Below, in pieces: positions 1 through 64,000 of a stretch of 64,000 nucleotides of DNA; the first letter of the stretch is position 1, and each line of letters begins with the position of its first letter. The DNA lies in assembly GCF_000307105.1 (NCBI RefSeq), contig NC_018645.1, positions 2,058,578 through 2,122,577 of the forward strand. Reading direction: 5' to 3'. The translations under genes were made by a program, and so were the position numbers. This DNA comes from Desulfobacula toluolica Tol2. GTDB lineage: Bacteria; Desulfobacterota; Desulfobacteria; Desulfobacterales; Desulfobacteraceae. The notes below the pieces were generated by a model. That model did no database searches and was not told the DNA's origin. It was given only the letters and a program-made list of their open reading frames with translations.

Positions 1-95
1 CCTTTAGTCATAAATGAACTTTAATTGTCTGTAAAGCACACAAAGTGGTACTTGACTTTTGAAATTCTGTAAATTGTGCTATTATTTTTGAACTG

Positions 96-110
96 TTAAC
101 TTTTTGTTAA
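96..110. promoter_or_regulatory. possible activator site, inverted repeat TTAAC-N5-GTTAA
   Basis: A five-base perfect dyad lies about 122-136 bases upstream of the -24 element at 232. That is a usual distance for an enhancer site of a sigma-54 activator. It differs from the TGCA-N4-TGCA dyad near 12-17 kb, so a different activator would be expected. The region is AT-rich and chance is possible. Confidence 0.3.
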
Positions 111-230
111 TATACCGGGTTCAGTGTGCTGTTCACGGCAATAGGGCTGAAAAAGGTAATAATTGGCAAAACAACATAATATTGCAGGCACAAAGATCGC
201 AGAAAATTATTTTGTAATGGAAAATAATTT

Positions 231-247
231 TTGGCACATTTATTGCT
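231..247 (+). promoter_or_regulatory. sigma-54 type promoter
   Basis: TTGGCACATTTATTGCT matches the -24/-12 consensus, with GG at 233-234 and GC at 245-246 separated by exactly ten bases. It points at the thioredoxin-like/ferredoxin/cytochrome group starting at 404. Confidence 0.6.
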
Positions 248-403
248 AATACTAATATTTGTTGCTATATGCTAAATATAATATAAAAAATAGCCATGTG
301 AAAATTATGCACTGTATAACAATACAATAAATATTAAAAATTGTAGAGAATAGTGGCCTGGCGATATGTGGTAAAATTGAATTCAAATTTGAAGGATTAA
401 AAC

Positions 404-937
404 ATGAAAAAAGAGAACATACTTGTTGTTGCTATTGTTTGTATTGCTGTTGCTGGTGTCTTTATGTACAACAACTCTAAATCAGGTAGCATGACGGGGT
501 TTTTCCCTTCTAAAGTGTCTGGCAAAGCTGAATTGTCCGGCCAAAATGGGGATGGGTCAAATATTGCCTGGCAGGATTACAATCAAGGCATGGCCATGGC
601 AAAAACACAGGGCAAACATGTTTTTTTATACTTTCATGCAGACTGGTGTACATATTGCCGGAAACTCAAGAAAACAACCTTTAAGGATGAGGCAGTGTTA
701 AGCTATCTAAGGGATAATTTTATCAGTATTGCAGTTGATACTGATAAAAATCAGAAACTTTCCACACAATGGAAGGTCAAGGGACTGCCAACCCTATGGT
801 TTCTTGAACCGGATAATTCAAAGATCAGCAGTATCCCGGGATATGTTGAAAAAAAACAGTTTTTAAACATTTTAAAATATATTCATACCAAAAGTTATAG
901 CAAAATGACGTTCAATGAATTTGTCAAAACTCTATAG
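404..937 (+). CDS. membrane-anchored thioredoxin-like protein
   Basis: A 177-residue protein with an N-terminal hydrophobic segment (about residues 6-23) that should act as an uncleaved or cleaved export signal. A thioredoxin-fold domain follows. The redox motif reads DWCTYC, close to the CXXC of the thioredoxin_7/DsbD-C-terminal-like families, and KGLPTLWF carries the cis-proline loop. It probably works outside the cytoplasmic membrane as a disulfide reductase or chaperone for the exported neighbours, which is inference from context. The start has a GAAGG ribosome site. The stop lies 9 bases before the ferredoxin gene, so the two are likely co-transcribed from the sigma-54-type promoter at 231. 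Confidence 0.75.
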   Translation: MKKENILVVAIVCIAVAGVFMYNNSKSGSMTGFFPSKVSGKAELSGQNGDGSNIAWQDYNQGMAMAKTQGKHVFLYFHADWCTYCRKLKKTTFKDEAVLSYLRDNFISIAVDTDKNQKLSTQWKVKGLPTLWFLEPDNSKISSIPGYVEKKQFLNILKYIHTKSYSKMTFNEFVKTL

Positions 938-946
938 GAGCATGCA

Positions 947-1927
947 ATGACCGCAAGGAAAATAAGGCCCAAGATTTCGCGCAGAGCATTTTTAAAGGGC
1001 TCAATTACGGTGGCTGGATCTGTGGCAGCGACCGCGAGCATTGCCAGGGCCGCCAGGTCCTTGTCCGGTGAAAAAAAAGAGCCTTTGGCAACCTTGATTG
1101 ACATCAGCAAATGCATTGGGTGCGAAGAGTGTGTCTATGCATGCCGGCAAGCCAATGAAAACAAATACCCAAATCCTGAAAAACCATTTCCCAAAATGTT
1201 TCCTGACAGGGTTCTTGTGGAAGACTGGTCTGAAAGAAGAGATGTGACCGATCGTCTGACGCCCTACAACTGGCTTTTTATCCAGCATGCATCTGCCACT
1301 GTCAATGGTGAGCAAATTGAACTGACCATTCCTCGGAGATGTATGCATTGCGAAAATCCTCCCTGTGTCAAATTGTGTCCCTGGGGGGCCTTAAAACAGG
1401 AAGAAAACGGTCTTTCACGGATTGATTCAGACCTTTGCCTTGGCGGTTCAAAATGCAAAAAAGTCTGTCCCTGGGATGTGCCGCAAAGACAAACAGGTGT
1501 CGGGCTTTATCTTGATCTTTTGCCTGCCTTTGCCGGAAACGGGGTCATGTATAAATGTGACAGGTGTTACAATCGGCTTGAAAAGGGCGAAGTGCCGGCC
1601 TGTATAGAGGCTTGTCCGGAAGATGTTCAGACCATCGGGCCGAAAAGTGAAATTTTGAAAAAAGCACATGCCCTTGCAAGAGAGATGAACGGCTATATTT
1701 ATGGTGAACACGAAAATGGTGGAACCCATACCATTTATGTTTCTCCTGTCCCTTTTGATCAATTAAACCAGACGATTGAAAAATCAAAAGGCAAACCCCA
1801 TTTAAATAAAGTCAAGAATATGATGGCAAATGGAACCAACCTTGCCAAAGCCATGTTGATTGCGCCCATAGCCGGTGTTGCAGCCGCATTTGGAAAATTT
1901 TATCTGAGTGCAAAGGAGGATAAATAA
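947..1927 (+). CDS. Tat-exported four-cluster ferredoxin subunit (FdnH/DmsB-like)
   Basis: A 326-residue iron-sulfur protein. The N-terminus has a twin-arginine motif (SRRAFLKGS, about residues 10-18) and a hydrophobic stretch, so it is exported folded. Four cysteine groups are visible: CIGCEECVYAC, CMHCENPPCVKLC, CLGGSKCKKVC and CDRCYNRLEKGEVPACIEAC. This is the layout of beta subunits of formate dehydrogenase-N and DMSO reductase-type enzymes. A hydrophobic C-terminal segment (about 300-320) could anchor it as in FdnH. It should relay electrons between a periplasmic partner and the b-type membrane protein encoded next, with a one-base overlap. No molybdopterin catalytic subunit is in the window, so the substrate is unknown. 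Confidence 0.8.
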   Translation: MTARKIRPKISRRAFLKGSITVAGSVAATASIARAARSLSGEKKEPLATLIDISKCIGCEECVYACRQANENKYPNPEKPFPKMFPDRVLVEDWSERRDVTDRLTPYNWLFIQHASATVNGEQIELTIPRRCMHCENPPCVKLCPWGALKQEENGLSRIDSDLCLGGSKCKKVCPWDVPQRQTGVGLYLDLLPAFAGNGVMYKCDRCYNRLEKGEVPACIEACPEDVQTIGPKSEILKKAHALAREMNGYIYGEHENGGTHTIYVSPVPFDQLNQTIEKSKGKPHLNKVKNMMANGTNLAKAMLIAPIAGVAAAFGKFYLSAKEDK

Positions 1928-2373
1928 TGAAAGTTGCCAGAAAATTAAAACACTATATTTATGGTGTCACCCTTGTTTTTATTACCTTGTCCGGTTTTGG
2001 GCAGATGCCGATTTTCAAGCGATATTATATAGCGGACATTCCAGGGCTGGGTTGGCTGGCCCGGTTTTATGTGACGCATATGGTTCATTATATTGCCGCC
2101 ATTGTATTGATTGCTCTTGCCACATATGTTGTATTTGATTTTATTTTCAAAAGATCAGGATTCAATCGAATTACCGGGTACGGTTACTTTAAAACAGGAA
2201 TAATTGCAGGATTGATTGTCACCGGGGCCTTTATGGTGGTTAAAAATCTTCCCCATATTTATTTTGCGCACACCACAATTATTGCTTTGGATATTGTTCA
2301 TTTAAGCCTTTGTGTGATGTTATTGATAGTGAGCTCATATACTTTGATCCTAAAAAAGAGGTGGGTAAGCTAA
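1927..2373 (+). CDS. small four-helix b-type cytochrome-like membrane protein
   Basis: A 148-residue, strongly hydrophobic protein with four likely membrane helices. Histidines at about residues 9, 51, 54 and 116 lie in or next to helices and could bind haem b. The overall pattern resembles the gamma subunits (FdnI family) that take electrons from FdnH-like ferredoxins to or from quinone. Its start overlaps the ferredoxin stop by one base, which supports a complex. The haem ligands and quinone link are inferred; no close family was identified with certainty. Confidence 0.65.
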   Translation: MKVARKLKHYIYGVTLVFITLSGFGQMPIFKRYYIADIPGLGWLARFYVTHMVHYIAAIVLIALATYVVFDFIFKRSGFNRITGYGYFKTGIIAGLIVTGAFMVVKNLPHIYFAHTTIIALDIVHLSLCVMLLIVSSYTLILKKRWVS

Positions 2374-2443
2374 AATAATCTGAATTAAAAGATTCTTGGT
2401 TTGGTGGGGACCAATTTTCAAATCTGTTCTTTTTGTGTGAAGG

Positions 2444-2917
2444 CTATTTTATCTGCCAGGTTGAATAGGGATTTTTAATCAGGTTGGAATTAAAGTATCC
2501 CGAGTCATGAGTGACCTCTTTTCCAATCCAGTCGGGTTTTTCAAACACCTGATCAACAGAATCCAGCTCTATTTCAGCAACCACAAGTCCCTGGTTGTCT
2601 CCTGAAAATTGATCGATCACCCATTCAAAACCTTTGAATTCAACATGATACCGGGTCTTTTCGATCAAGGGTTCTTTGCAGAACAACTGGAGCATCTCTT
2701 TTGCATCCTGTTGCGGGACGGGATATTCATACTCTTTTCTGGCGGCATTGCAGGTTATACCCTTGATAGTCAAAAATGCCTTGTCTCCTGCAAGGCGAAT
2801 TCTGACAACTCTTTCTTTTTCATTTACCATATACCCCTGGCGGATAAGGATTCCGTTGGTCAAAAGCGAGGATGGAAGATACTTTAAAAGAAATTTTTTT
2901 TCTATTTCAATGGCCAT
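2444..2917 (-). CDS. CYTH domain protein
   Basis: A 157-residue single-domain protein that begins MAIEIEKKF, the EXEXK signature of the CYTH (CyaB/thiamine-triphosphatase) tunnel fold. Further alternating charged strands (RVVRIRLAG, AFLTIKG, EYEYPVP, TRYHVEF, VVAEIELD) line the expected triphosphate tunnel. Stand-alone bacterial CYTH proteins of this length are mostly inorganic triphosphatases, so that is the likelier activity than class IV adenylate cyclase. A good ribosome site (GGGGAG) precedes the start. It is transcribed alone, convergent with the upstream cytochrome gene and divergent from the SAM-hydrolysing gene. Confidence 0.8.
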   Translation of the reverse strand: MAIEIEKKFLLKYLPSSLLTNGILIRQGYMVNEKERVVRIRLAGDKAFLTIKGITCNAARKEYEYPVPQQDAKEMLQLFCKEPLIEKTRYHVEFKGFEWVIDQFSGDNQGLVVAEIELDSVDQVFEKPDWIGKEVTHDSGYFNSNLIKNPYSTWQIK

Positions 2918-3052
2918 TGTTAACTCCCCTGTTAAATATAGTTAATTTTTTTTGTTTTTATAAAAACCGTTCAACTCCGTTCCGATTGTTGATATATGAT
3001 ATGGTGCTGTCATAATTTAAATATGCATTCAAATCAATGGGAGAGATTGAAT

Positions 3053-3862
3053 TTGGCTAATATTGATAAAAAGCCCATCATTTTATTGACTGATTTTGGC
3101 CGTCAGGATTCATTTTCAGGGGTTTTAAAAGGGGTTATTGCCTCTGTCAGCCCGGAATCAAAAGTAATTGATCTGAGCCATGAGGTAAATCCCCAGGATA
3201 TCCTGCACGGCTCTTTTTTATTGAGTACATCCTGTTCATATTTTCCCAGGGGAAGTGTGTTCTGTTGTATTGTTGATCCAGGTGTGGGCTCAAGCCGCAA
3301 AGGGATCTGTATTCAGACCCAAGATTATTATTTTGTGGGCCCGGATAACGGCTTGCTCTGGAAAGCCGCCAGTGACAATAAAATCAACCGCATTATTCAT
3401 CTTGCCAACAAAGCTTTTTTTTTAGATTCAGTGTCAAGTACGTTTCACGGCAGGGATATCTTTGCGCCTGTGGCCGCCCATGTTTCAAAGGGGATTGAAG
3501 ATATTTCAACTTTAGGCAAACCCCTTGAAAAATGTGTTGAATATCATTTTCCAAGAATAGACAAAACTGCCTTTTCAATGGAATTGACCGTTATTCATAT
3601 TGATTGGTTTGGAAACGTGATCTTGAATCTTAAAGAAACAAAATTCAGACAATTTGTGCAGAACAAGCGGTATTGTCTTAAAATCAATGGTATCAGGATT
3701 GAAAAAACAGTGAGCAGTTATTCTTTTGCCCAAGAGGGTGAACTGTTTCTCATCGGATCATCTTCCGCTTATATGGAGATTGCTGTAAAAAATTCCAGTG
3801 CAGCACAACGGCTTGCGGTAAAACGTATGGATAAAGCAATGCTGGTTATTGTTGATCCATAA
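3053..3862 (+). CDS. SAM hydroxide adenosyltransferase (DUF62 family)
   Basis: Belongs to the DUF62/fluorinase-related family, which cleaves S-adenosylmethionine with hydroxide to adenosine and methionine. Family blocks visible are LLTDFG with the catalytic-region Asp near the N-terminus, DLSHEV, CIVDPGVGSSR, VGPDNGLL and FHGRDIFAPVAA. The frame is open from 2996, but the best start is TTG at 3053, which has GGGAGAG eight bases upstream and puts the first strand (KKPIILLTDFG) where the family begins. It lies just before mtnP and apt, so three enzymes of adenosyl and adenine turnover sit side by side. Confidence 0.8.
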   Translation: MANIDKKPIILLTDFGRQDSFSGVLKGVIASVSPESKVIDLSHEVNPQDILHGSFLLSTSCSYFPRGSVFCCIVDPGVGSSRKGICIQTQDYYFVGPDNGLLWKAASDNKINRIIHLANKAFFLDSVSSTFHGRDIFAPVAAHVSKGIEDISTLGKPLEKCVEYHFPRIDKTAFSMELTVIHIDWFGNVILNLKETKFRQFVQNKRYCLKINGIRIEKTVSSYSFAQEGELFLIGSSSAYMEIAVKNSSAAQRLAVKRMDKAMLVIVDP

Positions 3863-4002
3863 TACTCAAATTTTCAGATATGGTTATTCTTATTCCATTC
3901 TTGATAAGTTAATCCAATTATGTTAGGCGCTTGTTATAAACAAAAAAGTAAAAGAAAAGATTAAAGTTTAAAACAGAAAGTTAAATTTGATAGGAGAAAT
4001 AA

Positions 4003-4749
4003 ATGTTTAAAATCGGCATTATCGGTGGATCAGGGCTTGATGATCCTGATATTTTAAAAGACCCGGAAAAACTTGATATCTCCACGGAATATGGAGTCCC
4101 TTCTTCCTTTTTGTTGTCCGGGAAGATAAATGATGTCGAGACTGTTATTCTCAGCCGCCATGGCCGGAATCACCAGTTCAGCCCCACCCAGGTAAACAAC
4201 CGGGCCAATATCAAAGCGCTTCAGCAGGCAGGGGTTACCCATATTATTGCCACCACGGCCTGCGGCAGTTTGCGTGAACAAATAGACCGGGGGCACCTGG
4301 TTGTTTTGGATCAGTTTATTGATTTTACACGATTCAGGAAGAACACCTTTGCAGACTCATTTGAGAATGGTGCCGTTCATACCGCCATGGCTCATCCTTT
4401 TGATGAAGGATTGCGCAAAAAACTTTATGAAACCGCAAAAAAACTGGATTTAGAGGTTCATGACAAAGGATGCGTTGTTACCATCGAAGGGCCTAGGTTT
4501 TCTACGGTTGCGGAATCAAAGATGTTCAGAATCTGGGGAGCGGATGTGATCAATATGTCAACAGCCCCAGAAGCCATGCTGGCAAATGAAGCCGGTATCC
4601 CTTATGCTGCCGTTGCCATGTCAACGGATTATGACTGCTGGAAAGAGGATGAAGCGCCTGTTACCTGGGATGAGATCCTGGCCGTATTCAATCATAATGC
4701 CAATAATGTAAAAAAACTGCTTGTAACGGTTGTACAGGGATTAAAATAA
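4003..4749 (+). CDS. mtnP: S-methyl-5'-thioadenosine phosphorylase
   Basis: A 248-residue purine-nucleoside-phosphorylase-fold enzyme that converts methylthioadenosine and phosphate to adenine and 5-methylthioribose-1-phosphate. The N-terminus GIIGGSGL forms the phosphate loop. RHGRNHQFSPTQVNNRANI is the conserved MTAP/PNP block, followed by TTACGSL, GPRFST and NMSTAPEAMLANE, where the NMS/T element contacts the base and ribose. The ribosome site GGAG is well placed. It is 57 bases from apt, which would convert the released adenine to AMP. Discrimination between methylthioadenosine and inosine substrates is by family resemblance only. Confidence 0.85.
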   Translation: MFKIGIIGGSGLDDPDILKDPEKLDISTEYGVPSSFLLSGKINDVETVILSRHGRNHQFSPTQVNNRANIKALQQAGVTHIIATTACGSLREQIDRGHLVVLDQFIDFTRFRKNTFADSFENGAVHTAMAHPFDEGLRKKLYETAKKLDLEVHDKGCVVTIEGPRFSTVAESKMFRIWGADVINMSTAPEAMLANEAGIPYAAVAMSTDYDCWKEDEAPVTWDEILAVFNHNANNVKKLLVTVVQGLK

Positions 4750-4806
4750 GCAATAGTGAACATAATAATAGTGAAAAACATAATATTATAGTAAAGGAAA
4801 AAATAA

Positions 4807-5328
4807 ATGGATGTTAAAACGACAATAAGAAGCATACCTGGATGGCCAATTGAAGGCGTTGTGTTCAGAGATCTGACTACATTGATGCAAAATCCTCAGG
4901 CCTATGGTCAATCGTGTGATATCTTGTATGAAAGGTACAAGGACCAGGATGTTGGAAAAATAGTCGGGATTGATGCCAGGGGGTTTGTCTTTGGTGCGGT
5001 TTTGGCCTATAAACTGGGGATCGGGTTTGTTCCGGTCAGAAAAAAAGGCAAGCTGCCCTGGAACACTATTGAGGAAACCTATACCCTGGAATACGGAGAA
5101 GATACTCTTGAAATTCATGAAGATGCTGTTGAAAAAGGAGAGAAAGTCGTCATTGTTGATGATTTGATTGCCACCGGCGGAACGATCGGAGCAACAGTTA
5201 AGCTGGTAAAAAAACTGGGCGCAGATATTGTTGAATGCGCCTTTGTTGTTGAACTGCCGGAGTTGAAAGGCAGAGAACAGATTCAAGGTTGCAATGTATT
5301 TGCCATCACGGAATTTGACGGCGAATAA
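4807..5328 (+). CDS. apt: adenine phosphoribosyltransferase
   Basis: A 173-residue type I phosphoribosyltransferase making AMP from adenine and PRPP. The PRPP-binding signature reads VVIVDDLIATGGT at about residues 115-127, and GIDARGFVFG is the typical adenine-specific block near residue 60. Length is normal for Apt. It follows mtnP closely and ends at a strong intrinsic terminator (5339-5377), so mtnP-apt is a compact salvage operon. Confidence 0.92.
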   Translation: MDVKTTIRSIPGWPIEGVVFRDLTTLMQNPQAYGQSCDILYERYKDQDVGKIVGIDARGFVFGAVLAYKLGIGFVPVRKKGKLPWNTIEETYTLEYGEDTLEIHEDAVEKGEKVVIVDDLIATGGTIGATVKLVKKLGADIVECAFVVELPELKGREQIQGCNVFAITEFDGE

Positions 5329-5338
5329 TGATAAGTTT

Positions 5339-5377
5339 CCGGGCAGGATAAATTTTTTTTCTGCCCGGTTGTTTTTT
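5339..5377 (+). terminator. intrinsic terminator after apt
   Basis: CCGGGCAG (5339-5346) pairs with CTGCCCGG (5361-5368), followed by TTGTTTTTT. It also lies just beyond the convergent TRAP permease gene. Confidence 0.85.
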
Positions 5378-6683
5378 AAAACATGAGGCCGGGAAGAAAC
5401 AAGGCAATTTGTGGAAAGGCGATCAACAGAGCCAGTATAAAAATATCGCAAAAAATAAAAGGGGCAATACCCTTGAAAACATCCGTTAAAGACACCTGGC
5501 CTTCTGCTGCGCTGGCCGCAACATAAACATTCATCCCTACGGGGGGTGTAACCAGTCCTATTTCCGTAACCTTTATCACGATAATAGCGAACCAGATCGG
5601 GTTGAAGCCAAGGTGGACAATTACGGGAAAGACAACCGGAAGTGTTATGCAAAGAATTGCAACGGCGTCAAGAAACATACCCAGAACAAAGTACATGATC
5701 AGAAAACCCAGCAAAATCATCGGCATGGGAATTGTAAGCTCACTCAGGTATGTGGCAAGGTTTACCGGTATTTGAGTGACACTGAGAAATCGTCCGAACA
5801 CAATGGCCCCGATGATCACCAGAAAAATCATGCCATTGGTTCTCATGCAATCCATAAGCGCCCCCAACAGGTTGGCACCACGAAAGCCTTTGTAAATGAA
5901 CACAATGATAAGAGCGCCGAAAGCGCCAATACCACCGGCCTCAGTGGCTGTGAACCACCCTGCAAAGATGCCGCCCAATACCAGGCCTACAAGAAAAAAG
6001 ATAGGCCAGGTCTGTGCCAGAGATATCAGTTTTGTCCGCCTGTCAAAGCGTTCTGTTGTTATTGGTGCCAGATCTGGATTTCTTCGAACCCTGAAATAAA
6101 TTAAGACGGCATAGGAAACAGCAGTAATAATCCCCGGGATAATGCCTGCCATAAAAAGTTGACCAATGGATTCTTCCGTGAAAATAGCATATATGATCAA
6201 AAGGCCGCTAGGGGGCATCATGGTGGAGAAAGTCCCTGCCGCAGCAATGCTACCGATGGCAAGTTCCTTATTGTAATTGCGTTTCAGCATTTCCGGAAGC
6301 GCTACTTTTGTGAAGACACCTGTCGCAGCAAGAGATGAGCCGCATGCAAGTCCGAAAAAGGCTGAGCCGAAAGTGCTTGCAATGGCAAGCCCTCCTCTTA
6401 CCGTGCCGATCCATTTTACCATGGCATCGTAGGCGATAGCACCAAGTCCTCCATTGGCAGCCAATGCTCCCATAAGCAAGAACAGAGGCAAGGGGGTAAG
6501 ATCATATGCAGATGCCACGGCAAACGGAGTTGTGCCCAGGATATTCAGTCCTCCCTGAATCCCTAAAAGCACGACACTGCCCAGTCCGCCGACCAAAATC
6601 AGGACTAATCCTACATGGAGACCGCTCAATATAAAAATGAGTAAAACAACAATTCCCAGGACACCGGTAAGAGTCGGATCCAT
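5376..6683 (-). CDS. TRAP transporter large permease (DctM family)
   Basis: A 435-residue very hydrophobic protein with about 12 predicted membrane segments, the ion-coupled translocation subunit of a tripartite ATP-independent periplasmic transporter. The family motif region LACGSSLAATGVFTKVALPEM (around residues 112-132) and GLVTPPVGMNVYVA near the C-terminus are typical of DctM. It is the last gene of the minus-strand order binding protein, small permease, large permease. The substrate is a carboxylate or similar anion by family, but cannot be named. Confidence 0.9.
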   Translation of the reverse strand: MDPTLTGVLGIVVLLIFILSGLHVGLVLILVGGLGSVVLLGIQGGLNILGTTPFAVASAYDLTPLPLFLLMGALAANGGLGAIAYDAMVKWIGTVRGGLAIASTFGSAFFGLACGSSLAATGVFTKVALPEMLKRNYNKELAIGSIAAAGTFSTMMPPSGLLIIYAIFTEESIGQLFMAGIIPGIITAVSYAVLIYFRVRRNPDLAPITTERFDRRTKLISLAQTWPIFFLVGLVLGGIFAGWFTATEAGGIGAFGALIIVFIYKGFRGANLLGALMDCMRTNGMIFLVIIGAIVFGRFLSVTQIPVNLATYLSELTIPMPMILLGFLIMYFVLGMFLDAVAILCITLPVVFPVIVHLGFNPIWFAIIVIKVTEIGLVTPPVGMNVYVAASAAEGQVSLTDVFKGIAPFIFCDIFILALLIAFPQIALFLPGLMF

Positions 6684-6714
6684 ACCTATAACTCCTTAGT
6701 AATCAATTTTAGTT

Positions 6715-6740
6715 GCATAGTGATCTGTCATGGCCGTTAG
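6715..6740. repeat. short palindromic repeat, relative of the dispersed two-hairpin element
   Basis: Shares GTGATCTG.CATGGCCGTTA with copies at 16008-16040 and 41844-41878. This copy has lost one arm of the GGCAGA/TCTGCC dyad. It lies between the two TRAP permease genes. Confidence 0.5.
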
Positions 6741-6757
6741 TTAAGAAAAAAGCTTCA

Positions 6758-7270
6758 TTATAAATTTCTTTTTTTCGACGGTCTCATGGTTTGGCTCTCC
6801 GACCGCCTTTGAGTCCTTATGATACTCGCCAGGCTTACCATCAACTGAATAAAAAAGGCAAAATATCCTATGAAAGCAGCCGCCTTTGCGGGGTATACAG
6901 GCACTTGCACTTTTGCTCCGGGCAAAGTCTCTCGTATGCTCCAGGAACTTATCATGTCAAGGCCTACCTGCCATGTGATGACGGCAACCACACCTACGGC
7001 GGTTATATAAACGATGATATCCAGGAAGGTTTTAAATTTTTTGGGCAAACGGGCAGCTACAAGTTCAACCCTGACGTGTTTTTTTTCTTCCTCACATGGG
7101 GAAAATCCCAGGAAAATTGCCAGTGCCAGGAATATACCCTCAATCTCTATTGCGCCTTCAATTGAACTTCCCCAAAAAAGGCGGTTAGAGACTTCGGCAA
7201 CAACCAGTAACATCATGGCACCGATAAGTATTCCTCCCGCTGATCCAAACATTTTATTCACTATTTTCAT
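6758..7270 (-). CDS. TRAP transporter small permease (DctQ family)
   Basis: About 170 residues with four membrane helices and the conserved cytoplasmic pattern GFSPCEEEKKHVRVELV after the second helix, typical of DctQ. The frame is open to an ATG at 7294, but the ATG at 7270 has AGGAGGT ten bases upstream and starts MKIVNKMF, so I prefer it. It partners the large permease 74 bases downstream and the binding protein upstream. Confidence 0.85.
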   Translation of the reverse strand: MKIVNKMFGSAGGILIGAMMLLVVAEVSNRLFWGSSIEGAIEIEGIFLALAIFLGFSPCEEEKKHVRVELVAARLPKKFKTFLDIIVYITAVGVVAVITWQVGLDMISSWSIRETLPGAKVQVPVYPAKAAAFIGYFAFFIQLMVSLASIIRTQRRSESQTMRPSKKRNL

Positions 7271-7330
7271 GGCTTGAGGAACCTCCTGTACCATATAAAC
7301 CTTTTTGTATTTTAAATTTGTGACAGGCAG

Positions 7331-8395
7331 CTATTCCGTATACTTTCTGATGAGATTCTCCGTTCGTTCAAGCAGTTGTTCAGCACCTGAAACACCCTGT
7401 TCCCTGGCAGAGGTTATCCATTTTATTTTGCTTGGTCCTTGTGTGACTTCTGCCCAGTTCTTGATTTCTTCTTTGGATACTTGGAAAATATTACACCCGT
7501 TAGTCTTCATATTCTCGATGTATTCCTTTTCCAATTCCCGGATTTTTTCATCCTGAATCCGGCTATATTCTCTGCCGACCTCGGAAATGATTTTTTTTAA
7601 ATCAGCCGACAGATTGTTCCAGGTATCTAAATTGATTGTTACCAGCCCTATTGAACCGACAAACTGTGGGATTAGCAACAAATGAGGATTTTTTCCGATT
7701 TCATATAACCGGTATTTGTAATAAGACGTCAGGGGCGTATAATTGGCATCCACAGCACCTTTTTGCATGGCTGAATATACTTCGGAACCTTTGAGAAAAA
7801 CAATTTTGGCACCAAAATCACCCATATGCAAAGCATCATATCCTCCTGCACACCGAACCCGCTGGTTTTTGAGGTCTATCAGGGATTTGATGGGTTTTGA
7901 TCCGCCCACGCTGTGCATGCCAAATACCCTAATTGCCACAACTTTCTGGTTCCATTGTTTCAGTTGCTTTTCCATCTCAGGAGAGTTGTCGTAAAGCTCC
8001 CAGAAAAAACTTCCCCGCCTGGCAGGGGATACCGGACCCTGAACAAAGGGTTCTGCCACTGTCCAGGTTTGTAATTCTTTTGGAAAGTAGGGAACAAAAA
8101 GATAACCCATATCAGCAGTGCCTCTCTGGATTCCTCTGAGAGTTTCTCTTGCTTTGATAAGCGTCCCGCCAAAGTACTGCTGAAAATTTACATCTTCTTT
8201 TGATCTTTTTGTAATCTCGTCCATCATCCAAATAGCGGTCTGCGCTCCCATTCCCCTTGGAGGATTGTAGCTTGCATAGCGAAGAGTTATCTTCTTTGCC
8301 ATGGCAGAAGGGGCAAAAAATAAAATTAATGTTCCGATTATCAATGCTATGGCCATATTTCTATGGACATTGAAATGACTTTTTCCCCAGTTCAT
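7331..8395 (-). CDS. TRAP transporter periplasmic substrate-binding protein (DctP family)
   Basis: A 354-residue protein with an N-terminal signal peptide (hydrophobic stretch about residues 13-32 ending in a SAMA-like cleavage region) and a DctP solute-binding domain. Recognisable parts include LRYASYNPP, RGIQRGTADMGY, GSKPIKSLIDLKNQRVR and EVYSAMQKGAVDANYTPL, the last holding the region that positions the substrate carboxylate. The start has AAGGAG well placed. It is the first gene of the TRAP operon. Ligand unknown. Confidence 0.88.
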   Translation of the reverse strand: MNWGKSHFNVHRNMAIALIIGTLILFFAPSAMAKKITLRYASYNPPRGMGAQTAIWMMDEITKRSKEDVNFQQYFGGTLIKARETLRGIQRGTADMGYLFVPYFPKELQTWTVAEPFVQGPVSPARRGSFFWELYDNSPEMEKQLKQWNQKVVAIRVFGMHSVGGSKPIKSLIDLKNQRVRCAGGYDALHMGDFGAKIVFLKGSEVYSAMQKGAVDANYTPLTSYYKYRLYEIGKNPHLLLIPQFVGSIGLVTINLDTWNNLSADLKKIISEVGREYSRIQDEKIRELEKEYIENMKTNGCNIFQVSKEEIKNWAEVTQGPSKIKWITSAREQGVSGAEQLLERTENLIRKYTE

Positions 8396-9181
8396 GTCTT
8401 TCTCCTTTTTCGGTTTTTCTTCTTTTAAGCATATGATTATTATTTTGAATAACCTGAAGGAAAATCAATAGCTTTATTTTAGTAATTGTGCTGATTCATT
8501 TGAATGTTTTATTTGTATTTAGTAATCAACCGACTGAAAAGCACTCTAATTAAAACATTTTTTGAGCGACATTCAAACACATGGGAATTTGGCTGTCAAG
8601 CAATAGCTGTTCTGGGAATACCTTCAAAAACACTCATTTCCCCGAATATTTCACCTGGATTAGCAAAAGTAGCAATGGGAGTACCATTTTGTACGGCATC
8701 AAAAACACCTTTACCAAATTTGCATTCAAGTTTTTTGCCATAAAAAATTCCTAAAGCCTTATTACATAGATTTGAAAGGTATTATATACGTCTTTTTTGT
8801 CTGATGTAAACACGACCTTGTCAAAAAGATGTAATTTGTTTTCAAATACAAGGTGTGTCCGTGTCCGTGTTCAGGTTGAATGATTTAAAAATATTCTTTA
8901 GTTTTGTTTTTTTGAGGCCTTTGAAGTGTTTTTATGTCTAAATTTTATTCCTATGGTTTTATTTTATTTTATTTGCAATACAAAATATTGTAGGTTCCAT
9001 TTTTTTGAAATAGCCTGAAATGTTAAACGCATTAAGGTCTATTTCAGTTTTGGACCTTATACATGATCTTATAGAAGTGGAGTTGGCAGATAAATTTTTA
9101 TACCTGATATCCGTTAACCGTCGTTGATAGTAATTTTGAGATGTGGTATCGTGAATAAAAATAATTTTTCAGGGAGATGCT
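8396..9181. other. non-coding stretch with a gene remnant
   Basis: Between the TRAP operon and hpf there is no intact gene. It holds the cNMP-binding remnant (8596-8780, minus) and otherwise AT-rich sequence with no clear promoter motif. Confidence 0.6.
8596..8780 (-). pseudogene. remnant of a cyclic-nucleotide-binding (CRP-like) domain protein
   Basis: The minus strand reads through about 60 codons that include NGTPIATFANPGEIFGEM followed by SVFEGIPRTA. This matches the phosphate-binding-cassette block of cNMP-binding domains (GEMA-like motif, then PRTA). The reading frame is closed by TAA upstream and TGA directly after RTAIA, and neither the rest of the beta-roll nor an HTH follows. It is therefore a truncated, decayed gene. 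The match was seen by eye; no database comparison was possible. Confidence 0.6.
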
Positions 9182-9565
9182 ATGAAAATAAGTGTTACTT
9201 TTAATAAGATTGATTCCTCAGATTCCTTAAAATCTTACGTTCAAAAAAAAATGGATAGATTTGATAAAATGCTTGATCATCCGGCAGAAGCTCATATTGT
9301 TCTATCCGTTGAAAAAATAAGACATATAGCTGAAATAAACCTCAATTGTGATAAATTAAGGATTCATGCAAAAGAAGAATCTGAAAGTATGTATTCATCC
9401 ATTGATGCAATGGCAGACAAAATAAAACTACAGATCACAAAGCATAAAGAAAAAATAAGGCAGCATCTGTCTGGAAATAAACAGAGCATTAAAGATGATT
9501 CAACAGAATTTAATTCGCCGTCAAGTTCTTCTGATAGCGAGATGACTGACCAAATAAGCGAATAG
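9182..9565 (+). CDS. hpf: ribosome hibernation promoting factor / RaiA family
   Basis: A 127-residue protein with the beta-alpha-beta-beta-beta-alpha ribosome-binding fold of HPF/YfiA: MKISVTFNKIDSSDSLKSYV, HIVLSVEKIRHIAEINL and ESMYSSIDAMADKIKLQI. It would bind the 30S decoding region in slow growth. It is the short form, lacking the C-terminal dimerisation domain of long HPF; residues 100-127 are a serine/acid-rich tail. A strong ribosome site (CAGGGAG) precedes it, and a 12-base inverted repeat follows the gene. Confidence 0.88.
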   Translation: MKISVTFNKIDSSDSLKSYVQKKMDRFDKMLDHPAEAHIVLSVEKIRHIAEINLNCDKLRIHAKEESESMYSSIDAMADKIKLQITKHKEKIRQHLSGNKQSIKDDSTEFNSPSSSSDSEMTDQISE

Positions 9566-9577
9566 ACGCAATTATTG

Positions 9578-9615
9578 TTCAGGGAATTGTCAGACCTTTG
9601 CGGCAATTCCCTGAA
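9578..9615 (+). terminator. hairpin downstream of hpf
   Basis: TTCAGGGAATTG (9578-9589) pairs perfectly with CAATTCCCTGAA (9604-9615). No U-run follows directly, so termination could be inefficient or factor-assisted. Confidence 0.5.
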
Positions 9616-9693
9616 TAATACTGCAGGTTAACTATTGTCAGTTCAATAATATGTCTTTTTTGAATTGAAAATTTTAAATCATATCCTTAGAGG

Positions 9694-11694
9694 TCAGACG
9701 TCTAATCCCGCCTTATAACCTTGATGAACAGCATCAAATGCCAATGCGATCTGTCTGGCATCCCCGACAACTTTATAGTCCTTATTCAAGCATTTTAGTA
9801 TTGATTCAAGAGGATTGTTCGGTGCAGAACCGGCAGCTACGACAACAGTATCAGCATCTATTTCATGCCTGTTGCCTGCTTTTTCAATTTTCAGACCTCT
9901 GGGTGTAATCTCTATAACTTTGCTGTCAGTCATGGTCTTTACATGATGTCTTTCAAGATCCTGCATCATAACCCACTTTGTTGATTTTCCTATATTTTTG
10001 CCCACCTTGTCCAACATTTCGATTAGAGTGATTTGTTTGGTGCCACAGGTTGCCATTTCAAATAGAGTCTCGGGGTCTTCAGCCCTGTTTACAAGAAGAA
10101 ATTTTACTATTTCAGCCGATAAAGTCCCTTTTTCTGCAAGGAAAAGGGCGGTTTCAACCCCAACGGCACCGCCTCCTATAATGGCAATTTTTCTGCCGGT
10201 ACAGACATTGTCCTGCAGAACATCCCATGACTTCACAACATGGGGAAGATTTATTCCTGGGATGGATGGAACAACAGGTTTGGCACCGGTTGCAAGAATG
10301 ACGGTGTCTGGATTTTGTTTTTTGATCAGTTGTTCATCCACTTTTGTTTTTAAGGCAACAGGTATGTTTTTTACGGAAATCTGGGTTTCAAGATCTTTTG
10401 CAAGTTGTGCAAATTCTTCTCTTCCCGGAGGGGCGGCTGCCAGGTAAAGTTGTCCTCCAAGCCTGGTGCCGCTTTCATAAATGACAACATCATGGCCTCT
10501 TGAGTGTGCCGCAAGGGCGGCTGTCATTCCGGCAACACCGCCTCCTGCCACAAGAACCTTTTTGGGATAACTTATTTTTTTAACAGGTGTTGCCCCTTCA
10601 TGGCCTGCTAATGGATTACACAGACATTCCACATGTTTTAGCTTAAAAAGATTGTCAAAACATCCTTGGGCGCAAGCAATGCAATGGATGATTTCATTTT
10701 CCCTGCCGTGTCTTGTTTTTTCAGGAAGCATTGGATCTGCAATAAGGCTGCGGCCCATGGCCACCATATCACAGAGACCGTCATCAAGCATCTGTCTTGC
10801 AGTTTTAGGGTCATTAATTCTGTGGCTGGCAATGACAGGTATGGTTACGTCTTGTTTGATTCCTCTTGCAAGATATGCAAACGCGCCCCTTGGAACAGAT
10901 GCCACTATCTGGGGGACTCTTGCTTCGTGCCATCCCACATTGATGCAAAGAGCATCAGCAAGACCAAAGGAAAGAGCTTTTGCATATTCCATGATTTCAT
11001 GCCTGGAATTTCCGCCTGGCATGAAATCATTGCCGTTCATCCTGACAATCAAGGGGAAGTCTTTCCCCACCGAATCCCTTACAGCTTGAACAACTTCAAT
11101 TCCAAATCTCATCCTGTTTTTAAAACTGCCGCCATACCGGTCGGTCCGGTGATTGGTTAAAGGAGAAAGAAATTCACTGATTAAATATCCGGTTCCGCTT
11201 AATACTTCAACCGCATCAAAGCCTGCTGTTTTGACCCGTGATGCAGACTTGGCAAATGCTTTAACCGTTTTTTTTATCTCATTAACCGTCATTTCTTTTG
11301 GAATTTCTTTGGTCAGTCTTGAGGCAATGGGAGAAGGCGCTACCGGTTGTTTGCCTTTAAGAAAAGAGGAAAAGTTATATCTTCCTGCATGATTTATCTG
11401 GATTGCAGCAAGCGATCCGTTCTCTTTGATCGCTTTTGAAAGTCGTTTAAGACCTGGAATGAATTTATCGTTATGTGCGCCTATCGTTTGTGTATTGCCG
11501 GAAAGTTCATCAACTGTTGCATAACCCGTACAAATCATGCCGGCACCGCCTTTGGCCCTCAGGGCATAAAAATCAATAATCTGATCTGTAATTTTAAAAT
11601 CTTGAGCCATTCCAAGGTGCATTGCAGGCAGATAGATCCTGTTTTTAATGTTGAGAGTATTGATTGTGATAGGTTCAAAGATGGGGTCTCTCAT
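9694..11694 (-). CDS. Old Yellow Enzyme / 2,4-dienoyl-CoA reductase family flavoprotein
   Basis: A 666-residue FadH-type modular enzyme. Residues about 1-330 form the FMN-binding TIM barrel (GRYN, then RMNGNDFMPGGN). The cysteine cluster CIACAQGC-x11-C (about 337-356) binds one 4Fe-4S. The C-terminal half has two dinucleotide folds, VLVAGGGVAGMTAAL for FAD and IAIIGGGAVGVETAL for NAD(P)H. Such enzymes reduce enoates or dienoyl-CoA, and related members demethylate amines. The physiological substrate cannot be set here. It is divergent from metF across a 370-base gap, with a good AGGAGG site. Confidence 0.85.
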   Translation of the reverse strand: MRDPIFEPITINTLNIKNRIYLPAMHLGMAQDFKITDQIIDFYALRAKGGAGMICTGYATVDELSGNTQTIGAHNDKFIPGLKRLSKAIKENGSLAAIQINHAGRYNFSSFLKGKQPVAPSPIASRLTKEIPKEMTVNEIKKTVKAFAKSASRVKTAGFDAVEVLSGTGYLISEFLSPLTNHRTDRYGGSFKNRMRFGIEVVQAVRDSVGKDFPLIVRMNGNDFMPGGNSRHEIMEYAKALSFGLADALCINVGWHEARVPQIVASVPRGAFAYLARGIKQDVTIPVIASHRINDPKTARQMLDDGLCDMVAMGRSLIADPMLPEKTRHGRENEIIHCIACAQGCFDNLFKLKHVECLCNPLAGHEGATPVKKISYPKKVLVAGGGVAGMTAALAAHSRGHDVVIYESGTRLGGQLYLAAAPPGREEFAQLAKDLETQISVKNIPVALKTKVDEQLIKKQNPDTVILATGAKPVVPSIPGINLPHVVKSWDVLQDNVCTGRKIAIIGGGAVGVETALFLAEKGTLSAEIVKFLLVNRAEDPETLFEMATCGTKQITLIEMLDKVGKNIGKSTKWVMMQDLERHHVKTMTDSKVIEITPRGLKIEKAGNRHEIDADTVVVAAGSAPNNPLESILKCLNKDYKVVGDARQIALAFDAVHQGYKAGLDV

Positions 11695-11857
11695 CGTACC
11701 TCCTATACCTGATGTTATTTTGTTTAACAGTTGTTTAACTATTTGAACGTCATAAATTTTTTTGTGTTTTAGTGTGTTTTTCAGTATCCAAATTTATTAT
11801 GCATGATTCAGAGTCTAAAAGAAATGAAGTAATATAATGAATCAGGAAACAAAAAGG

Positions 11858-11869
11858 TGCAAAATTGCG
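11858..11869. promoter_or_regulatory. probable enhancer site upstream of metF, TGCA-N4-TGCG
   Basis: Matches the TGCA-N4-TGCA dyad at seven of eight defined bases and starts 109 bases before the -24 element at 11967. That spacing nearly equals those at the promoters near 15.9 kb (107) and 17.6 kb (110). Confidence 0.5.
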
Positions 11870-11966
11870 ATCCTTTTTTTATTTCGCTTTTATGGAAGTA
11901 AGATTTTTTTCTTATAAGTCGTTAAAATTTAAGTTGATTATTATCTTTTTTCGATTTGTTGCTTCG

Positions 11967-11982
11967 TGGCACACGGATTGCA
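11967..11982 (+). promoter_or_regulatory. sigma-54 promoter upstream of metF
   Basis: TGGCACACGGATTGCA fits the -24/-12 consensus, with GG at 11968-11969 and GC at 11980-11981, exactly ten bases between. The start of transcription would lie near 11993, about 70 bases before metF. Confidence 0.7.
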
Positions 11983-12064
11983 AATATAATTGAAAATTTG
12001 GCTGTAATTTAGCAGAACGATTATAATATAAGATGATGATAAAAATATTTTCAAGGAGGTCACC

Positions 12065-12940
12065 ATGCGTGTGAATGAGTTATATAAAAACAAACAACCG
12101 GTAATTTCAATGGAATTTTTTCCACCCAGAAATCAGGCAGCATCTGAGAAATTCGGCGGATTGATTGATACCCTGGCCGCGTACAATCCAGACTATATGT
12201 CCATTACCTTCGGGGCCGGAGGGTCTACACGGGATGGTTCGTATCAAACAGTTAAGGAATTGATTGTTGATAAAAAAATGCCCACGGTCGCGTATATTGC
12301 CGGGTATGGGCTTGGCCCGGATGACATCAGGGAGGTTCTGGATAGCTACAGGGAGTTGGGTGTTGAAACCATTTTTGTTATCAGGGGCGATCAACCAAAG
12401 ACAGATGATGCAGCCCTTCACCCGGACAGCTTTTTGTATGCATCGGACCTTATCTCATTTATCAAGTCAAATTATGATTTTACACTTGGGTGTGCAGGAT
12501 ATCCGGAAGGTCATATTGAGGCAAAAAATTTGGATCAGGATATTCAATACCTGAAACAGAAAGTCGATAATGGTGCTGAGTATGTCGTGGCACAGTATTT
12601 TTATGATAATGATTATTTTTTCAATTATGTGGATAAATGTAAAGATCAAGGAATCAACGTTCCCATTATTCCCGGTATAATGCCGGTATATACGGTTAAA
12701 ATGACACGGATGCTGTCAAAAATCTGTGGATCAGCCATTACAGACGAATTGGATCAAAAATTAAATTCTCTTGATTCTGAAGACAAGGAAGGAGCTGTTA
12801 AGCTGGGGATAGACTTTGCCGCGGAACAGTGCAGGGGACTTTTAAAACAAGGCGTTCCCGGACTTCATTTTTATACCATGGATCGAAGTAAATCCACAGG
12901 TGAGATTATTGCTCAATTAAAACAGGAAAATCTTTTATAA
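12065..12940 (+). CDS. metF: methylenetetrahydrofolate reductase
   Basis: A 291-residue FAD-binding TIM-barrel enzyme reducing 5,10-methylene- to 5,10-methyl-tetrahydrofolate. MEFFPPRN with the catalytic Glu is at residues 17-24, TFGAGGSTRDGS near 44-55 and IRGDQP near 107. Length is normal for bacterial MetF. It serves methionine synthesis and, in anaerobes with the Wood-Ljungdahl route, the methyl branch. Unusually for metF, the promoter region has a perfect sigma-54 box and an enhancer-like dyad shared with the Hdr operon at 17.6 kb. That suggests the Hdr/MvhD system and MetF are regulated together and may exchange electrons (inference). No metV zinc-protein gene is adjacent. Confidence 0.9.
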   Translation: MRVNELYKNKQPVISMEFFPPRNQAASEKFGGLIDTLAAYNPDYMSITFGAGGSTRDGSYQTVKELIVDKKMPTVAYIAGYGLGPDDIREVLDSYRELGVETIFVIRGDQPKTDDAALHPDSFLYASDLISFIKSNYDFTLGCAGYPEGHIEAKNLDQDIQYLKQKVDNGAEYVVAQYFYDNDYFFNYVDKCKDQGINVPIIPGIMPVYTVKMTRMLSKICGSAITDELDQKLNSLDSEDKEGAVKLGIDFAAEQCRGLLKQGVPGLHFYTMDRSKSTGEIIAQLKQENLL

Positions 12941-13009
12941 ACTGCTGCGGCAGATCTGATATTTATATTGCCCGTATGGAATTGACCGGTTCAAAAGTGT
13001 TTTGACAAA

Positions 13010-14284
13010 ATGGAAAATTCAAAGATTATTGATAAAAGGGAACAATTGAAAAAAGGGCAGCATATAGCCCTGTTATCAACGCTGCTCATACTCGCGTTAG
13101 CTTTGCTGAAAGCATTTGTCGGCTATCGGTTTAACTCTCCTCTTTTAGTTGCAGATGCATGGCACAGCGGTGCGGATATTTTGATCAACCTTTCATCTCT
13201 TTTCGGTCTTATCTTTGCGTCAAAGAAAAAATCCAGTAAATTTCCATACGGGCTTTACAGGGCGGAAACCCTTGCCTGTCTTTTGATAGGGATATTGATT
13301 GCCTTCATAGGTATTGATTTGTTTAAGGAAGGGTGGCACAAGCTTTTTATGATCAATTCCCGGAATGGTTTCCCCGTTTTTCCCATTGGGGCATCAATTG
13401 TCTCTTGTGTCGTTGCATCTGTTTTAGCCGTTAAGCAGCGGGCCATTGGAAAAGCCATTGGATCACAGGCCCTTTTGGCCACATCACAGGAAGCTTTTTT
13501 TGATATTTTTACATCCTTGTTTGTTCTTGTGGGAATTTTGTGTGTTTATGCACAGATTGCCTATGTGGAAGGTGCAGTTATTGTTTTGATAGCAGTATTG
13601 ATCATGAAACTTGGTATAGAAACCGCATGGAAATCCATCATGGTTTTGATGGATGCCAACATGGATACGGATTTGAAGATGGAAATTGAGGAAAAATTGA
13701 ACCAAATTCAGGGGGTTCAGGGGGTTTGCGACGTCAAAATACGGCAGTCCGGCCCTTTTAAAATCGTCAATTGCATCATTAAAACAACACCGTCCCTGGT
13801 ATTGTATAAATCTCATGAACTGGCGGATATTGCAGAAAATATGCTGTTGACGAAATATGATAATATTGCATCTGTTTTTGTTCATGTTGAACCGGAAAAA
13901 GAGACAATTGAAACTGCGGTGATACCCGTTCAGGATAAAAACGGTCTTGATTCCATACTTCATAAGCATTTTGGACGGGCGCCTTATTTTATTATTTTAA
14001 ATATTGGTCATGGTTTAATGGAGATTGAGTCCTATCTGGCTAATGATTTTCTTGATAAAAAAGGGCATGTCGGCGTTAATGTCGTAAAAGCAATTATTGA
14101 TTACAAGATTAACCTTTTGTTTGTTTCAAGTATTGGTGAAATTTCATTTCATATGTTAAAAAATTCGTATGTTGATATCATTAAAATTGATAGAGAAATG
14201 AGCGTAAAAGAAATTATCAGCCTGTATAAGGAAAATAAACTTGATCCCATTACCCGACCTGATAAAGCCAAAATAAATTTTTAA
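13010..14284 (+). CDS. cation diffusion facilitator with C-terminal NifX/NifB-type domain
   Basis: A 424-residue fusion. Residues about 15-215 form a six-helix CDF transporter with a metal site HSGAD in helix 2. The corresponding helix 5 site reads EAFFD, so Glu replaces the usual His or Asp of HxxxD/DxxxD. A CDF cytoplasmic domain follows (about 220-298). Residues about 303-395 form a dinitrogenase-iron-molybdenum-cofactor (NifX/NafY) domain containing HFGRAPYF. By family it exports divalent metal by proton antiport; the fused domain may sense or bind a metal cluster. It lies 69 bases after metF, so it may share that transcript. No clear ribosome site was seen. Confidence 0.8.
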   Translation: MENSKIIDKREQLKKGQHIALLSTLLILALALLKAFVGYRFNSPLLVADAWHSGADILINLSSLFGLIFASKKKSSKFPYGLYRAETLACLLIGILIAFIGIDLFKEGWHKLFMINSRNGFPVFPIGASIVSCVVASVLAVKQRAIGKAIGSQALLATSQEAFFDIFTSLFVLVGILCVYAQIAYVEGAVIVLIAVLIMKLGIETAWKSIMVLMDANMDTDLKMEIEEKLNQIQGVQGVCDVKIRQSGPFKIVNCIIKTTPSLVLYKSHELADIAENMLLTKYDNIASVFVHVEPEKETIETAVIPVQDKNGLDSILHKHFGRAPYFIILNIGHGLMEIESYLANDFLDKKGHVGVNVVKAIIDYKINLLFVSSIGEISFHMLKNSYVDIIKIDREMSVKEIISLYKENKLDPITRPDKAKINF

Positions 14285-14418
14285 AATATAAATTAAACGC
14301 AAAGATATCACAAAAATTCTTGATCCCTTTTGCGGTTTATGAAAAACTAATACCAATCTAAAACGGGTTCTCCGGTAACTTTTTATGGTGCAATGCCAAT
14401 GAGGGGGAAATAATAATA

Positions 14419-15780
14419 TTGGATACATTTACCCGGAACACGACAGAAACAATTCTTGAAAGCATATCTGACGGTGTTTTTACGGTTGACCATGAGTGGA
14501 AAATCATGTCCTTTAACCATGGGGCTGAAAAAATTACCGGCATATCACGAAAAGAAGCCATTGGTAAGCATTGCTGGAATGTGTTTCGATCAAACATGTG
14601 CCAGAACGAATGTGCACTAAAAAAAACCATGCAGGAAGGCCGATCATTTTTCAGCAGTTTTACATATATCATTAATTGTAAAAAAAAACGGATTCCCACA
14701 ACGGTTTTTACCTCTTTGTTAAAAGATGAAAACGGGAATATTATCGGTGGCGTTGAGACTTTCAGGGACCACAGCCTTGTGGAGGAACTGCGAAAAAAAT
14801 TGAATGGCAGCTTTCAAATGGGAGATATGATCAGTCAGGCCCAGTCAATGAGAAGCATATTTAAAATTTTACCGCAAATTTCTCAAAGTGACAGTACCGT
14901 GTTGATCATGGGAGAAACAGGTACGGGTAAAGAATTGATGGCAAAGGCGATTCACGATCTGAGTCCGAGAAAAGACGCTCCTTTTGTTGCGATTAATTGC
15001 AGCGCACTGCCGGATACTCTTCTGGAATCAGAATTGTTCGGTTATAAAGCCGGTGCGTTTACCCATGCAACAAAGGACAAACCAGGACAATTATCCATGG
15101 CAAATGAAGGGACGGTCTTGCTGGATGAAATTGGGGATACGAGTCCTTCGTTCCAGGTAAAGCTTCTTCGGGTTTTGGAGGAACAGGCGGTTTTACCTCT
15201 TGGGGCGGTTAAAAAAGAACAAATAAACATAAGGATCATTGCAGCCACAAATAAAAATCTGTCTCAAATGGTGGATGCAAATATTTTCAGGCAGGATCTG
15301 TTTTACCGCATCAATGTGGTGCAATTAAAACTGCCGCTGCTCAAGCAAAGAATGGAGGATATTCCTCTTCTTGTAGATCATTTTATTGCGGCCTTAAATA
15401 AAATCCAGGGAAAATTTGTCAGAGGGTTAAGTAAAACAGCTCTTGAAATTCTTATGGCCCATGATTATCCGGGCAATATACGGGAGCTGGAAAATATTAT
15501 TGAGCATGCCTTTGTGCTGTGTTCCAAAGGGGAGATCACCCCGGATCATCTTCCGTCTTCGCTTACCCGGCAAGTCATGATGGAAATAGAAGACAGCACG
15601 TCACGGTTTCCCTTGAAAGCAGCAGAAATAAAAGTGATAAGAGCCTACTTGAGCAAAAATAATTATGACAGAAATGCCACGGCCAGGGATTTGGGGATAC
15701 ACAAAAGTACCCTGTTCAGGAAAATTGATAGGCTCGGGATCAAGCTGCCGAAAATTGATGGGCGATCCAAAAAAAAATAA
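14419..15780 (+). CDS. sigma-54-dependent activator with cysteine-bearing PAS domain (OrpR-like)
   Basis: A 453-residue enhancer-binding protein. The N-terminal PAS domain (about 5-115) carries a cysteine pattern HCWNVFRSNMCQNEC. The AAA+ domain follows (about 135-365), with Walker A GETGTGKE near 165 and Walker B VLLDEIGD near 233. The loop that contacts sigma-54 reads GAFTHA (212-217) instead of GAFTGA. A Fis-type HTH ends the protein (YDRNATARDLGIHKSTLFRKI). The start is TTG with GAGGGGG upstream. In Desulfovibrio, OrpR, a sigma-54 activator that senses redox through an iron-sulfur PAS domain, controls orange-protein (NifX-type) operons. The next two genes here are NifX-type with sigma-54 promoters, so this is the likely regulator of the local regulon. 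Confidence 0.85.
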   Translation: MDTFTRNTTETILESISDGVFTVDHEWKIMSFNHGAEKITGISRKEAIGKHCWNVFRSNMCQNECALKKTMQEGRSFFSSFTYIINCKKKRIPTTVFTSLLKDENGNIIGGVETFRDHSLVEELRKKLNGSFQMGDMISQAQSMRSIFKILPQISQSDSTVLIMGETGTGKELMAKAIHDLSPRKDAPFVAINCSALPDTLLESELFGYKAGAFTHATKDKPGQLSMANEGTVLLDEIGDTSPSFQVKLLRVLEEQAVLPLGAVKKEQINIRIIAATNKNLSQMVDANIFRQDLFYRINVVQLKLPLLKQRMEDIPLLVDHFIAALNKIQGKFVRGLSKTALEILMAHDYPGNIRELENIIEHAFVLCSKGEITPDHLPSSLTRQVMMEIEDSTSRFPLKAAEIKVIRAYLSKNNYDRNATARDLGIHKSTLFRKIDRLGIKLPKIDGRSKKK

Positions 15781-15817
15781 TTTCCCGGCATTCTGCACTG
15801 TTCAGTCTCTATACTGT

Positions 15818-15829
15818 TGCATTTTTGCA
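15818..15829. promoter_or_regulatory. enhancer-type dyad TGCA-TTTT-TGCA
   Basis: Perfect TGCA-N4-TGCA dyad starting 107 bases before the -24 element at 15925. It is identical in form to the two sites at 17454 and 17478. Confidence 0.6.
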
Positions 15830-15923
15830 TTTTGTTATCATCTGAAAAAATTCAATCCATAATATAGTTTTTGTAATTATCTGTGATTATAAGTATTTTT
15901 TTTATTTGGAAATATAATAACCT

Positions 15924-15940
15924 CTGGCATGTTCTTTGCG
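15924..15940 (+). promoter_or_regulatory. sigma-54 promoter of the first NifX-family gene
   Basis: CTGGCATGTTCTTTGCG has GG at 15926-15927 and GC at 15938-15939 with ten bases between, a full consensus match. Confidence 0.8.
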
Positions 15941-16007
15941 ATAACTAAATTTGTAAGTTAGGTATAACTTAAATAATTAATTAAATAAAAAAGAAGGGTA
16001 TGTCTCA

Positions 16008-16040
16008 ATAACAGCCATGGCAGATCACTCTGCTACAAAG
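16008..16040. repeat. short palindromic repeat in leader
   Basis: Reverse complement of the copy at 41844-41878, with GCAGA-GTGA-TCTGC at its core. It would be transcribed in the leader of the NifX-family mRNA. Confidence 0.55.
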
Positions 16041-16101
16041 GATAATGAAAGATCTTTAATTTCAGTATGTTAAAGATTGTTTTGTGTAAGGAATATTAAT
16101 A

Positions 16102-16656
16102 ATGGAGAATGGTATGAAAATAGGTATCAGTTCAACAGGAAAAGATATGAATTCCCAGATCGATCCGAGATTTGGCAGATGTGCGTATTTTATGATTATC
16201 CGGATGGATGATATGAATATTGAAGTGTTTGAAAATGAGTATAAATCCCTTGGTGGGGGCGCTGGTATTCAGTCAGCGGGTTTCATGAACTCAAAGGGCG
16301 TGGAGGTTGTTTTGACCGGTAATTGCGGCCCTAACGCCATGGGTGTTTTTTCCGAAAGCCAAATAAAGGTTGTTACCGGGCAGGCGGGCTTAATCAAGGA
16401 TGTTGTAGAAAAATTTAAAAATGGAGAATTGACCCCTTCGGTTAATCCAACGGTTGACGAAAAGGCCGGTGTGAAGGATATGGCAGGTCAGGGTAATGCG
16501 ATGCCGCAAGGCCAGGGAAGAGGCATGGGTGGCGGAAGAGGAATCGGCTGTGGACGCGGTGGTGGCGGTCGAGGCATGGGCGGTGGAGGTGGACAAGGAA
16601 TGGGCGGTGGTCGCGGAATGGGCGGTGGACGCGGTATGGGCGGCGGCAATCGTTAA
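16102..16656 (+). CDS. NifX/orange-protein-family protein with Gly/Met/Arg-rich tail
   Basis: A 184-residue protein. Residues 5-115 are a dinitrogenase iron-molybdenum cofactor (NifX/NafY/ORP) domain with the typical start MKIGISSTGKDMNSQIDPRFGRC and VVLTGNCGPNA. The last about 45 residues are repeats of RGMGGG type with one Cys, probably flexible and able to bind metal or nucleic acid. The family includes ORP of Desulfovibrio, which carries a Mo-Cu sulfide cluster. ATG at 16102 has AAGGA nine bases upstream; ATG at 16114 with GGAG is an alternative. Expression should depend on the sigma-54 promoter at 15924. The family name does not imply nitrogen fixation here. Confidence 0.85.
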   Translation: MENGMKIGISSTGKDMNSQIDPRFGRCAYFMIIRMDDMNIEVFENEYKSLGGGAGIQSAGFMNSKGVEVVLTGNCGPNAMGVFSESQIKVVTGQAGLIKDVVEKFKNGELTPSVNPTVDEKAGVKDMAGQGNAMPQGQGRGMGGGRGIGCGRGGGGRGMGGGGGQGMGGGRGMGGGRGMGGGNR

Positions 16657-16679
16657 AATTTATGGTAGAGTCTTAAAAT

Positions 16680-16691
16680 TGCATTGTTACA
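16680..16691. promoter_or_regulatory. probable enhancer dyad TGCA-TTGT-TACA
   Basis: Seven of eight bases match TGCA-N4-TGCA, inside a wider TTGCA...CACAA near-palindrome. It starts 122 bases before the -24 element at 16802, about one helical turn more than the other sites. Confidence 0.45.
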
Positions 16692-16801
16692 CAATTTTAC
16701 TTTTTTGCAGAGGTTGAGTTTTTTTTAAGGACATGGATTAAATTTTATATAACTGATTATAATTAAATGAAAAATTTATTTTTAACCGTTTGGGGCATAG
16801 G

Positions 16802-16817
16802 TGGCATGCTCTTTGCG
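16802..16817 (+). promoter_or_regulatory. sigma-54 promoter of the second NifX-family gene
   Basis: TGGCATGCTCTTTGCG has GG at 16803-16804 and GC at 16815-16816 with ten bases between. Its presence shows that the open frame upstream of 16942 is promoter and leader rather than coding. Confidence 0.8.
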
Positions 16818-16830
16818 ATACATCTTAATT

Positions 16831-16926
16831 TATATGAAAGTCTTGAAAAATCCAAACAGCGACTTTCAATCTTTGTTGTGGGCAAACCAAGGTGAAAGAC
16901 CAAGTCTGCCGAGGCAGTTATTCAAG
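16831..16926 (+). repeat. dispersed two-hairpin element, copy 1
   Basis: First hairpin GAAAGTC-N18-GACTTTC. The second is formed by GGGCAAACC and its partner near AAGTCTGCC, ending GGCAGTTATT. Related copies lie at 51144-51237 and, reversed, at 56455-56571, 59409-59512 and 62583-62695. This copy fills the leader between the sigma-54 promoter and the start codon at 16942. Confidence 0.75.
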
Positions 16927-16941
16927 AAAGGAAAATTTAGG

Positions 16942-17295
16942 ATGAAAGTTGCAATTACGGTTTGGGATGAGAAAATTTCCCCTGTTTTTGATTCTGCTCA
17001 CAAGCTTTTAATTGCGGACATCAAAAATGAAAAAATAAAAAAAATGTCCTATCAATCATTTAACCCTCAATTTGAGGCTCGCCTTACAGAGGATTTAAGT
17101 CATTTTGGTATTGAAGTCCTGATCTGTGGGGCAATTTCAGAAATTCATTCTACATTGATTGAGGCTTGCGCCATTAAGCTGATCCCCTTTATCGGCGGCA
17201 ATGTTAACCAGGTGCTTGAAGCTTATGCCAAAGGCAATCCTCTTGGTCCGTCTTTTTTAATGCCTGGATGCAGAGAGGACGATTCTATGGTATGA
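16942..17295 (+). CDS. NifX-family small protein
   Basis: A 117-residue single-domain protein of the dinitrogenase iron-molybdenum cofactor family: MKVAITVWDEKISPVFDSA, then ILICGAISE-like strand and HSTLIEACAIKLIPFIGG. The frame is open from 16801, but that part covers a sigma-54 promoter and a repeat element. The ATG at 16942, preceded by AAAGGA, is therefore the real start. The role is probably binding or carrying a metal cluster, or sensing. It is controlled like the preceding NifX-family gene, by its own promoter at 16802. Confidence 0.82.
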   Translation: MKVAITVWDEKISPVFDSAHKLLIADIKNEKIKKMSYQSFNPQFEARLTEDLSHFGIEVLICGAISEIHSTLIEACAIKLIPFIGGNVNQVLEAYAKGNPLGPSFLMPGCREDDSMV

Positions 17296-17474
17296 AAGGA
17301 GGATTCTTGCAAAATTCTGGTGCTGTCTCAATTGGTCAGGTTTTATCGGGTCAAGTTTTATCGGAGCAAATCCTATCGAATCAGGCTCTATTGGATAATG
17401 CTGTTAAGCTGCTATACTTGGTAACGTGGGTGCAAAGTGATCCGACCTATCAGTGCAATATTGCATCATTATAG
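17292..17474 (+). CDS. possible 60-residue protein with pentapeptide-type repeats
   Basis: The ATG overlaps the TGA of the NifX-family gene (ATGA). The predicted peptide contains four five-residue units (GQVLS, GQVLS, EQILS, NQALL) encoded by four tandem 15-base repeats at about 17335-17394. No family is recognised. The nearest ribosome site (GAGAGGA) is about 12 bases away, and the end of the frame runs into the enhancer dyad, so it may be non-coding or a decayed gene. Confidence 0.25.
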   Translation: MKGGFLQNSGAVSIGQVLSGQVLSEQILSNQALLDNAVKLLYLVTWVQSDPTYQCNIASL

Positions 17475-17497
17475 GATTGCAATATTGCACTGATAGG
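17446..17497. promoter_or_regulatory. perfect 20-base inverted repeat holding two enhancer dyads
   Basis: Arms 17446-17465 and 17478-17497 are exact reverse complements around a 12-base spacer. Each arm contains TGCA-ATAT-TGCA (17454-17465 and 17478-17489), giving two sites 24 bases apart. They lie 134 and 110 bases before the -24 element at 17588. No U-run follows, so a terminator role is less likely than activator binding. Confidence 0.7.
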
Positions 17498-17587
17498 CTT
17501 TGCTGGTAATTTTTCATGAGATGGTATGATTTTTTAACTCCTTAATAATTAAAGGAATCAATTGTGAAATTATAGTTCTATTTTTTT

Positions 17588-17603
17588 TGGCATGCTGTTT
17601 GCT
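17588..17603 (+). promoter_or_regulatory. sigma-54 promoter of the Hdr/two-component operon
   Basis: TGGCATGCTGTTTGCT has GG at 17589-17590 and GC at 17601-17602, ten bases apart. The transcript would start near 17614, about 20 bases before the first gene at 17636. Confidence 0.8.
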
Positions 17604-17635
17604 CTCTTTAAAGATTACAAACAACAGGAGGTCCA

Positions 17636-19282
17636 ATGAACCTGCCCGTAAACTGGAAGATACTTCTGATAGATGATGACGAAGATATCCGGGATGTTAT
17701 GGAAATCATCCTGAAAGATGCCGGATATTCAGTTATTTGTGCTCCTGACGGGTATACGGGTCTCATGCTCACCACAAGAGAAGAACCCCAGATCGTTATC
17801 ACGGACATTAAAATGCCCGGCTTGAACGGCCTTGAAGTCCTTGAAAAAATCAAAAAACTGAAACCGGAAACAGAAGTCATTATTACCACAGGGTTTGGCG
17901 ATATTGAAAAAGCCGTCAAAGCTCTGCAATATGATGCGTCTGATTTTATTTCAAAGCCCATTGATGATGACGCTTTGCACAAGGCATTGAAGCGGGCCAT
18001 GAAACGGTATGTTGATAAAAAACAATTGTCTGATTACACTACCCTGCTTGAAAATGAAAATTTAAAAACCAGCTCTGAGCTGGTAAAGAGTGTAAATTTT
18101 CAGAGCAGTCTCATTGAAAATTCAATGGACGGAATCCTTGGATGTAATGAAAACGATATCATTGTAACCTATAACCGGAGTATGGAAAAACTGCTGGGGT
18201 ATCCCAAAGCCCTGGTATTAAACAAAATGAAAGTGATGTCGTTTTTCAAACCCCACCGGTTTTTAAAACTGAAACAAGATTTGTCCGGCAGTGATTTTGG
18301 TGGTAAGAACAGGTTGTTTGTCTATGAAACCTCCATGCTTTCAGTGGAACAAAAAGATATCCCTGTCCAGGTTTCAGGGTTTATTCTATCCCAGGAAACG
18401 GTCCCAAACAGCATGGTGCTTTTCATTAGTGATTTAAGGGATCTTAGAACCCTGGAGCAGGAAGTAACGGATCAGGCAAAACTGCTTCACCGGGAAAAAA
18501 TGGTCTCTTTGGGACGGCTTGCTTCAAGCATGGTTCATGAAATCAACAATCCCTTGTCAGGAATCTTGAACTATATAAGGCTCATGATCCGTATCAGTAA
18601 AAAAGATTCTGACATAGGATCAGAGAGAGGCTTGAGCATGAAGTCTGGCCTTAAATCTGGCATGGAACCGGATCTGACACAAACCCGGTTGCAGGACAGG
18701 TTGCAGGAGCGGTTCAACAAGTTCAACTCCTATCTTGAAATCATAGAAGCCGAGACCCAGAGATGCTCGGATCTTGTGTCCGGCCTGTTGAAATTTTCAA
18801 GAAAAACAAAGCTGGAACAAACAAGTATTGATGTGGCTGAATTAATTCAACACAGTCTTTTATTGTGCAGACATAAGCTTGAGTTGAGCAATATCATTAT
18901 ACAAGAGAAATACGATACCGATGTCCCCCATATTTGCGGCGATTTTAATCAGCTTGAACAATGCATGATTAACCTGATCTTCAATGCCATTGACGCTATG
19001 GCAAATGGCGGGCGTCTGGAGATTAAAACAGGCTTTGATTCAAAAGAAAACCTTGTTTTTATTGCCATAAAAGACAATGGAAAGGGGATCTCAAAAGATG
19101 ATATAAATTTTATTTTTGAACCTTTTTTTACCACAAAAAATGAAGGCTACGGGGTTGGCTTGGGGCTGTCTTTAACTTATGGAATTATTGAAAAACACAA
19201 AGGCACAATCGTTGTGGAAAGCACTCTGGAAAAAGGCTCTGAATTTGTAATTAAACTTCCCCCAAAGCAATCGGGTGTTTAA
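17636..19282 (+). CDS. receiver-PAS-histidine kinase
   Basis: A 548-residue cytoplasmic hybrid protein. An N-terminal CheY-type receiver (about 8-122) has the acidic pair in IDDDED, phospho-acceptor Asp57 in TDIKMPG and a C-terminal Lys in SKP. A PAS domain follows (about 155-270). The HisKA domain has His301 in MVHEINNPLSG, and a HATPase domain follows (about 410-545) with NLIFNAIDAM, DNGKGIS and GLGLSLTYGI. No transmembrane segment or DNA-binding domain is present. It is the first gene of the operon starting at the sigma-54 promoter at 17588, 38 bases before an HdrA gene. It probably receives phosphate from one kinase and acts on another receiver, such as the one inside HdrA at 24484 (inference). 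Confidence 0.85.
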   Translation: MNLPVNWKILLIDDDEDIRDVMEIILKDAGYSVICAPDGYTGLMLTTREEPQIVITDIKMPGLNGLEVLEKIKKLKPETEVIITTGFGDIEKAVKALQYDASDFISKPIDDDALHKALKRAMKRYVDKKQLSDYTTLLENENLKTSSELVKSVNFQSSLIENSMDGILGCNENDIIVTYNRSMEKLLGYPKALVLNKMKVMSFFKPHRFLKLKQDLSGSDFGGKNRLFVYETSMLSVEQKDIPVQVSGFILSQETVPNSMVLFISDLRDLRTLEQEVTDQAKLLHREKMVSLGRLASSMVHEINNPLSGILNYIRLMIRISKKDSDIGSERGLSMKSGLKSGMEPDLTQTRLQDRLQERFNKFNSYLEIIEAETQRCSDLVSGLLKFSRKTKLEQTSIDVAELIQHSLLLCRHKLELSNIIIQEKYDTDVPHICGDFNQLEQCMINLIFNAIDAMANGGRLEIKTGFDSKENLVFIAIKDNGKGISKDDINFIFEPFFTTKNEGYGVGLGLSLTYGIIEKHKGTIVVESTLEKGSEFVIKLPPKQSGV

Positions 19283-19320
19283 AGAACCGTAAAAAAATAT
19301 CAACCATACTGGAGGTGTCC

Positions 19321-22300
19321 ATGTTCAAGAAGCTTGCGCCCGGCTCCAACAAATTTGCATCTGAAAAACCGGAATTCGGCAAGACAGCTTTGTTGAGATT
19401 TCAACCCTGCAGGATAGGGTTTTACATTTGCCATTGCGGGTTGAACATTGCAAGCAAAGTGAATGTTGAAGCTGTCAGGGAATATGTCGAGACCCTTGAG
19501 GGAATAATTGTGTCCAGGGATTATAAATTCATGTGTTCGGAACCTGGTCAGGCCATGATTGAAAAGGACATCCGGGAACTGGGTCTGAACCGGGTGGTGG
19601 TGGCATCTTGCTCTCCGAGACTTCATGGAAAAACATTCATGGAAGCCTGCAGGCGGGCAGGGCTTAATCCATACTATTTTCAAATGTCTTCGGTAAGAGA
19701 ACAGGTCTCCTGGGTGACCGAGGATGAATTGCTTGCCACCCAAAAAGCCATGCACCTGGTAACGGCTGCCATTCAACGGGTGAAATTTCATGATCATCTT
19801 GAAACAAAAACATCGGGCGTTAATCCAAATGTTGTAATCGTCGGTGGCGGCATTGCAGGTATGCAGGCGGCCATTGATGTCGGAAATTCAGGTCACAAGG
19901 CATATTTGATTGAAAAAGATACAACTATTGGCGGCCATATGCTTCAATTTGACAAAACCTTTCCAACTCTTGACTGTGCCGCCTGTATTGGGACTCCAAA
20001 AATGGTGGAAGTGGGGCAGAACCCGAATATTGAGCTGCTCAGTTTCAGTGAGGTCACCAACGTGTCTGGGTTTATCGGTAATTTTACAGTGGATGTCAGG
20101 CAAAAATCACGGTATATCAACCAAAATCTTTGTACTGGTTGCGGTGAATGTGCAAAGGTGTGCCCGGTTTTTATTCCCAATCCCTGGGACATGGGCATGG
20201 CTCAACGAAAAGCAATCGGCAGGGCCTTTCCCCAGGCCATACCCATCACCTATAATATTGAGAAAAAACAGACAGCCCCCTGCCGGTTAACCTGTCCTGC
20301 CGGGATAAATGTGCAGGGATATATTCAACTGGTTAAACAAAAAAAATATGATCAGGCGTTTCGTTTGATTATGGAAAAAGCCCCGTTTCCGGGCGTGCTG
20401 GGACGAGTATGCCCACATCCGTGCGAGGCTGAATGCCGGCGAAAATTTGTGGATGCACCCATAGCCATCAAAGAGCTGAAACGATTTGTAGCAGACAGGG
20501 CAAGCCTTGAAGATACATACATTCCTGAAATTTTGGACCGGGAAGAAAAAATTGCCGTGATCGGTGCCGGGCCTGCCGGGCTGACAGCTGCTTATTTTCT
20601 GCGCCTTAAAGGATACCGGGTAACTGTTTTTGAAAAACTGTCCGTTCCAGGAGGTATGCTCAAAACCGGTATCCCGGACTACAGGTTGCCGTCAGACGTG
20701 CTTGACGGAGAAATAAACACCATTCTCGCCCACGGTATCAACCTTGTTACAGATACTGCGTTTGGAAAGGATATTACTTTTGAAAGCCTGGAAAAAGAGG
20801 GGTTTGACGCACTGTTTTTAAGTTCAGGTGCCCATGAATCTCTCACACTTGGTCTGGAAGGGGAAGCTTCCGCAAAAGGCGTTATGGATGCCATCAGTTT
20901 TCTGCGGGATGTGAACTTGGGATGCAAGACAGACTGCGGCAAAAAAGTGATGATTGTTGGAGGCGGTAACGTGGCCATAGATGCTGCAAGGTGTGCAAAA
21001 CGAACCGGCAACTGTGAAGTCACCATCATATACCGGCGGACAAGGCAGGAGATGCCGGCCTATGAAGAAGAAATTACAGGAGCTCTTGAGGAGAATATTG
21101 AGATTTTAACCCTGACAACACCTGCCAAAATTATAACCAGGGACGGCAGGGTTGCCGGTATTGAGTGCATTAAAAATAAACTGGGTGAAAAAGATGATTC
21201 AGGAAGACAAAGACCGGTAAATATCTTGGGGTCTGAATTTGTGATTGACTGCGACACCATCATCCCGGCCATTGGGCAGAAAACAGACCTGTCATGGGCA
21301 AACTCAATGCCCGGTCTTGAGATCACTTCCTTCAATCGTATAAAGACCCATCCCGACACTTTGCAGACATCTCTTGAAAATGTGTTTGCAGGTGGGGATA
21401 TGGTTACGGGTCCTGCCACTGTCATTGAAGCCATTGCCCAGGGACGAAAGGCAGCCACAGGTATTGATAATTATATAAACAAGATTCAAACGCATAAGGA
21501 TGACAATGATATTTACAATGGCAAAGAGACAGATCATGGTAATGATGCAAATCAAGCCGTGAAACTTGAAAATTATTCTGAAATTCCTTCAAACACAATG
21601 GTTGAAGAGAGGGTCTGTGTTCACTCTATTGATCCTGAACAAAGGGTTCTTTCCTATGAGGAAGTTGAGGCCACTTTGACGGAAGAGCAGGCCGTAAAGG
21701 AAGCGCAGCGGTGTTTGAACTGTGCCACCTGCTGTGAATGCATGGAATGTATGTCTGTTTGTGAGGCAAAGGCCATAGACCATTTTATGAAGGAAAAGAC
21801 CGTGCAGTTGCAGGCAGGCAGCATTATTCTTGCCACAGGTTATGATACCCTGGAGCCAACCCCTATGAAACAATTCGGCTATGGCAGGTTTGCCAATGTG
21901 TTTTCAGCCCTTGAATTTGAGCGCTTAAGCAATGCCACCGGTCCTACCGGAGGTAAAATTTTGATGCGCGACAAAAACAATGAATTTGTAAAACCGCCTG
22001 AAAGCGTGGCAATTGTTCATTGTATAGGCAGCCGGGATGTGAATTTCCACGAATACTGCTCAAGGGTTTGCTGCATGTATGCCTTAAAATATACGCACCT
22101 GATCAAGGAAAAAGTAGGTCATGATACAAAGGTCTATGATTTTTATATTGATATGCGCTGTTTTGGTGAGGGATATGAAGAGTTTTACAAGCGGTGCCAG
22201 GAAGAGGGAACAATTTTTATCCGGGGCAAAGTGGCACAGATCACGGATAAACCCGACAAGCCGTCTGAACAGGGAAAGCTGATTGCCATTGCGGAAGATA

Positions 22301-22821
22301 CCCTTTTGGGGGAACTTGTCAGAGTGCCCGTGGACATGATCATTCTTTGCACAGCCATCCAGGCAAGGCAAGATGCCGGGGATGTGGGAAGGGTGTTTGG
22401 CGTTAACCAGGGGGCGGATGGATTTTTTCTCGAAGAACATCCAAAGCTGGCTCCTTTGAATACGGCAACAGAAGGCGTGTTTCTTTGCGGATGCTGTCAA
22501 AAGCCCATGGACATACCCGATACCGTGTCCCAGGCATCGGGCGCTGCGGCAAAAGCATTGTCTCTTGCTGCAAAAGGCCGGGTTGATATTGCTCCTACAA
22601 TTTCATTTATTGATCCTGATGTTTGTGTAGGGTGTAAAAGCTGTATCAGCCTGTGTCCTTATTCAGCCATTGAATTTGACGACCGAAGATTGGTGTCTGT
22701 TGTCAATGAAGCGGTATGTAAAGGATGCGGCAGTTGTTCCGGGGTTTGTCCCAGCGGTGCGGCACAAAGCCGCCATTTTACCAAAAAACAGATTTTCGCG
22801 GAAATCAGCGGAATTTTTTAA
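19321..22821 (+). CDS. HdrA-like flavoprotein with inserted GltD/NfnB-type oxidoreductase module
   Basis: About 1166 residues. The HdrA part has an N-terminal cysteine region (YICHCGLNI), a FAD fold (VVIVGGGIAGMQAA, near 172), TLDCAACIGTPKM and a 4Fe-4S motif CTGCGECAKVCPV (near 270). A second complete NADPH-type module follows, from CRLTCPAGINVQGY (near 322) through IAVIGAGPAGLTAAYF (near 410) and VMIVGGGNVAIDAAR (near 541), as in GltD/NfnB. HdrA then resumes with CLNCATCCECMECMSVC (near 798) and ends in two 4Fe-4S motifs (about 1101-1150). It is likely an electron-bifurcating or confurcating hub with an added NAD(P)H site. Start chosen at ATG 19321 with GGAGG; an upstream GTG lies inside that site. 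Confidence 0.88.
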   Translation: MFKKLAPGSNKFASEKPEFGKTALLRFQPCRIGFYICHCGLNIASKVNVEAVREYVETLEGIIVSRDYKFMCSEPGQAMIEKDIRELGLNRVVVASCSPRLHGKTFMEACRRAGLNPYYFQMSSVREQVSWVTEDELLATQKAMHLVTAAIQRVKFHDHLETKTSGVNPNVVIVGGGIAGMQAAIDVGNSGHKAYLIEKDTTIGGHMLQFDKTFPTLDCAACIGTPKMVEVGQNPNIELLSFSEVTNVSGFIGNFTVDVRQKSRYINQNLCTGCGECAKVCPVFIPNPWDMGMAQRKAIGRAFPQAIPITYNIEKKQTAPCRLTCPAGINVQGYIQLVKQKKYDQAFRLIMEKAPFPGVLGRVCPHPCEAECRRKFVDAPIAIKELKRFVADRASLEDTYIPEILDREEKIAVIGAGPAGLTAAYFLRLKGYRVTVFEKLSVPGGMLKTGIPDYRLPSDVLDGEINTILAHGINLVTDTAFGKDITFESLEKEGFDALFLSSGAHESLTLGLEGEASAKGVMDAISFLRDVNLGCKTDCGKKVMIVGGGNVAIDAARCAKRTGNCEVTIIYRRTRQEMPAYEEEITGALEENIEILTLTTPAKIITRDGRVAGIECIKNKLGEKDDSGRQRPVNILGSEFVIDCDTIIPAIGQKTDLSWANSMPGLEITSFNRIKTHPDTLQTSLENVFAGGDMVTGPATVIEAIAQGRKAATGIDNYINKIQTHKDDNDIYNGKETDHGNDANQAVKLENYSEIPSNTMVEERVCVHSIDPEQRVLSYEEVEATLTEEQAVKEAQRCLNCATCCECMECMSVCEAKAIDHFMKEKTVQLQAGSIILATGYDTLEPTPMKQFGYGRFANVFSALEFERLSNATGPTGGKILMRDKNNEFVKPPESVAIVHCIGSRDVNFHEYCSRVCCMYALKYTHLIKEKVGHDTKVYDFYIDMRCFGEGYEEFYKRCQEEGTIFIRGKVAQITDKPDKPSEQGKLIAIAEDTLLGELVRVPVDMIILCTAIQARQDAGDVGRVFGVNQGADGFFLEEHPKLAPLNTATEGVFLCGCCQKPMDIPDTVSQASGAAAKALSLAAKGRVDIAPTISFIDPDVCVGCKSCISLCPYSAIEFDDRRLVSVVNEAVCKGCGSCSGVCPSGAAQSRHFTKKQIFAEISGIF

Positions 22822-22853
22822 AGATATCAACCCACTGGCAAAAGGAGAATTAA

Positions 22854-23276
22854 ATGGAAAATTTTCAACCGGTTATCATCGCTTTTGTCTGCAACTGGTG
22901 TACCTATACGGCTGCGGATCTTGCAGGGACATCCAGATTGTCCTATCCTGATAATATTCGCCTGATCCGGGTCATGTGTACGGGAATGGTTGATCCCCAA
23001 TATGTTATCAAGGCTTTTCTTGAAGGAGCTGACGGGGTTTTAATCAGTGGGTGCCATCCGGGCGACTGCCACTATATCAACGGCAATTACAAGGCAAGAC
23101 GCCGGATCAAGCTGTTGAAAGAAATTCTTGTGCGATTTGGAATTGAAAGGGACCGGCTGAGGCTGACATGGATAGGGGCAAGCGACGGCATTGAATTTTC
23201 TCAAGTCATGACGAAGCTCAATGATCAAATAATTGAAATGGGACCTTCTCAGACAAGGTTGAGCAAGGTCATATGA
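22854..23276 (+). CDS. mvhD: MvhD/HdrD-delta type [2Fe-2S] electron-transfer subunit
   Basis: A 140-residue protein of the methyl-viologen-reducing hydrogenase delta family, with FVCNWCTYTAAD, MCTGMVDP and GCHPGDCHYINGN providing the conserved cysteines. In methanogens and acetogens, MvhD links an electron-donating module (hydrogenase or formate dehydrogenase) to HdrA. Here it follows an HdrA gene and overlaps the FdhB-like gene by four bases, so it probably bridges these two. The ribosome site is AAAGGAG. Confidence 0.9.
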   Translation: MENFQPVIIAFVCNWCTYTAADLAGTSRLSYPDNIRLIRVMCTGMVDPQYVIKAFLEGADGVLISGCHPGDCHYINGNYKARRRIKLLKEILVRFGIERDRLRLTWIGASDGIEFSQVMTKLNDQIIEMGPSQTRLSKVI

Positions 23277-24454
23277 TGGAAAGGAAAAAAACTGCCATGA
23301 TATGCAAAATAGAGCGTGAGGATAACAGCCTGATCAAAGGATTGCAGTTGTTTTTCAAACGGCTTCTGGAAACCAGCAATATTGATGCTCTTTTTCTGCC
23401 GGTTCGCTTAGAAGGGTCAAGTTCCATTATGCCGTCTCTTGTGACCAGCCCGGATCAATTGGAGAATGCCATACCTTTAAGCCCTGCTTTTGCGCTTAAT
23501 TCGGCAAGAATGGTATCTCGTCTTTCCTATAAGGCGTCCGGAAGAAAAACTGCCGTATTGCTACGGCCTTGTGAAATCCGGGCTTTTATTGAACTGGTAA
23601 AGCTCAAACAAGGCTCCCGGCAGGAGTTGATTCTTATGGGCATGGATTGCCCCAAAGCATTGACATCGTCTGACTGTGCAGCGTACATGAAAGGATCGCC
23701 TTTGACCGATGATGCCTATGTTGAGGCGGTGTTTTCAGGCAACAATGAAACCTCAGACAAAAATGAAACTATAGAAGGTTTTACATTCAGCAGTGCCTGT
23801 AACACCTGTGAGAATCCGTTTCCCATCAACAGTGACTTGAATATTCTTCTTCACGGTATTGATCTTTCAACGGGGGTGGTGGTGGAGTCAGACAGTGAAA
23901 CGGGGCAAAAGATTCTGGAAAGCCTTGAAATGCCGGAGGTTGTACTGCCGGAGAAACGAGATCAGATCATGGCTCAGATAAAACAGGCCCGTTCAACAGC
24001 CAATCAGGCAATGATTTGCGACATCACCGATAAGACAGACAGTATCGTAAAACTCAATGCTTTTTTTGACCGGTGCATCAACTGCTATAACTGCCGGAAC
24101 ATGTGCCCGGTCTGCTATTGCAAAGAGTGCGTCTTTAATACGGATGTGTTTTATCATCAGCCGGTTCAATATCACCAGTGGGCTGAAAAAAAGGGGAGTA
24201 TCAAAATGCCCACGGATACGGTTTTTTATCATCTCACCCGGATGGCCCATATGAGTCATGCCTGTGTGGGATGCGGTCAGTGTTCAAATGCATGCCCCAG
24301 CGATATCAATGTTTTTGAGCTGTTCAAGAGCGTGGCTCAACAAACCCAGGCAGCCTTTGAATATTCTCCCGGAACAGACGAAAATCAATTGCCTCCCTTA
24401 TCGGTTTTTAATGAACAAGAGTTTGAGAGCATAGTTGGTGTGGCAAAAGAATAA
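23273..24454 (+). CDS. FdhB/FrhB-like iron-sulfur flavoprotein subunit
   Basis: A 393-residue protein similar to the beta subunits of F420-reducing hydrogenase and formate dehydrogenase. The N-terminal and middle part (about 1-250) includes TAVLLRPCEIRAFIEL, the typical block before the flavin region. The C-terminus has CINCYNCRNMCPVCYC (about 264-279) and CVGCGQCSNACP (about 328-339), enough for two 4Fe-4S clusters. It should pass electrons from a low-potential donor such as ferredoxin, NADH or formate dehydrogenase to MvhD/HdrA. No formate dehydrogenase catalytic gene is in the operon, so the donor is open. The start overlaps mvhD by four bases. Confidence 0.82.
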   Translation: MMERKKTAMICKIEREDNSLIKGLQLFFKRLLETSNIDALFLPVRLEGSSSIMPSLVTSPDQLENAIPLSPAFALNSARMVSRLSYKASGRKTAVLLRPCEIRAFIELVKLKQGSRQELILMGMDCPKALTSSDCAAYMKGSPLTDDAYVEAVFSGNNETSDKNETIEGFTFSSACNTCENPFPINSDLNILLHGIDLSTGVVVESDSETGQKILESLEMPEVVLPEKRDQIMAQIKQARSTANQAMICDITDKTDSIVKLNAFFDRCINCYNCRNMCPVCYCKECVFNTDVFYHQPVQYHQWAEKKGSIKMPTDTVFYHLTRMAHMSHACVGCGQCSNACPSDINVFELFKSVAQQTQAAFEYSPGTDENQLPPLSVFNEQEFESIVGVAKE

Positions 24455-24483
24455 TCGGATATAATTTATTTTTTGGAGGTCAA

Positions 24484-27400
24484 ATGAACAAGGCAATTGG
24501 CAGAACATTGGTTGCCGGCGCAGGGTTAAGCGGTATCAGATCTGCACTGGATCTGGCTGAAACAGGCTTCAAGGTTCTTCTCATTGACAAAGCAGACCAC
24601 ATCGGCGGCCTGTTGTGTCAGCTTGATTACCAGTTTCCCACATCCACATGCGGATATTGCCGGATGCTGCCCATGTTTGACAGGGACCGGTCTTCCCAGC
24701 ATTGTTTGAGAAAAGGGCTTTTCCATGAAAATATTGAGATCCTTTTGTCCACGGAACTGATATCTGTTCAAGGGGAACCAGGGGATTTAAACGTTACCCT
24801 CAAACAAAACCCCTCTTTGATTGATTCGTCTTTATGCACGGGGTGCGGTGAATGCGAACGGGTTTGCCCGGTGTTGGTAAATGATCCGTTCAACGAGGGA
24901 TTTACAAAACGAAAGGCTGTCTATCTGCCGACACCCCAGTCCTTTTCCAATGCTTACACCATTGATTATACGGCATGTACAAGGTGTGGCGAGTGCGAGA
25001 AAATTTGTTCTGCAGGGGCGATAAAATTTACAGAACAGGATAGGGAAAAATTTAAGATCCTGGTGGTGGATGATGAAAAAATTGTCCGGGATTCCATGAA
25101 AGAGTGGCTCAAGGAAGAGGGATTTTTCGTCAAAACAGCGGATTCAGGACAAAAAGCCCTTGACCTGATGGACGAACAGCTGTTTAACATGCTGCTTACC
25201 GATATCAAAATGCCTGGAATGGACGGGGTTGAATTGCTGGCCAGGGCAAAACAGAAAAATGAAGATCTGTGCGTTATTATGATGACGGCGTATGCCGCGG
25301 TTGATTCAGCCGTGGATGCCATGAAACAGGGGGCCCTTGATTATCTTACCAAACCCTTTGATCCGGATATATTGATTTCCATGGTGCTGAAAGTCTATCA
25401 TGAGTTTGAAATTGCCGAAGGACGTGTTGAAAGGGTGGATGCGTTTATTCTTGCCGGGGGAACACAGTTTTTCAGGCCTGAACTGGGAAAAAATCCTTAT
25501 GGTTATGGTGTTTTGCCGGGGGTGTTAACCGGTATGGAGTTTGAACGGCTCATCAGTGGAACCGGGCCTGAATTTGTTTCCGGCAGCAACAGGTTGATTC
25601 ATCCAAAAACCGGCAAGCCTGTTCGAAAAATCGCCTGGTTCCAATGCGTTGGTTCCAGGGATGTCCAGGCTGGGGCACAGTTTTGTTCCAGTGTCTGCTG
25701 CATGATTTCCATAAAAGAGGCTATTCTTGCCAGAGAAAAATTTGGCCCGGATATTGAAACCACGATTTTTTATATGGATATGAGAACAATCGGCAAATCC
25801 TTTGATGAGTATAAGCGAACTGCTCAACAAGACAACCAGGTCAGGTTTGTCAGGGCAAGAATTCATTCTCTTTCTCAAAACCCCACCTTTTTTAAAAATT
25901 CTGTTGTTTCTCAAGATTCCGGTAAAATGGACGGCAATCTTGTGACCAGGTACGCAGACATTCAGGGAGTCATCCATGAAGAAGATTTTGATCTTGTGGT
26001 GCTGGCAACCGGACAAAGACCTGCCAGACAGATGACCGATTTTGCCATTCAAAACAACATTGAAACAAACACATGGGGATTTGTTGAAACCCTGCCTTTT
26101 TCAATGGTTGAGACATCAAGGCCGGGAATTTTATCCGGCGGATCTCTTTGCGGGTTAAAGGATATCGGCGAATCAGTCACCTGTGCATCGGCAGCAGCCT
26201 TTGGGGCATGCAAAATCATGCACGGTGCAGGGCGGCGGATAACACATGAAATACAGGCAGATGAACCAGCGATTCTGGCAAGGGAAAATCCAAGAATTTT
26301 AACGGTGCTGTGTTCTTGCAATACTGCATTTTCTCAAAAGCTTGACATTGAAACTCTGAAAGCCAGCCTGGAGCAAATTCCTGAAATGGATGCCGTTGAA
26401 ATAATGGATAAGCTGTGCATGGATGAAGGAAAGGCAGCCTTGGCGGACAAGATCGAAAAAATTCATTCTAACAGGCTTGTTCTGGGAGCATGCCTTCCTT
26501 GTATTCAAAAACAAAAGATCAGGGAAATTGGTAAAATGTCAAAACTTCACCCAAGCCTTGTTGAAACTCTGGATATGGTTCCTGTTTTAAATCGGAATTT
26601 AAATTCTCAAGTTCGCAAGACAACACAATGTCTTGAAAGAGAGTTGAAAGTTTTGATATCAAGGGCCAGGTTTAAAAATCCCGTGCCGGTTGAGGAAGTT
26701 GAATCCAATCAAAATGCCCTGGTGATTGGCGGTGGTATTGCAGGTATCACAGCGGCATTGTCAATTGCAGATTGCGGGTATCATGTCGACCTGGTTGAAA
26801 AAAACGATACCCTTGGCGGGAATCTGTTGTGGATGGATAAGACTGTTGACGGTCTGGATATTCAGGCGTATCTGGCTGAAAAAGTCAAACAGCTTGAATC
26901 CCATGATCATGTTACGATTCATAAACAAACAAATATTGAAGGTTCTGGTGTTAACGGTTTTGCTGTTAACGATTATAGAGGGAGGGCCGGAGAATTTTCC
27001 ACTGTTTTAAACAAAGACGATGACCGCAGTGAAACGATTTTTCACGGGGTGACCATTCTTGCCACAGGGGGAAACCAGGCCCCACTTGATTTGATGTCTA
27101 ACGACCCGTCAAAAAATGTGTTGACCCAGAAAGAATTTGAAATCGCTGTTCACGACCGGGAAATTGATCCTGAAAATCTGGACAGTGTTGTGATGATACA
27201 GTGTTCCGGAACAAGGGATGAAAAGCAAAATTACTGCTCCAGGGTCTGTTGTATCAGGGCCTTGAAAAATGCGCTTTTTCTCAAAGAAAAGAATCCTGAT
27301 GTCCAGGTCTTTATTTTTTACAGAGATATGATGAGTTATGGATTTTTTGAAGAATATTATACCCGGGCAAAAAATATTGGGGTGGTTTTTTTTCAGTATG

Positions 27401-27984
27401 ATCCTGAAAACAAGCCTGTGACACAAACAAATAAAAGCGGGTGTCTTGTCAAAGCCCGTGATATCCTGCTGGATATGCCGGTTGAAATCCAGGCTGATTG
27501 CGTGATTCATGCCACTGGTATTTTGCCGGATCTTCCAAAGGTACTGGCAGATCAATATGGCGCAACAAGAGATGAATTTTATTTTTTCAAGGAAGCCGAT
27601 CCAAAATTCAGGCCTGTGGACAGCATGAATTACAGGGTTTTTTCCTGTGGCTTGTCATTAAAACCTTGTACCATTGAAGAAGCAATTTCTTCAGCCCAGG
27701 CCTGTGCAGTAAGGGCCATGCGAATTCTCTCTCATGAGCGTCTGGTATCCGGGAAAACAGTTGCTACAACCCGTGCGGCAACCTGCAGCATGTGTGAAAT
27801 GTGTGTGGATACCTGTCCCTATGGTGCAAGGTTTGTTGATGTTTTGGAGGAAAAAATAGGTATTGATCCTGGTGCCTGCCAGGGATGTGGTGTATGCGCG
27901 GCAGTTTGTCCAAGCGGTTCGGCAGTCCTGGAGGGGTTTGACGCCAGGCAGATGCTGGATGTCATTGATATGGCATTGTTGTGA
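24484..27984 (+). CDS. double HdrA-like flavoprotein with embedded CheY-type receiver domain
   Basis: A 1166-residue protein. The first half has a FAD fold at the very N-terminus (LVAGAGLSGIRSAL) and two 4Fe-4S motifs, CTGCGECERVCPV and CTRCGECEKIC (about 118-173). A complete receiver follows (about 189-305), with Asp196/Asp197, phospho-acceptor Asp240 in TDIKMPG, Thr268 and Lys290. HdrA then resumes at RVDAFILAGG with FQCVGSRD and FCSSVCCM. The second half repeats an HdrA core (VIGGGIAGITAAL near 746, IQCSGTRDE, YCSRVCC) and ends with CSMCEMCVDTCP and CQGCGVCAAVCP. It lacks the N-terminal HdrA domain. The receiver sits in the loop just before the VGAII-like strand, so the enzyme fold need not be broken. 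Phosphorylation may gate electron flow (inference). Confidence 0.88.
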   Translation: MNKAIGRTLVAGAGLSGIRSALDLAETGFKVLLIDKADHIGGLLCQLDYQFPTSTCGYCRMLPMFDRDRSSQHCLRKGLFHENIEILLSTELISVQGEPGDLNVTLKQNPSLIDSSLCTGCGECERVCPVLVNDPFNEGFTKRKAVYLPTPQSFSNAYTIDYTACTRCGECEKICSAGAIKFTEQDREKFKILVVDDEKIVRDSMKEWLKEEGFFVKTADSGQKALDLMDEQLFNMLLTDIKMPGMDGVELLARAKQKNEDLCVIMMTAYAAVDSAVDAMKQGALDYLTKPFDPDILISMVLKVYHEFEIAEGRVERVDAFILAGGTQFFRPELGKNPYGYGVLPGVLTGMEFERLISGTGPEFVSGSNRLIHPKTGKPVRKIAWFQCVGSRDVQAGAQFCSSVCCMISIKEAILAREKFGPDIETTIFYMDMRTIGKSFDEYKRTAQQDNQVRFVRARIHSLSQNPTFFKNSVVSQDSGKMDGNLVTRYADIQGVIHEEDFDLVVLATGQRPARQMTDFAIQNNIETNTWGFVETLPFSMVETSRPGILSGGSLCGLKDIGESVTCASAAAFGACKIMHGAGRRITHEIQADEPAILARENPRILTVLCSCNTAFSQKLDIETLKASLEQIPEMDAVEIMDKLCMDEGKAALADKIEKIHSNRLVLGACLPCIQKQKIREIGKMSKLHPSLVETLDMVPVLNRNLNSQVRKTTQCLERELKVLISRARFKNPVPVEEVESNQNALVIGGGIAGITAALSIADCGYHVDLVEKNDTLGGNLLWMDKTVDGLDIQAYLAEKVKQLESHDHVTIHKQTNIEGSGVNGFAVNDYRGRAGEFSTVLNKDDDRSETIFHGVTILATGGNQAPLDLMSNDPSKNVLTQKEFEIAVHDREIDPENLDSVVMIQCSGTRDEKQNYCSRVCCIRALKNALFLKEKNPDVQVFIFYRDMMSYGFFEEYYTRAKNIGVVFFQYDPENKPVTQTNKSGCLVKARDILLDMPVEIQADCVIHATGILPDLPKVLADQYGATRDEFYFFKEADPKFRPVDSMNYRVFSCGLSLKPCTIEEAISSAQACAVRAMRILSHERLVSGKTVATTRAATCSMCEMCVDTCPYGARFVDVLEEKIGIDPGACQGCGVCAAVCPSGSAVLEGFDARQMLDVIDMALL

Positions 27985-28097
27985 TATTATCGTAATATCC
28001 TGGGCAATTGTTAAGTTGCCGGATGAAAATTTCAGTGAACTGCCGGATAAAATATCAGGTAATGCAGGAATTAAACACTAAAAAAAGGGGAAAGGGT

Positions 28098-28643
28098 ATG
28101 GGCCAGGAAAATAATGAACTGTTGTTGACACATATCGGGCCGATCAAGGAGATGATCCAGACATGCATTCAATGCGGAACCTGTACTGCGTCCTGCCCGA
28201 ACACAAAATTTATGGACATGACTCCCAGGCATATGTGGCGTTTGCTGCTGACGGATCATGCTGACGTAATTTTTTCAAGCAAATCTTTTATCATGTGTTC
28301 ATCCTGCTATTATTGCACCTTGAGATGCCCAAGGGGGCTTGAGTTGACTGCTGCCATGAGCCTGTTGAAACAGGCGGCGTTAAAATTAAAATTAAAGCGG
28401 TTCCGGCGCTCGTCTCTTTTTTATGAAGCTTTTTTAGACAGTGTTAAAAAACATGGCAGGGTCAAGGAGATGGAGTTTATGACCCACTATTTTATGTCAA
28501 TGAAAAACCCCCTACTTCCGTTGGGCTATGCGGCTTTAGGGACAAGGCTGCTGGCTAAGGGTAAGATCCGGCCTGACTTTTCTTTTGGAGGCAAGGGAAA
28601 ATTAACGGCATTGTTTGAAAAAACAGCACAACTGGAGGGATGA
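28098..28643 (+). CDS. hdrC: heterodisulfide reductase subunit C
   Basis: About 181 residues from ATG 28098 (ribosome site AAAGGG); the frame is open further upstream, but that part is unlike the family. Two 4Fe-4S motifs are visible, CIQCGTCTASCP (near residue 20) and CSSCYYCTLRCP (near 68), the standard HdrC pair. A basic helix region follows. HdrC relays electrons from HdrA to HdrB. Its stop is one base before the hdrB start. Confidence 0.9.
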   Translation: MGQENNELLLTHIGPIKEMIQTCIQCGTCTASCPNTKFMDMTPRHMWRLLLTDHADVIFSSKSFIMCSSCYYCTLRCPRGLELTAAMSLLKQAALKLKLKRFRRSSLFYEAFLDSVKKHGRVKEMEFMTHYFMSMKNPLLPLGYAALGTRLLAKGKIRPDFSFGGKGKLTALFEKTAQLEG

Positions 28644-28644
28644 G

Positions 28645-29517
28645 ATGAAATACTTATATTATCCTGGCTGTTCATTGGAAGGCACCTCTGTTGAATATCA
28701 TATTTCCACTAAAGCATTAATGCAGGCTATGGACGCACAATTGGAGGAAATTGAGGATTGGACCTGCTGCGGGGCCACGGCAGCCGAGTCCGTAAGCCAG
28801 CTGTTGTCCTATGTGCTTCCGGCAAGGAATCTGGCCCTTGCTGAAAAAATGAACAGATCTAAACAGATTCTGGTGCCCTGCAGCGCCTGCTATCTGAATT
28901 TGAAAAAAACCGAAGAACAGATAAAAAAAGACAAGAATTTGCTGGGGCAAATTAATATGGTGCTTGCCGAAGAAGATCTTGTTTTAAATGGAGATGTAAA
29001 CGTCCGGCACCTGCTGGATGTCCTGGCAAATGATGTGGATATCAAAAAAATCAAGCTGGCAGCTCAACAAAAAATGTCGGGTCTGAGTATTGCGCCTTAT
29101 TACGGATGCCAGTGTTTGCGGCCATTTAATGTTTTTGATGATCCAGAAGATCCCCATTCCATGGATGCATTGATACGGGCAACCGGGGCGCAAATTTTTG
29201 AATGGGACATGGGTGGTCAATGTTGCGGCGCTTCCAATACCAGTACAAAGCCTGAAGCAGGATTGGCACTGGTGGGAAAAATTTTGCAGGCTGCAAAAGG
29301 GGCGGATGCGATATTAACCGTCTGCCCCATGTGCCAGATGAACCTTGAAGGCTATCAAAAAAAAATATCTCAACAACAAGGGAAAAATCTTGAAATTCCA
29401 GTTTTTTTCCTTCCGCAGTTTTTAGGGCTTGCCATGGGAAAAAGAAAAGAGGATACCCGGCTGGATTTAAATCTTTCCCATACAGGAGCTTTTGCAAAAA
29501 AAAGCTGTATGATATGA
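28645..29517 (+). CDS. hdrB: heterodisulfide reductase subunit B
   Basis: About 290 residues with two CCG domains: YPGCSLEG...DWTCCGA...PCSACYLNL and YGCQCLRP...GGQCCGAS...CPMCQMNL. These bind the non-cubane 4Fe-4S clusters that reduce a disulfide or analogous acceptor. The start at ATG 28645 has GGAGG seven bases upstream. The gene follows hdrC directly and overlaps the next kinase gene (ATGA). The acceptor in non-methanogens is unsettled; a thiol/disulfide couple or a DsrC-like partner is possible. Confidence 0.9.
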   Translation: MKYLYYPGCSLEGTSVEYHISTKALMQAMDAQLEEIEDWTCCGATAAESVSQLLSYVLPARNLALAEKMNRSKQILVPCSACYLNLKKTEEQIKKDKNLLGQINMVLAEEDLVLNGDVNVRHLLDVLANDVDIKKIKLAAQQKMSGLSIAPYYGCQCLRPFNVFDDPEDPHSMDALIRATGAQIFEWDMGGQCCGASNTSTKPEAGLALVGKILQAAKGADAILTVCPMCQMNLEGYQKKISQQQGKNLEIPVFFLPQFLGLAMGKRKEDTRLDLNLSHTGAFAKKSCMI

Positions 29518-31823
29518 GTAATTTTACCCAATATTTAAGGCACAGCCTTGTTTCAAAGCTGATCATTATTGTCGGACTGACCGTTATTCTTTCCATATCT
29601 GCCTGGGCATACTTTAATATTAATAATATCCGGACCCAGATTATAAAAAATCTGATAGCCAGTACGGACAGGCTTGCCAATTCCATTAAACTCGGCACCC
29701 ATTACGCTATGATGCTCAATTCAAGGGATGACATTACCCAGATTATTAATAATATCGCCACCCAGCCGGAAATAGAAAATATAAGGATATACAATAAAGA
29801 GGGTAAGATAAAATTTACCAACCAGGAAGACGAAATTGATAAAATGGTTGATATCAAGGAAGTGGCCTGTGATATCTGCCATAAACAGGACCCGCCGCCG
29901 GATCAGATCGGATTGCAGCAAAGGACGCGATTTTTTCGATCCGAAAAAGGCCACAGGCTTTTGGGCATTGTCCAGCCTATCTGCAATGAGCCAGGCTGCG
30001 CTACAGAGTGCCATTTTCATCCTGAGCATCAACAGATACTGGGCTCCCTTGATGTGGTCGTTTCTCTTGAACAGCAAGACCGCCAGATGTCGAAAATTGA
30101 AAAAGGGATCATAAGCCTCGCACTTTCAACAATTTTAATTATATCCGTGATTCTCTTTTTTTCCATTTTGCAATTTGTAAAAAAGCCGATTATCAAGCTT
30201 ATTGAGGGGACAAGGAAGATTGCTGAAGGTAAATATGATGAAGATATTGATATAGGAAATGATTATGAAATCGGGCTTCTTGGCACAGCCATAAAAAAAA
30301 TGGGTGCCCAGATAGGCCTTAACCAGGCTGAACTTAAAAAACAGAAAAACGAATACCAGTCACTTTTTGACACGGCACCGTGCATGATAACGGTCCAGGA
30401 TAAAAATTACCGGTTGTTAAGGTGGAATAAGGTTTTCAAAGACAGGTTTGATCCAAAGCCTGGTTCCTGCTGTTATTATGCTTATAAAGGTCTGGAAGAA
30501 AAATGCCCTGATTGTCCGGTTGAAAAAACTTTTCTGGATGGAAAATCACATTATGGTGAAGCAGAAGGCATGGCTAAGGACGGTGAAAAAAATCATTGGA
30601 TATTTATTACATCCCCTGTAACTGATACTGAAGGAAACGTTGTTGCCGCAATGGAGATGAGTATTGATATCACCCCAAGACGACGTCTGGAAAAAGAGCT
30701 CAAGAGATCTGAGGAAAAGTATCATGCAATATTTAACAATATTTCAAATCCCGTTTTTGTCGTCGATATCCAGACATTTGCCATCCTTGACTGTAATATT
30801 AAAGCAGTTGAAGTTTACGGGTATTCCAGAAGCATATTGTTAAACAAATTGTTTTCCGAGTTTTTTGTGGAATCTCAGGCAGCCGAATTGGTTAAAAAAA
30901 TGAGGTCGGGCCGGGAGATAAACAAGGTGAAACACCTGGTTCAAAATAACCGGTTCATCTATGTTGACATGTGGGTTTCGCCTTCTAACTATTCGGGCCA
31001 AAAAGTGCTGCTTGTCACCATTAATGATATTACTCAGCGTCTTGAAACCGAACAGCACCTGATGCATGCAAGCAAAATGGCCACCCTGGGTGAAATGTCC
31101 ACCGGGATTGCCCATGAATTGAATCAGCCATTGTCGGTGATTAAATCTTCCAGCAGTTTTTGTATGAAAAAAATGCGGAAAAATGAAATAATTGAAAAAG
31201 AGATTTTTAACAAGCTGATTTCAAAAATTGACAGCAATGTGGACCGGGCTGAAAAAATTATTCACCATATGCGGCAGTTTGCAAGAAAAACTGAAATCAA
31301 ACTTGTCAGAACAAACATAAACAAGGTGCTTCAAAGAACATTTGAAATGTTTAACCAGCAACTTAAAATTCACGGTATTGATGTTATCTGGGATAAAAAC
31401 GATGCATTGCCGGAAATACAGGCTAATCCCGACAGACTTGAACAGGTTTTTATTAATCTTGTGATGAATGCAAAAGATGCCATAGAAGAAAAATGGGAAA
31501 AACAGGGCACAAGGCCGGGGGATACCGACAAAATTACCATTATAACCAAAATACGGGATAACAGGGTTGTCATTGAAATACGTGACACGGGTATCGGAAT
31601 TCAAAAAGAGGCGGCTGACAAGCTGTTCGAGCCTTTTTTCACCACCAAGGAAGTGGGAAAGGGAACGGGTTTGGGGTTGTCCATAAGTTATGGTATTATC
31701 AAAGAGTGTTCCGGCACAATCCAGGCAGAGCCGGGGAAGAACAAAGGTGCGGTTTTTATTATCTCTTTTCCCGTGCCGGACGGAGATGGAGATGATATCG
31801 TGTATGAAAGCCATAAAAGTTGA
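29514..31823 (+). CDS. membrane sensor histidine kinase with CXXCH-containing sensor domain
   Basis: A 769-residue kinase. Transmembrane helices lie near 14-34 and 200-222 and flank an extracytoplasmic sensor. This has CDICH (about 118-122, a haem-c type CXXCH) and later CNEPGCATECHFHPEHQ. HAMP follows (about 222-275), then two PAS domains (about 280-395 and 400-510); the first contains CCYYAYKGLEEKCPDC. HisKA has His534 in GIAHELNQPLSV, and a HATPase domain ends the protein. The start overlaps hdrB by four bases, so it is made with the Hdr complex. Sensing of a periplasmic redox state is the simple reading; haem binding is not proven. Confidence 0.85.
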   Translation: MSNFTQYLRHSLVSKLIIIVGLTVILSISAWAYFNINNIRTQIIKNLIASTDRLANSIKLGTHYAMMLNSRDDITQIINNIATQPEIENIRIYNKEGKIKFTNQEDEIDKMVDIKEVACDICHKQDPPPDQIGLQQRTRFFRSEKGHRLLGIVQPICNEPGCATECHFHPEHQQILGSLDVVVSLEQQDRQMSKIEKGIISLALSTILIISVILFFSILQFVKKPIIKLIEGTRKIAEGKYDEDIDIGNDYEIGLLGTAIKKMGAQIGLNQAELKKQKNEYQSLFDTAPCMITVQDKNYRLLRWNKVFKDRFDPKPGSCCYYAYKGLEEKCPDCPVEKTFLDGKSHYGEAEGMAKDGEKNHWIFITSPVTDTEGNVVAAMEMSIDITPRRRLEKELKRSEEKYHAIFNNISNPVFVVDIQTFAILDCNIKAVEVYGYSRSILLNKLFSEFFVESQAAELVKKMRSGREINKVKHLVQNNRFIYVDMWVSPSNYSGQKVLLVTINDITQRLETEQHLMHASKMATLGEMSTGIAHELNQPLSVIKSSSSFCMKKMRKNEIIEKEIFNKLISKIDSNVDRAEKIIHHMRQFARKTEIKLVRTNINKVLQRTFEMFNQQLKIHGIDVIWDKNDALPEIQANPDRLEQVFINLVMNAKDAIEEKWEKQGTRPGDTDKITIITKIRDNRVVIEIRDTGIGIQKEAADKLFEPFFTTKEVGKGTGLGLSISYGIIKECSGTIQAEPGKNKGAVFIISFPVPDGDGDDIVYESHKS

Positions 31824-31829
31824 GGAAAT

Positions 31830-32960
31830 ATGATTGATAAAAGTCAGGTGTCCATATTGGTTGTTGATGATGAAGAAGATATCAGGGACGTTCTTGAAAT
31901 TGCATTAATGGATATCGGATATACGGTATTGCTTGCAGAAAATGGCGAAAAGGCATTTGAGATATTCAAGTCCAAAAGACCGCAGATAGTTATTACAGAT
32001 ATTAAAATGCCGGTTATGGATGGTATTGAATTGTTAAGACAGATTAAAAGGGAAAATCCTGCAACCGAAGTGTTGATGATCACCGGGCACGGCGATATGG
32101 ATTTGACCATTCGCAGCCTCAAGCACGAGGCCATGGATTTTATCACCAAGCCTGTAAATGTGGATATTCTTGAAATTGCCGTTGAAAAAGCTGTTGAAAA
32201 AATTGTCTCAGGTCAAAAGCTTTTGGAATACACTCAAAAACTTGAACTTCTCATCCTGGAAAAATCAAAGCTGGCCGATCATTTGTCTGGCCTGGGGCTT
32301 ATGATGGGAACCATCTCTCACAATATCAAGGGATTGTTAACCAATCTTGACGGTGGAATTTATGTGGCTCGGTCCGGCCTGAAAAACAACAACAATAAAA
32401 CAATTGAAGAAGGAATGGACTTGCTGGGGCAGTCAGTTGACCGGATAAAAAAGATGATCATGGATGTTTTATTGTATTCCAAGGAAAGAAAGCTTAACAG
32501 AAGCCTCATTGAGACCAAAGGGTTTGTCCGTCAGATTAAAAAAATGATGGAATTAAAACTGAAAGGAACAAATATAATCTTTAATTGCAATGATACTCAT
32601 TGCCCTGAAACTATTTTCGTGGATGAGGAATTTATCATGGCCGCCCTGGTCAATATCCTGGATAATGCCATTGATGCCTGCCGGTCTGATATGCAGAAAA
32701 AAGATCATGCCATTGAGTTTGAAATATTAAAAAAAAAAGATCAATTGGTGATTCAAATTCATGATAATGGCTGTGGTATGGACAGTCAAACAAAAGAAAA
32801 AATATTTAACCTGTTTTTTTCCTCAAAAAGTACAAAAGGAACGGGATTTGGACTGTATATTTCAAATTCTATTATCAAACAGCATAGCGGCTCCATTCAT
32901 GTGACGTCCATAAAGGAAAAAGAGACCCTGTTTAAAATTATCCTGCCCGATGAAATTTAA
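31830..32960 (+). CDS. receiver-histidine kinase, last gene of the Hdr operon
   Basis: A 376-residue cytoplasmic protein. It has a receiver (about 8-122; VVDDEED and Asp57 in TDIKMPV, Lys in TKP), a coiled linker, an atypical dimerisation helix with His164 in ISHNIKGLLTN and a HATPase domain (about 265-375; LDNAIDAC, DNGCGMD, GTGFGLYIS). Six bases separate it from the membrane kinase, which probably phosphorylates its receiver. Like the first kinase of the operon, it has no DNA-binding domain. The chain membrane kinase, receiver-kinase, HdrA receiver is plausible but not shown by sequence. Confidence 0.83.
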   Translation: MIDKSQVSILVVDDEEDIRDVLEIALMDIGYTVLLAENGEKAFEIFKSKRPQIVITDIKMPVMDGIELLRQIKRENPATEVLMITGHGDMDLTIRSLKHEAMDFITKPVNVDILEIAVEKAVEKIVSGQKLLEYTQKLELLILEKSKLADHLSGLGLMMGTISHNIKGLLTNLDGGIYVARSGLKNNNNKTIEEGMDLLGQSVDRIKKMIMDVLLYSKERKLNRSLIETKGFVRQIKKMMELKLKGTNIIFNCNDTHCPETIFVDEEFIMAALVNILDNAIDACRSDMQKKDHAIEFEILKKKDQLVIQIHDNGCGMDSQTKEKIFNLFFSSKSTKGTGFGLYISNSIIKQHSGSIHVTSIKEKETLFKIILPDEI

Positions 32961-33318
32961 ATTGTTTTGTAGTAATATATGTTGTACGCTAAGTCCCATT
33001 GAAATTGATCTGAACATCAAACATGTTCCGGTGTTTTTTTTGATTTGGGCAGCAGCTGGGCTATAACAAAAAATGTTGTGAGTTTCTAATGAGGTTTGAG
33101 AAAATTGCTTTTGAAATTAGAGAACAAAAAACAAATAAATCTGGGCTAACTGGTTTTAAACAAAAATTTACTGTGACATCCCTTTTTTTCGATATCTGTG
33201 CCAAATCTGAAGAAATTACTAAAAAAAATGAAAACCGCCAAATTTTCAAGTAAGCAGGTTATCTATTTTATGGTGATGATGGTTTTGGAGACTTTTAATC
33301 TTAGACATTGGAATTATT
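32961..33318. other. gap between the Hdr operon and cheA
   Basis: No convincing gene. A 54-codon frame (33089-33253, plus) starts without a ribosome site and matches no family I know. No clear terminator or sigma-54 motif was found. Confidence 0.5.
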
Positions 33319-35943
33319 ATGACTTATAAAATCATTGAAGATTTAGTTGAAAAACTTTCCTGTGATTTTGTCCTGGCAAATCCAGAAGAAGAGCCGGAAA
33401 GCTTATCCGGTTTGTTGCCGATTTTGAAACAAATTCATGGGAAATGTACGGAACTGTCTTTGGATGCCAAAGCAAAAGAGGTTTTAAAGGCAAGAAAAAT
33501 TATAACGGCTGTTTTAAAAAATAATACCGGGGATGTTGAAAAAAAAATGACTGCTCTGGGTGAAGTGATATCCGGACTTTCATCGCCCATATCCGTTCCT
33601 GACAAAAATGATCAGGTTTTGGATCATACTGAAAATAGTTCATCTGATGAAATAGCAGATGCGCAGGTTTTGGATCGAATAGAAGAAAATTTGAAACAAT
33701 TCGCTGATCTGATCAGCGGTTATTGTCCCGGAGAAATTCCTGACCTTGGGTTGATGCTTAATATACTGGATGAGCTTATTGCGGTTTCAAAACAAAAAAA
33801 AATTGTTATCTTGAATGAAGTCTCGGTTGCCTGCAAAAGGTATGTGGAATACATGACCCTGGAAGATGTTCATGATACAAAACCCATTGAAGAAGGCCTT
33901 TTGCTGCTCAAATCCGTCTTAAGCCATTTGAAAAGAGGGAAGGTGTTTGCGTTTGATTATTCTGATGTTCTGGCATTGTTAAATGTCAAGTTCGATAAAG
34001 AACAAGAAGTCAAAGAGACTGAGGAAATTGAGGAAGACCCTGAATTAGAAGAAACTGCAGCGGTAATAGAAGAGCCGGAATCGGAAGAAATTTTGGTTAC
34101 AGAGGAAGAGCAGGAACCTGAAAAGATTATAGCGATTGAAGAAAAGCCTGAACCTGTGATCCAGACAGAACCGGAAAAAATATCAGACGATGATATGGAA
34201 ATTCTTATAGATTTCGTATCTGAAGCTGAGGAAAACCTTGATACAATTGAAGTCAGTTTAATTGATCTGGAGCAGGACCCGACCAATAAGGATATTATCA
34301 ATGATATCTTCCGTCCGTTTCATACCATTAAAGGCGTATCCGGCTTTTTGTCCCTGACAAAAATCAATAAGCTTTCCCACACCACGGAAAATCTTCTGGA
34401 CAGTGCCCGCAGCGGAGATTTTGTGATTAATAATACGGCAACAGATGCCATATTGGAATCAGTAGATGCCTTGAAAAATCTCCTAGAAAGGGTAAAACAA
34501 GGTACTTCCACAGGATTCAAGCAGTCTGATGATGATATTAACATTAACCATTTGCGTGACAAACTCCAAAATCTTCAGACTACCCTGACAAAAGGCGGCA
34601 AAGAACCTCTGGGGGAGATTCTTGTCAGAAAAGGTGTTCTTAACAAGGAAAGTCTTGATCAATCCCTTGAGAATCAACAGGAATTTCCCGAGAAAAAACT
34701 CGGGGAAATACTGGTTGAAGAAAAAAAGGCTGCCCCTAAGCAGGTTGCCTCTGCCCTGATGGAACAAAATTTGTCCAAAAAACAGGTGGTCTCCCAGGTT
34801 AAAGTGAGTACTCAAAAACTGGATGATCTTGTGGATTATGCAGGAGAGCTTGTCATTGCCCAGTCAATGCTCAAACAGAAAACGTCAAATGATCCGTCAT
34901 TGAGCCAGAATGTTGCACAGCTTGGTTTGATTGTAAGCAATATGCAGAATATTGCCATGTCCATGAGAATGATTCCGATTAAAGCCACTTTTATGAAAAT
35001 GATACGCCTTGTCAGGGATTTGTCTCGGAAATCAGGCAAAGATGTGGCTTTAAATATGGTTGGTGAAGAAACAGAGATCGACAGAAATGTTGTGGATGCG
35101 TTGTATGAACCCATGGTACATATGATCAGAAACTCTGTTGATCACGGTATTGAAGCAAAAACAGATCGTCTTAAACTTGGAAAGTCTTCCCAGGGTCAGA
35201 TTGTTTTGAGGGCTTATCATAAAGGCGGGCATATCATTATTGAAATCGAAGATGACGGCAAAGGGCTTGACAAGGACGGGATACTTGAAAAGGCTAAAAG
35301 CACGGGGCTTATTACAGGCAATGAACAGATGACGGATGCCCAGATCTATGATCTCATCCTTCAGCCCGGATTTTCTACTGCAAAGCAGATCACTGATGTC
35401 TCCGGCAGAGGGGTTGGCATGGATGTGGTCAAAGATGGAATTGAAAAATTCAGGGGACAGTTGCATATTGAATCATCAAAAGGTGCTGGAACTAAATTTA
35501 CCATCAGCTTGCCGCTTACGCTTGCCATTATTGACGGAATGCTGGTAAGGGTTGATGATGAAAGATATGTCATTCCCACAATAGCCATACAAAAAGCTTT
35601 TAAACCGGAGAAAGAAGATTATTTTACCGTCAGGGGGAAAGGCGAAATGGTCAAGGACAGAGGTAATTTGATTCCCTTGATCCGTTTGAATGAAATTTAC
35701 AACAGCAGCAGTCAAAAAAAAATCGTCTGGGACGGTCTTGTTGTTGTTGTTGAGTCAAAAGAAGAAAAAAGAGCATTGCTGATTGATGAACTTCTGGGCA
35801 AAGACGAATATGTAATCAAAAGTCTCGGCACCAATCTTGAGGATGTTGAAGGACTTGCCGGCGGAGCTATCCTGGCTGACGGGCGGGTAGGGCTTATTCT
35901 CGATATTCATGGTATTTTCAGCCTTGTGTCACATGCCAGATAA
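33319..35943 (+). CDS. cheA: chemotaxis-type histidine kinase CheA with internal Hpt domain
   Basis: An 874-residue kinase of unusual order. Residues 1-270 have no obvious domain and include an acidic, Glu/Pro-rich linker (about 235-285). The Hpt domain (about 290-390) has phospho-His335 in RPFHTIKGVSGF. A region at about 430-490 holds two LGEIL-type units (PLGEILVRKG, KLGEILVEE), as in the N-terminal domains of type II/IV secretion ATPases. P3 dimerisation, ATPase (VHMIRNSVDHGIE, SGRGVGMDVV) and CheW-like domains follow. It heads a cluster with cheD, an HDOD gene, cheY, cheX and cheB. No receptor, cheW or cheR gene is nearby. Confidence 0.9.
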   Translation: MTYKIIEDLVEKLSCDFVLANPEEEPESLSGLLPILKQIHGKCTELSLDAKAKEVLKARKIITAVLKNNTGDVEKKMTALGEVISGLSSPISVPDKNDQVLDHTENSSSDEIADAQVLDRIEENLKQFADLISGYCPGEIPDLGLMLNILDELIAVSKQKKIVILNEVSVACKRYVEYMTLEDVHDTKPIEEGLLLLKSVLSHLKRGKVFAFDYSDVLALLNVKFDKEQEVKETEEIEEDPELEETAAVIEEPESEEILVTEEEQEPEKIIAIEEKPEPVIQTEPEKISDDDMEILIDFVSEAEENLDTIEVSLIDLEQDPTNKDIINDIFRPFHTIKGVSGFLSLTKINKLSHTTENLLDSARSGDFVINNTATDAILESVDALKNLLERVKQGTSTGFKQSDDDININHLRDKLQNLQTTLTKGGKEPLGEILVRKGVLNKESLDQSLENQQEFPEKKLGEILVEEKKAAPKQVASALMEQNLSKKQVVSQVKVSTQKLDDLVDYAGELVIAQSMLKQKTSNDPSLSQNVAQLGLIVSNMQNIAMSMRMIPIKATFMKMIRLVRDLSRKSGKDVALNMVGEETEIDRNVVDALYEPMVHMIRNSVDHGIEAKTDRLKLGKSSQGQIVLRAYHKGGHIIIEIEDDGKGLDKDGILEKAKSTGLITGNEQMTDAQIYDLILQPGFSTAKQITDVSGRGVGMDVVKDGIEKFRGQLHIESSKGAGTKFTISLPLTLAIIDGMLVRVDDERYVIPTIAIQKAFKPEKEDYFTVRGKGEMVKDRGNLIPLIRLNEIYNSSSQKKIVWDGLVVVVESKEEKRALLIDELLGKDEYVIKSLGTNLEDVEGLAGGAILADGRVGLILDIHGIFSLVSHAR

Positions 35944-36087
35944 TATAAGCCAGAGGAATTTTCATTATGCAACTTAGGTTTTTATCTCTGATTTTCGTGT
36001 TATTTGAGCAATAAAATCAGAAAGCTTATTTGGTTTCGACTTGTCCAGGTTAAGTTTTAAGCAATAAAAAAACGAAAGGGCCTCTAT

Positions 36088-36567
36088 GTGAAAACGATTG
36101 TTGGTGTAGCTGATATGAAAGTTAGCAATAGCAGATCTGATTCTATCATTACTTATTCTCTTGGTTCCTGTATAGGTCTTGTCATATATGATCCTGTTGC
36201 TAAAGTTGGAGGTATTTTGCATTATATGCTACCGGAGTCTTCCATTGATGAAAAAAAAGCTGCTGCCAGACCTTATATGTTTGCTGATACAGGAATACCC
36301 AGGCTGTTTAAATTTGCTTATAAGCTGGGTGGGGTTAAACAGCGCATGAAAATATATGTTGCAGGAGGAGCGGAAATTCTTGATCAGAACGGATTTTTTA
36401 ATATTGGCAAAAGAAATTATATGGCATTGAAAAAAATGTTTTTTAAAAACAAAGTCATGATCAACAAGCAGGATGTTGGCGGGAATGTAAACCGTACCGT
36501 CAGGATTGAAATCGCAACCGGCGACATATATGTAAAAACCTCCGGCTCAAAGGAGGTGAAAATATGA
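36088..36567 (+). CDS. cheD: chemoreceptor glutamine deamidase CheD
   Basis: A 159-residue CheD. The catalytic Cys is in YSLGSCIGLVIYD (about residues 27-39) and the His in GGILHYMLP. It deamidates receptor glutamines and often binds CheC/CheX-type phosphatases; a CheX gene lies downstream. The start is GTG at 36088 with GAAAGGG upstream. The stop overlaps the HDOD gene (ATGA). Confidence 0.9.
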   Translation: MKTIVGVADMKVSNSRSDSIITYSLGSCIGLVIYDPVAKVGGILHYMLPESSIDEKKAAARPYMFADTGIPRLFKFAYKLGGVKQRMKIYVAGGAEILDQNGFFNIGKRNYMALKKMFFKNKVMINKQDVGGNVNRTVRIEIATGDIYVKTSGSKEVKI

Positions 36568-37412
36568 ATTCAATCCAGGAATTATTAAAAGAGATCAAAA
36601 ATTTAAAACCGATTCCAGCTGTTGCTAATCAGCTTCTGGCTGTTGTGGATAATCCTGACAGCTCAATGGAAGATATTGCCAATGTAATTCAATATGACCC
36701 TATTATAACGGCCAGTGTGTTAAAAATTTGCAATTCAGCGTTTTTCGGTCTTAAAAATCCGGCGGAATCCATCAAAGATGCTGTTAATATGCTGGGTACG
36801 GATCAAGTGATTGAACTTGTTGTAATGAAATCCGGGGCAGAAAGTCTTTCCGGGAAACAGGAAGGATATGGATTGGAAAATGGGGATATCTGGAAATATT
36901 CTGTTGCTTCTGCTGTTCTTGCAAAGCAGATAGCCGTTAAATTGTCTTTGGAAAACAAAAGCATGATATTTACGTCGGCCCTGATAAAGGATATCGGAAA
37001 AATTATTCTGGAAAAGTATGTAAGCCGTTCTGCAGAAAAAATTCAAAATCTTCTGAAAAACAAAAATTTCAGTTTTAGAGAAGCTGAAAAAAAGATACTG
37101 GGTATTGATCATGCCGAGCTGGGGGCCATGATCGCAAAAATGTGGAATTTCAGTCCTAAAATGGTTAAAATCATCCGGCATCATCACCTGGCTGATGAAA
37201 CCATGATAAAAGACAAGGAAATTGCCGCTGTTTATCTTGCCGACTGCCTGTGTATGATGCTGGGAATAGGTGTGGGATCGGATGGGCTTGCATACCGGTT
37301 TAAAAATCAGGCCATGAAGGAACTGGGGATCTCAGCGGATGATATAGCCATGATTATTGCAGAATTTGGCTTTAACATGCAGGAAGTTGAAGAATTGTTA
37401 CAGATTGTTTAA
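36564..37412 (+). CDS. HDOD domain signalling protein
   Basis: A 282-residue protein almost wholly made of an HDOD domain (catalytically degenerate HD relative): LKPIPAVANQLLAVVDNPDSS, IQYDPIITASVLKICNSAFFG and AELGAMIAKMWNF. HDOD proteins are common partners in signalling clusters, but their biochemical role is often unknown. Translation is coupled to cheD by a four-base overlap, and AAAGGAGGT is upstream. Confidence 0.88.
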   Translation: MNSIQELLKEIKNLKPIPAVANQLLAVVDNPDSSMEDIANVIQYDPIITASVLKICNSAFFGLKNPAESIKDAVNMLGTDQVIELVVMKSGAESLSGKQEGYGLENGDIWKYSVASAVLAKQIAVKLSLENKSMIFTSALIKDIGKIILEKYVSRSAEKIQNLLKNKNFSFREAEKKILGIDHAELGAMIAKMWNFSPKMVKIIRHHHLADETMIKDKEIAAVYLADCLCMMLGIGVGSDGLAYRFKNQAMKELGISADDIAMIIAEFGFNMQEVEELLQIV

Positions 37413-37817
37413 CACTGGATAATAGGAAAAAAACAATGTCATACTCAATACTTATAGTGGATGATTCATTGCCCATGCGTTCTGTGATAAAAAGAACCTT
37501 TAAGGCTGCCGGCTATGTAAATTCTGAATTTCATGAAGCCGCCAACGGGAAAGATGCGCTTGAGCTTATGAAAAACGACTGGATTGATATTGTAATAACC
37601 GATTACAATATGCCGGTCATGAACGGCATGGAATTTATTAAAACAATTAAACAAGATGACCTTTTAAAGGATATTCCGGTTGTTGTTATTTCCACTGAGG
37701 GCAATGAAACAAAAATTAAAGAGTTTATGGACTGCGGTGCAGCCGGATATATCACCAAGCCCTTTACACCTGAAACAATAAGGGATTTACTAACTGATAT
37801 CCTTGGAGAAATTAGCT

Positions 37818-39337
<1,520 letters not shown>

Positions 39338-39362
<25 letters not shown>

Positions 39363-39940
39363 GATCTGTTTGTGCTGTAATCCTCCAATCAGAATGCACC
39401 TCGGATTTTGGTTTGAAATACGATTTTTTCCAGTCCTGATGTATGATTTTTTATGCTGGTTGTTGTAATATCAGTGGTTTGTGGTTTGATTTAGTTTGAA
39501 ATAGCGCTAAAAGTTATTTTTCAAGTTATTATTATTGAATCGTTCATTTGTCAGGCTCGAGCTTTTTTTATTCTGTTGCAATTCCCACATATTCATGTAT
39601 ACTGTATTTTTATATTTAGGTAGAATCAAATTTTCCTTCAAAGTTTTTCTCGTTAACCTCGTTGTTTTATAAAACATCGTTTGTTGCCGCCGAAGTTTCT
39701 GCTGATTCAATAAACAGGAGAAACGATGATGACATTTTATAGTGCAAATCCTTATCATGTCTTTACAGCTTTTAACTCGAGCGGTGATCTGCCGATTGTC
39801 TTTGGCAGCCTCAGTATAATCAATTCAATCATTTCTCATAAAACTAAATAAAAAAATAATAAACGGATTCTAATGAATCCGCAGATCTTCCAACCAGGAA
39901 AATGACCTGGTAGATCATTACGGAATACATAGGAGTATTA
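39338..39940. other. gap and probable long leader before the DEAD-box helicase gene
   Basis: It holds a 41-codon small frame (39726-39851, listed separately), a hairpin CGGATTC-TAAT-GAATCCG (39863-39880) and a second hairpin ACCAGG/CCTGGT (about 39893-39912). The first 350 bases show no gene. Confidence 0.5.
39726..39851 (+). CDS. possible 41-residue leader peptide
   Basis: Starts at a doubled ATG preceded by CAGGAG at good spacing. The product (MMTFYSANPYHVF...) matches nothing I know. It lies 90 bases before the helicase start with two hairpins between, which suggests either a leader peptide or a small separate protein. Confidence 0.4.
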   Translation: MMTFYSANPYHVFTAFNSSGDLPIVFGSLSIINSIISHKTK

Positions 39941-41209
39941 ATGAGTTTTAAAAGTTTTAAGTTTGACCCTAAAATAGAAGCGGGTATTTCAGCCTGCGGC
40001 TATACAATTCCCACCCCGATCCAGAAAGAGGCTATTCCTCCAATACTTGACGGCAGAGATATTCTTGGTTTGGCCCAGACCGGGACTGGAAAGACTGCAG
40101 CTTTTGTGCTGCCCCTTCTTCAGCGACTGCTGGATGGTCCCAGAAAAAAAGTGCGGGCTTTGATTGTAGCACCCACAAGAGAGTTGGCAGAACAGATTCA
40201 TGCAGATATCAGCAAAATGGCACAAAAGACCGGTTTGCGGAGTATTTCCATTTATGGTGGTGTTGGTAAGCATCCCCAGATCAAAGCGATCCGAAGCGGC
40301 GTGGAAATTATTGTTGCATGCCCGGGTCGATTGCTGGACCTCCTTAATGACCGGGCTTTTTCTTTGAAAGCTGTTGAAGCTCTGGTGCTTGATGAGGCAG
40401 ACCATATGTTTGACAAAGGATTTCTACCTGATATCCGCAGGATTATTAAGCAGTTGCCCACGAAACGGCAATCTCTGGTTTTTTCTGCCACCATGCCTAA
40501 GGAAATCCGTCACTTGGCGGAAAATATATTGATAAATCCGGCAACTGTACAAATCAATCATACCCAGCCGGTTCTCGCAATTTCCCATGTCCTTTTTCAG
40601 GTTGCAAAAGAACAGAAGACCTCTTTGCTTAAAACAATTATTCAAAAAGAGGAAATGAAGAGTACACTGGTTTTTACCAGAACCAAACACAAGGCAAAGA
40701 GCCTGGCTCTGATATTGCAAAAAGCGGGCTATAAGGCAGCTTCAATTCAAGGCAATCTTTCCCAGGTTAAACGGCAGGAGGCACTGAACGGTTTTAAAAA
40801 TGGTACATTCAAGATTCTGGTGGCCACCGATATTGCTGCCCGGGGTATTGATGTGAAGGGGATTTCCCATGTCATTAACTATGATGTACCGGACACGGCA
40901 GAGACATACACCCACCGTACGGGGCGTACAGGTCGGGCAGAACGAACCGGTCAGGCATTTATTTTTGCCGGTCAGGAAGACCGCAAAATAATTTCACTCA
41001 TAGAGCGGAATCTGGGAAAAAAGATGAGTTGTAGGGAAACTCCTGGTTTTGCCTGGGATACCAAAGGGGCTGTTTCTGCAAAAAAGGGGAAACGCTTTTC
41101 ACGACCAATGCCTATAGGAAAAAAATCTGCTTCAGGCGGGCGAGGCAGAAACCAACACAGCGGTGTTTTTTCTTTGGCGATCAGCAAAAGCAGGACAGCT
41201 CGTCCATAA
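39941..41209 (+). CDS. DEAD-box ATP-dependent RNA helicase (RhlE/CshA group)
   Basis: A 422-residue helicase with all core motifs in order: Q motif (TPIQKEAIPPIL), AQTGTGKT, PTRELAEQ, GG, CPGRLLDL, LDEADHMFD, SATMP, VFTRTKHK, ARGIDVKG and HRTGRTGR. The basic C-terminal tail has Gly/Arg/Lys runs and probably binds RNA. It likely serves in RNA turnover, ribosome assembly or cold response. The long leader with hairpins upstream fits post-transcriptional control. Two lysine-rich mini-genes follow it. Confidence 0.92.
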   Translation: MSFKSFKFDPKIEAGISACGYTIPTPIQKEAIPPILDGRDILGLAQTGTGKTAAFVLPLLQRLLDGPRKKVRALIVAPTRELAEQIHADISKMAQKTGLRSISIYGGVGKHPQIKAIRSGVEIIVACPGRLLDLLNDRAFSLKAVEALVLDEADHMFDKGFLPDIRRIIKQLPTKRQSLVFSATMPKEIRHLAENILINPATVQINHTQPVLAISHVLFQVAKEQKTSLLKTIIQKEEMKSTLVFTRTKHKAKSLALILQKAGYKAASIQGNLSQVKRQEALNGFKNGTFKILVATDIAARGIDVKGISHVINYDVPDTAETYTHRTGRTGRAERTGQAFIFAGQEDRKIISLIERNLGKKMSCRETPGFAWDTKGAVSAKKGKRFSRPMPIGKKSASGGRGRNQHSGVFSLAISKSRTARP

Positions 41210-41348
41210 CAGATTTGTCTGAATACCAAGACTGCCAGTCGACGTATCAAGTGATGCTTCGGCAATATAACAAAGAGGTTCCCCTAATGGTCCTTTTTTT
41301 GTCGCAGTTTTTTTAGGTAAAACATAAAGTATTAATAAGGATTTGCCC

Positions 41349-41492
41349 ATGTTTAAACCAAACTATTCATTTGAAAAACGCCAAAAAGAATTGGCAAAGA
41401 AAAAGAAAAAAGAAGAAAAAAGGCAACGCAAGTTGGAGAAACAAAAAACTGCTGTCGAGAAAAATGAGGACACATCTCTTTCTGAAGAGTAA
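41349..41492 (+). CDS. small lysine/glutamate-rich protein
   Basis: A 47-residue highly charged protein starting MFKPNYSFEKRQKELAKKKK. Similar short proteins beginning with a YSFEKRQKELAKK pattern occur in many proteobacteria, but I know of no function. AAGGA lies nine bases upstream. Its position after an RNA helicase and its basic charge suggest RNA or ribosome contact, which is inference. Confidence 0.6.
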   Translation: MFKPNYSFEKRQKELAKKKKKEEKRQRKLEKQKTAVEKNEDTSLSEE

Positions 41493-41602
41493 ATTGTTTT
41501 CTTAAAAAAAGTGTGATGCTAAAAATCGTAGGTTTTATCAATACATAACAGGCACTGGAAGATGCTCATTGGGCTGATTTCCATACAATTAAGGAGGCAT
41601 AT

Positions 41603-41719
41603 ATGTCAAAGGGAAAAGATTCCAAAAAAGCCGTTAAAAAGAAACCGGAGAAAACCATGAAGGAAAAGAAAAAGGATAAACAAGAGAAAAAAAAGGGAAA
41701 AACAGGGCTTTCCTCATAG
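41603..41719 (+). CDS. 38-residue lysine-rich mini-protein
   Basis: Starts MSKGKDSKKAVKKK; nearly half the residues are Lys. A very strong ribosome site (AAGGAGG) precedes the ATG, and an intrinsic terminator follows. This makes expression likely although there is no recognisable family. It may bind nucleic acid. Confidence 0.55.
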   Translation: MSKGKDSKKAVKKKPEKTMKEKKKDKQEKKKGKTGLSS

Positions 41720-41736
41720 CCATAATCTTTGACCCA

Positions 41737-41786
41737 TTGCGCGCTCTTTCTGCTTTATTCAAGGGTAGCTGAAGCGCGTTTTTTTT
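41737..41786 (+). terminator. intrinsic terminator after the lysine-rich mini-gene
   Basis: CGCGCT pairs with AGCGCG across a long loop that can pair further (TTTCTGCTT with AAGGGTAGCT in part). A run of eight T follows. Confidence 0.65.
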
Positions 41787-41843
41787 GTGATCAGGATATA
41801 TCCCCTAACATTATCAATAGAATTTGTTGTTATTTAACATGTT

Positions 41844-41878
41844 TTGTTGTGGCAGAGTGATCTGCCATGGCCGTTATT
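41844..41878. repeat. short palindromic repeat
   Basis: TTGTTGTGGCAGAGTGATCT, then GCCATGGCCGTTATT; the core GGCAGA-GTGA-TCTGCC is a perfect dyad. Copies are at 16008-16040 (reversed) and 6715-6740. Its outer parts, TTTGTTGTGG and TCTGCC..GG..GTTATT, match the second hairpin of the longer dispersed element. Confidence 0.6.
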
Positions 41879-42232
41879 CGGAAAATCAAGCTGTCCCGTC
41901 TTGAAGGTTGCAGCAGCAGTAAATCAGTATCGTCAAGAAAGCGTACCTGTTCAGCCAAGCGTCATAAAAACAAATCCATGAAAATACTTCTTGAATAAAA
42001 CTTCCATTTGTGTAAAATAATTGCTGATTGAAATGAGCAATTATTCATTTTTAAAGTTTTTTTTTGGGAATTCTGAACATGATATGATACAGGTTGCTGC
42101 AGAACCCAAAATAGCTCTATTAAACCACTCATAACTGTATACTTTAAGTAGTCTTGGCTAATTGTGCATTTCATGACAGCCTGATCAGTTTAATCATTAT
42201 TAAAATATTATGATAACTTATGGAGATAAACC

Positions 42233-42691
42233 ATGGATTTAGAAAAATATAAACAGGTGATTTCAGATGCTATTAAAGGTGAAATTGAGGCGAAACATTT
42301 TTATGAAAAGGTTGCTAAGAGGATCAAGGATGCATATCTAAAAGAATTATTTGAGCAATTTTCCAGGGAAGAAGGAAAACATGAAACAATTTTGACCCGT
42401 GTGTTAAACGAAGAAAAAATGGACACTTCTTTTTTCGATTATGAAAAGGATTTCAAGGTATCTGAAACCATTGCAATGCCTGTTGTTAATGAGGAGATGG
42501 ATCTTAAGAGTGCGGTTGGTATTGCCATGAAAAATGAAGAAATCGCCATGAAACAATATATGGCCCTTGCTGAAAATTGCGATGACGAACAATTAAAAAA
42601 GGTTTTTCTTGATCTTGCTGCCATGGAACGGAACCATAAGTTCAAAATGGAACAAAAATTTGTAGATGTCGCCTATCCCGAGGTTTGGTAA
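42233..42691 (+). CDS. rubrerythrin/ferritin-like diiron protein without rubredoxin domain
   Basis: A 152-residue four-helix protein. Glu/His metal-ligand patterns AIKGEIEAKHFYEKV, REEGKHETIL, NEEIAMKQYMAL and LAAMERNHKFKME fit the ferritin-like/rubrerythrin diiron site. No CXXC rubredoxin domain is present. Such proteins in anaerobes remove peroxide or store iron. It is monocistronic with a GGAG site. Confidence 0.85.
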   Translation: MDLEKYKQVISDAIKGEIEAKHFYEKVAKRIKDAYLKELFEQFSREEGKHETILTRVLNEEKMDTSFFDYEKDFKVSETIAMPVVNEEMDLKSAVGIAMKNEEIAMKQYMALAENCDDEQLKKVFLDLAAMERNHKFKMEQKFVDVAYPEVW

Positions 42692-42790
42692 GACAAATAA
42701 TTTGGTTGGTTGGGGCTTTCCCTGCAGTCTTCTGCTGGGAAAGCCGTAATTTTCAGGATAACACAGTTTCTCAAAGATAGATTTCAAGTC

Positions 42791-43024
42791 TTACAGAATT
42801 TCTTTGGGATCACACAATTTGTCGGCTTCGACAGATAGCCTTCCGCATCCGTTGCAGGTATATCTGATTTTTCCCAGCCTGGGTTTGCAGATATGTCTGG
42901 CATCCAGAGAAGACGCTCCGCAGTCTTCACAGGTATATGCTTTTTTGAGTTCAACAGGATCGCATAAATGTCCCTGGTCTTTTGCCACTTTGCCACAGGT
43001 TTTGCAGGTATGAAGATTTGTCAT
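42791..43024 (-). CDS. small protein with three zinc-ribbon-like repeats
   Basis: About 77 residues built of three similar units, each with CXXCG and a later (H/L)xC(D/K)P: CKTCGK...HLCDP, CEDCGA...HICKP and CNGCGR...LCDP. It probably binds zinc or iron. ATG at 43024 has GAGAGG five bases upstream; a GTG at 43030 overlaps that site. Function unknown. It is convergent with the rubrerythrin-like gene. Confidence 0.7.
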   Translation of the reverse strand: MTNLHTCKTCGKVAKDQGHLCDPVELKKAYTCEDCGASSLDARHICKPRLGKIRYTCNGCGRLSVEADKLCDPKEIL

Positions 43025-43296
43025 GGTCACCTCTCTTATTTGTTCATGGATTTAAAGATAGTTGAGGTTAAACTGTTTATAGTATTGTAACGAAATATTT
43101 GAATGTCAACCCTTGAATAATTCAAACAGAATTATCCAAGTCCAGTTTTTTTTGGGGGGAATCCCGGCAATTTTTTTAAAAAAAAGAACTCTGCCTTTTG
43201 TTATGGAAATCAATGATTATATTGTGAGGTACATCTTAAGATAACTTTGATCTGGCAGAACATAGCCTGACAGTTTTTAATACAAAAGGGGATGCC

Positions 43297-44904
43297 ATGA
43301 CACTTGAAAGAAAAGCCAATACCCTTGAAAATCTGATCTTTGACAATCGGTTTGTAAGAAATCTGCCATGTGATCCAAATACGGATAATACAAGACGACA
43401 GGTGACTGGTGCTTGTTATTCCCGGGTGAACCCCAAACCGGTTGTAGCCCCCGGTCTTGTCGCGTTTTCTTCTGAATCCGCTCAGTTGATGGATTTAACG
43501 GATGAGGCCTGTCAGTCAGAGCTTTTTACCCGGGTTTTTACCGGAAATCATCTACTGCCGGGTATGGACCCTTTTGCAATGTGCTACGGGGGGCATCAAT
43601 TCGGTAACTGGGCAGGGCAACTGGGAGACGGACGGGCCATTAATCTGGGAGAAATTATTAATCAGCGGAATGAACGTTGGGTGCTGCAGTTAAAAGGGGC
43701 AGGTCCCACGCCTTATTCAAGAACTGCTGATGGACTGGCCGTGCTGAGATCATCCATCCGGGAATTTTTGTGCAGTGAGGCCATGTTTCACCTGGGAATT
43801 CCCACTACCCGAGCCCTGAGTCTGACCCTGACAGGTGAAGAAGTTGAGCGGGACATGTTCTATGACGGCCACCCCAAGCTTGAGCAAGGGGCGGTTGTCT
43901 GCCGCATGGCACCGTCTTTTATTCGGTTCGGCAATTTTCAGATTCTGGTGGCCCGGGGGGAAAACTGCCTTCTTAAGCGTCTTGTGGATTATACAATTGA
44001 AACGGATTTTCCCCACCTGATTTCAACGTCACAGTCGGTTTATGAACGTTGGTTCAGGGAGGTCTGTATGAGAACCATGGACATGATCATTCACTGGATG
44101 CGTGTGGGTTTTGTCCACGGAGTAATGAATACGGATAACATGTCCATTCTGGGTCTGACCATTGATTATGGTCCCTATGGCTGGCTGGAAGACTATAATC
44201 CCGGCTGGACTCCCAACACAACTGATTTGGCCGGTCGCCGCTACTGCTTTGGAAATCAGCCCCAAATAGCTTTGTGGAATCTGGCCCAGCTGGGCAATGC
44301 CGTTTTTCCCATGGTCAAGCGACATGAATCGCTCCAAGAGGCTCTGGATGAGGCACAGGCATACGTCCAGCAGGGCCAACTCGCTATGATGACACAAAAA
44401 TTGGGATTTCAAAACTTTGAACCTGATATGGATATTGCCATTATCAAAGAGCTGCTTAAGATTCTTCAATTGGCGGAAACTGATTACACGATTTTTTTAA
44501 GGGGGCTGTCACATCTGGATACTGAAGATGGATTGGCAAAAACTTTAATCCCATCTTTTCTGGAGAATGCCTTTTATGATCCAGATCAGATTACTCCGGA
44601 CTATATTGCTCGTTTGAATGCCTGGCTTGCGGTCTATCAGAAAAGGCTGGGCCTTAATCGGATTTCCAATGCAGATAAAAAACAGCAAATGGACCAGGTA
44701 AACCCCAAATATGTTTTGAGAAATTACCTTGCCCAGACCGCTATTGACAAGGCGGAGGATGGCGATTTTTCCATGGTGCGTGAACTGCTGGATGTGATGC
44801 GAAAGCCCTATGATGAGCAGCCTGGAAGGGAAATGTTTGCAGCAAAAAGGCCTGAATGGGCCAGGAACAGACCCGGTTGTTCAATGCTGTCTTGCAGTTC
44901 TTGA
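43297..44904 (+). CDS. selO: protein adenylyltransferase SelO (YdiU family)
   Basis: A 535-residue pseudokinase-fold enzyme that AMPylates proteins, with a role in redox homeostasis. Family blocks: YGGHQFGNWAGQLGDGRA, LKGAGPTPYSRTADGLAVLRSSIREFL, FVHGVMNTDNMSILGLTIDYGP and the C-terminal MSCS-like tail (GCSMLSCSS). Eukaryotic SelO has Sec in that tail; here it is Cys. The start has AAGGGG. Transcribed alone. Confidence 0.92.
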   Translation: MTLERKANTLENLIFDNRFVRNLPCDPNTDNTRRQVTGACYSRVNPKPVVAPGLVAFSSESAQLMDLTDEACQSELFTRVFTGNHLLPGMDPFAMCYGGHQFGNWAGQLGDGRAINLGEIINQRNERWVLQLKGAGPTPYSRTADGLAVLRSSIREFLCSEAMFHLGIPTTRALSLTLTGEEVERDMFYDGHPKLEQGAVVCRMAPSFIRFGNFQILVARGENCLLKRLVDYTIETDFPHLISTSQSVYERWFREVCMRTMDMIIHWMRVGFVHGVMNTDNMSILGLTIDYGPYGWLEDYNPGWTPNTTDLAGRRYCFGNQPQIALWNLAQLGNAVFPMVKRHESLQEALDEAQAYVQQGQLAMMTQKLGFQNFEPDMDIAIIKELLKILQLAETDYTIFLRGLSHLDTEDGLAKTLIPSFLENAFYDPDQITPDYIARLNAWLAVYQKRLGLNRISNADKKQQMDQVNPKYVLRNYLAQTAIDKAEDGDFSMVRELLDVMRKPYDEQPGREMFAAKRPEWARNRPGCSMLSCSS

Positions 44905-44985
44905 TAACGAGTTGTGATAGTTGCTTTTCGGGTAGGCCCACCGATTTGATTGTCTGAATAAATTTGAATTTATTATGGATTGAAA

Positions 44986-45019
44986 AAAAGGTCTGCTTGT
45001 CGTGTAAAGCAGACCTTTT
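44986..45019. terminator. bidirectional terminator between selO and a convergent gene
   Basis: AAAAGGTCTGCTT (44986-44998) pairs with AAGCAGACCTTTT (45007-45019), with A/T runs on both sides, so it can serve both strands. Confidence 0.8.
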
Positions 45020-45048
45020 ATGATGTTTTTGATTTTCAGGTTATCTGT

Positions 45049-45312
45049 TTAAAGCTTTAATTCTTGCACTTCCGTGATAAGATCATAAGCTGCTCCTGAG
45101 CCTTCCACCACCTTTCTGGCTGCTTCCGCATCCGGGGCATCGATAATGCCGAACCCTATTCCGTCAGAATTTACAAAGATGCCTTCCAATTTGACATCGG
45201 GATTTTCCGCAAGATTTTTTTCCATACTTGCCTTAAAGCCTGCCGCTTGTTCAGGGGTCAGTTCCGGGATTCTTGCTTTTTCTGTGTAATGAAACACTGC
45301 AACTTTTGCCAT
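45049..45312 (-). CDS. small conserved protein, ferredoxin-like fold suspected
   Basis: An 87-residue protein with a beta-alpha-beta pattern (KVAVFHYTEK, EGIFVNSDGIGFGIIDAPDAEAARKVV). It resembles small dimeric alpha/beta-barrel proteins such as the DUF3303/DUF4242/GYD group. A strong AAGGAGG site precedes the start. The exact family and role are not certain. Confidence 0.65.
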   Translation of the reverse strand: MAKVAVFHYTEKARIPELTPEQAAGFKASMEKNLAENPDVKLEGIFVNSDGIGFGIIDAPDAEAARKVVEGSGAAYDLITEVQELKL

Positions 45313-45479
45313 TCGTGTCCTCCTTAAAGTCTTTGTTTAAAAAAATAGAGATTCAGCTTATCTTTCGCAGGTAGCGAAAGTTTTCAATATTTTTTATAAG
45401 TTAATAAAAACAAATGGTCAAGAACTTTTCCGGCAATGATGCATAAAATGTTTTTCAGGTTTTGCCATGTAAAACAGTG

Positions 45480-46526
45480 TCATTTTGGCGGGTGATTTCT
45501 TTTGAAATTCTCAGAATGTTTTTTCATTTTTTGTAAAGATTTTTTAAATTCTTCACACGGGTCTGCATAGGAGACCCTCTGGGTAAACCAGAGATAATCT
45601 GCTGGCGGGACTTTTTCAAAGCCTTCCAGATCCAGGGGCTGAATATATTCAGATAGCCTTGACGGTGTTATATCGATTTCTTTTAAGTCAATGTTGATTT
45701 GCTGTATTGTTTTATCAATGGCCGTAACCCTGTTGATCACTCCCAGGCCATAGGCAGTATGTCCGCCACCGATAATAATAATTACGGGTCCATTGCGATG
45801 TTTATGAAGCCGTTTGATTGACAATGCCATTTTATCGTTTCTTGCTACCCATGTATCATATAGTCTTGATTGCATTGTCCCGTGACTCATCCCGCAGTGA
45901 ACCTTTTTGAAAATGGAGAACATGTAATCTTTGTATGTCTTATCCGCCATTTGTGTTGAGAAGATCAGATCTTTTTCAATGGGGGTGATGCCGTTGATGC
46001 CTTTTCTGGTAATCCTTTTTTTTAAGGTGTTTGGCAGATCAATTCCAGCAACTTGAAGGTGTTTTTTTTGGGCAATTTGTAAGAGATCGTAATAAAATTT
46101 CCACATTTGATCTGAGTGGGTATCCCAGCTCAATTTTTTCCTCAGGTCTTTTTCAATGATAGCTTCTATTTTGTTTGAATGGGCCACTTTTCCAGCATCA
46201 ACAAAATTGAGCAGATCCGGTGTGTTTTCCATGGAAAAAAATTCAAAGCCAATGGTGGGTTTTAATCCCTTTTCAATCAAAGCATTGATCACTTTATGCT
46301 GGATATGATGATGCGCAGGATTATCATGTTTTTCAGACAGGTATATCACATCATGAGCGCTGATATCCTTGATAAAAGATTTAAAATTCGTTTCTTCACC
46401 TGTCTGGGCATTTATTATTTTTCCGATTAACGGATCTTTTCTAATTGTTGGGTTGGCTACTGTGGCGCAGGATTGAAGGATGGGCAGGATAAGAAAAATC
46501 AGGAAAAAAATAAACAGTCGTTCCAT
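45480..46526 (-). CDS. ChaN-family lipoprotein (haem-iron uptake, Tiki/EreA-like fold)
   Basis: A 348-residue protein with a lipoprotein signal (hydrophobic residues 4-18, lipobox LQSC, Cys about 19). Typical ChaN elements are VIYLSEKHDNPAHHHIQ near the start of the mature domain, PTIGFEFFS and IIIGGGHTAYGLGV. Characterised homologues bind haem at the outer membrane. No TonB receptor gene is adjacent. Confidence 0.78.
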   Translation of the reverse strand: MERLFIFFLIFLILPILQSCATVANPTIRKDPLIGKIINAQTGEETNFKSFIKDISAHDVIYLSEKHDNPAHHHIQHKVINALIEKGLKPTIGFEFFSMENTPDLLNFVDAGKVAHSNKIEAIIEKDLRKKLSWDTHSDQMWKFYYDLLQIAQKKHLQVAGIDLPNTLKKRITRKGINGITPIEKDLIFSTQMADKTYKDYMFSIFKKVHCGMSHGTMQSRLYDTWVARNDKMALSIKRLHKHRNGPVIIIIGGGHTAYGLGVINRVTAIDKTIQQINIDLKEIDITPSRLSEYIQPLDLEGFEKVPPADYLWFTQRVSYADPCEEFKKSLQKMKKHSENFKRNHPPK

Positions 46527-46595
46527 TGTGGGTCTCCCTTATCGTAATGTTATTGATTGAATCGGACATCCATGATTATTGTATGGTATCAAACC

Positions 46596-47306
46596 TTATG
46601 CTTTTTTAAAATAGAGAACCAGACTTTTTCCAAGGACAGGATTGAGTAATTTATCAACAAATGCCGTGAATTTCGGTTTGTTCATCAAATCCCAGACAAG
46701 CAGCTCATGATAAAGGGTGACAAGTTTAGAATCTGTTCTGTTGGGTCCTATCAGGCATTTGAGCCACCAGAACGGGGCATGGATGCTGTGGGCATAATGG
46801 GAGGCAATATGCCGGACCCCAAAGGCTTCCATCTCCTTGATCAACGAATGTTTTTGATAAATTCTTACATGACCCATATCGGCGTTTACATACTCATCCG
46901 ATAAAAACCAGCAAAGTTTTTCCGGAAAAAATCTTGGAACACTGACAGCCAGAATTTTTCCGGGTTTTAAAATCCTGACCAGTTCGGACATGGCACTTTG
47001 ATCATCCGTGATATGCTCCAGAACTTCTGAACAGATGACAGTGTCAAAGCAGTTGTTTTTAAACGGCAGGCAGGTCACATCCATGCAGGACAGATAAACG
47101 CTTTTACAGCAAAGATCATCCAGGGCCCGATGAAAGGCGATTTTTTTTTTAGTCTCAACAAGAGTTTTAAATCCGACATCAGCCCCAACACAGAGGGTTC
47201 CTTGTTGCCGGCAGGCCTCGATGGTGTGGCGGCCTTCACCGCATCCAATATCCAGTATCCGGTCATTGGGATGAATATCAAGTTTGTTAAAATCAATGGT
47301 AATCAT
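46596..47306 (-). CDS. class I SAM-dependent methyltransferase
   Basis: A 236-residue Methyltransf_11-type protein. Motif I is ILDIGCGEGRHTIEA (about 18-32), then VGADVG, DTVICSEVLEHI and LVRILKPGKILAVSVPRF. The substrate is unknown. Its start overlaps the end of the upstream glycosyltransferase gene by 14 bases, so the two are probably co-translated and may modify the same glycolipid or glycan. Confidence 0.85.
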   Translation of the reverse strand: MITIDFNKLDIHPNDRILDIGCGEGRHTIEACRQQGTLCVGADVGFKTLVETKKKIAFHRALDDLCCKSVYLSCMDVTCLPFKNNCFDTVICSEVLEHITDDQSAMSELVRILKPGKILAVSVPRFFPEKLCWFLSDEYVNADMGHVRIYQKHSLIKEMEAFGVRHIASHYAHSIHAPFWWLKCLIGPNRTDSKLVTLYHELLVWDLMNKPKFTAFVDKLLNPVLGKSLVLYFKKA

Positions 47307-48552
47307 TTATAATTTCTTTGTAGGTGTCAACGGTTCTAACAGCGGTTTTTTCCCAGTTAAATTCTTTTAAAACTCGTTGATACCCTTTTTCGGCAAGTGT
47401 TTCGCGCTGAGATGGATCATCCAGCAGTTCTAAAATGGCTGTTTCCAATGCTTTTGCATCCCCAGGAGGAACCATTTTTGCCGCATCTCCAGCAACCTCT
47501 GGTAATGCACCTCCTGTGGTGCAGATTACCGGAATCCGGCAGGCCATGGCTTCTCCCACCGGCAGTCCAAATCCTTCATATAAAGATGGTACGACAGCAA
47601 TAGAGGATTTGGCATACTCTTTGACAAATTGTTCGTTGTCAATGCGGCCGGTGAATTCGATATGCCTGTCCAGCTCAAGTTTTTTAACCAGGGTTTCAAT
47701 GCCGCCTCCCTTTTGGGGATTACCGATGACAACCAACTTAACTGGGCGGGTTTTTAAAATGCCTTTTATGGCAAAAAGCAGATGAAAAAGCCCTTTTAAG
47801 GGAGTGTCTGCGCTATTGGTAACAATAATCCGATTGGGCTGTTTTTTTATTGTTTCCAAAGGATAAAAATTTTCTGTATCAATGCCGATAGGGATGGTTT
47901 TAAATTTTGATTCAGAAATATGGAATTCTTTTGCTATATCCTTTTTAGAGCTGTCTGAAACAGTTATAATGTGGGACAGTTTTCTTGCCACCCGTTTTTG
48001 CATGCTGATAAACCAATACCAGCGAAGTACCTTGAGTTTTTTTAGAAAAGATGTTGTGCTTTGAACCTCAAGCTTTCTATCTAAGGTAATTGGGTGGTGA
48101 ATCGTTGCCGTGACAGGCATTCTTTTTGCCAGGGACAAAATTCCATAAGACAGGCATTGGTTGTCATGGATGATATCGTATTGTTTTTTTGTCTCATTAA
48201 CGTGCCTTTTAACCCGCATCCCAAAGGTCAGGGGCTCAGGGTATCCCATGGTGGAAACATCAAGCCATTCAATCAGGTTGATGGGATCTTTGAGTTCGTC
48301 CAGGCTAGGGGTTCGGAAAAGGTCTTCAGGGTTATAAAGATCCAGTGTTTTAAGCATGGTAAGGGTTAACGTGTTACTTGACGTATTATGTGAATTAGTA
48401 TTCAGCAGAGGATCAGGTGGTCCGGCAATAACCTCAACATCATGGCCGAGATCACAAAGGGCATGGCTCAAGTGACGGATATAAACCCCCTGGCCACCGC
48501 AGTGGGGGTTGCTTCGATAGCTGATAAGTCCTATTTTAAGGGGTGTGTTCAT
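47293..48552 (-). CDS. GT4-family glycosyltransferase
   Basis: A 419-residue GT-B enzyme. The N-terminal Gly-rich loop NPHCGGQGVYIRHLS and the C-terminal donor site with VPSLYEGFGLPVGEAMAC (E-x7-E motif) are typical of GT4. It is followed by the overlapping methyltransferase gene. The start lies 10 bases from the 3' end of the upstream tRNA gene, without a strong ribosome site, so its mRNA may be released by tRNA processing. Confidence 0.88.
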   Translation of the reverse strand: MNTPLKIGLISYRSNPHCGGQGVYIRHLSHALCDLGHDVEVIAGPPDPLLNTNSHNTSSNTLTLTMLKTLDLYNPEDLFRTPSLDELKDPINLIEWLDVSTMGYPEPLTFGMRVKRHVNETKKQYDIIHDNQCLSYGILSLAKRMPVTATIHHPITLDRKLEVQSTTSFLKKLKVLRWYWFISMQKRVARKLSHIITVSDSSKKDIAKEFHISESKFKTIPIGIDTENFYPLETIKKQPNRIIVTNSADTPLKGLFHLLFAIKGILKTRPVKLVVIGNPQKGGGIETLVKKLELDRHIEFTGRIDNEQFVKEYAKSSIAVVPSLYEGFGLPVGEAMACRIPVICTTGGALPEVAGDAAKMVPPGDAKALETAILELLDDPSQRETLAEKGYQRVLKEFNWEKTAVRTVDTYKEIINDYH

Positions 48553-48562
48553 GGAAGTTGTA

Positions 48563-48638
48563 TGGTGCGCCCGGCTGGAATCGAACCAGCGATCTTCAGC
48601 TTCGGAGGCTGACGCCTTATCCCCTGGGCTACGAGCGC
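48563..48638 (-). tRNA. tRNA-Arg (anticodon CCG)
   Basis: On the minus strand the acceptor GCGCTCG pairs with CGGGCGC (one G-T). The anticodon arm is TCAGC-CTCCGAA-GCTGA, giving CCG. The T arm GCTGG-TTCGATT-CCAGC is canonical, and CCA is encoded. Confidence 0.95.
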
Positions 48639-48665
48639 AAACATCATATAATACTTGAATCTTTG

Positions 48666-50018
48666 CTAATGGTCAAGATCATGATTGAGCTTTTCCTGGT
48701 TAAACTTTGCTTGGTTAAATTTTTCTTTTGCTTCACCAGCCACATAGAGTGATCCGGCTATGCACACAGCGTCGTTTTCATTTGAAGTTTTAATGGCATG
48801 GGTAACCGCCTCTTTTACATCTTCAATGATTGTGACAGGGCTGTGGGTAAGTCGTTGGACAGCTTGTTTCAAAACGGATGGTTCAAGGCTTCTGTCTATT
48901 TTTGCCTTTGTGATGATAAAATTTTGGGCACAGGGTACAAGACTTTCAAGCATTTTTTCATAAGGCTTGTCATCAAGGATGCCAAGTACCAGTGTCAGTT
49001 TTCTGCCGTCCAGGTGTGACGATAAATATTTTCCAAGTACTTTTGCGGCGTGAAGGTTGTGGGCCCCGTCAAGAATGACAAGGGGTTTTTTCATGACATG
49101 CTCAAGTCGCCCCGGCCATTTGGCAATGGAAAGTCCTTCACAGACAAGAGCTTGGTTTAAATTGTATCGTTTATCACTGGTTTTTAACTTTTCAAAAACC
49201 AGCTCACACGCCGCAAGGGCAAGGCTTAAGTTTTCTTTCTGGTGATCCCCTGGCAAAGGCTTTATCAGTTTATTGAAACTGTTCTTCAACCCGGTGTAGG
49301 TATAGGTGTTTTTATTTGGATCTTTTCTTGCTGAAAAATCTTTTTTATAAATAAAAAGTTCAGATGATCTTTCGTTTGCAATCTGTTTGAGGACGTCAAG
49401 CCCTGAAGGCTGGAAAACCCCGGTGACAACCGGTATGTCCGGTTTGATAATGCCGCCTTTTTCCTTTGCAAGATCTTGAATGGTATTGCCCAGATAATCA
49501 GTGTGTTCAATTGACAGGTTGGTAATAACGCTGACCTGTGGGGTGATAACGTTGGTGGCATCAAATCTTCCACCCATTCCGGTTTCAATTACGGCCCAGT
49601 CAACATTTTCCTTTGAAAAGTGATAAAACCCCATTGCAGTCGCAATCTCAAAAAAAGTGGCTTTTCTTTCCCCGATATCTGCAGCATTGACGGCTTCATA
49701 GGCTTTTACAACCTGGTCATTTGAAATATGTTCCCCGTTTATGGCGATCCGCTCATTAAAATCAACCAGATGCGGTGACGTATAAATTCCTGTTTTAAAC
49801 CCGGCTTTTTGTAAAATTGATGCAATATATGTGGCGGTGGAGCCTTTGCCATTGGTGCCAGCCACATGAATTATACGATAATTTTTTTGAGGATTGTTCA
49901 GCCGTTGTAAAATATTTAATATGGTGTCCAGTTCAAGTTTGATGCCAAAACGGCCAAGCTTGTATATTTTATCGAGGCATGCTTGATAAGCATTATTTTG
50001 GGAAGTTTTATTTTTCAT
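48666..50018 (-). CDS. folC: bifunctional dihydrofolate synthase / folylpolyglutamate synthase
   Basis: About 450 residues, Mur-ligase fold. VAGTNGKGSTATYIASIL is the ATP loop, SPHLVDFNERI the folate-binding loop, ETGMGGRFDATNV and SIEHTDYLGNT the metal and ATP parts, and LDGAHNLHAAKVL the C-terminal block. It adds glutamate to dihydropteroate and folates. ATG at 50018 is chosen; an in-frame TTG at 50030 is possible, and neither has a clear ribosome site. Confidence 0.9.
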   Translation of the reverse strand: MKNKTSQNNAYQACLDKIYKLGRFGIKLELDTILNILQRLNNPQKNYRIIHVAGTNGKGSTATYIASILQKAGFKTGIYTSPHLVDFNERIAINGEHISNDQVVKAYEAVNAADIGERKATFFEIATAMGFYHFSKENVDWAVIETGMGGRFDATNVITPQVSVITNLSIEHTDYLGNTIQDLAKEKGGIIKPDIPVVTGVFQPSGLDVLKQIANERSSELFIYKKDFSARKDPNKNTYTYTGLKNSFNKLIKPLPGDHQKENLSLALAACELVFEKLKTSDKRYNLNQALVCEGLSIAKWPGRLEHVMKKPLVILDGAHNLHAAKVLGKYLSSHLDGRKLTLVLGILDDKPYEKMLESLVPCAQNFIITKAKIDRSLEPSVLKQAVQRLTHSPVTIIEDVKEAVTHAIKTSNENDAVCIAGSLYVAGEAKEKFNQAKFNQEKLNHDLDH

Positions 50019-50032
50019 TTTTTTAAACAAAA

Positions 50033-50072
50033 ACCCGGTATAAAGTATTAAAGAAAATAATTTATACCGGGT
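50033..50072 (-). terminator. terminator after rpsU
   Basis: ACCCGGTATAAA and TTTATACCGGGT form a perfect 12-base stem followed on the minus strand by TTTTGTTT. It lies between rpsU and folC. Confidence 0.65.
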
Positions 50073-50084
50073 GAATTTTAATTG

Positions 50085-50294
50085 TTACCTGGGTCTTCTG
50101 CGTGAGCGTGAAGCAGCAATTCTCTGTCTTCTCATTGCTTCTCGCATCTTACGCCGTCTAAATTGACATGGTTTCTCAAAATGTTTTTTCACTTTAAGAC
50201 GTTTGAAGAGGCCATCGTTCTGGATTTTTTTCTTTAATATCCTTAACGCTCTTTCAACATCATTATCAATAACCGTGACTGTAATTTCCTTCAA
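50085..50294 (-). CDS. rpsU: 30S ribosomal protein bS21
   Basis: A 69-residue basic protein with the typical bS21 sequence (ITVTVIDNDVERALRILKKK, LKVKKHFEKP, KMREAMRRQR). The start is TTG at 50294 with AAAGGGG eight bases upstream; the nearby ATG is out of frame. Its tail is Arg-rich. Confidence 0.93.
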   Translation of the reverse strand: MKEITVTVIDNDVERALRILKKKIQNDGLFKRLKVKKHFEKPCQFRRRKMREAMRRQRIAASRSRRRPR

Positions 50295-50384
50295 AAAACA
50301 TCGCCCCTTTCATAGTGTATTTAAATATCGAGATATTTATAACCCGACTATCTAACAAATACGCATATTAAAAGCAAGAAAAAA

Positions 50385-50421
50385 AAGCCTTTCCGCCTAA
50401 AGTTGTAAGGAGGGAAGGCTC
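50385..50421 (-). terminator. terminator after adk
   Basis: On the minus strand AGCCTTCCC pairs with GGAAAGGCT (one mismatch) and is followed by eight T. Confidence 0.7.
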
Positions 50422-50448
50422 TCTTTTATAAGATTTTATCAGCTGGTT

Positions 50449-51123
50449 TTAGAGTTTGGAGATCAACTCTTCTGTTACTTCAGGAAGCGCTTTTTCTCCG
50501 GCCAGTGTTATGTATTTTACAGCATCGTCTTTTGCCGCCACATCTTTGAAATAGTAAGAAGACGCCAGTGTGCCTGTTTCTGTGTCATAATAGATGGAAT
50601 GACGTTTATCAATTGCAACTTCATCCTGGTCATCATCACGTTTGGTTAATGCACCGCCGCAAACCCGGCATTTGTCTCCATCCGGTTTGATGGCATCAAT
50701 GAAAATATTGTTGGGGTGATTGTTATCATTTTCGCAAAGGCGACGACCCATGATTCTGTTTTTTGCAATCTGTTTGTCAAGCAGCATTTCAATTACATAA
50801 TTGAGTTTGATACCGGCTTCTTCCAGGGATGCATGGAGTTTTTCAGCCTGAACTTTATTTCTTGGGAAACCGTCCAGAAGCCATCCGCCTTTGCAATCAT
50901 CTTGTTTTATTCTGTCGAGAACCATTGGGATGGTAATTTCATCAGGAACCAGATCTCCTTTGTCGATATATTCTTTTGCTTTTTTACCCAGGTCTGTTCC
51001 GCCTTTGATATTTTCACGGAAAATGGCACCGGACTCAATGTGTGCAATATTGTATTTGTCTTTCAGGATAGCTCCCTGGGTTCCTTTACCACTTCCGTTT
51101 GGTCCAAAAAATAAAATGTTCAT
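50449..51123 (-). CDS. adk: adenylate kinase
   Basis: A 224-residue nucleoside monophosphate kinase. P-loop FGPNGSGKGTQG (about 6-17), IESGAIFRENI AMP site and LLDGFPRNKVQAE. The LID region contains a Cys pair (CRVCGG) and an extended loop with an earlier Cys, probably a partial zinc-type LID. GGAG precedes the start. A dispersed two-hairpin element lies 20 bases upstream. Confidence 0.92.
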   Translation of the reverse strand: MNILFFGPNGSGKGTQGAILKDKYNIAHIESGAIFRENIKGGTDLGKKAKEYIDKGDLVPDEITIPMVLDRIKQDDCKGGWLLDGFPRNKVQAEKLHASLEEAGIKLNYVIEMLLDKQIAKNRIMGRRLCENDNNHPNNIFIDAIKPDGDKCRVCGGALTKRDDDQDEVAIDKRHSIYYDTETGTLASSYYFKDVAAKDDAVKYITLAGEKALPEVTEELISKL

Positions 51124-51603
51124 TCAAGACTCCTTAATATTTTATTATGAAAGTCTTTAAAAATTCAAATCAAGACTTTCGTGTTTTGTTTTGAGCAAAC
51201 CAAGTTGAAATAACAAGTCTGCCCATGGTAGTTATTAAAATGTAAGTAAAATCGGCACAACTCCCCTAAATATAAGAGTCGTTTTTATTTGTCAAGGTTA
51301 AGAAAAACCTTTCACACATACGGTTAACAAATGATTCCGTAAAGGTCAACTGCCCGGCCCTTGTAGTCTCTATTACTTAATGATTTGTGTTTGATTCTGG
51401 ATTTCTTTTTTATGTACTTTGAGGGCTGATTGTTGTAATATTTTAAATTATTTAGGCTCTTCTTCATCCGTGCGAAGACTCAATGCTGCCAATATTCAAT
51501 TTATATTTATAGTTGGTTTACAAAATGAATCTTCATTAAAATTTAACACCCGTTGTTACCTTGGTTTTTATTTAATACATTTTTTAAAGAAGGAGGAGAT
51601 AAC
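51124..51603. other. divergent gap between adk and hcp
   Basis: It holds the dispersed element (51144-51237). The rest is AT-rich with no gene, and no recognisable HcpR, NsrR or sigma-54 site could be identified by eye. Confidence 0.5.
51144..51237 (+). repeat. dispersed two-hairpin element, copy 2
   Basis: First hairpin GAAAGTC-N18-GACTTTC, the same as in copy 1 down to the stem bases. Then TGTTTTG.GAGCAAACCAAG...AAGTCTGCCC and ending GTAGTTATT. It lies directly upstream of adk and is reversed relative to that gene's transcript. Confidence 0.7.
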
Positions 51604-53274
51604 ATGTTTTGCCATCAATGCCAGGAGACCATGAAAAATACAGGATGCTCCATGAAACAGGGGATGTGCGGGAAAACCGCTGAAGTTGCAAATCTTCAGG
51701 ACTTGTTTGTCTGGGGGCTAAAAGGTGTTTCCGTATGGGGAGTGAAAGCAAAAGAATTCGGCATCTACGATAATGAGGCCGGTTTTTTTATTGATAAGGG
51801 GCTTTTTTCCACCATTACCAATGCCAATTTTGACCGGGAAGATTTTATTGGGTTTATAAAAAAAGGAATTGATATCAGGGACCGCCTGAAAGATGAATTT
51901 TTAAAGGCTTATAAGCAAAAAAACGGTACAAATTTTTCTTTGCCTGTTCCCGAGTGTGCCACTTGGGTGCCGGCAGATGACAAGGATCTTCTGGCCAAAG
52001 CCGACAGTGGTGCCGGGGGCTGGCTTGAAATAGAAGATGAAGACGAACGTTCGTTAAAAGCCCTTGTTTTATATGGATTGAAAGGGATTTCCGCCTATGC
52101 CGAACATGCGTATCAGATTACAAAGTCCTGCCGGGAAATATTTGAATTTTTGATGGAAGCTCTTGCAACTTTGGTGGATGAAACCAAATCACAAGATGAC
52201 CTGTTTGCCCTTGTTCTCAAAACCGGTGAAATGGGTGTAAAAACCATGGCCCTTTTGGATGACGCCAATACCACGGCTTATGGAAATCCTGAGATTACGC
52301 AGGTCAACATTGGTGTGGGTAAAAATCCGGGGATACTGGTCACCGGTCATGATCTGGTGGATCTTGAAGACCTGCTTGAACAGACCAAAGACCAGGGGAT
52401 TGATGTGTATACCCATAGTGAAATGCTGCCGGCTCATTATTATCCGAAATTAAAACAATATTCTCATCTTTTTGGTAATTACGGCAATGCATGGTGGCTC
52501 CAGAAAGAAGAAATGGCAAAATTCAATGGGCCGGTGCTGTTTACCTCTAATTGTCTTGTGCCTACAAAGGCGGCTTATAAGGATAAATTGTTTACAACTG
52601 GTGCTGTCGGATTTGACGGGGCTCCACATATTCCAGACAGAGAAGAAGGGGGAAAAAAAGATTTTTCCGCCATCATCAAGATGGCTAAAACCTGCGATCC
52701 TCCCGAGGAGCTTGAAACAGGTCAGATTACGGGCGGTTTCGGTCATAACCAGGTTATGGCCCTTGCGGATAAAATTATTGAAGCGGTTAAATCGGGTGCC
52801 ATCAAGCGCTTTATTGTCATGGGCGGTTGCGATGGCAGACATAAAACCAGGGAGTATTACACACAAGTTGCAAAAGCATTGCCAAAAGATGCCGTTATCC
52901 TGACTGCAGGTTGTGCAAAATATAAATATATAAAGCTTGATCTGGGGGATATCGGCGGTATTCCACGGGTGTTGGATGCAGGGCAGTGCAATGATTGCTA
53001 CTCTCTTGCCGTGATTGCCATGGAGCTTCAGAAGGCTTTTGGCCTTGAGGATATAAGTGATCTTCCCATTTCATTCGATATTGCCTGGTATGAACAAAAG
53101 GCTGTACTGGTTCTTTTGGCATTGCTGTCGTTAGGTGTTAAGGGTATTCGTCTGGGGCCCACACTTCCGGGTTTTTTGTCTTCGGGAATTGCCAATGCTC
53201 TTGTTGAAAAATTTGATATTAAACCCATAACGACCCCGGAGGAAGATGTGGCAGCAATGATGGCAGGAAATTGA
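51604..53274 (+). CDS. hcp: hybrid cluster protein (hydroxylamine reductase)
   Basis: About 556 residues from ATG 51604, which has AAGGAGG upstream; the frame is open further but not coding. The N-terminal CHQCQ...GC...GMCG cysteine cluster (residues 3-25) binds the proximal 4Fe-4S. GGCDGRH, AGCAKYKY and AGQCNDCYSL are hybrid-cluster ligands. It works in nitrosative stress defence (NO or hydroxylamine reduction, protein S-nitrosylation). No hcr reductase gene follows. Confidence 0.93.
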   Translation: MFCHQCQETMKNTGCSMKQGMCGKTAEVANLQDLFVWGLKGVSVWGVKAKEFGIYDNEAGFFIDKGLFSTITNANFDREDFIGFIKKGIDIRDRLKDEFLKAYKQKNGTNFSLPVPECATWVPADDKDLLAKADSGAGGWLEIEDEDERSLKALVLYGLKGISAYAEHAYQITKSCREIFEFLMEALATLVDETKSQDDLFALVLKTGEMGVKTMALLDDANTTAYGNPEITQVNIGVGKNPGILVTGHDLVDLEDLLEQTKDQGIDVYTHSEMLPAHYYPKLKQYSHLFGNYGNAWWLQKEEMAKFNGPVLFTSNCLVPTKAAYKDKLFTTGAVGFDGAPHIPDREEGGKKDFSAIIKMAKTCDPPEELETGQITGGFGHNQVMALADKIIEAVKSGAIKRFIVMGGCDGRHKTREYYTQVAKALPKDAVILTAGCAKYKYIKLDLGDIGGIPRVLDAGQCNDCYSLAVIAMELQKAFGLEDISDLPISFDIAWYEQKAVLVLLALLSLGVKGIRLGPTLPGFLSSGIANALVEKFDIKPITTPEEDVAAMMAGN

Positions 53275-53321
53275 TACTGGCTTGGTTTTAAAACATTTGA
53301 TTAAGAATTAAATTATTCACT

Positions 53322-53360
53322 TCAAAGGCCTTTTTATTGTTATACAAGGCCTTTGATTTT
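53322..53360 (+). terminator. terminator after hcp
   Basis: TCAAAGGCCTT (53322-53332) pairs with AAGGCCTTTGA (53346-53356), then TTTT. It may also serve the convergent methyltransferase gene. Confidence 0.75.
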
Positions 53361-53406
53361 GCTTAAGCTTCTTTCCTTGATCAAAAACAATATTAAAGTC
53401 AAATAC

Positions 53407-54060
53407 CTATTTTTTATTAAGCAATATCACATCCTTTGAGATAAAGTTGAGGTCGGCATTGAAGCGTTGCGCTATGTACTCAAAGGTACTCCGGCTATAA
53501 AAGCAGATATGTGTCATGTCGCGAATATAATGCCATTGACTGAAAGCGGTTTTATTGATCACAAGCTTGGTCATAATCCCCAGCCATCCGCCTTTTTTTA
53601 ACATCTTGAACAAGGTGGTAAATTCCGTATATGGATCATGCAGATGTTCCACTACTTCCGTGGCAGTAATGAAATCATACTTTTTATAAAACACCGAAGG
53701 ATCATTGTGGTAAAATGGATCATAAAGATTCGTCTGAATGCCTTGCTCTTCTAAAATGACCGACAGGGTTGGACCCGGACCGCAACCAAAATCCAATCCT
53801 TGTTGTTTTGAATTTACCTTTTCCAATAGCGGGGTGCTTAATCGAGACAGAAATTGTCGATAGCCTTGATCATTTGCATCGTTTTTATGCAAATCATAAT
53901 TTTTTTTTTCATTTTCGGCATTAATCCAATATTGCTTTGGAACAAAGACCAGCTTGCAATAAAAACAGCGCAGGTAGATTCTTTTTTTGTCTTTGAAAAA
54001 TGAATTCAAATTTTTACTTCTGCATAAGGGACAATGGATCTCATTGGATTTGATTATCAT
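53407..54060 (-). CDS. SAM-dependent methyltransferase with N-terminal zinc ribbon
   Basis: A 217-residue protein. CPLCRSKN...CFYC (residues 10-34) forms a zinc ribbon. A Methyltransf_23-type domain follows: LDFGCGPGPTLSVI, DFITATEVVEHL and KMLKKGGWLGIMT. Proteins of this layout often modify sugars or lipids, but the substrate is unknown. No ribosome site is evident. Confidence 0.78.
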   Translation of the reverse strand: MIIKSNEIHCPLCRSKNLNSFFKDKKRIYLRCFYCKLVFVPKQYWINAENEKKNYDLHKNDANDQGYRQFLSRLSTPLLEKVNSKQQGLDFGCGPGPTLSVILEEQGIQTNLYDPFYHNDPSVFYKKYDFITATEVVEHLHDPYTEFTTLFKMLKKGGWLGIMTKLVINKTAFSQWHYIRDMTHICFYSRSTFEYIAQRFNADLNFISKDVILLNKK

Positions 54061-54316
54061 TTTTTTTGATTATCATAAAACGACAGAAGGTTAAATAACT
54101 TTCACTGGTTATCAAAAAAAGGAGGCTTGATAAGAATTTCGGCCACCCGTATAGGGATAGTTTAATCAGGTGACTTGAGAAGTTTTAGCAGTTAAAAATC
54201 ATGGTAAAGAATTTGAGAATAGCCCTTGAATGTCAGAAGGGATATTGCTATTAATGGGTGCGGAAAAAATCATGAAATTTTTAAAACTCATAATAAAAAA
54301 ATAAATTTTAGGATAG

Positions 54317-55597
<1,281 letters not shown>

Positions 55598-55627
55598 TTT
55601 TAATATATATATTGTGACCCTCAGGTT

Positions 55628-56454
55628 ATGAAAAAAAGATTTTTTGTAGGCTTTTTTGTGCTGTTTTTAATCCTGCTGTCAGGTGTGGGTGAAGCGTTTG
55701 TGCCCCAAACGCCTCACCTGCTGAATCTGGTTGTAAAAAAGATCAAACAGCCGGTCGGCATTGAAGTTTATCAGAACAAAAAGGTTTTAAATTACAAAGA
55801 TACGCAAAAAGGTGTTCAGCAATTAAAAGAAAGGCTGATTTATCGATATCCCAACCGGTTCAGATCTGAAATTATTTCAGATGCCATGAAAAGTTTCAGT
55901 GTTGAATCTGATTTCGAATGTATCAAAGTGATGAATGGAGTTATCATTTCCAATGATAAACCGCTGCTTGATATGTATACGGATATTCTGCTTTACCGGA
56001 ACCATGAAACTCTTTTAAAGCAGCTTGTTCTGGCAGGAATTGATATAGATAAAGTATCTTTTCAAAGATTTAATGATACCGTTTGCTATGTCATTGGCAG
56101 ACCCTTGACAAAAGATAGCCCCTTTGCCGGGCTCTGGATAGAAAAAGAATCTTTTTTGCCCGTAAAATATGTGGTTGAAAAAAACGGCTGGATTGTTGAA
56201 TTTTTTTATATTAATTGGCAGCAGGTTAGCAAAACCTGGTATCCAAAGCAGGTTTATATTTTTTTGGACAATCAATTGTTTACAACGATTGAGGTGAACA
56301 AGATTGATTTGAAATCAAACTTTTCTCTTTCTTTGTTTGATATTGATCATATTAAGCGTTTATATCCAAAAAATGAGCCTGATTCGTTGGATGAGAATTC
56401 CAGACAGGTTGACGATCTTGACAGGCGCATAGAGAACTTTAAAAAACTATATGA

Positions 56455-56458
<4 letters not shown>
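55628..56458 (+). CDS. exported protein, LolA/outer-membrane-lipoprotein-sorting-like
   Basis: A 276-residue protein with a cleavable signal peptide (about residues 1-23, ending GVGEAF). The mature part has the beta-rich pattern of LolA/LolB-like domains (RLIYRYPNRFRSEII, GLWIEKESFLPVKYVV, WYPKQVYIFLDNQLFTTIEV). No family residue is decisive. It may be co-transcribed with eno. Function unknown. Confidence 0.6.
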
Positions 56459-58249
<1,791 letters not shown>

Positions 58250-58270
58250 ACAATGATCAACAAGTAAATT

Positions 58271-58317
58271 ATGATAAGAAGAGCAATACTTCATTCCAGT
58301 TTTGTTTTTCTTATCAT
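58271..58317 (+). terminator. hairpin after pyrG
   Basis: ATGATAAGAA (58271-58280) pairs with TTCTTATCAT (58308-58317). No clear U-run follows, so this is a weak terminator candidate. Confidence 0.4.
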
Positions 58318-58441
58318 TGTGGCGAACTGATTGGGCATTAATCAGAATAAATTCAGTGCAGGTTTGTTTCTGATATTATAATTTTTTTTGTTTGATTTGA
58401 AGCGGCTTCATGATGTCGGGAAATCAGATTGAATATGGTAT

Positions 58442-58609
58442 CTATAACAAAATTAATCCGGCAATCACGATCAGCAGTAAAATAATTACAACAGCAATTC
58501 CTATTAAAGCGGGTGGGATGGATGTTTTCGGAATGATGCCACATTTTGGACATTTTTCTGTCAAGCTATTCAATTTTTCGCCACAATTATGGCAGATCTT
58601 TATTTTCAT
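58442..58609 (-). CDS. small zinc-ribbon membrane protein
   Basis: A 55-residue protein with an N-terminal zinc ribbon (CHNCGEKLNSLTEKCPKCG) and one C-terminal membrane helix (about 33-55). ATG at 58609 has AAGGGG at good spacing; an in-frame ATG at 58624 is less likely. Such proteins are common, but the function is unknown. Confidence 0.65.
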   Translation of the reverse strand: MKIKICHNCGEKLNSLTEKCPKCGIIPKTSIPPALIGIAVVIILLLIVIAGLILL

Positions 58610-58770
58610 GAGTTGCCCCTTCATTTATAAATCTCTAAAAATAATTGATATTCTCAATAATACCCTCTATAAATAATCAAAGCTTGTATCAAGCAAGGTA
58701 TAATTTATAAAAAAAAAGGCTTGGTTACAAGCAAAGAGATATTATTTTTTATAAAAACAGGATTTTTCAA

Positions 58771-59382
58771 ATGAAATCACACGTCACGATTCACTGTAAA
58801 AATATTCAACTCGAGAGCATTTTGCAAGAAAAAGATAATCAAAGGGCTGTCATTATCTGTCATCCTCATCCGCTTTATGGCGGGAATATGGATAATCCTG
58901 TGGTGATGACCATTGCTGAATCTTTTTTTGAAAAAGGATTTACAACTCTTAGATTTAACTTCAGGGGAACCTGTAACAGCACAGGTATGTTTGATGATGG
59001 AAACGGGGAGCAGGAGGATGTAAAGGCTGTCATGTCCTGGCTGAATGAACAGGGTTACAAAAAGATTTCTCTTGCAGGATATTCTTTTGGAGCAAGAATG
59101 AATGCCCTGGTGGTTTCAAAAGGATGTGAAATTGAAGACCATGTTATGGTATCGCCGCCTGTTGGATTTATGAGCTTTGATGATATTGAAAAAATGCCTT
59201 CTACCGGCTTGATTGTGACCGGTAGCAATGATGAAATCGCGCCTTCAGACTTGGTTCAAGATCATATCCATCGTTGGCGGATTGCCCCGAGTTATCAGAT
59301 TATTGAAGATTGTGACCATTTTTATTCGGGCTGCCTGGGTAAGCTTAAAAGCGTTTTAACAGATTATTTGTCTGAAAAGTAA
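58771..59382 (+). CDS. alpha/beta hydrolase
   Basis: A 203-residue hydrolase of the YcjY/CC_3063-like short group. HPHPLYGGNMDN precedes the oxyanion region, the nucleophile elbow is GYSFGAR (about 110-116), GSNDEIAPS holds the Asp and CDHFYSG the His. It could be an esterase or thioesterase; the substrate is not predictable. The ribosome site is weak. Confidence 0.82.
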   Translation: MKSHVTIHCKNIQLESILQEKDNQRAVIICHPHPLYGGNMDNPVVMTIAESFFEKGFTTLRFNFRGTCNSTGMFDDGNGEQEDVKAVMSWLNEQGYKKISLAGYSFGARMNALVVSKGCEIEDHVMVSPPVGFMSFDDIEKMPSTGLIVTGSNDEIAPSDLVQDHIHRWRIAPSYQIIEDCDHFYSGCLGKLKSVLTDYLSEK

Positions 59383-59408
59383 CTGTTATTTGTGATGGTT
59401 TTGTTTTT

Positions 59409-59512
59409 GTATAACTGCCACGGGCATACCTGGTCTTTCGCCTTGGTTTGCCCACAACAAAGATTGAAAATCGCTGTTTGGATTTTTGAAAACTTTCATA
59501 TAAAACATACAT
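59409..59512 (-). repeat. dispersed two-hairpin element, copy 4
   Basis: Reverse orientation and very close to copy 1: CTTGGTTTGCCCACAACAAA and AATCGCTGTTTGGATTTTTG match the complement of 16831-16926. It lies 150 bases before the MoaD-like gene. Confidence 0.75.
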
Positions 59513-59662
59513 GGCATATTTGTCTGCCACAACAAAAAAAGAAACTTTTATTATTACAGTATGTTGGGCGAAGTTTTGTATGAATTAAGCGCTAAAGGGC
59601 TCTTTTTGTCAAAGTTCATTTAGGGCTTATTATGTTCTGTATTTTAAGAAAGGAGTATATTA

Positions 59663-59947
59663 ATGAAGGTAAATTTTAGAATTGAAGGGATACCGGCTCT
59701 TTATAAACTGATGAAAAAACGGAAAAAGCTGGATTTTGTTTTTAATGGGAATACATTGCAGGATCTGGTCAATGGTTTGATAAGTAAGTTTGGCCCTAGC
59801 GTCAAAACAATTTTATTAGACAAAAAGGATGAAATAGATATTGAATACCGGGTAGCTGTCAACATGATCAAACATCTTCCCTATGGCGAGAGGATGGATG
59901 AGGTATTAAATGAAGGTGATGTCGTTCATATTATGACCGTTGGCTGA
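59663..59947 (+). CDS. MoaD/ThiS-like ubiquitin-fold protein lacking the Gly-Gly end
   Basis: A 94-residue beta-grasp protein: VNFRIEGIPALYKL, FNGNTLQDLVNGLISKFG and LNEGDVVHIMTVG. MoaD and ThiS end in Gly-Gly, needed for adenylation and sulfur transfer. Here the end is Val-Gly, so standard sulfur-carrier chemistry is doubtful. A strong AAAGGAG site precedes it. No moaE, thiF or oxidoreductase gene is adjacent. Confidence 0.7.
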   Translation: MKVNFRIEGIPALYKLMKKRKKLDFVFNGNTLQDLVNGLISKFGPSVKTILLDKKDEIDIEYRVAVNMIKHLPYGERMDEVLNEGDVVHIMTVG

Positions 59948-60868
59948 GGATAGGAACCAGCAGTCGGTCTGACTGCAAAAATATCCATGCCGTTTGGCGT
60001 ATGTTTCGGGGTGTAGATGAAATACGTTGCCGGAAAACGTCAAGCGGTAAATACCAGGCGATTAAAAATTTGAGCGGTTTTAATTTGTTTGGAGTACTCT
60101 CGAATATCTGCCTGACAATTTGTTATTAAAAAATTTTATAAGTCGTATCGGTATTTAAATCCCAGAAAGGGATGAATACCGGTTCGATACCAGCCATTTT
60201 CTATTTGTAATCAATGAATTCACAATCAATTTAAGCCTTTGTAAACAGATAATATAATAAAATTTTTTTTTGATTCCATGACGGTTTTTTTTTGTTGATT
60301 TTTTAGGGCCATTTGTCATGGATTGAACGATTTTTTATGACAGGTCGTTAAGCTGTGCAATTCTGCAGAGCAAAAAAAATTCAAACCAGTGAAAAATTAA
60401 TCCCAATATATAAATCATTAACTATATATTGGATTGGTTGTTGTTTGTCTCAATAACATTGAAATTATTAAGATAAATAGATGGTTGTATGAAAAAATGG
60501 ATAACGAGGACAGTTGTGGTAGTGATATGAAAATGATGGATTTGGAATGTTTGGAGTTTGTCAAGAAAGTGGTCTGATTTGTTTGGGTTAACAGCAGCAA
60601 TATTAAAATTAAAATAAGGTAAACATCACAAAAAGGCTTACAAAATAAGTTAAAATTAGGATATATGCTTTCGATAGTTACAAGAAAATAAGAAATTTCC
60701 TTATAAAATTAAAATTAATGCTTGACAAAGATTTGTGGATTTGATTAATTGAAACAAAACGGAACATACAAATTGGTTTAGAGTCTGTTTTTTAAAATTT
60801 TAAGTTGAAGTGGTCATTTTTTTACAGAGTGTTATAAGTTATTAAACTAATATACAGAGGAGAACACC
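59948..60868. other. 920-base gap without genes, several hairpins
   Basis: No credible coding frame on either strand. It contains a nested hairpin at 60145-60190 and an inverted repeat TCCATGAC/GTCATGGA at 60275-60322. It becomes extremely AT-rich toward the lyase gene. The length is unusual for this gene-dense window, and a non-coding RNA or long leader is possible. Confidence 0.5.
60145..60190. other. stable nested stem-loop, possible RNA element
   Basis: GTATCG-GTATT-ATCCC pairs with GGGAT-AATAC-CGATAC around a short AGAAA loop, with small internal bulges. The pairing is directly visible; the function is unknown. Confidence 0.4.
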
Positions 60869-62491
60869 ATGCCAATCAAAGAAAATACTTTAATTCTTGA
60901 CGGTTACACATTAACACTTGAAGAACTTATGAAAGCCGGGACTGATCTGTCTATCAAAGTTGAGATTGATGATAAAAACTGGCCCAAGATTCGTGATTGC
61001 AGGGATTTGGTTGATAAATGGGCCAATGAAGAACGGTGTATCTATGGCGTAAATACAAGTTGTGGCGGTCTGGTTGACCATCTTCTGCCAAAAGAAAGAG
61101 ATAACGATTTTCAGAAAAACCTTGTCAGGAGTGTCACCACACAGGTTGGCGAGCCCTTTGAGGATACGCTTGTCAGAAAGTTCATGATCGCCAGGGCAAA
61201 CTCTCTTTGTCGCGGTTTCTCCGGTATTAAGGAAAAAAATCTGAGAATCTATCTGGATATGATTAACAATCACGTTTTCCCGGTTATCCCCAGAAAAGGA
61301 TCTCTTGGAACCAGTGGTGATCTTGGTCCATTGGGTTGTATTGCAAGTGTTGCTTTTGGTGAATGGAAAGCAAAATATAATGGAAAAGTAATGCCGGGTA
61401 AGGAAGCAATGGAAGCGGCAGGTGTAGAGCTTATGTTCTTGAATGCCAAAGAAGGATTGTCTCTTATTAATGGTACTTCCGGGATGGTCGGTCTTGCCTG
61501 TACCGTTATTACTGAAGCCAAGAATACATTGAAAAACTCTGACATTATAGCCGCATTTGCCATTGAGACTCTAATGGGAAGAATCAATCCTTTTGATGTA
61601 AGAGTTCATGCACAAAAATATCATCCGGGTCAATATGCAACTGCCATGAATCTGACCAAGCTTTTGACCGGCAGTGATTTGGCCATTGATGAACAGGAAC
61701 TCTCTTTGACACTTCAGGCTGTACTCAAAAAACATGAAGGCATTGCTGTTGCGGATATCCCTGTTGAAGATGCCTACTCTATTCGTTGTACTCCTCAGTT
61801 TGTAGGTCCTACAAAAGAAGCTGTAGCCCATGCTGAGGAAGTCCTTTTAAGAGAGCTGAATTCCAGTAATGACAATCCTTTGATATTTACGGAATGGGAT
61901 ACTTTTATTCATAACGGACATTTTCATGGTCAGCCCATTTCATTTGCAATGGATTGCCTGGGAATCGCCATGATAAATTTGGGTGTTGTCAGTGACCGGA
62001 GAATTGACCGGTTTATGGATGAACATCACAGTACAGGTCTGCCTCCCTTCTTGTGTAAAGGAGATACCGGGGTTCGCATGGGGCTTATGGGCGGTCAGTT
62101 TATGACAACCTCTCTTGTGGCGGAAAACAGAACTCTTGCCATTCCGGCTTCCATTCAGTCTATCACATCGACGGCAGACTTTCAGGATATCGTCAGCTTT
62201 GGCCTGATTGCCGGAAGAAAAGCCAGGAAGATTGTTGAGAATACCAACCATATACTCTCCTTTGAGTTGATGTGCGCTGCCCAGGCTGCGGATTTAAGAG
62301 GTATTGAAAAATTGAGTCCTGCCGGTAAAATAATGCATGCAGCAGTTCGTGAAACCCTTCCGTACCTGGATCATGATAAAGTTTATATTGATCATATGGA
62401 AGAACTCAAAGCCCGGATTGAATCAGGTGAGTTTGTAGAAAGAGTTGAAAAAGAAATTGGCGAACTATTGATTGTTCACGAAAAAGAATAA
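60869..62491 (+). CDS. aromatic amino acid lyase/aminomutase-like protein (HAL/PAL family) with Thr-Ser-Gly triad
   Basis: A 540-residue member of the MIO enzyme family. The MIO-forming segment reads GSLGTSGDLGPLG, so the triad is Thr148-Ser149-Gly150 rather than Ala-Ser-Gly. Other family blocks are present: IYGVNTSCGGL (catalytic Tyr59), SLINGTS, SIRCTPQFVGP, NSSNDNPLIF and QAADLRG. The substrate-selecting pair, Ser-His in histidine lyases and Phe/His-Leu in phenylalanine/tyrosine lyases, is Val89-Thr90 here (RSVTTQ), so the substrate is not the usual one or cannot be read. A good GAGGAG site precedes it. The next gene is a class III aminotransferase, which suggests joint amino acid metabolism. 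Confidence 0.82.
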   Translation: MPIKENTLILDGYTLTLEELMKAGTDLSIKVEIDDKNWPKIRDCRDLVDKWANEERCIYGVNTSCGGLVDHLLPKERDNDFQKNLVRSVTTQVGEPFEDTLVRKFMIARANSLCRGFSGIKEKNLRIYLDMINNHVFPVIPRKGSLGTSGDLGPLGCIASVAFGEWKAKYNGKVMPGKEAMEAAGVELMFLNAKEGLSLINGTSGMVGLACTVITEAKNTLKNSDIIAAFAIETLMGRINPFDVRVHAQKYHPGQYATAMNLTKLLTGSDLAIDEQELSLTLQAVLKKHEGIAVADIPVEDAYSIRCTPQFVGPTKEAVAHAEEVLLRELNSSNDNPLIFTEWDTFIHNGHFHGQPISFAMDCLGIAMINLGVVSDRRIDRFMDEHHSTGLPPFLCKGDTGVRMGLMGGQFMTTSLVAENRTLAIPASIQSITSTADFQDIVSFGLIAGRKARKIVENTNHILSFELMCAAQAADLRGIEKLSPAGKIMHAAVRETLPYLDHDKVYIDHMEELKARIESGEFVERVEKEIGELLIVHEKE

Positions 62492-62582
62492 TAAAAGAAC
62501 CCCCATGCCTTGATGGTAAAATAAAATATAAAAGTGGCGAGTGGGGAGAACTAAATACTGACTACTCAACATTCGTTACTTT

Positions 62583-62695
62583 TATATAATTGCCACGGGC
62601 AGGCCTTGGAAATTTATACTAAGATTGATCTCCTTGGTTTGCCTACAACAAAACATGAAAATCGCTGTTTGGGTTTGAAGACTTCAATATAAAAA
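62583..62695 (-). repeat. dispersed two-hairpin element, copy 5
   Basis: Reverse orientation: TGCCACGGGCAGGCC...CCTTGGTTTGCCTACAACAAA...GAAAATCGCTGTTTGGGTTTG...GACTTCAATATAA. It ends 16 bases before the aminotransferase start. Confidence 0.7.
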
Positions 62696-62711
62696 TAACA
62701 AGGACAATGCT

Positions 62712-64000
62712 ATGATTGAAGAGCAAATTGAAAAGAAAATTGAAGATGCATATAAGGAAAAATTTCCGGTTTCCAAGGAGCGTCATGAGCAACTTATCAA
62801 TTATATTCCCGGTGGTGCGACCAGAAGCTTAAGTTATTTTAAACCTTATCCCATTCATATTGATTATGGACAGGGAGCGTATGTCTATACTCATGAAGGG
62901 CATAAATTACTTGATGTCACCAATGCTTATGGAGCTATTGTCCATGGGCATGGTGATCCGGATGTTGTTCGGGCTGTTCGGGACGGTATTGCAAAGGGTT
63001 CTCAGTACTCTACCCCTACGGATGGGCAGTATAAGCTGGCAAAGCTCTTATGTGAAAGGGTGCCTGGTTTTGATAAGGTAAGGTTTTTGAATTCAGGAAC
63101 AGAAGCCACTTTGTTTGTTATGAGAACGGCAAGAGCTTATACCGGGAAAGACAAGATTCTGAAAATGATCGGCGGATTTCATGGAACCCATGACAGTGTG
63201 GCTGCATCAACAAAAAAGAATGTTATCACTGCCGGTATTCCAGAAGGAATGACCGAGGCTATTTTAGAAGTACCTTTTAATGACTTTGATGCCCTTGAAA
63301 AAACGGTTAAGGAAAATGCTTCTGAGCTGGCTGCCGTAATAATGGAACCTTTCCTTGGCGCCGGTGGCGTAGTCCTGCCAAAGCCCGGTTATCTTGAACA
63401 TGTAAGAAAAGTTACTTCGGATAATAACGTCCTGTTGATTTTTGATGAGATTTTTTCTTACAGGGTAAATACAGGCGGTTGCCAGAAACTTTTTGGCGTG
63501 ATTCCGGATCTGACAACGGTTGGAAAAGTTGTGGGAGGCGGGCTTCCCATTGGTGTGTTTGGTGGTAAAGAAGAGATAATGAATATCTTTTGCCATGAAA
63601 ACACGGAAAAGCCATTGTATCATTCAGGAACATTTAACGGGTATGAAACAGTTATGCAGGCCGGATATGCGGCTTTGTCCAAATATGATGAAGCTGCAGT
63701 GGCCTATGTAAATAAACTGGGGGATCAATTTAAAAATGGTCTTTTGGAAAGCTTTAAAGCCAACAGATTAAATATTCAGGCTAACCAGATTGGGTCTTTG
63801 CTCAATATTCATTTTGTCAATGAACCCATAACAAATGCTGATCAGGTTTTGAAATCAGAAGAACAGCTCCATCGGCTGATGCATTTGTCTTTATTGAATA
63901 AAGGGATTTTTACAATTCCAAGGGGATTGTTTATTTTGTCCACTGCAATTACAGAAGAAGAAATCGATCTTCTGGTCAATAAAATAGATGAAACTCTGAA
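62712..64000 (+). CDS. class III aminotransferase, glutamate-1-semialdehyde aminomutase-like (3' end outside window)
   Basis: At least 429 residues; the frame runs off the window end. PGGATRSLSYFKPYPIHI, NAYGAIVHGHGDP, RFLNSGTEAT, GGFHGTHDS and LLIFDEIFSYR are typical of the glutamate-1-semialdehyde 2,1-aminomutase branch. The PLP lysine is Lys272 in VGKVVGGGLPIG. The sequence does not look like a dedicated haem-pathway HemL, and the pairing with a MIO-family enzyme suggests a transaminase or aminomutase of a special, perhaps beta-, amino acid. It starts at ATG 62712 after AAGGA and is separated from the lyase gene by a dispersed element. Confidence 0.85.
   Translation, partial: MIEEQIEKKIEDAYKEKFPVSKERHEQLINYIPGGATRSLSYFKPYPIHIDYGQGAYVYTHEGHKLLDVTNAYGAIVHGHGDPDVVRAVRDGIAKGSQYSTPTDGQYKLAKLLCERVPGFDKVRFLNSGTEATLFVMRTARAYTGKDKILKMIGGFHGTHDSVAASTKKNVITAGIPEGMTEAILEVPFNDFDALEKTVKENASELAAVIMEPFLGAGGVVLPKPGYLEHVRKVTSDNNVLLIFDEIFSYRVNTGGCQKLFGVIPDLTTVGKVVGGGLPIGVFGGKEEIMNIFCHENTEKPLYHSGTFNGYETVMQAGYAALSKYDEAAVAYVNKLGDQFKNGLLESFKANRLNIQANQIGSLLNIHFVNEPITNADQVLKSEEQLHRLMHLSLLNKGIFTIPRGLFILSTAITEEEIDLLVNKIDETL

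Follow-up and report, generated by a model that had tools for sequence, protein, structure and literature searches.

In the prevailing view, two-component systems mostly exert their effect through transcription or motility. Some response regulators have an enzymatic output, the receiver being coupled to an enzyme domain; REC-thioredoxin reductase proteins (Mycobacterium-like; Heimdallarchaeota) are among them (PMC5847659). The HdrA subunit of HdrABC-MvhADG and its relatives (5odc, 7bkb-7bke, 8rvu-8rwn) have in common with the protein described here, HdrA-REC, a FAD domain, inserted and C-terminal ferredoxins, and HdrB, HdrC and MvhD partners. Low-potential electrons leave HdrA through its inserted ferredoxin, and bifurcation is gated by movements of the arms (PMC9012536, PMC12350162). 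Fused double HdrA proteins (HdrA3/HdrA4 of ANME, and the HdrA of Moorella MetFV-HdrABC-MvhD) have, like HdrA-REC, two modules per chain, with a complementary N-terminal domain and Cys197 (PMC9012536). The gene set of the HdrA-REC unit is the same as that of locus VIII of D. autotrophicum HRM2 (hdrL-mvhD-fdhB-hdrA4-hdrCB), published in 2009 in the paper in which HdrL is described (PMC2702500).

The window analyzed here is a stretch of 64,000 nucleotides from Desulfobacula toluolica Tol2 (contig NC_018645.1), to which all coordinates refer. HdrA-REC is encoded together with HdrB, HdrC and MvhD in a tight unit with the gene order HK-HdrL-MvhD-FdhB-like-HdrA(REC)-HdrC-HdrB-HK-HK, in which the gaps from HK17 to HK31 are 32, 32, -4, 29, 23, -29, -4 and 6 bases. 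The genes of the unit and one neighbour are as follows:

14419..15780, + strand: PAS-sigma54-HTH activator without a receiver, a neighbour outside the unit (profile search, neighbourhoods of relatives)
17636..19282, + strand: HK17, histidine kinase, receiver-PAS-HisKA-HATPase (profile search; catalytic His in 35/35)
19315..22821, + strand: HdrL-type HdrA, whose inserted ferredoxin is interrupted by a GltD/NfnB-like NAD(P)H module (profile search)
22854..23276, + strand: MvhD/FlpD-type iron-sulfur subunit (Pfam FlpD, E 1.6e-53)
23273..24454, + strand: FdhB-like iron-sulfur protein (named by synteny with D. autotrophicum locus VIII; Pfam matches only Fer4-type)
24484..27984, + strand: HdrA-REC, tandem HdrA with internal receiver, 1166 aa (profile search, alignments, model)
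28008..28643, + strand: HdrC-like protein (profile search)
28615..29517, + strand: HdrB-like protein, two CCG domains (profile search)
29514..31823, + strand: HK29, histidine kinase, periplasmic sensor-HAMP-PAS-PAS-HisKA-HATPase (start overlaps the HdrB end by 4 bases)
31830..32960, + strand: HK31, histidine kinase, receiver-kinase core (profile search)

The three histidine kinases that had been predicted for the operon are thus HK17, HK29 and HK31, and their linkage is conserved across an order. The accompanying claim that no transcription output domain is present holds within the unit (17636-32960), where the profile search revealed no gene for a DNA-binding response regulator; it fails upstream, where the PAS-sigma54-HTH activator (14419-15780) adjoins the cluster, as it does in close relatives. 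Scans for promoters and terminators returned counts close to background or moderately higher.

The HdrA-REC frame is preceded by a good ribosome-binding site, TGGAGGTCAAATG, and encodes the following parts:

24484..24813, + strand: N-terminal part of the first thioredoxin-reductase-like FAD domain, aa 1-110 (5odc alignment)
24814..25044, + strand: inserted ferredoxin with two [4Fe-4S] motifs, aa 111-187, corresponding to HdrA 237-314 (Fer4 matches, 5odc alignment)
25051..25392, + strand: CheY/NtrC-like receiver, aa 190-303, with D196, D197, D240, T268, Y287 and K290 (Pfam, model, structural match, conservation)
25201..25203, + strand: Asp240 codon, predicted phospho-acceptor (Asp in 97/98 orthologues)
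25438..26238, + strand: remainder of the first FAD domain, aa 319-585, with conserved cysteines 388, 401, 405 and 406 (5odc alignment, conservation)
26284..26703, + strand: HdrA N-terminal-type domain at the head of the second half, aa 601-740 (aa 601-787 align to 5odc 2-188)
26704..27753, + strand: second FAD domain, aa 741-1090, without inserted ferredoxin or receiver (Pyr_redox_2, structural match)
27766..27933, + strand: C-terminal 2x[4Fe-4S] ferredoxin, aa 1095-1150 (profile search)

The original prediction, made from the letters of the DNA, of an HdrA-type protein with a full receiver in frame 24484-27984 (+ strand) proved real. The features of the HdrA family (thioredoxin-reductase-like FAD domain, iron-sulfur cysteines, inserted and C-terminal ferredoxins) are present, the flavin domain of HdrA having the thioredoxin reductase fold. 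The scores against the NCBIfam HdrA and HdrA2 single-module equivalogs are below the cut-offs (581 vs 1100; 454-459 vs 1300-1400), and HdrA-REC is therefore a relative with double architecture and not the methanogen equivalog; electron bifurcation by its complex is predicted from family membership. The Pfam profile Response_reg (PF00072) is covered almost in full by aa 192-301 (positions 1-110 of 111, E 1.3e-30). The residues named in advance (D196/D197, D240, T268 and K290) were correct and the phospho-site is intact; the switch aromatic, Y287, is also present.

In a phmmer comparison with HdrA of M. thermolithotrophicus (5odc), aa 16-185 align with 154-313 and aa 318-516 with 321-500, and the receiver therefore displaces no more than a few residues, at the point where the chain leaves the inserted ferredoxin and re-enters the flavin fold of HdrA. 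HdrA paralogues from the same genome align with aa 2-187 and about 317-1163, and with nothing in between. Both alignments bear out the predicted placement of the receiver between the ferredoxin and the continuing flavin fold. The AlphaFold2 model (mean pLDDT 83, pTM 0.84) contains a clean (beta-alpha)5 fold at 191-311, which superimposes on 3crn (Z 23.0, 1.3 A over 125 residues); the first half matches HdrA 8rwn (Z 25.2, 2.2 A over 423 residues), the insert notwithstanding. Helix alpha5 of the modelled receiver runs straight into the flavin fold. By profile search, model and structural match, the receiver is covalently joined to the enzyme.

A search for other HdrA proteins with a receiver at the same point revealed the HdrA-REC open frame in about 140 of the 389 genomes of the class, and in a few beyond the order. 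Among 98 distinct orthologues, D196, D197, T268, Y287 and K290 are kept in all and D240 in 97, so that a degenerate receiver, one outcome that would have spoken against the prediction, is ruled out; the single exception (L140) has Gly at the phospho-site. The cysteines of the inserted ferredoxin are kept in 92/98 (118/121/124/128), 94/98 (165/168) and 98/98 (175) orthologues. The median pairwise identity of the receiver is 0.68; the inserted ferredoxin reaches 0.61, and most stretches of the flavin domains 0.53-0.55. Few parts of the protein are as well conserved as the receiver. Helix alpha1 of receivers is the usual kinase-binding helix and the alpha4 face the usual interaction surface; their conservation in the HdrA receiver (0.80 and 0.94, respectively) far exceeds that in other receivers of the same loci (0.53 for both). 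The stand-alone receivers of HdrA-REC operons often lack the phospho-site (DNDAK, DDNSS, AEDSK and others), which implies that its retention in HdrA-REC is due to selection.

The module also occurs in other settings. In receiver-less operons of a related subtype, a separate phospho-competent receiver lies beside the same kinases, and in other operons a receiver sits between two UspA domains; judged by these sequences, the same receiver module is attached to different operon proteins. A tree of receiver domains had too little resolution to show where the Usp-receivers stand relative to those of HdrA.

A kinase gene was found within 6 kb of at least 26 of 31 receiver-bearing clusters, in contrast to only 2 of 8 own-genome HdrA paralogues and 2 of 8 receiver-less operon relatives (all counts uncorrected for shared ancestry). 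In three of the five kinase-less clusters HK29 is slightly farther off or hidden by a gene-calling artefact. Some of the cluster counts, made with a simple gene caller, are underestimates, since antisense frames hid genes in G+C-rich loci (L065, L094, L098); the figures stand as first counted. HK29 is present in 118 of 143 genomes with HdrA-REC, compared with 65 of 246 without it. One clade, the receiver-less genomes of genus g9, has lost the receiver cleanly and keeps HK29 elsewhere. In g9, to which the probable D. autotrophicum genome also belongs, the HK29-HK31 pair is located away from the hdr cluster, next to a stand-alone receiver and a Tmc-like complex. This arrangement, together with the 65 genomes, indicates that the kinase is not exclusive to HdrA: the 65 genomes do not support an exclusive HK29-HdrA pairing, nor do the receiver-less g9 genomes support a strict co-loss of kinase and receiver.

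Two c-haem-type motifs were identified in the sensor of HK29:

29868..29882, + strand: CDICH (Cys/Cys/His in 54/54 orthologues with the region, and in 22/22)
29997..30023, + strand: CATECHFHP (C-x3/4-CHxHP; Cys, His and HxHP invariant in 22/22)

The periplasmic sensor was modelled as sCache-like (single Cache), with WalK-type Cache domains as the best structural matches; a sequence search of solved structures with this sensor gave nothing meaningful. All 22 HK29 sensors weakly match the c-haem sensors of class 40H chemoreceptors (Pfam Mcp40H-20_sensor, best E 6e-7), with which they share an invariant CxxCH. They differ in being attached to a histidine kinase, and HK29 of the window is below the Pfam cut-off. 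These motifs suggest that the sensor binds c-type haem.

With moderate confidence, we propose that a unit kinase sensing periplasmic redox conditions, most likely HK29, phosphorylates Asp240 of HdrA-REC and so changes Hdr electron flow by gating or docking. HdrA-REC would then be a response regulator with an enzyme as its output. The signal may be the periplasmic redox state or the cytochrome electron load, and HK29 may be aided by the receiver-kinases HK31 and HK17. The inserted ferredoxin is the low-potential exit arm of HdrA, and the alpha4 face of the receiver lies at its base. Phosphorylation of the HdrA-internal receiver would shift this face, and the shift would pass on to Hdr electron flow, alpha5 joining the receiver to the flavin fold. 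Either transfer to the exit ferredoxin would be gated, or docking of a partner (external ferredoxin, the HdrL/MvhD arm or HdrCB) would be governed. Direct phospho-control of an Hdr complex, as originally predicted, fits the anatomy, the phospho-site and the conserved kinase linkage, but was overstated: we infer the signal, the acting kinase, the phosphorylation and its effect on electron transfer. A receiver near-unchanged in about a hundred relatives, adjoined by likely kinases, suggests that the cells may use phosphorylation to switch the enzyme itself and not only its gene. More tentatively, bifurcation or confurcation in these sulfate reducers could be gated post-translationally by a phosphoswitch in the flavin domain that obeys a haem-based sensor of electron load in the periplasm, which would permit quick re-routing of electrons without transcription.

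The HdlA5BC proteins of D. toluolica, possibly the HdrA-REC complex, were reported as undetected in proteomes (PMC5109826), which, if the complex is the same, counts against the mechanism.

In Desulfotignum-type relatives (four distinct sequences) the inserted ferredoxin has been lost and the receiver kept, and therefore gating of that ferredoxin cannot be its whole role. This retention, the conserved alpha4 face and the overlap of hdrB with the HK29 gene would suit a docking platform, whose phospho-state recruits the Hdr complex to membrane kinases or controls HdrL/MvhD/HdrCB assembly and leaves electron transfer ungated; the present data fit gating equally well, and we consider this explanation unlikely.

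It is also rather improbable that information flows in reverse, with the Hdr complex as the sensor and its redox state or occupancy altering the conformation or dephosphorylation of the receiver. HdrA-REC would then be a redox-responsive phosphate sink or an allosteric kinase partner, and the true output another, for example transcriptional, regulator. Two of the unit kinases have N-terminal receivers of their own, suggestive of a relay; relatives have further phospho-competent receivers linked to these kinases, and alpha5 offers a coupling route in either direction. However, the unit lacks a gene for a DNA-binding response regulator, and sensory input already has a dedicated periplasmic domain in HK29.

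The existence of complexes without the receiver (paralogues and receiver-less orthologues), and its clean loss in one clade, would also be expected of a passive structural insert that had lost signalling, the kinase linkage being historical; this is very improbable, given that the phospho-site, the switch Tyr and both interaction faces are (near-)invariant over an order in which other receivers of the same operons decay. An annotation or assembly artefact, with two genes fused by sequencing error, was the other outcome named in advance as speaking against the prediction; it is refuted by the same junctions in independent assemblies of many families, including those of the named isolates Desulfospira joergensenii DSM 10085 and Desulfonema magnum 4be13.

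The phosphorylation-dependent control of HdrA-REC proposed above, if it gates the enzyme, would link periplasmic redox sensing directly to cytoplasmic electron partitioning, and a single Asp would offer a handle on the control of Hdr-type bifurcation in sulfate reducers with many Hdr paralogues.

What sets HdrA-REC apart from HdrA of HdrABC-MvhADG is the fusion of two HdrA halves into a single chain and the receiver that follows the inserted ferredoxin. Unlike the fused HdrA proteins of PMC9012536, it has its halves in the reverse order, the first lacking the HdrA N-terminal domain and having C59 aligned with HdrA Cys197 (5odc alignment), and a receiver is added. In the genome that is probably D. 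autotrophicum (L067), HdrA carries the receiver and the kinases are elsewhere; the main text of PMC2702500 makes no mention of a receiver in HdrA4, and our search of the literature, which covered the main texts of papers, found none joining HdrA to a receiver. The description of this arrangement as a new type of two-component output was too strong, since PMC5847659 documents receivers joined to metabolic enzymes, among them thioredoxin reductase. HdrA-REC differs from those systems in that its receiver interrupts the first flavin domain of a multi-subunit complex, predicted to be electron-bifurcating, whose gene unit also encodes kinases. What appears new is thus confined to the host, HdrA, and to the internal position: the receiver lies within a core redox enzyme, adjacent to the arm by which low-potential electrons leave HdrA, and has been kept throughout an order of sediment bacteria.

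In the 1166-residue product of ORF 24484-27984 (HdrA-REC), aa 192-301 matched the complete Pfam Response_reg domain (E 1.3e-30), and the receiver is flanked on either side by FAD and 4Fe-4S domains. Its gene belongs to a unit that includes:

17636-19282, + strand: HK17, histidine kinase
19315-22821, + strand: HdrL
24484-27984, + strand: HdrA-REC, tandem HdrA with an internal receiver
29514-31823, + strand: HK29, histidine kinase
31830-32960, + strand: HK31, histidine kinase

Alignment to Methanothermococcus HdrA (5odc) paired aa 16-185 with HdrA 154-313, aa 318-516 with 321-500, aa 601-787 with 2-188, and aa 926-1159 with 407-644, which indicates that HdrA-REC consists of two HdrA modules in a single chain. 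In the first, which has no N-terminal domain, C59 takes the place of Cys197 and the inserted ferredoxin is followed by the receiver; the N-terminal domain and the C-terminal ferredoxin belong to the second. The double HdrA of PMC9012536 is also built of complementary halves, but in the opposite order. Around the receiver the aligned segments end at HdrA 313 and resume at 321, placing it, as originally predicted, between the HdrA ferredoxin and the continuing flavin fold, and HdrA paralogues encoded in this genome match the sequence flanking it on either side, with no residues between. In the AlphaFold2 model (48 sequences; pLDDT 83.4, pTM 0.84) the receiver is canonical, and its long alpha5 (294-311) leads straight into the next flavin-fold strand. 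The modelled receiver matched receiver 3crn (Z 23.0, 1.3 A, 125 residues), while the modelled first half, the insert notwithstanding, matched HdrA 8rwn (Z 25.2, 2.2 A, 423 residues). The full-length Pfam match and the canonical modelled fold bear out the claim of a full CheY-like receiver within an HdrA flavoprotein. HdrL has an NAD(P)H (GltD/NfnB-like) module inserted in the same HdrA ferredoxin region; this loop is a hot spot for domain insertion.

A whole-genome search with aa 137-378 gave matches below the E-value limit in 151 of the 389 genomes of the class. We judged 143 of these to hold the HdrA-receiver protein, the remaining eight matching via the receiver alone or in part; outside the order, three were found among approx. 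290 phylum-level genomes. The named records include Desulfobacula (among them a MAG of this genus), Desulfotignum, Desulfospira joergensenii, Desulfonema magnum, Olavius endosymbionts and Syntrophobacteraceae. In an HdrA tree computed with the receiver columns removed, the receiver-bearing proteins formed one group, with a receiver-less pair (from one genus of relatives, g9) nested inside, a history best read from these sequences as one gain and one loss.

The prediction that all phosphorylation residues are kept held in 98 distinct orthologues with one exception: D196, D197, T268, Y287 and K290 were present in 98/98 and the phospho-acceptor D240 in 97/98. The exception, L140:6266-8201 from a relative's genome, has Gly in place of D240 and a changed beta4-alpha4 loop; its receiver could be decayed, or this could be a MAG error. 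The receiver ranks among the most conserved parts of HdrA-REC. Compared with 123 other receivers of the same loci, alpha4 (0.94 vs 0.53) and alpha1 (0.80 vs 0.53) are unusually conserved, and alpha5, the linker to HdrA, less so (0.55 vs 0.35). Stand-alone receivers of the same operons, an internal control, often lack phospho-site residues. This pattern argues for a working phosphoswitch over a spacer, and the idea is directly testable at a single residue, D240. Single-domain receivers, often with degenerate phospho-sites, lie upstream of HdrL in many operons (L062:3691-4131, L091, L093, L094, L097, L112, L115, L120).

From HK17 to HK31 there are nine genes, separated by at most 32 bases or overlapping (the HK29 start overlaps the hdrB end), and the order HdrL-MvhD-FdhB-like-HdrA(REC)-HdrC-HdrB, with the kinases, is preserved across families. 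In raw counts over related genomes, a kinase lay within 6 kb in 26/31 receiver-bearing clusters vs 2/8 same-genome HdrA paralogues and 2/8 receiver-less operon relatives; three of the five receiver-bearing clusters without one have HK29 nearby. HK29 was present in 118/143 genomes with HdrA-REC vs 65/246 without. The catalytic motifs of the kinases are conserved. The periplasmic sensor of HK29, modelled as a single Cache domain, has invariant CxxCH and C-x3/4-CHxHP motifs, and every member weakly matched the Pfam family Mcp40H-20_sensor, chemoreceptor sensors that bind c-type haem. Directly upstream of the unit (13010-17295) are genes for a cation diffusion facilitator whose C-terminal part is NifX-like, for two further NifX-like proteins and for a PAS-sigma54 activator, a set recurring in close relatives (named by eye; the activator alone was domain-searched).

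The receiver module also occurs on other proteins. In a second subtype of operon, which is receiver-less, a tandem UspA protein is accompanied by a separate phospho-competent receiver adjoining HK29; in others, a receiver close in sequence to that of HdrA lies between two UspA domains, apparently a second non-transcriptional output of the same module. Such UspA-receiver-UspA proteins (approx. 435-475 aa) are often in the same operon (L062:14024-15448, L080, L082, L083, L085, L089, L187, L193, L194). The occurrence of one signalling unit on HdrA, on UspA or free points, by a Rosetta-stone type of argument, to HdrA as a target of the kinases. In genus g9 the HK29-HK31 pair (L213, L214, L215) adjoins a stand-alone receiver and a membrane redox complex that is Tmc-like by its sequence features (membrane cytochrome, HdrD-like protein, multihaem protein). 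This suggests a kinase that serves not Hdr alone but signals the state of respiratory electron flow more generally.

Methanogen Hdr complexes use the inserted ferredoxin as their low-potential exit (PMC9012536); MvhB polyferredoxin docks on it, and an arm with the N- and C-terminal HdrA domains moves, apparently gating bifurcation (PMC12350162). Rooted between inserted ferredoxin and flavin fold, the receiver appears well placed to gate electron transfer or docking. Desulfotignum-type proteins (L070, L071, L099, L191; approx. 936-959 aa) keep a complete receiver although their inserted 2x[4Fe-4S] ferredoxin is gone, so docking or assembly should also be considered. Alternatively, the redox state of Hdr might feed back on the kinases. 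With kinase-to-D240 phosphorylation as the preferred reading, the signal would pass to the Hdr complex.

None of the papers searched described a receiver in HdrA, its placement inside the flavin domain, or a same-unit kinase bearing haem motifs. The proposal of a new type of two-component output goes too far, since receivers on metabolic enzymes, thioredoxin reductase included, are already documented (PMC5847659); the novelty appears confined to the HdrA host and the internal position. A 2009 paper presents the D. autotrophicum locus as hdrL/hdrA4 locus VIII (PMC2702500); its main text leaves a receiver in HdrA4 unmentioned, and the genes marked at hdr loci in its figure include response-regulator, CheY-like and kinase genes.
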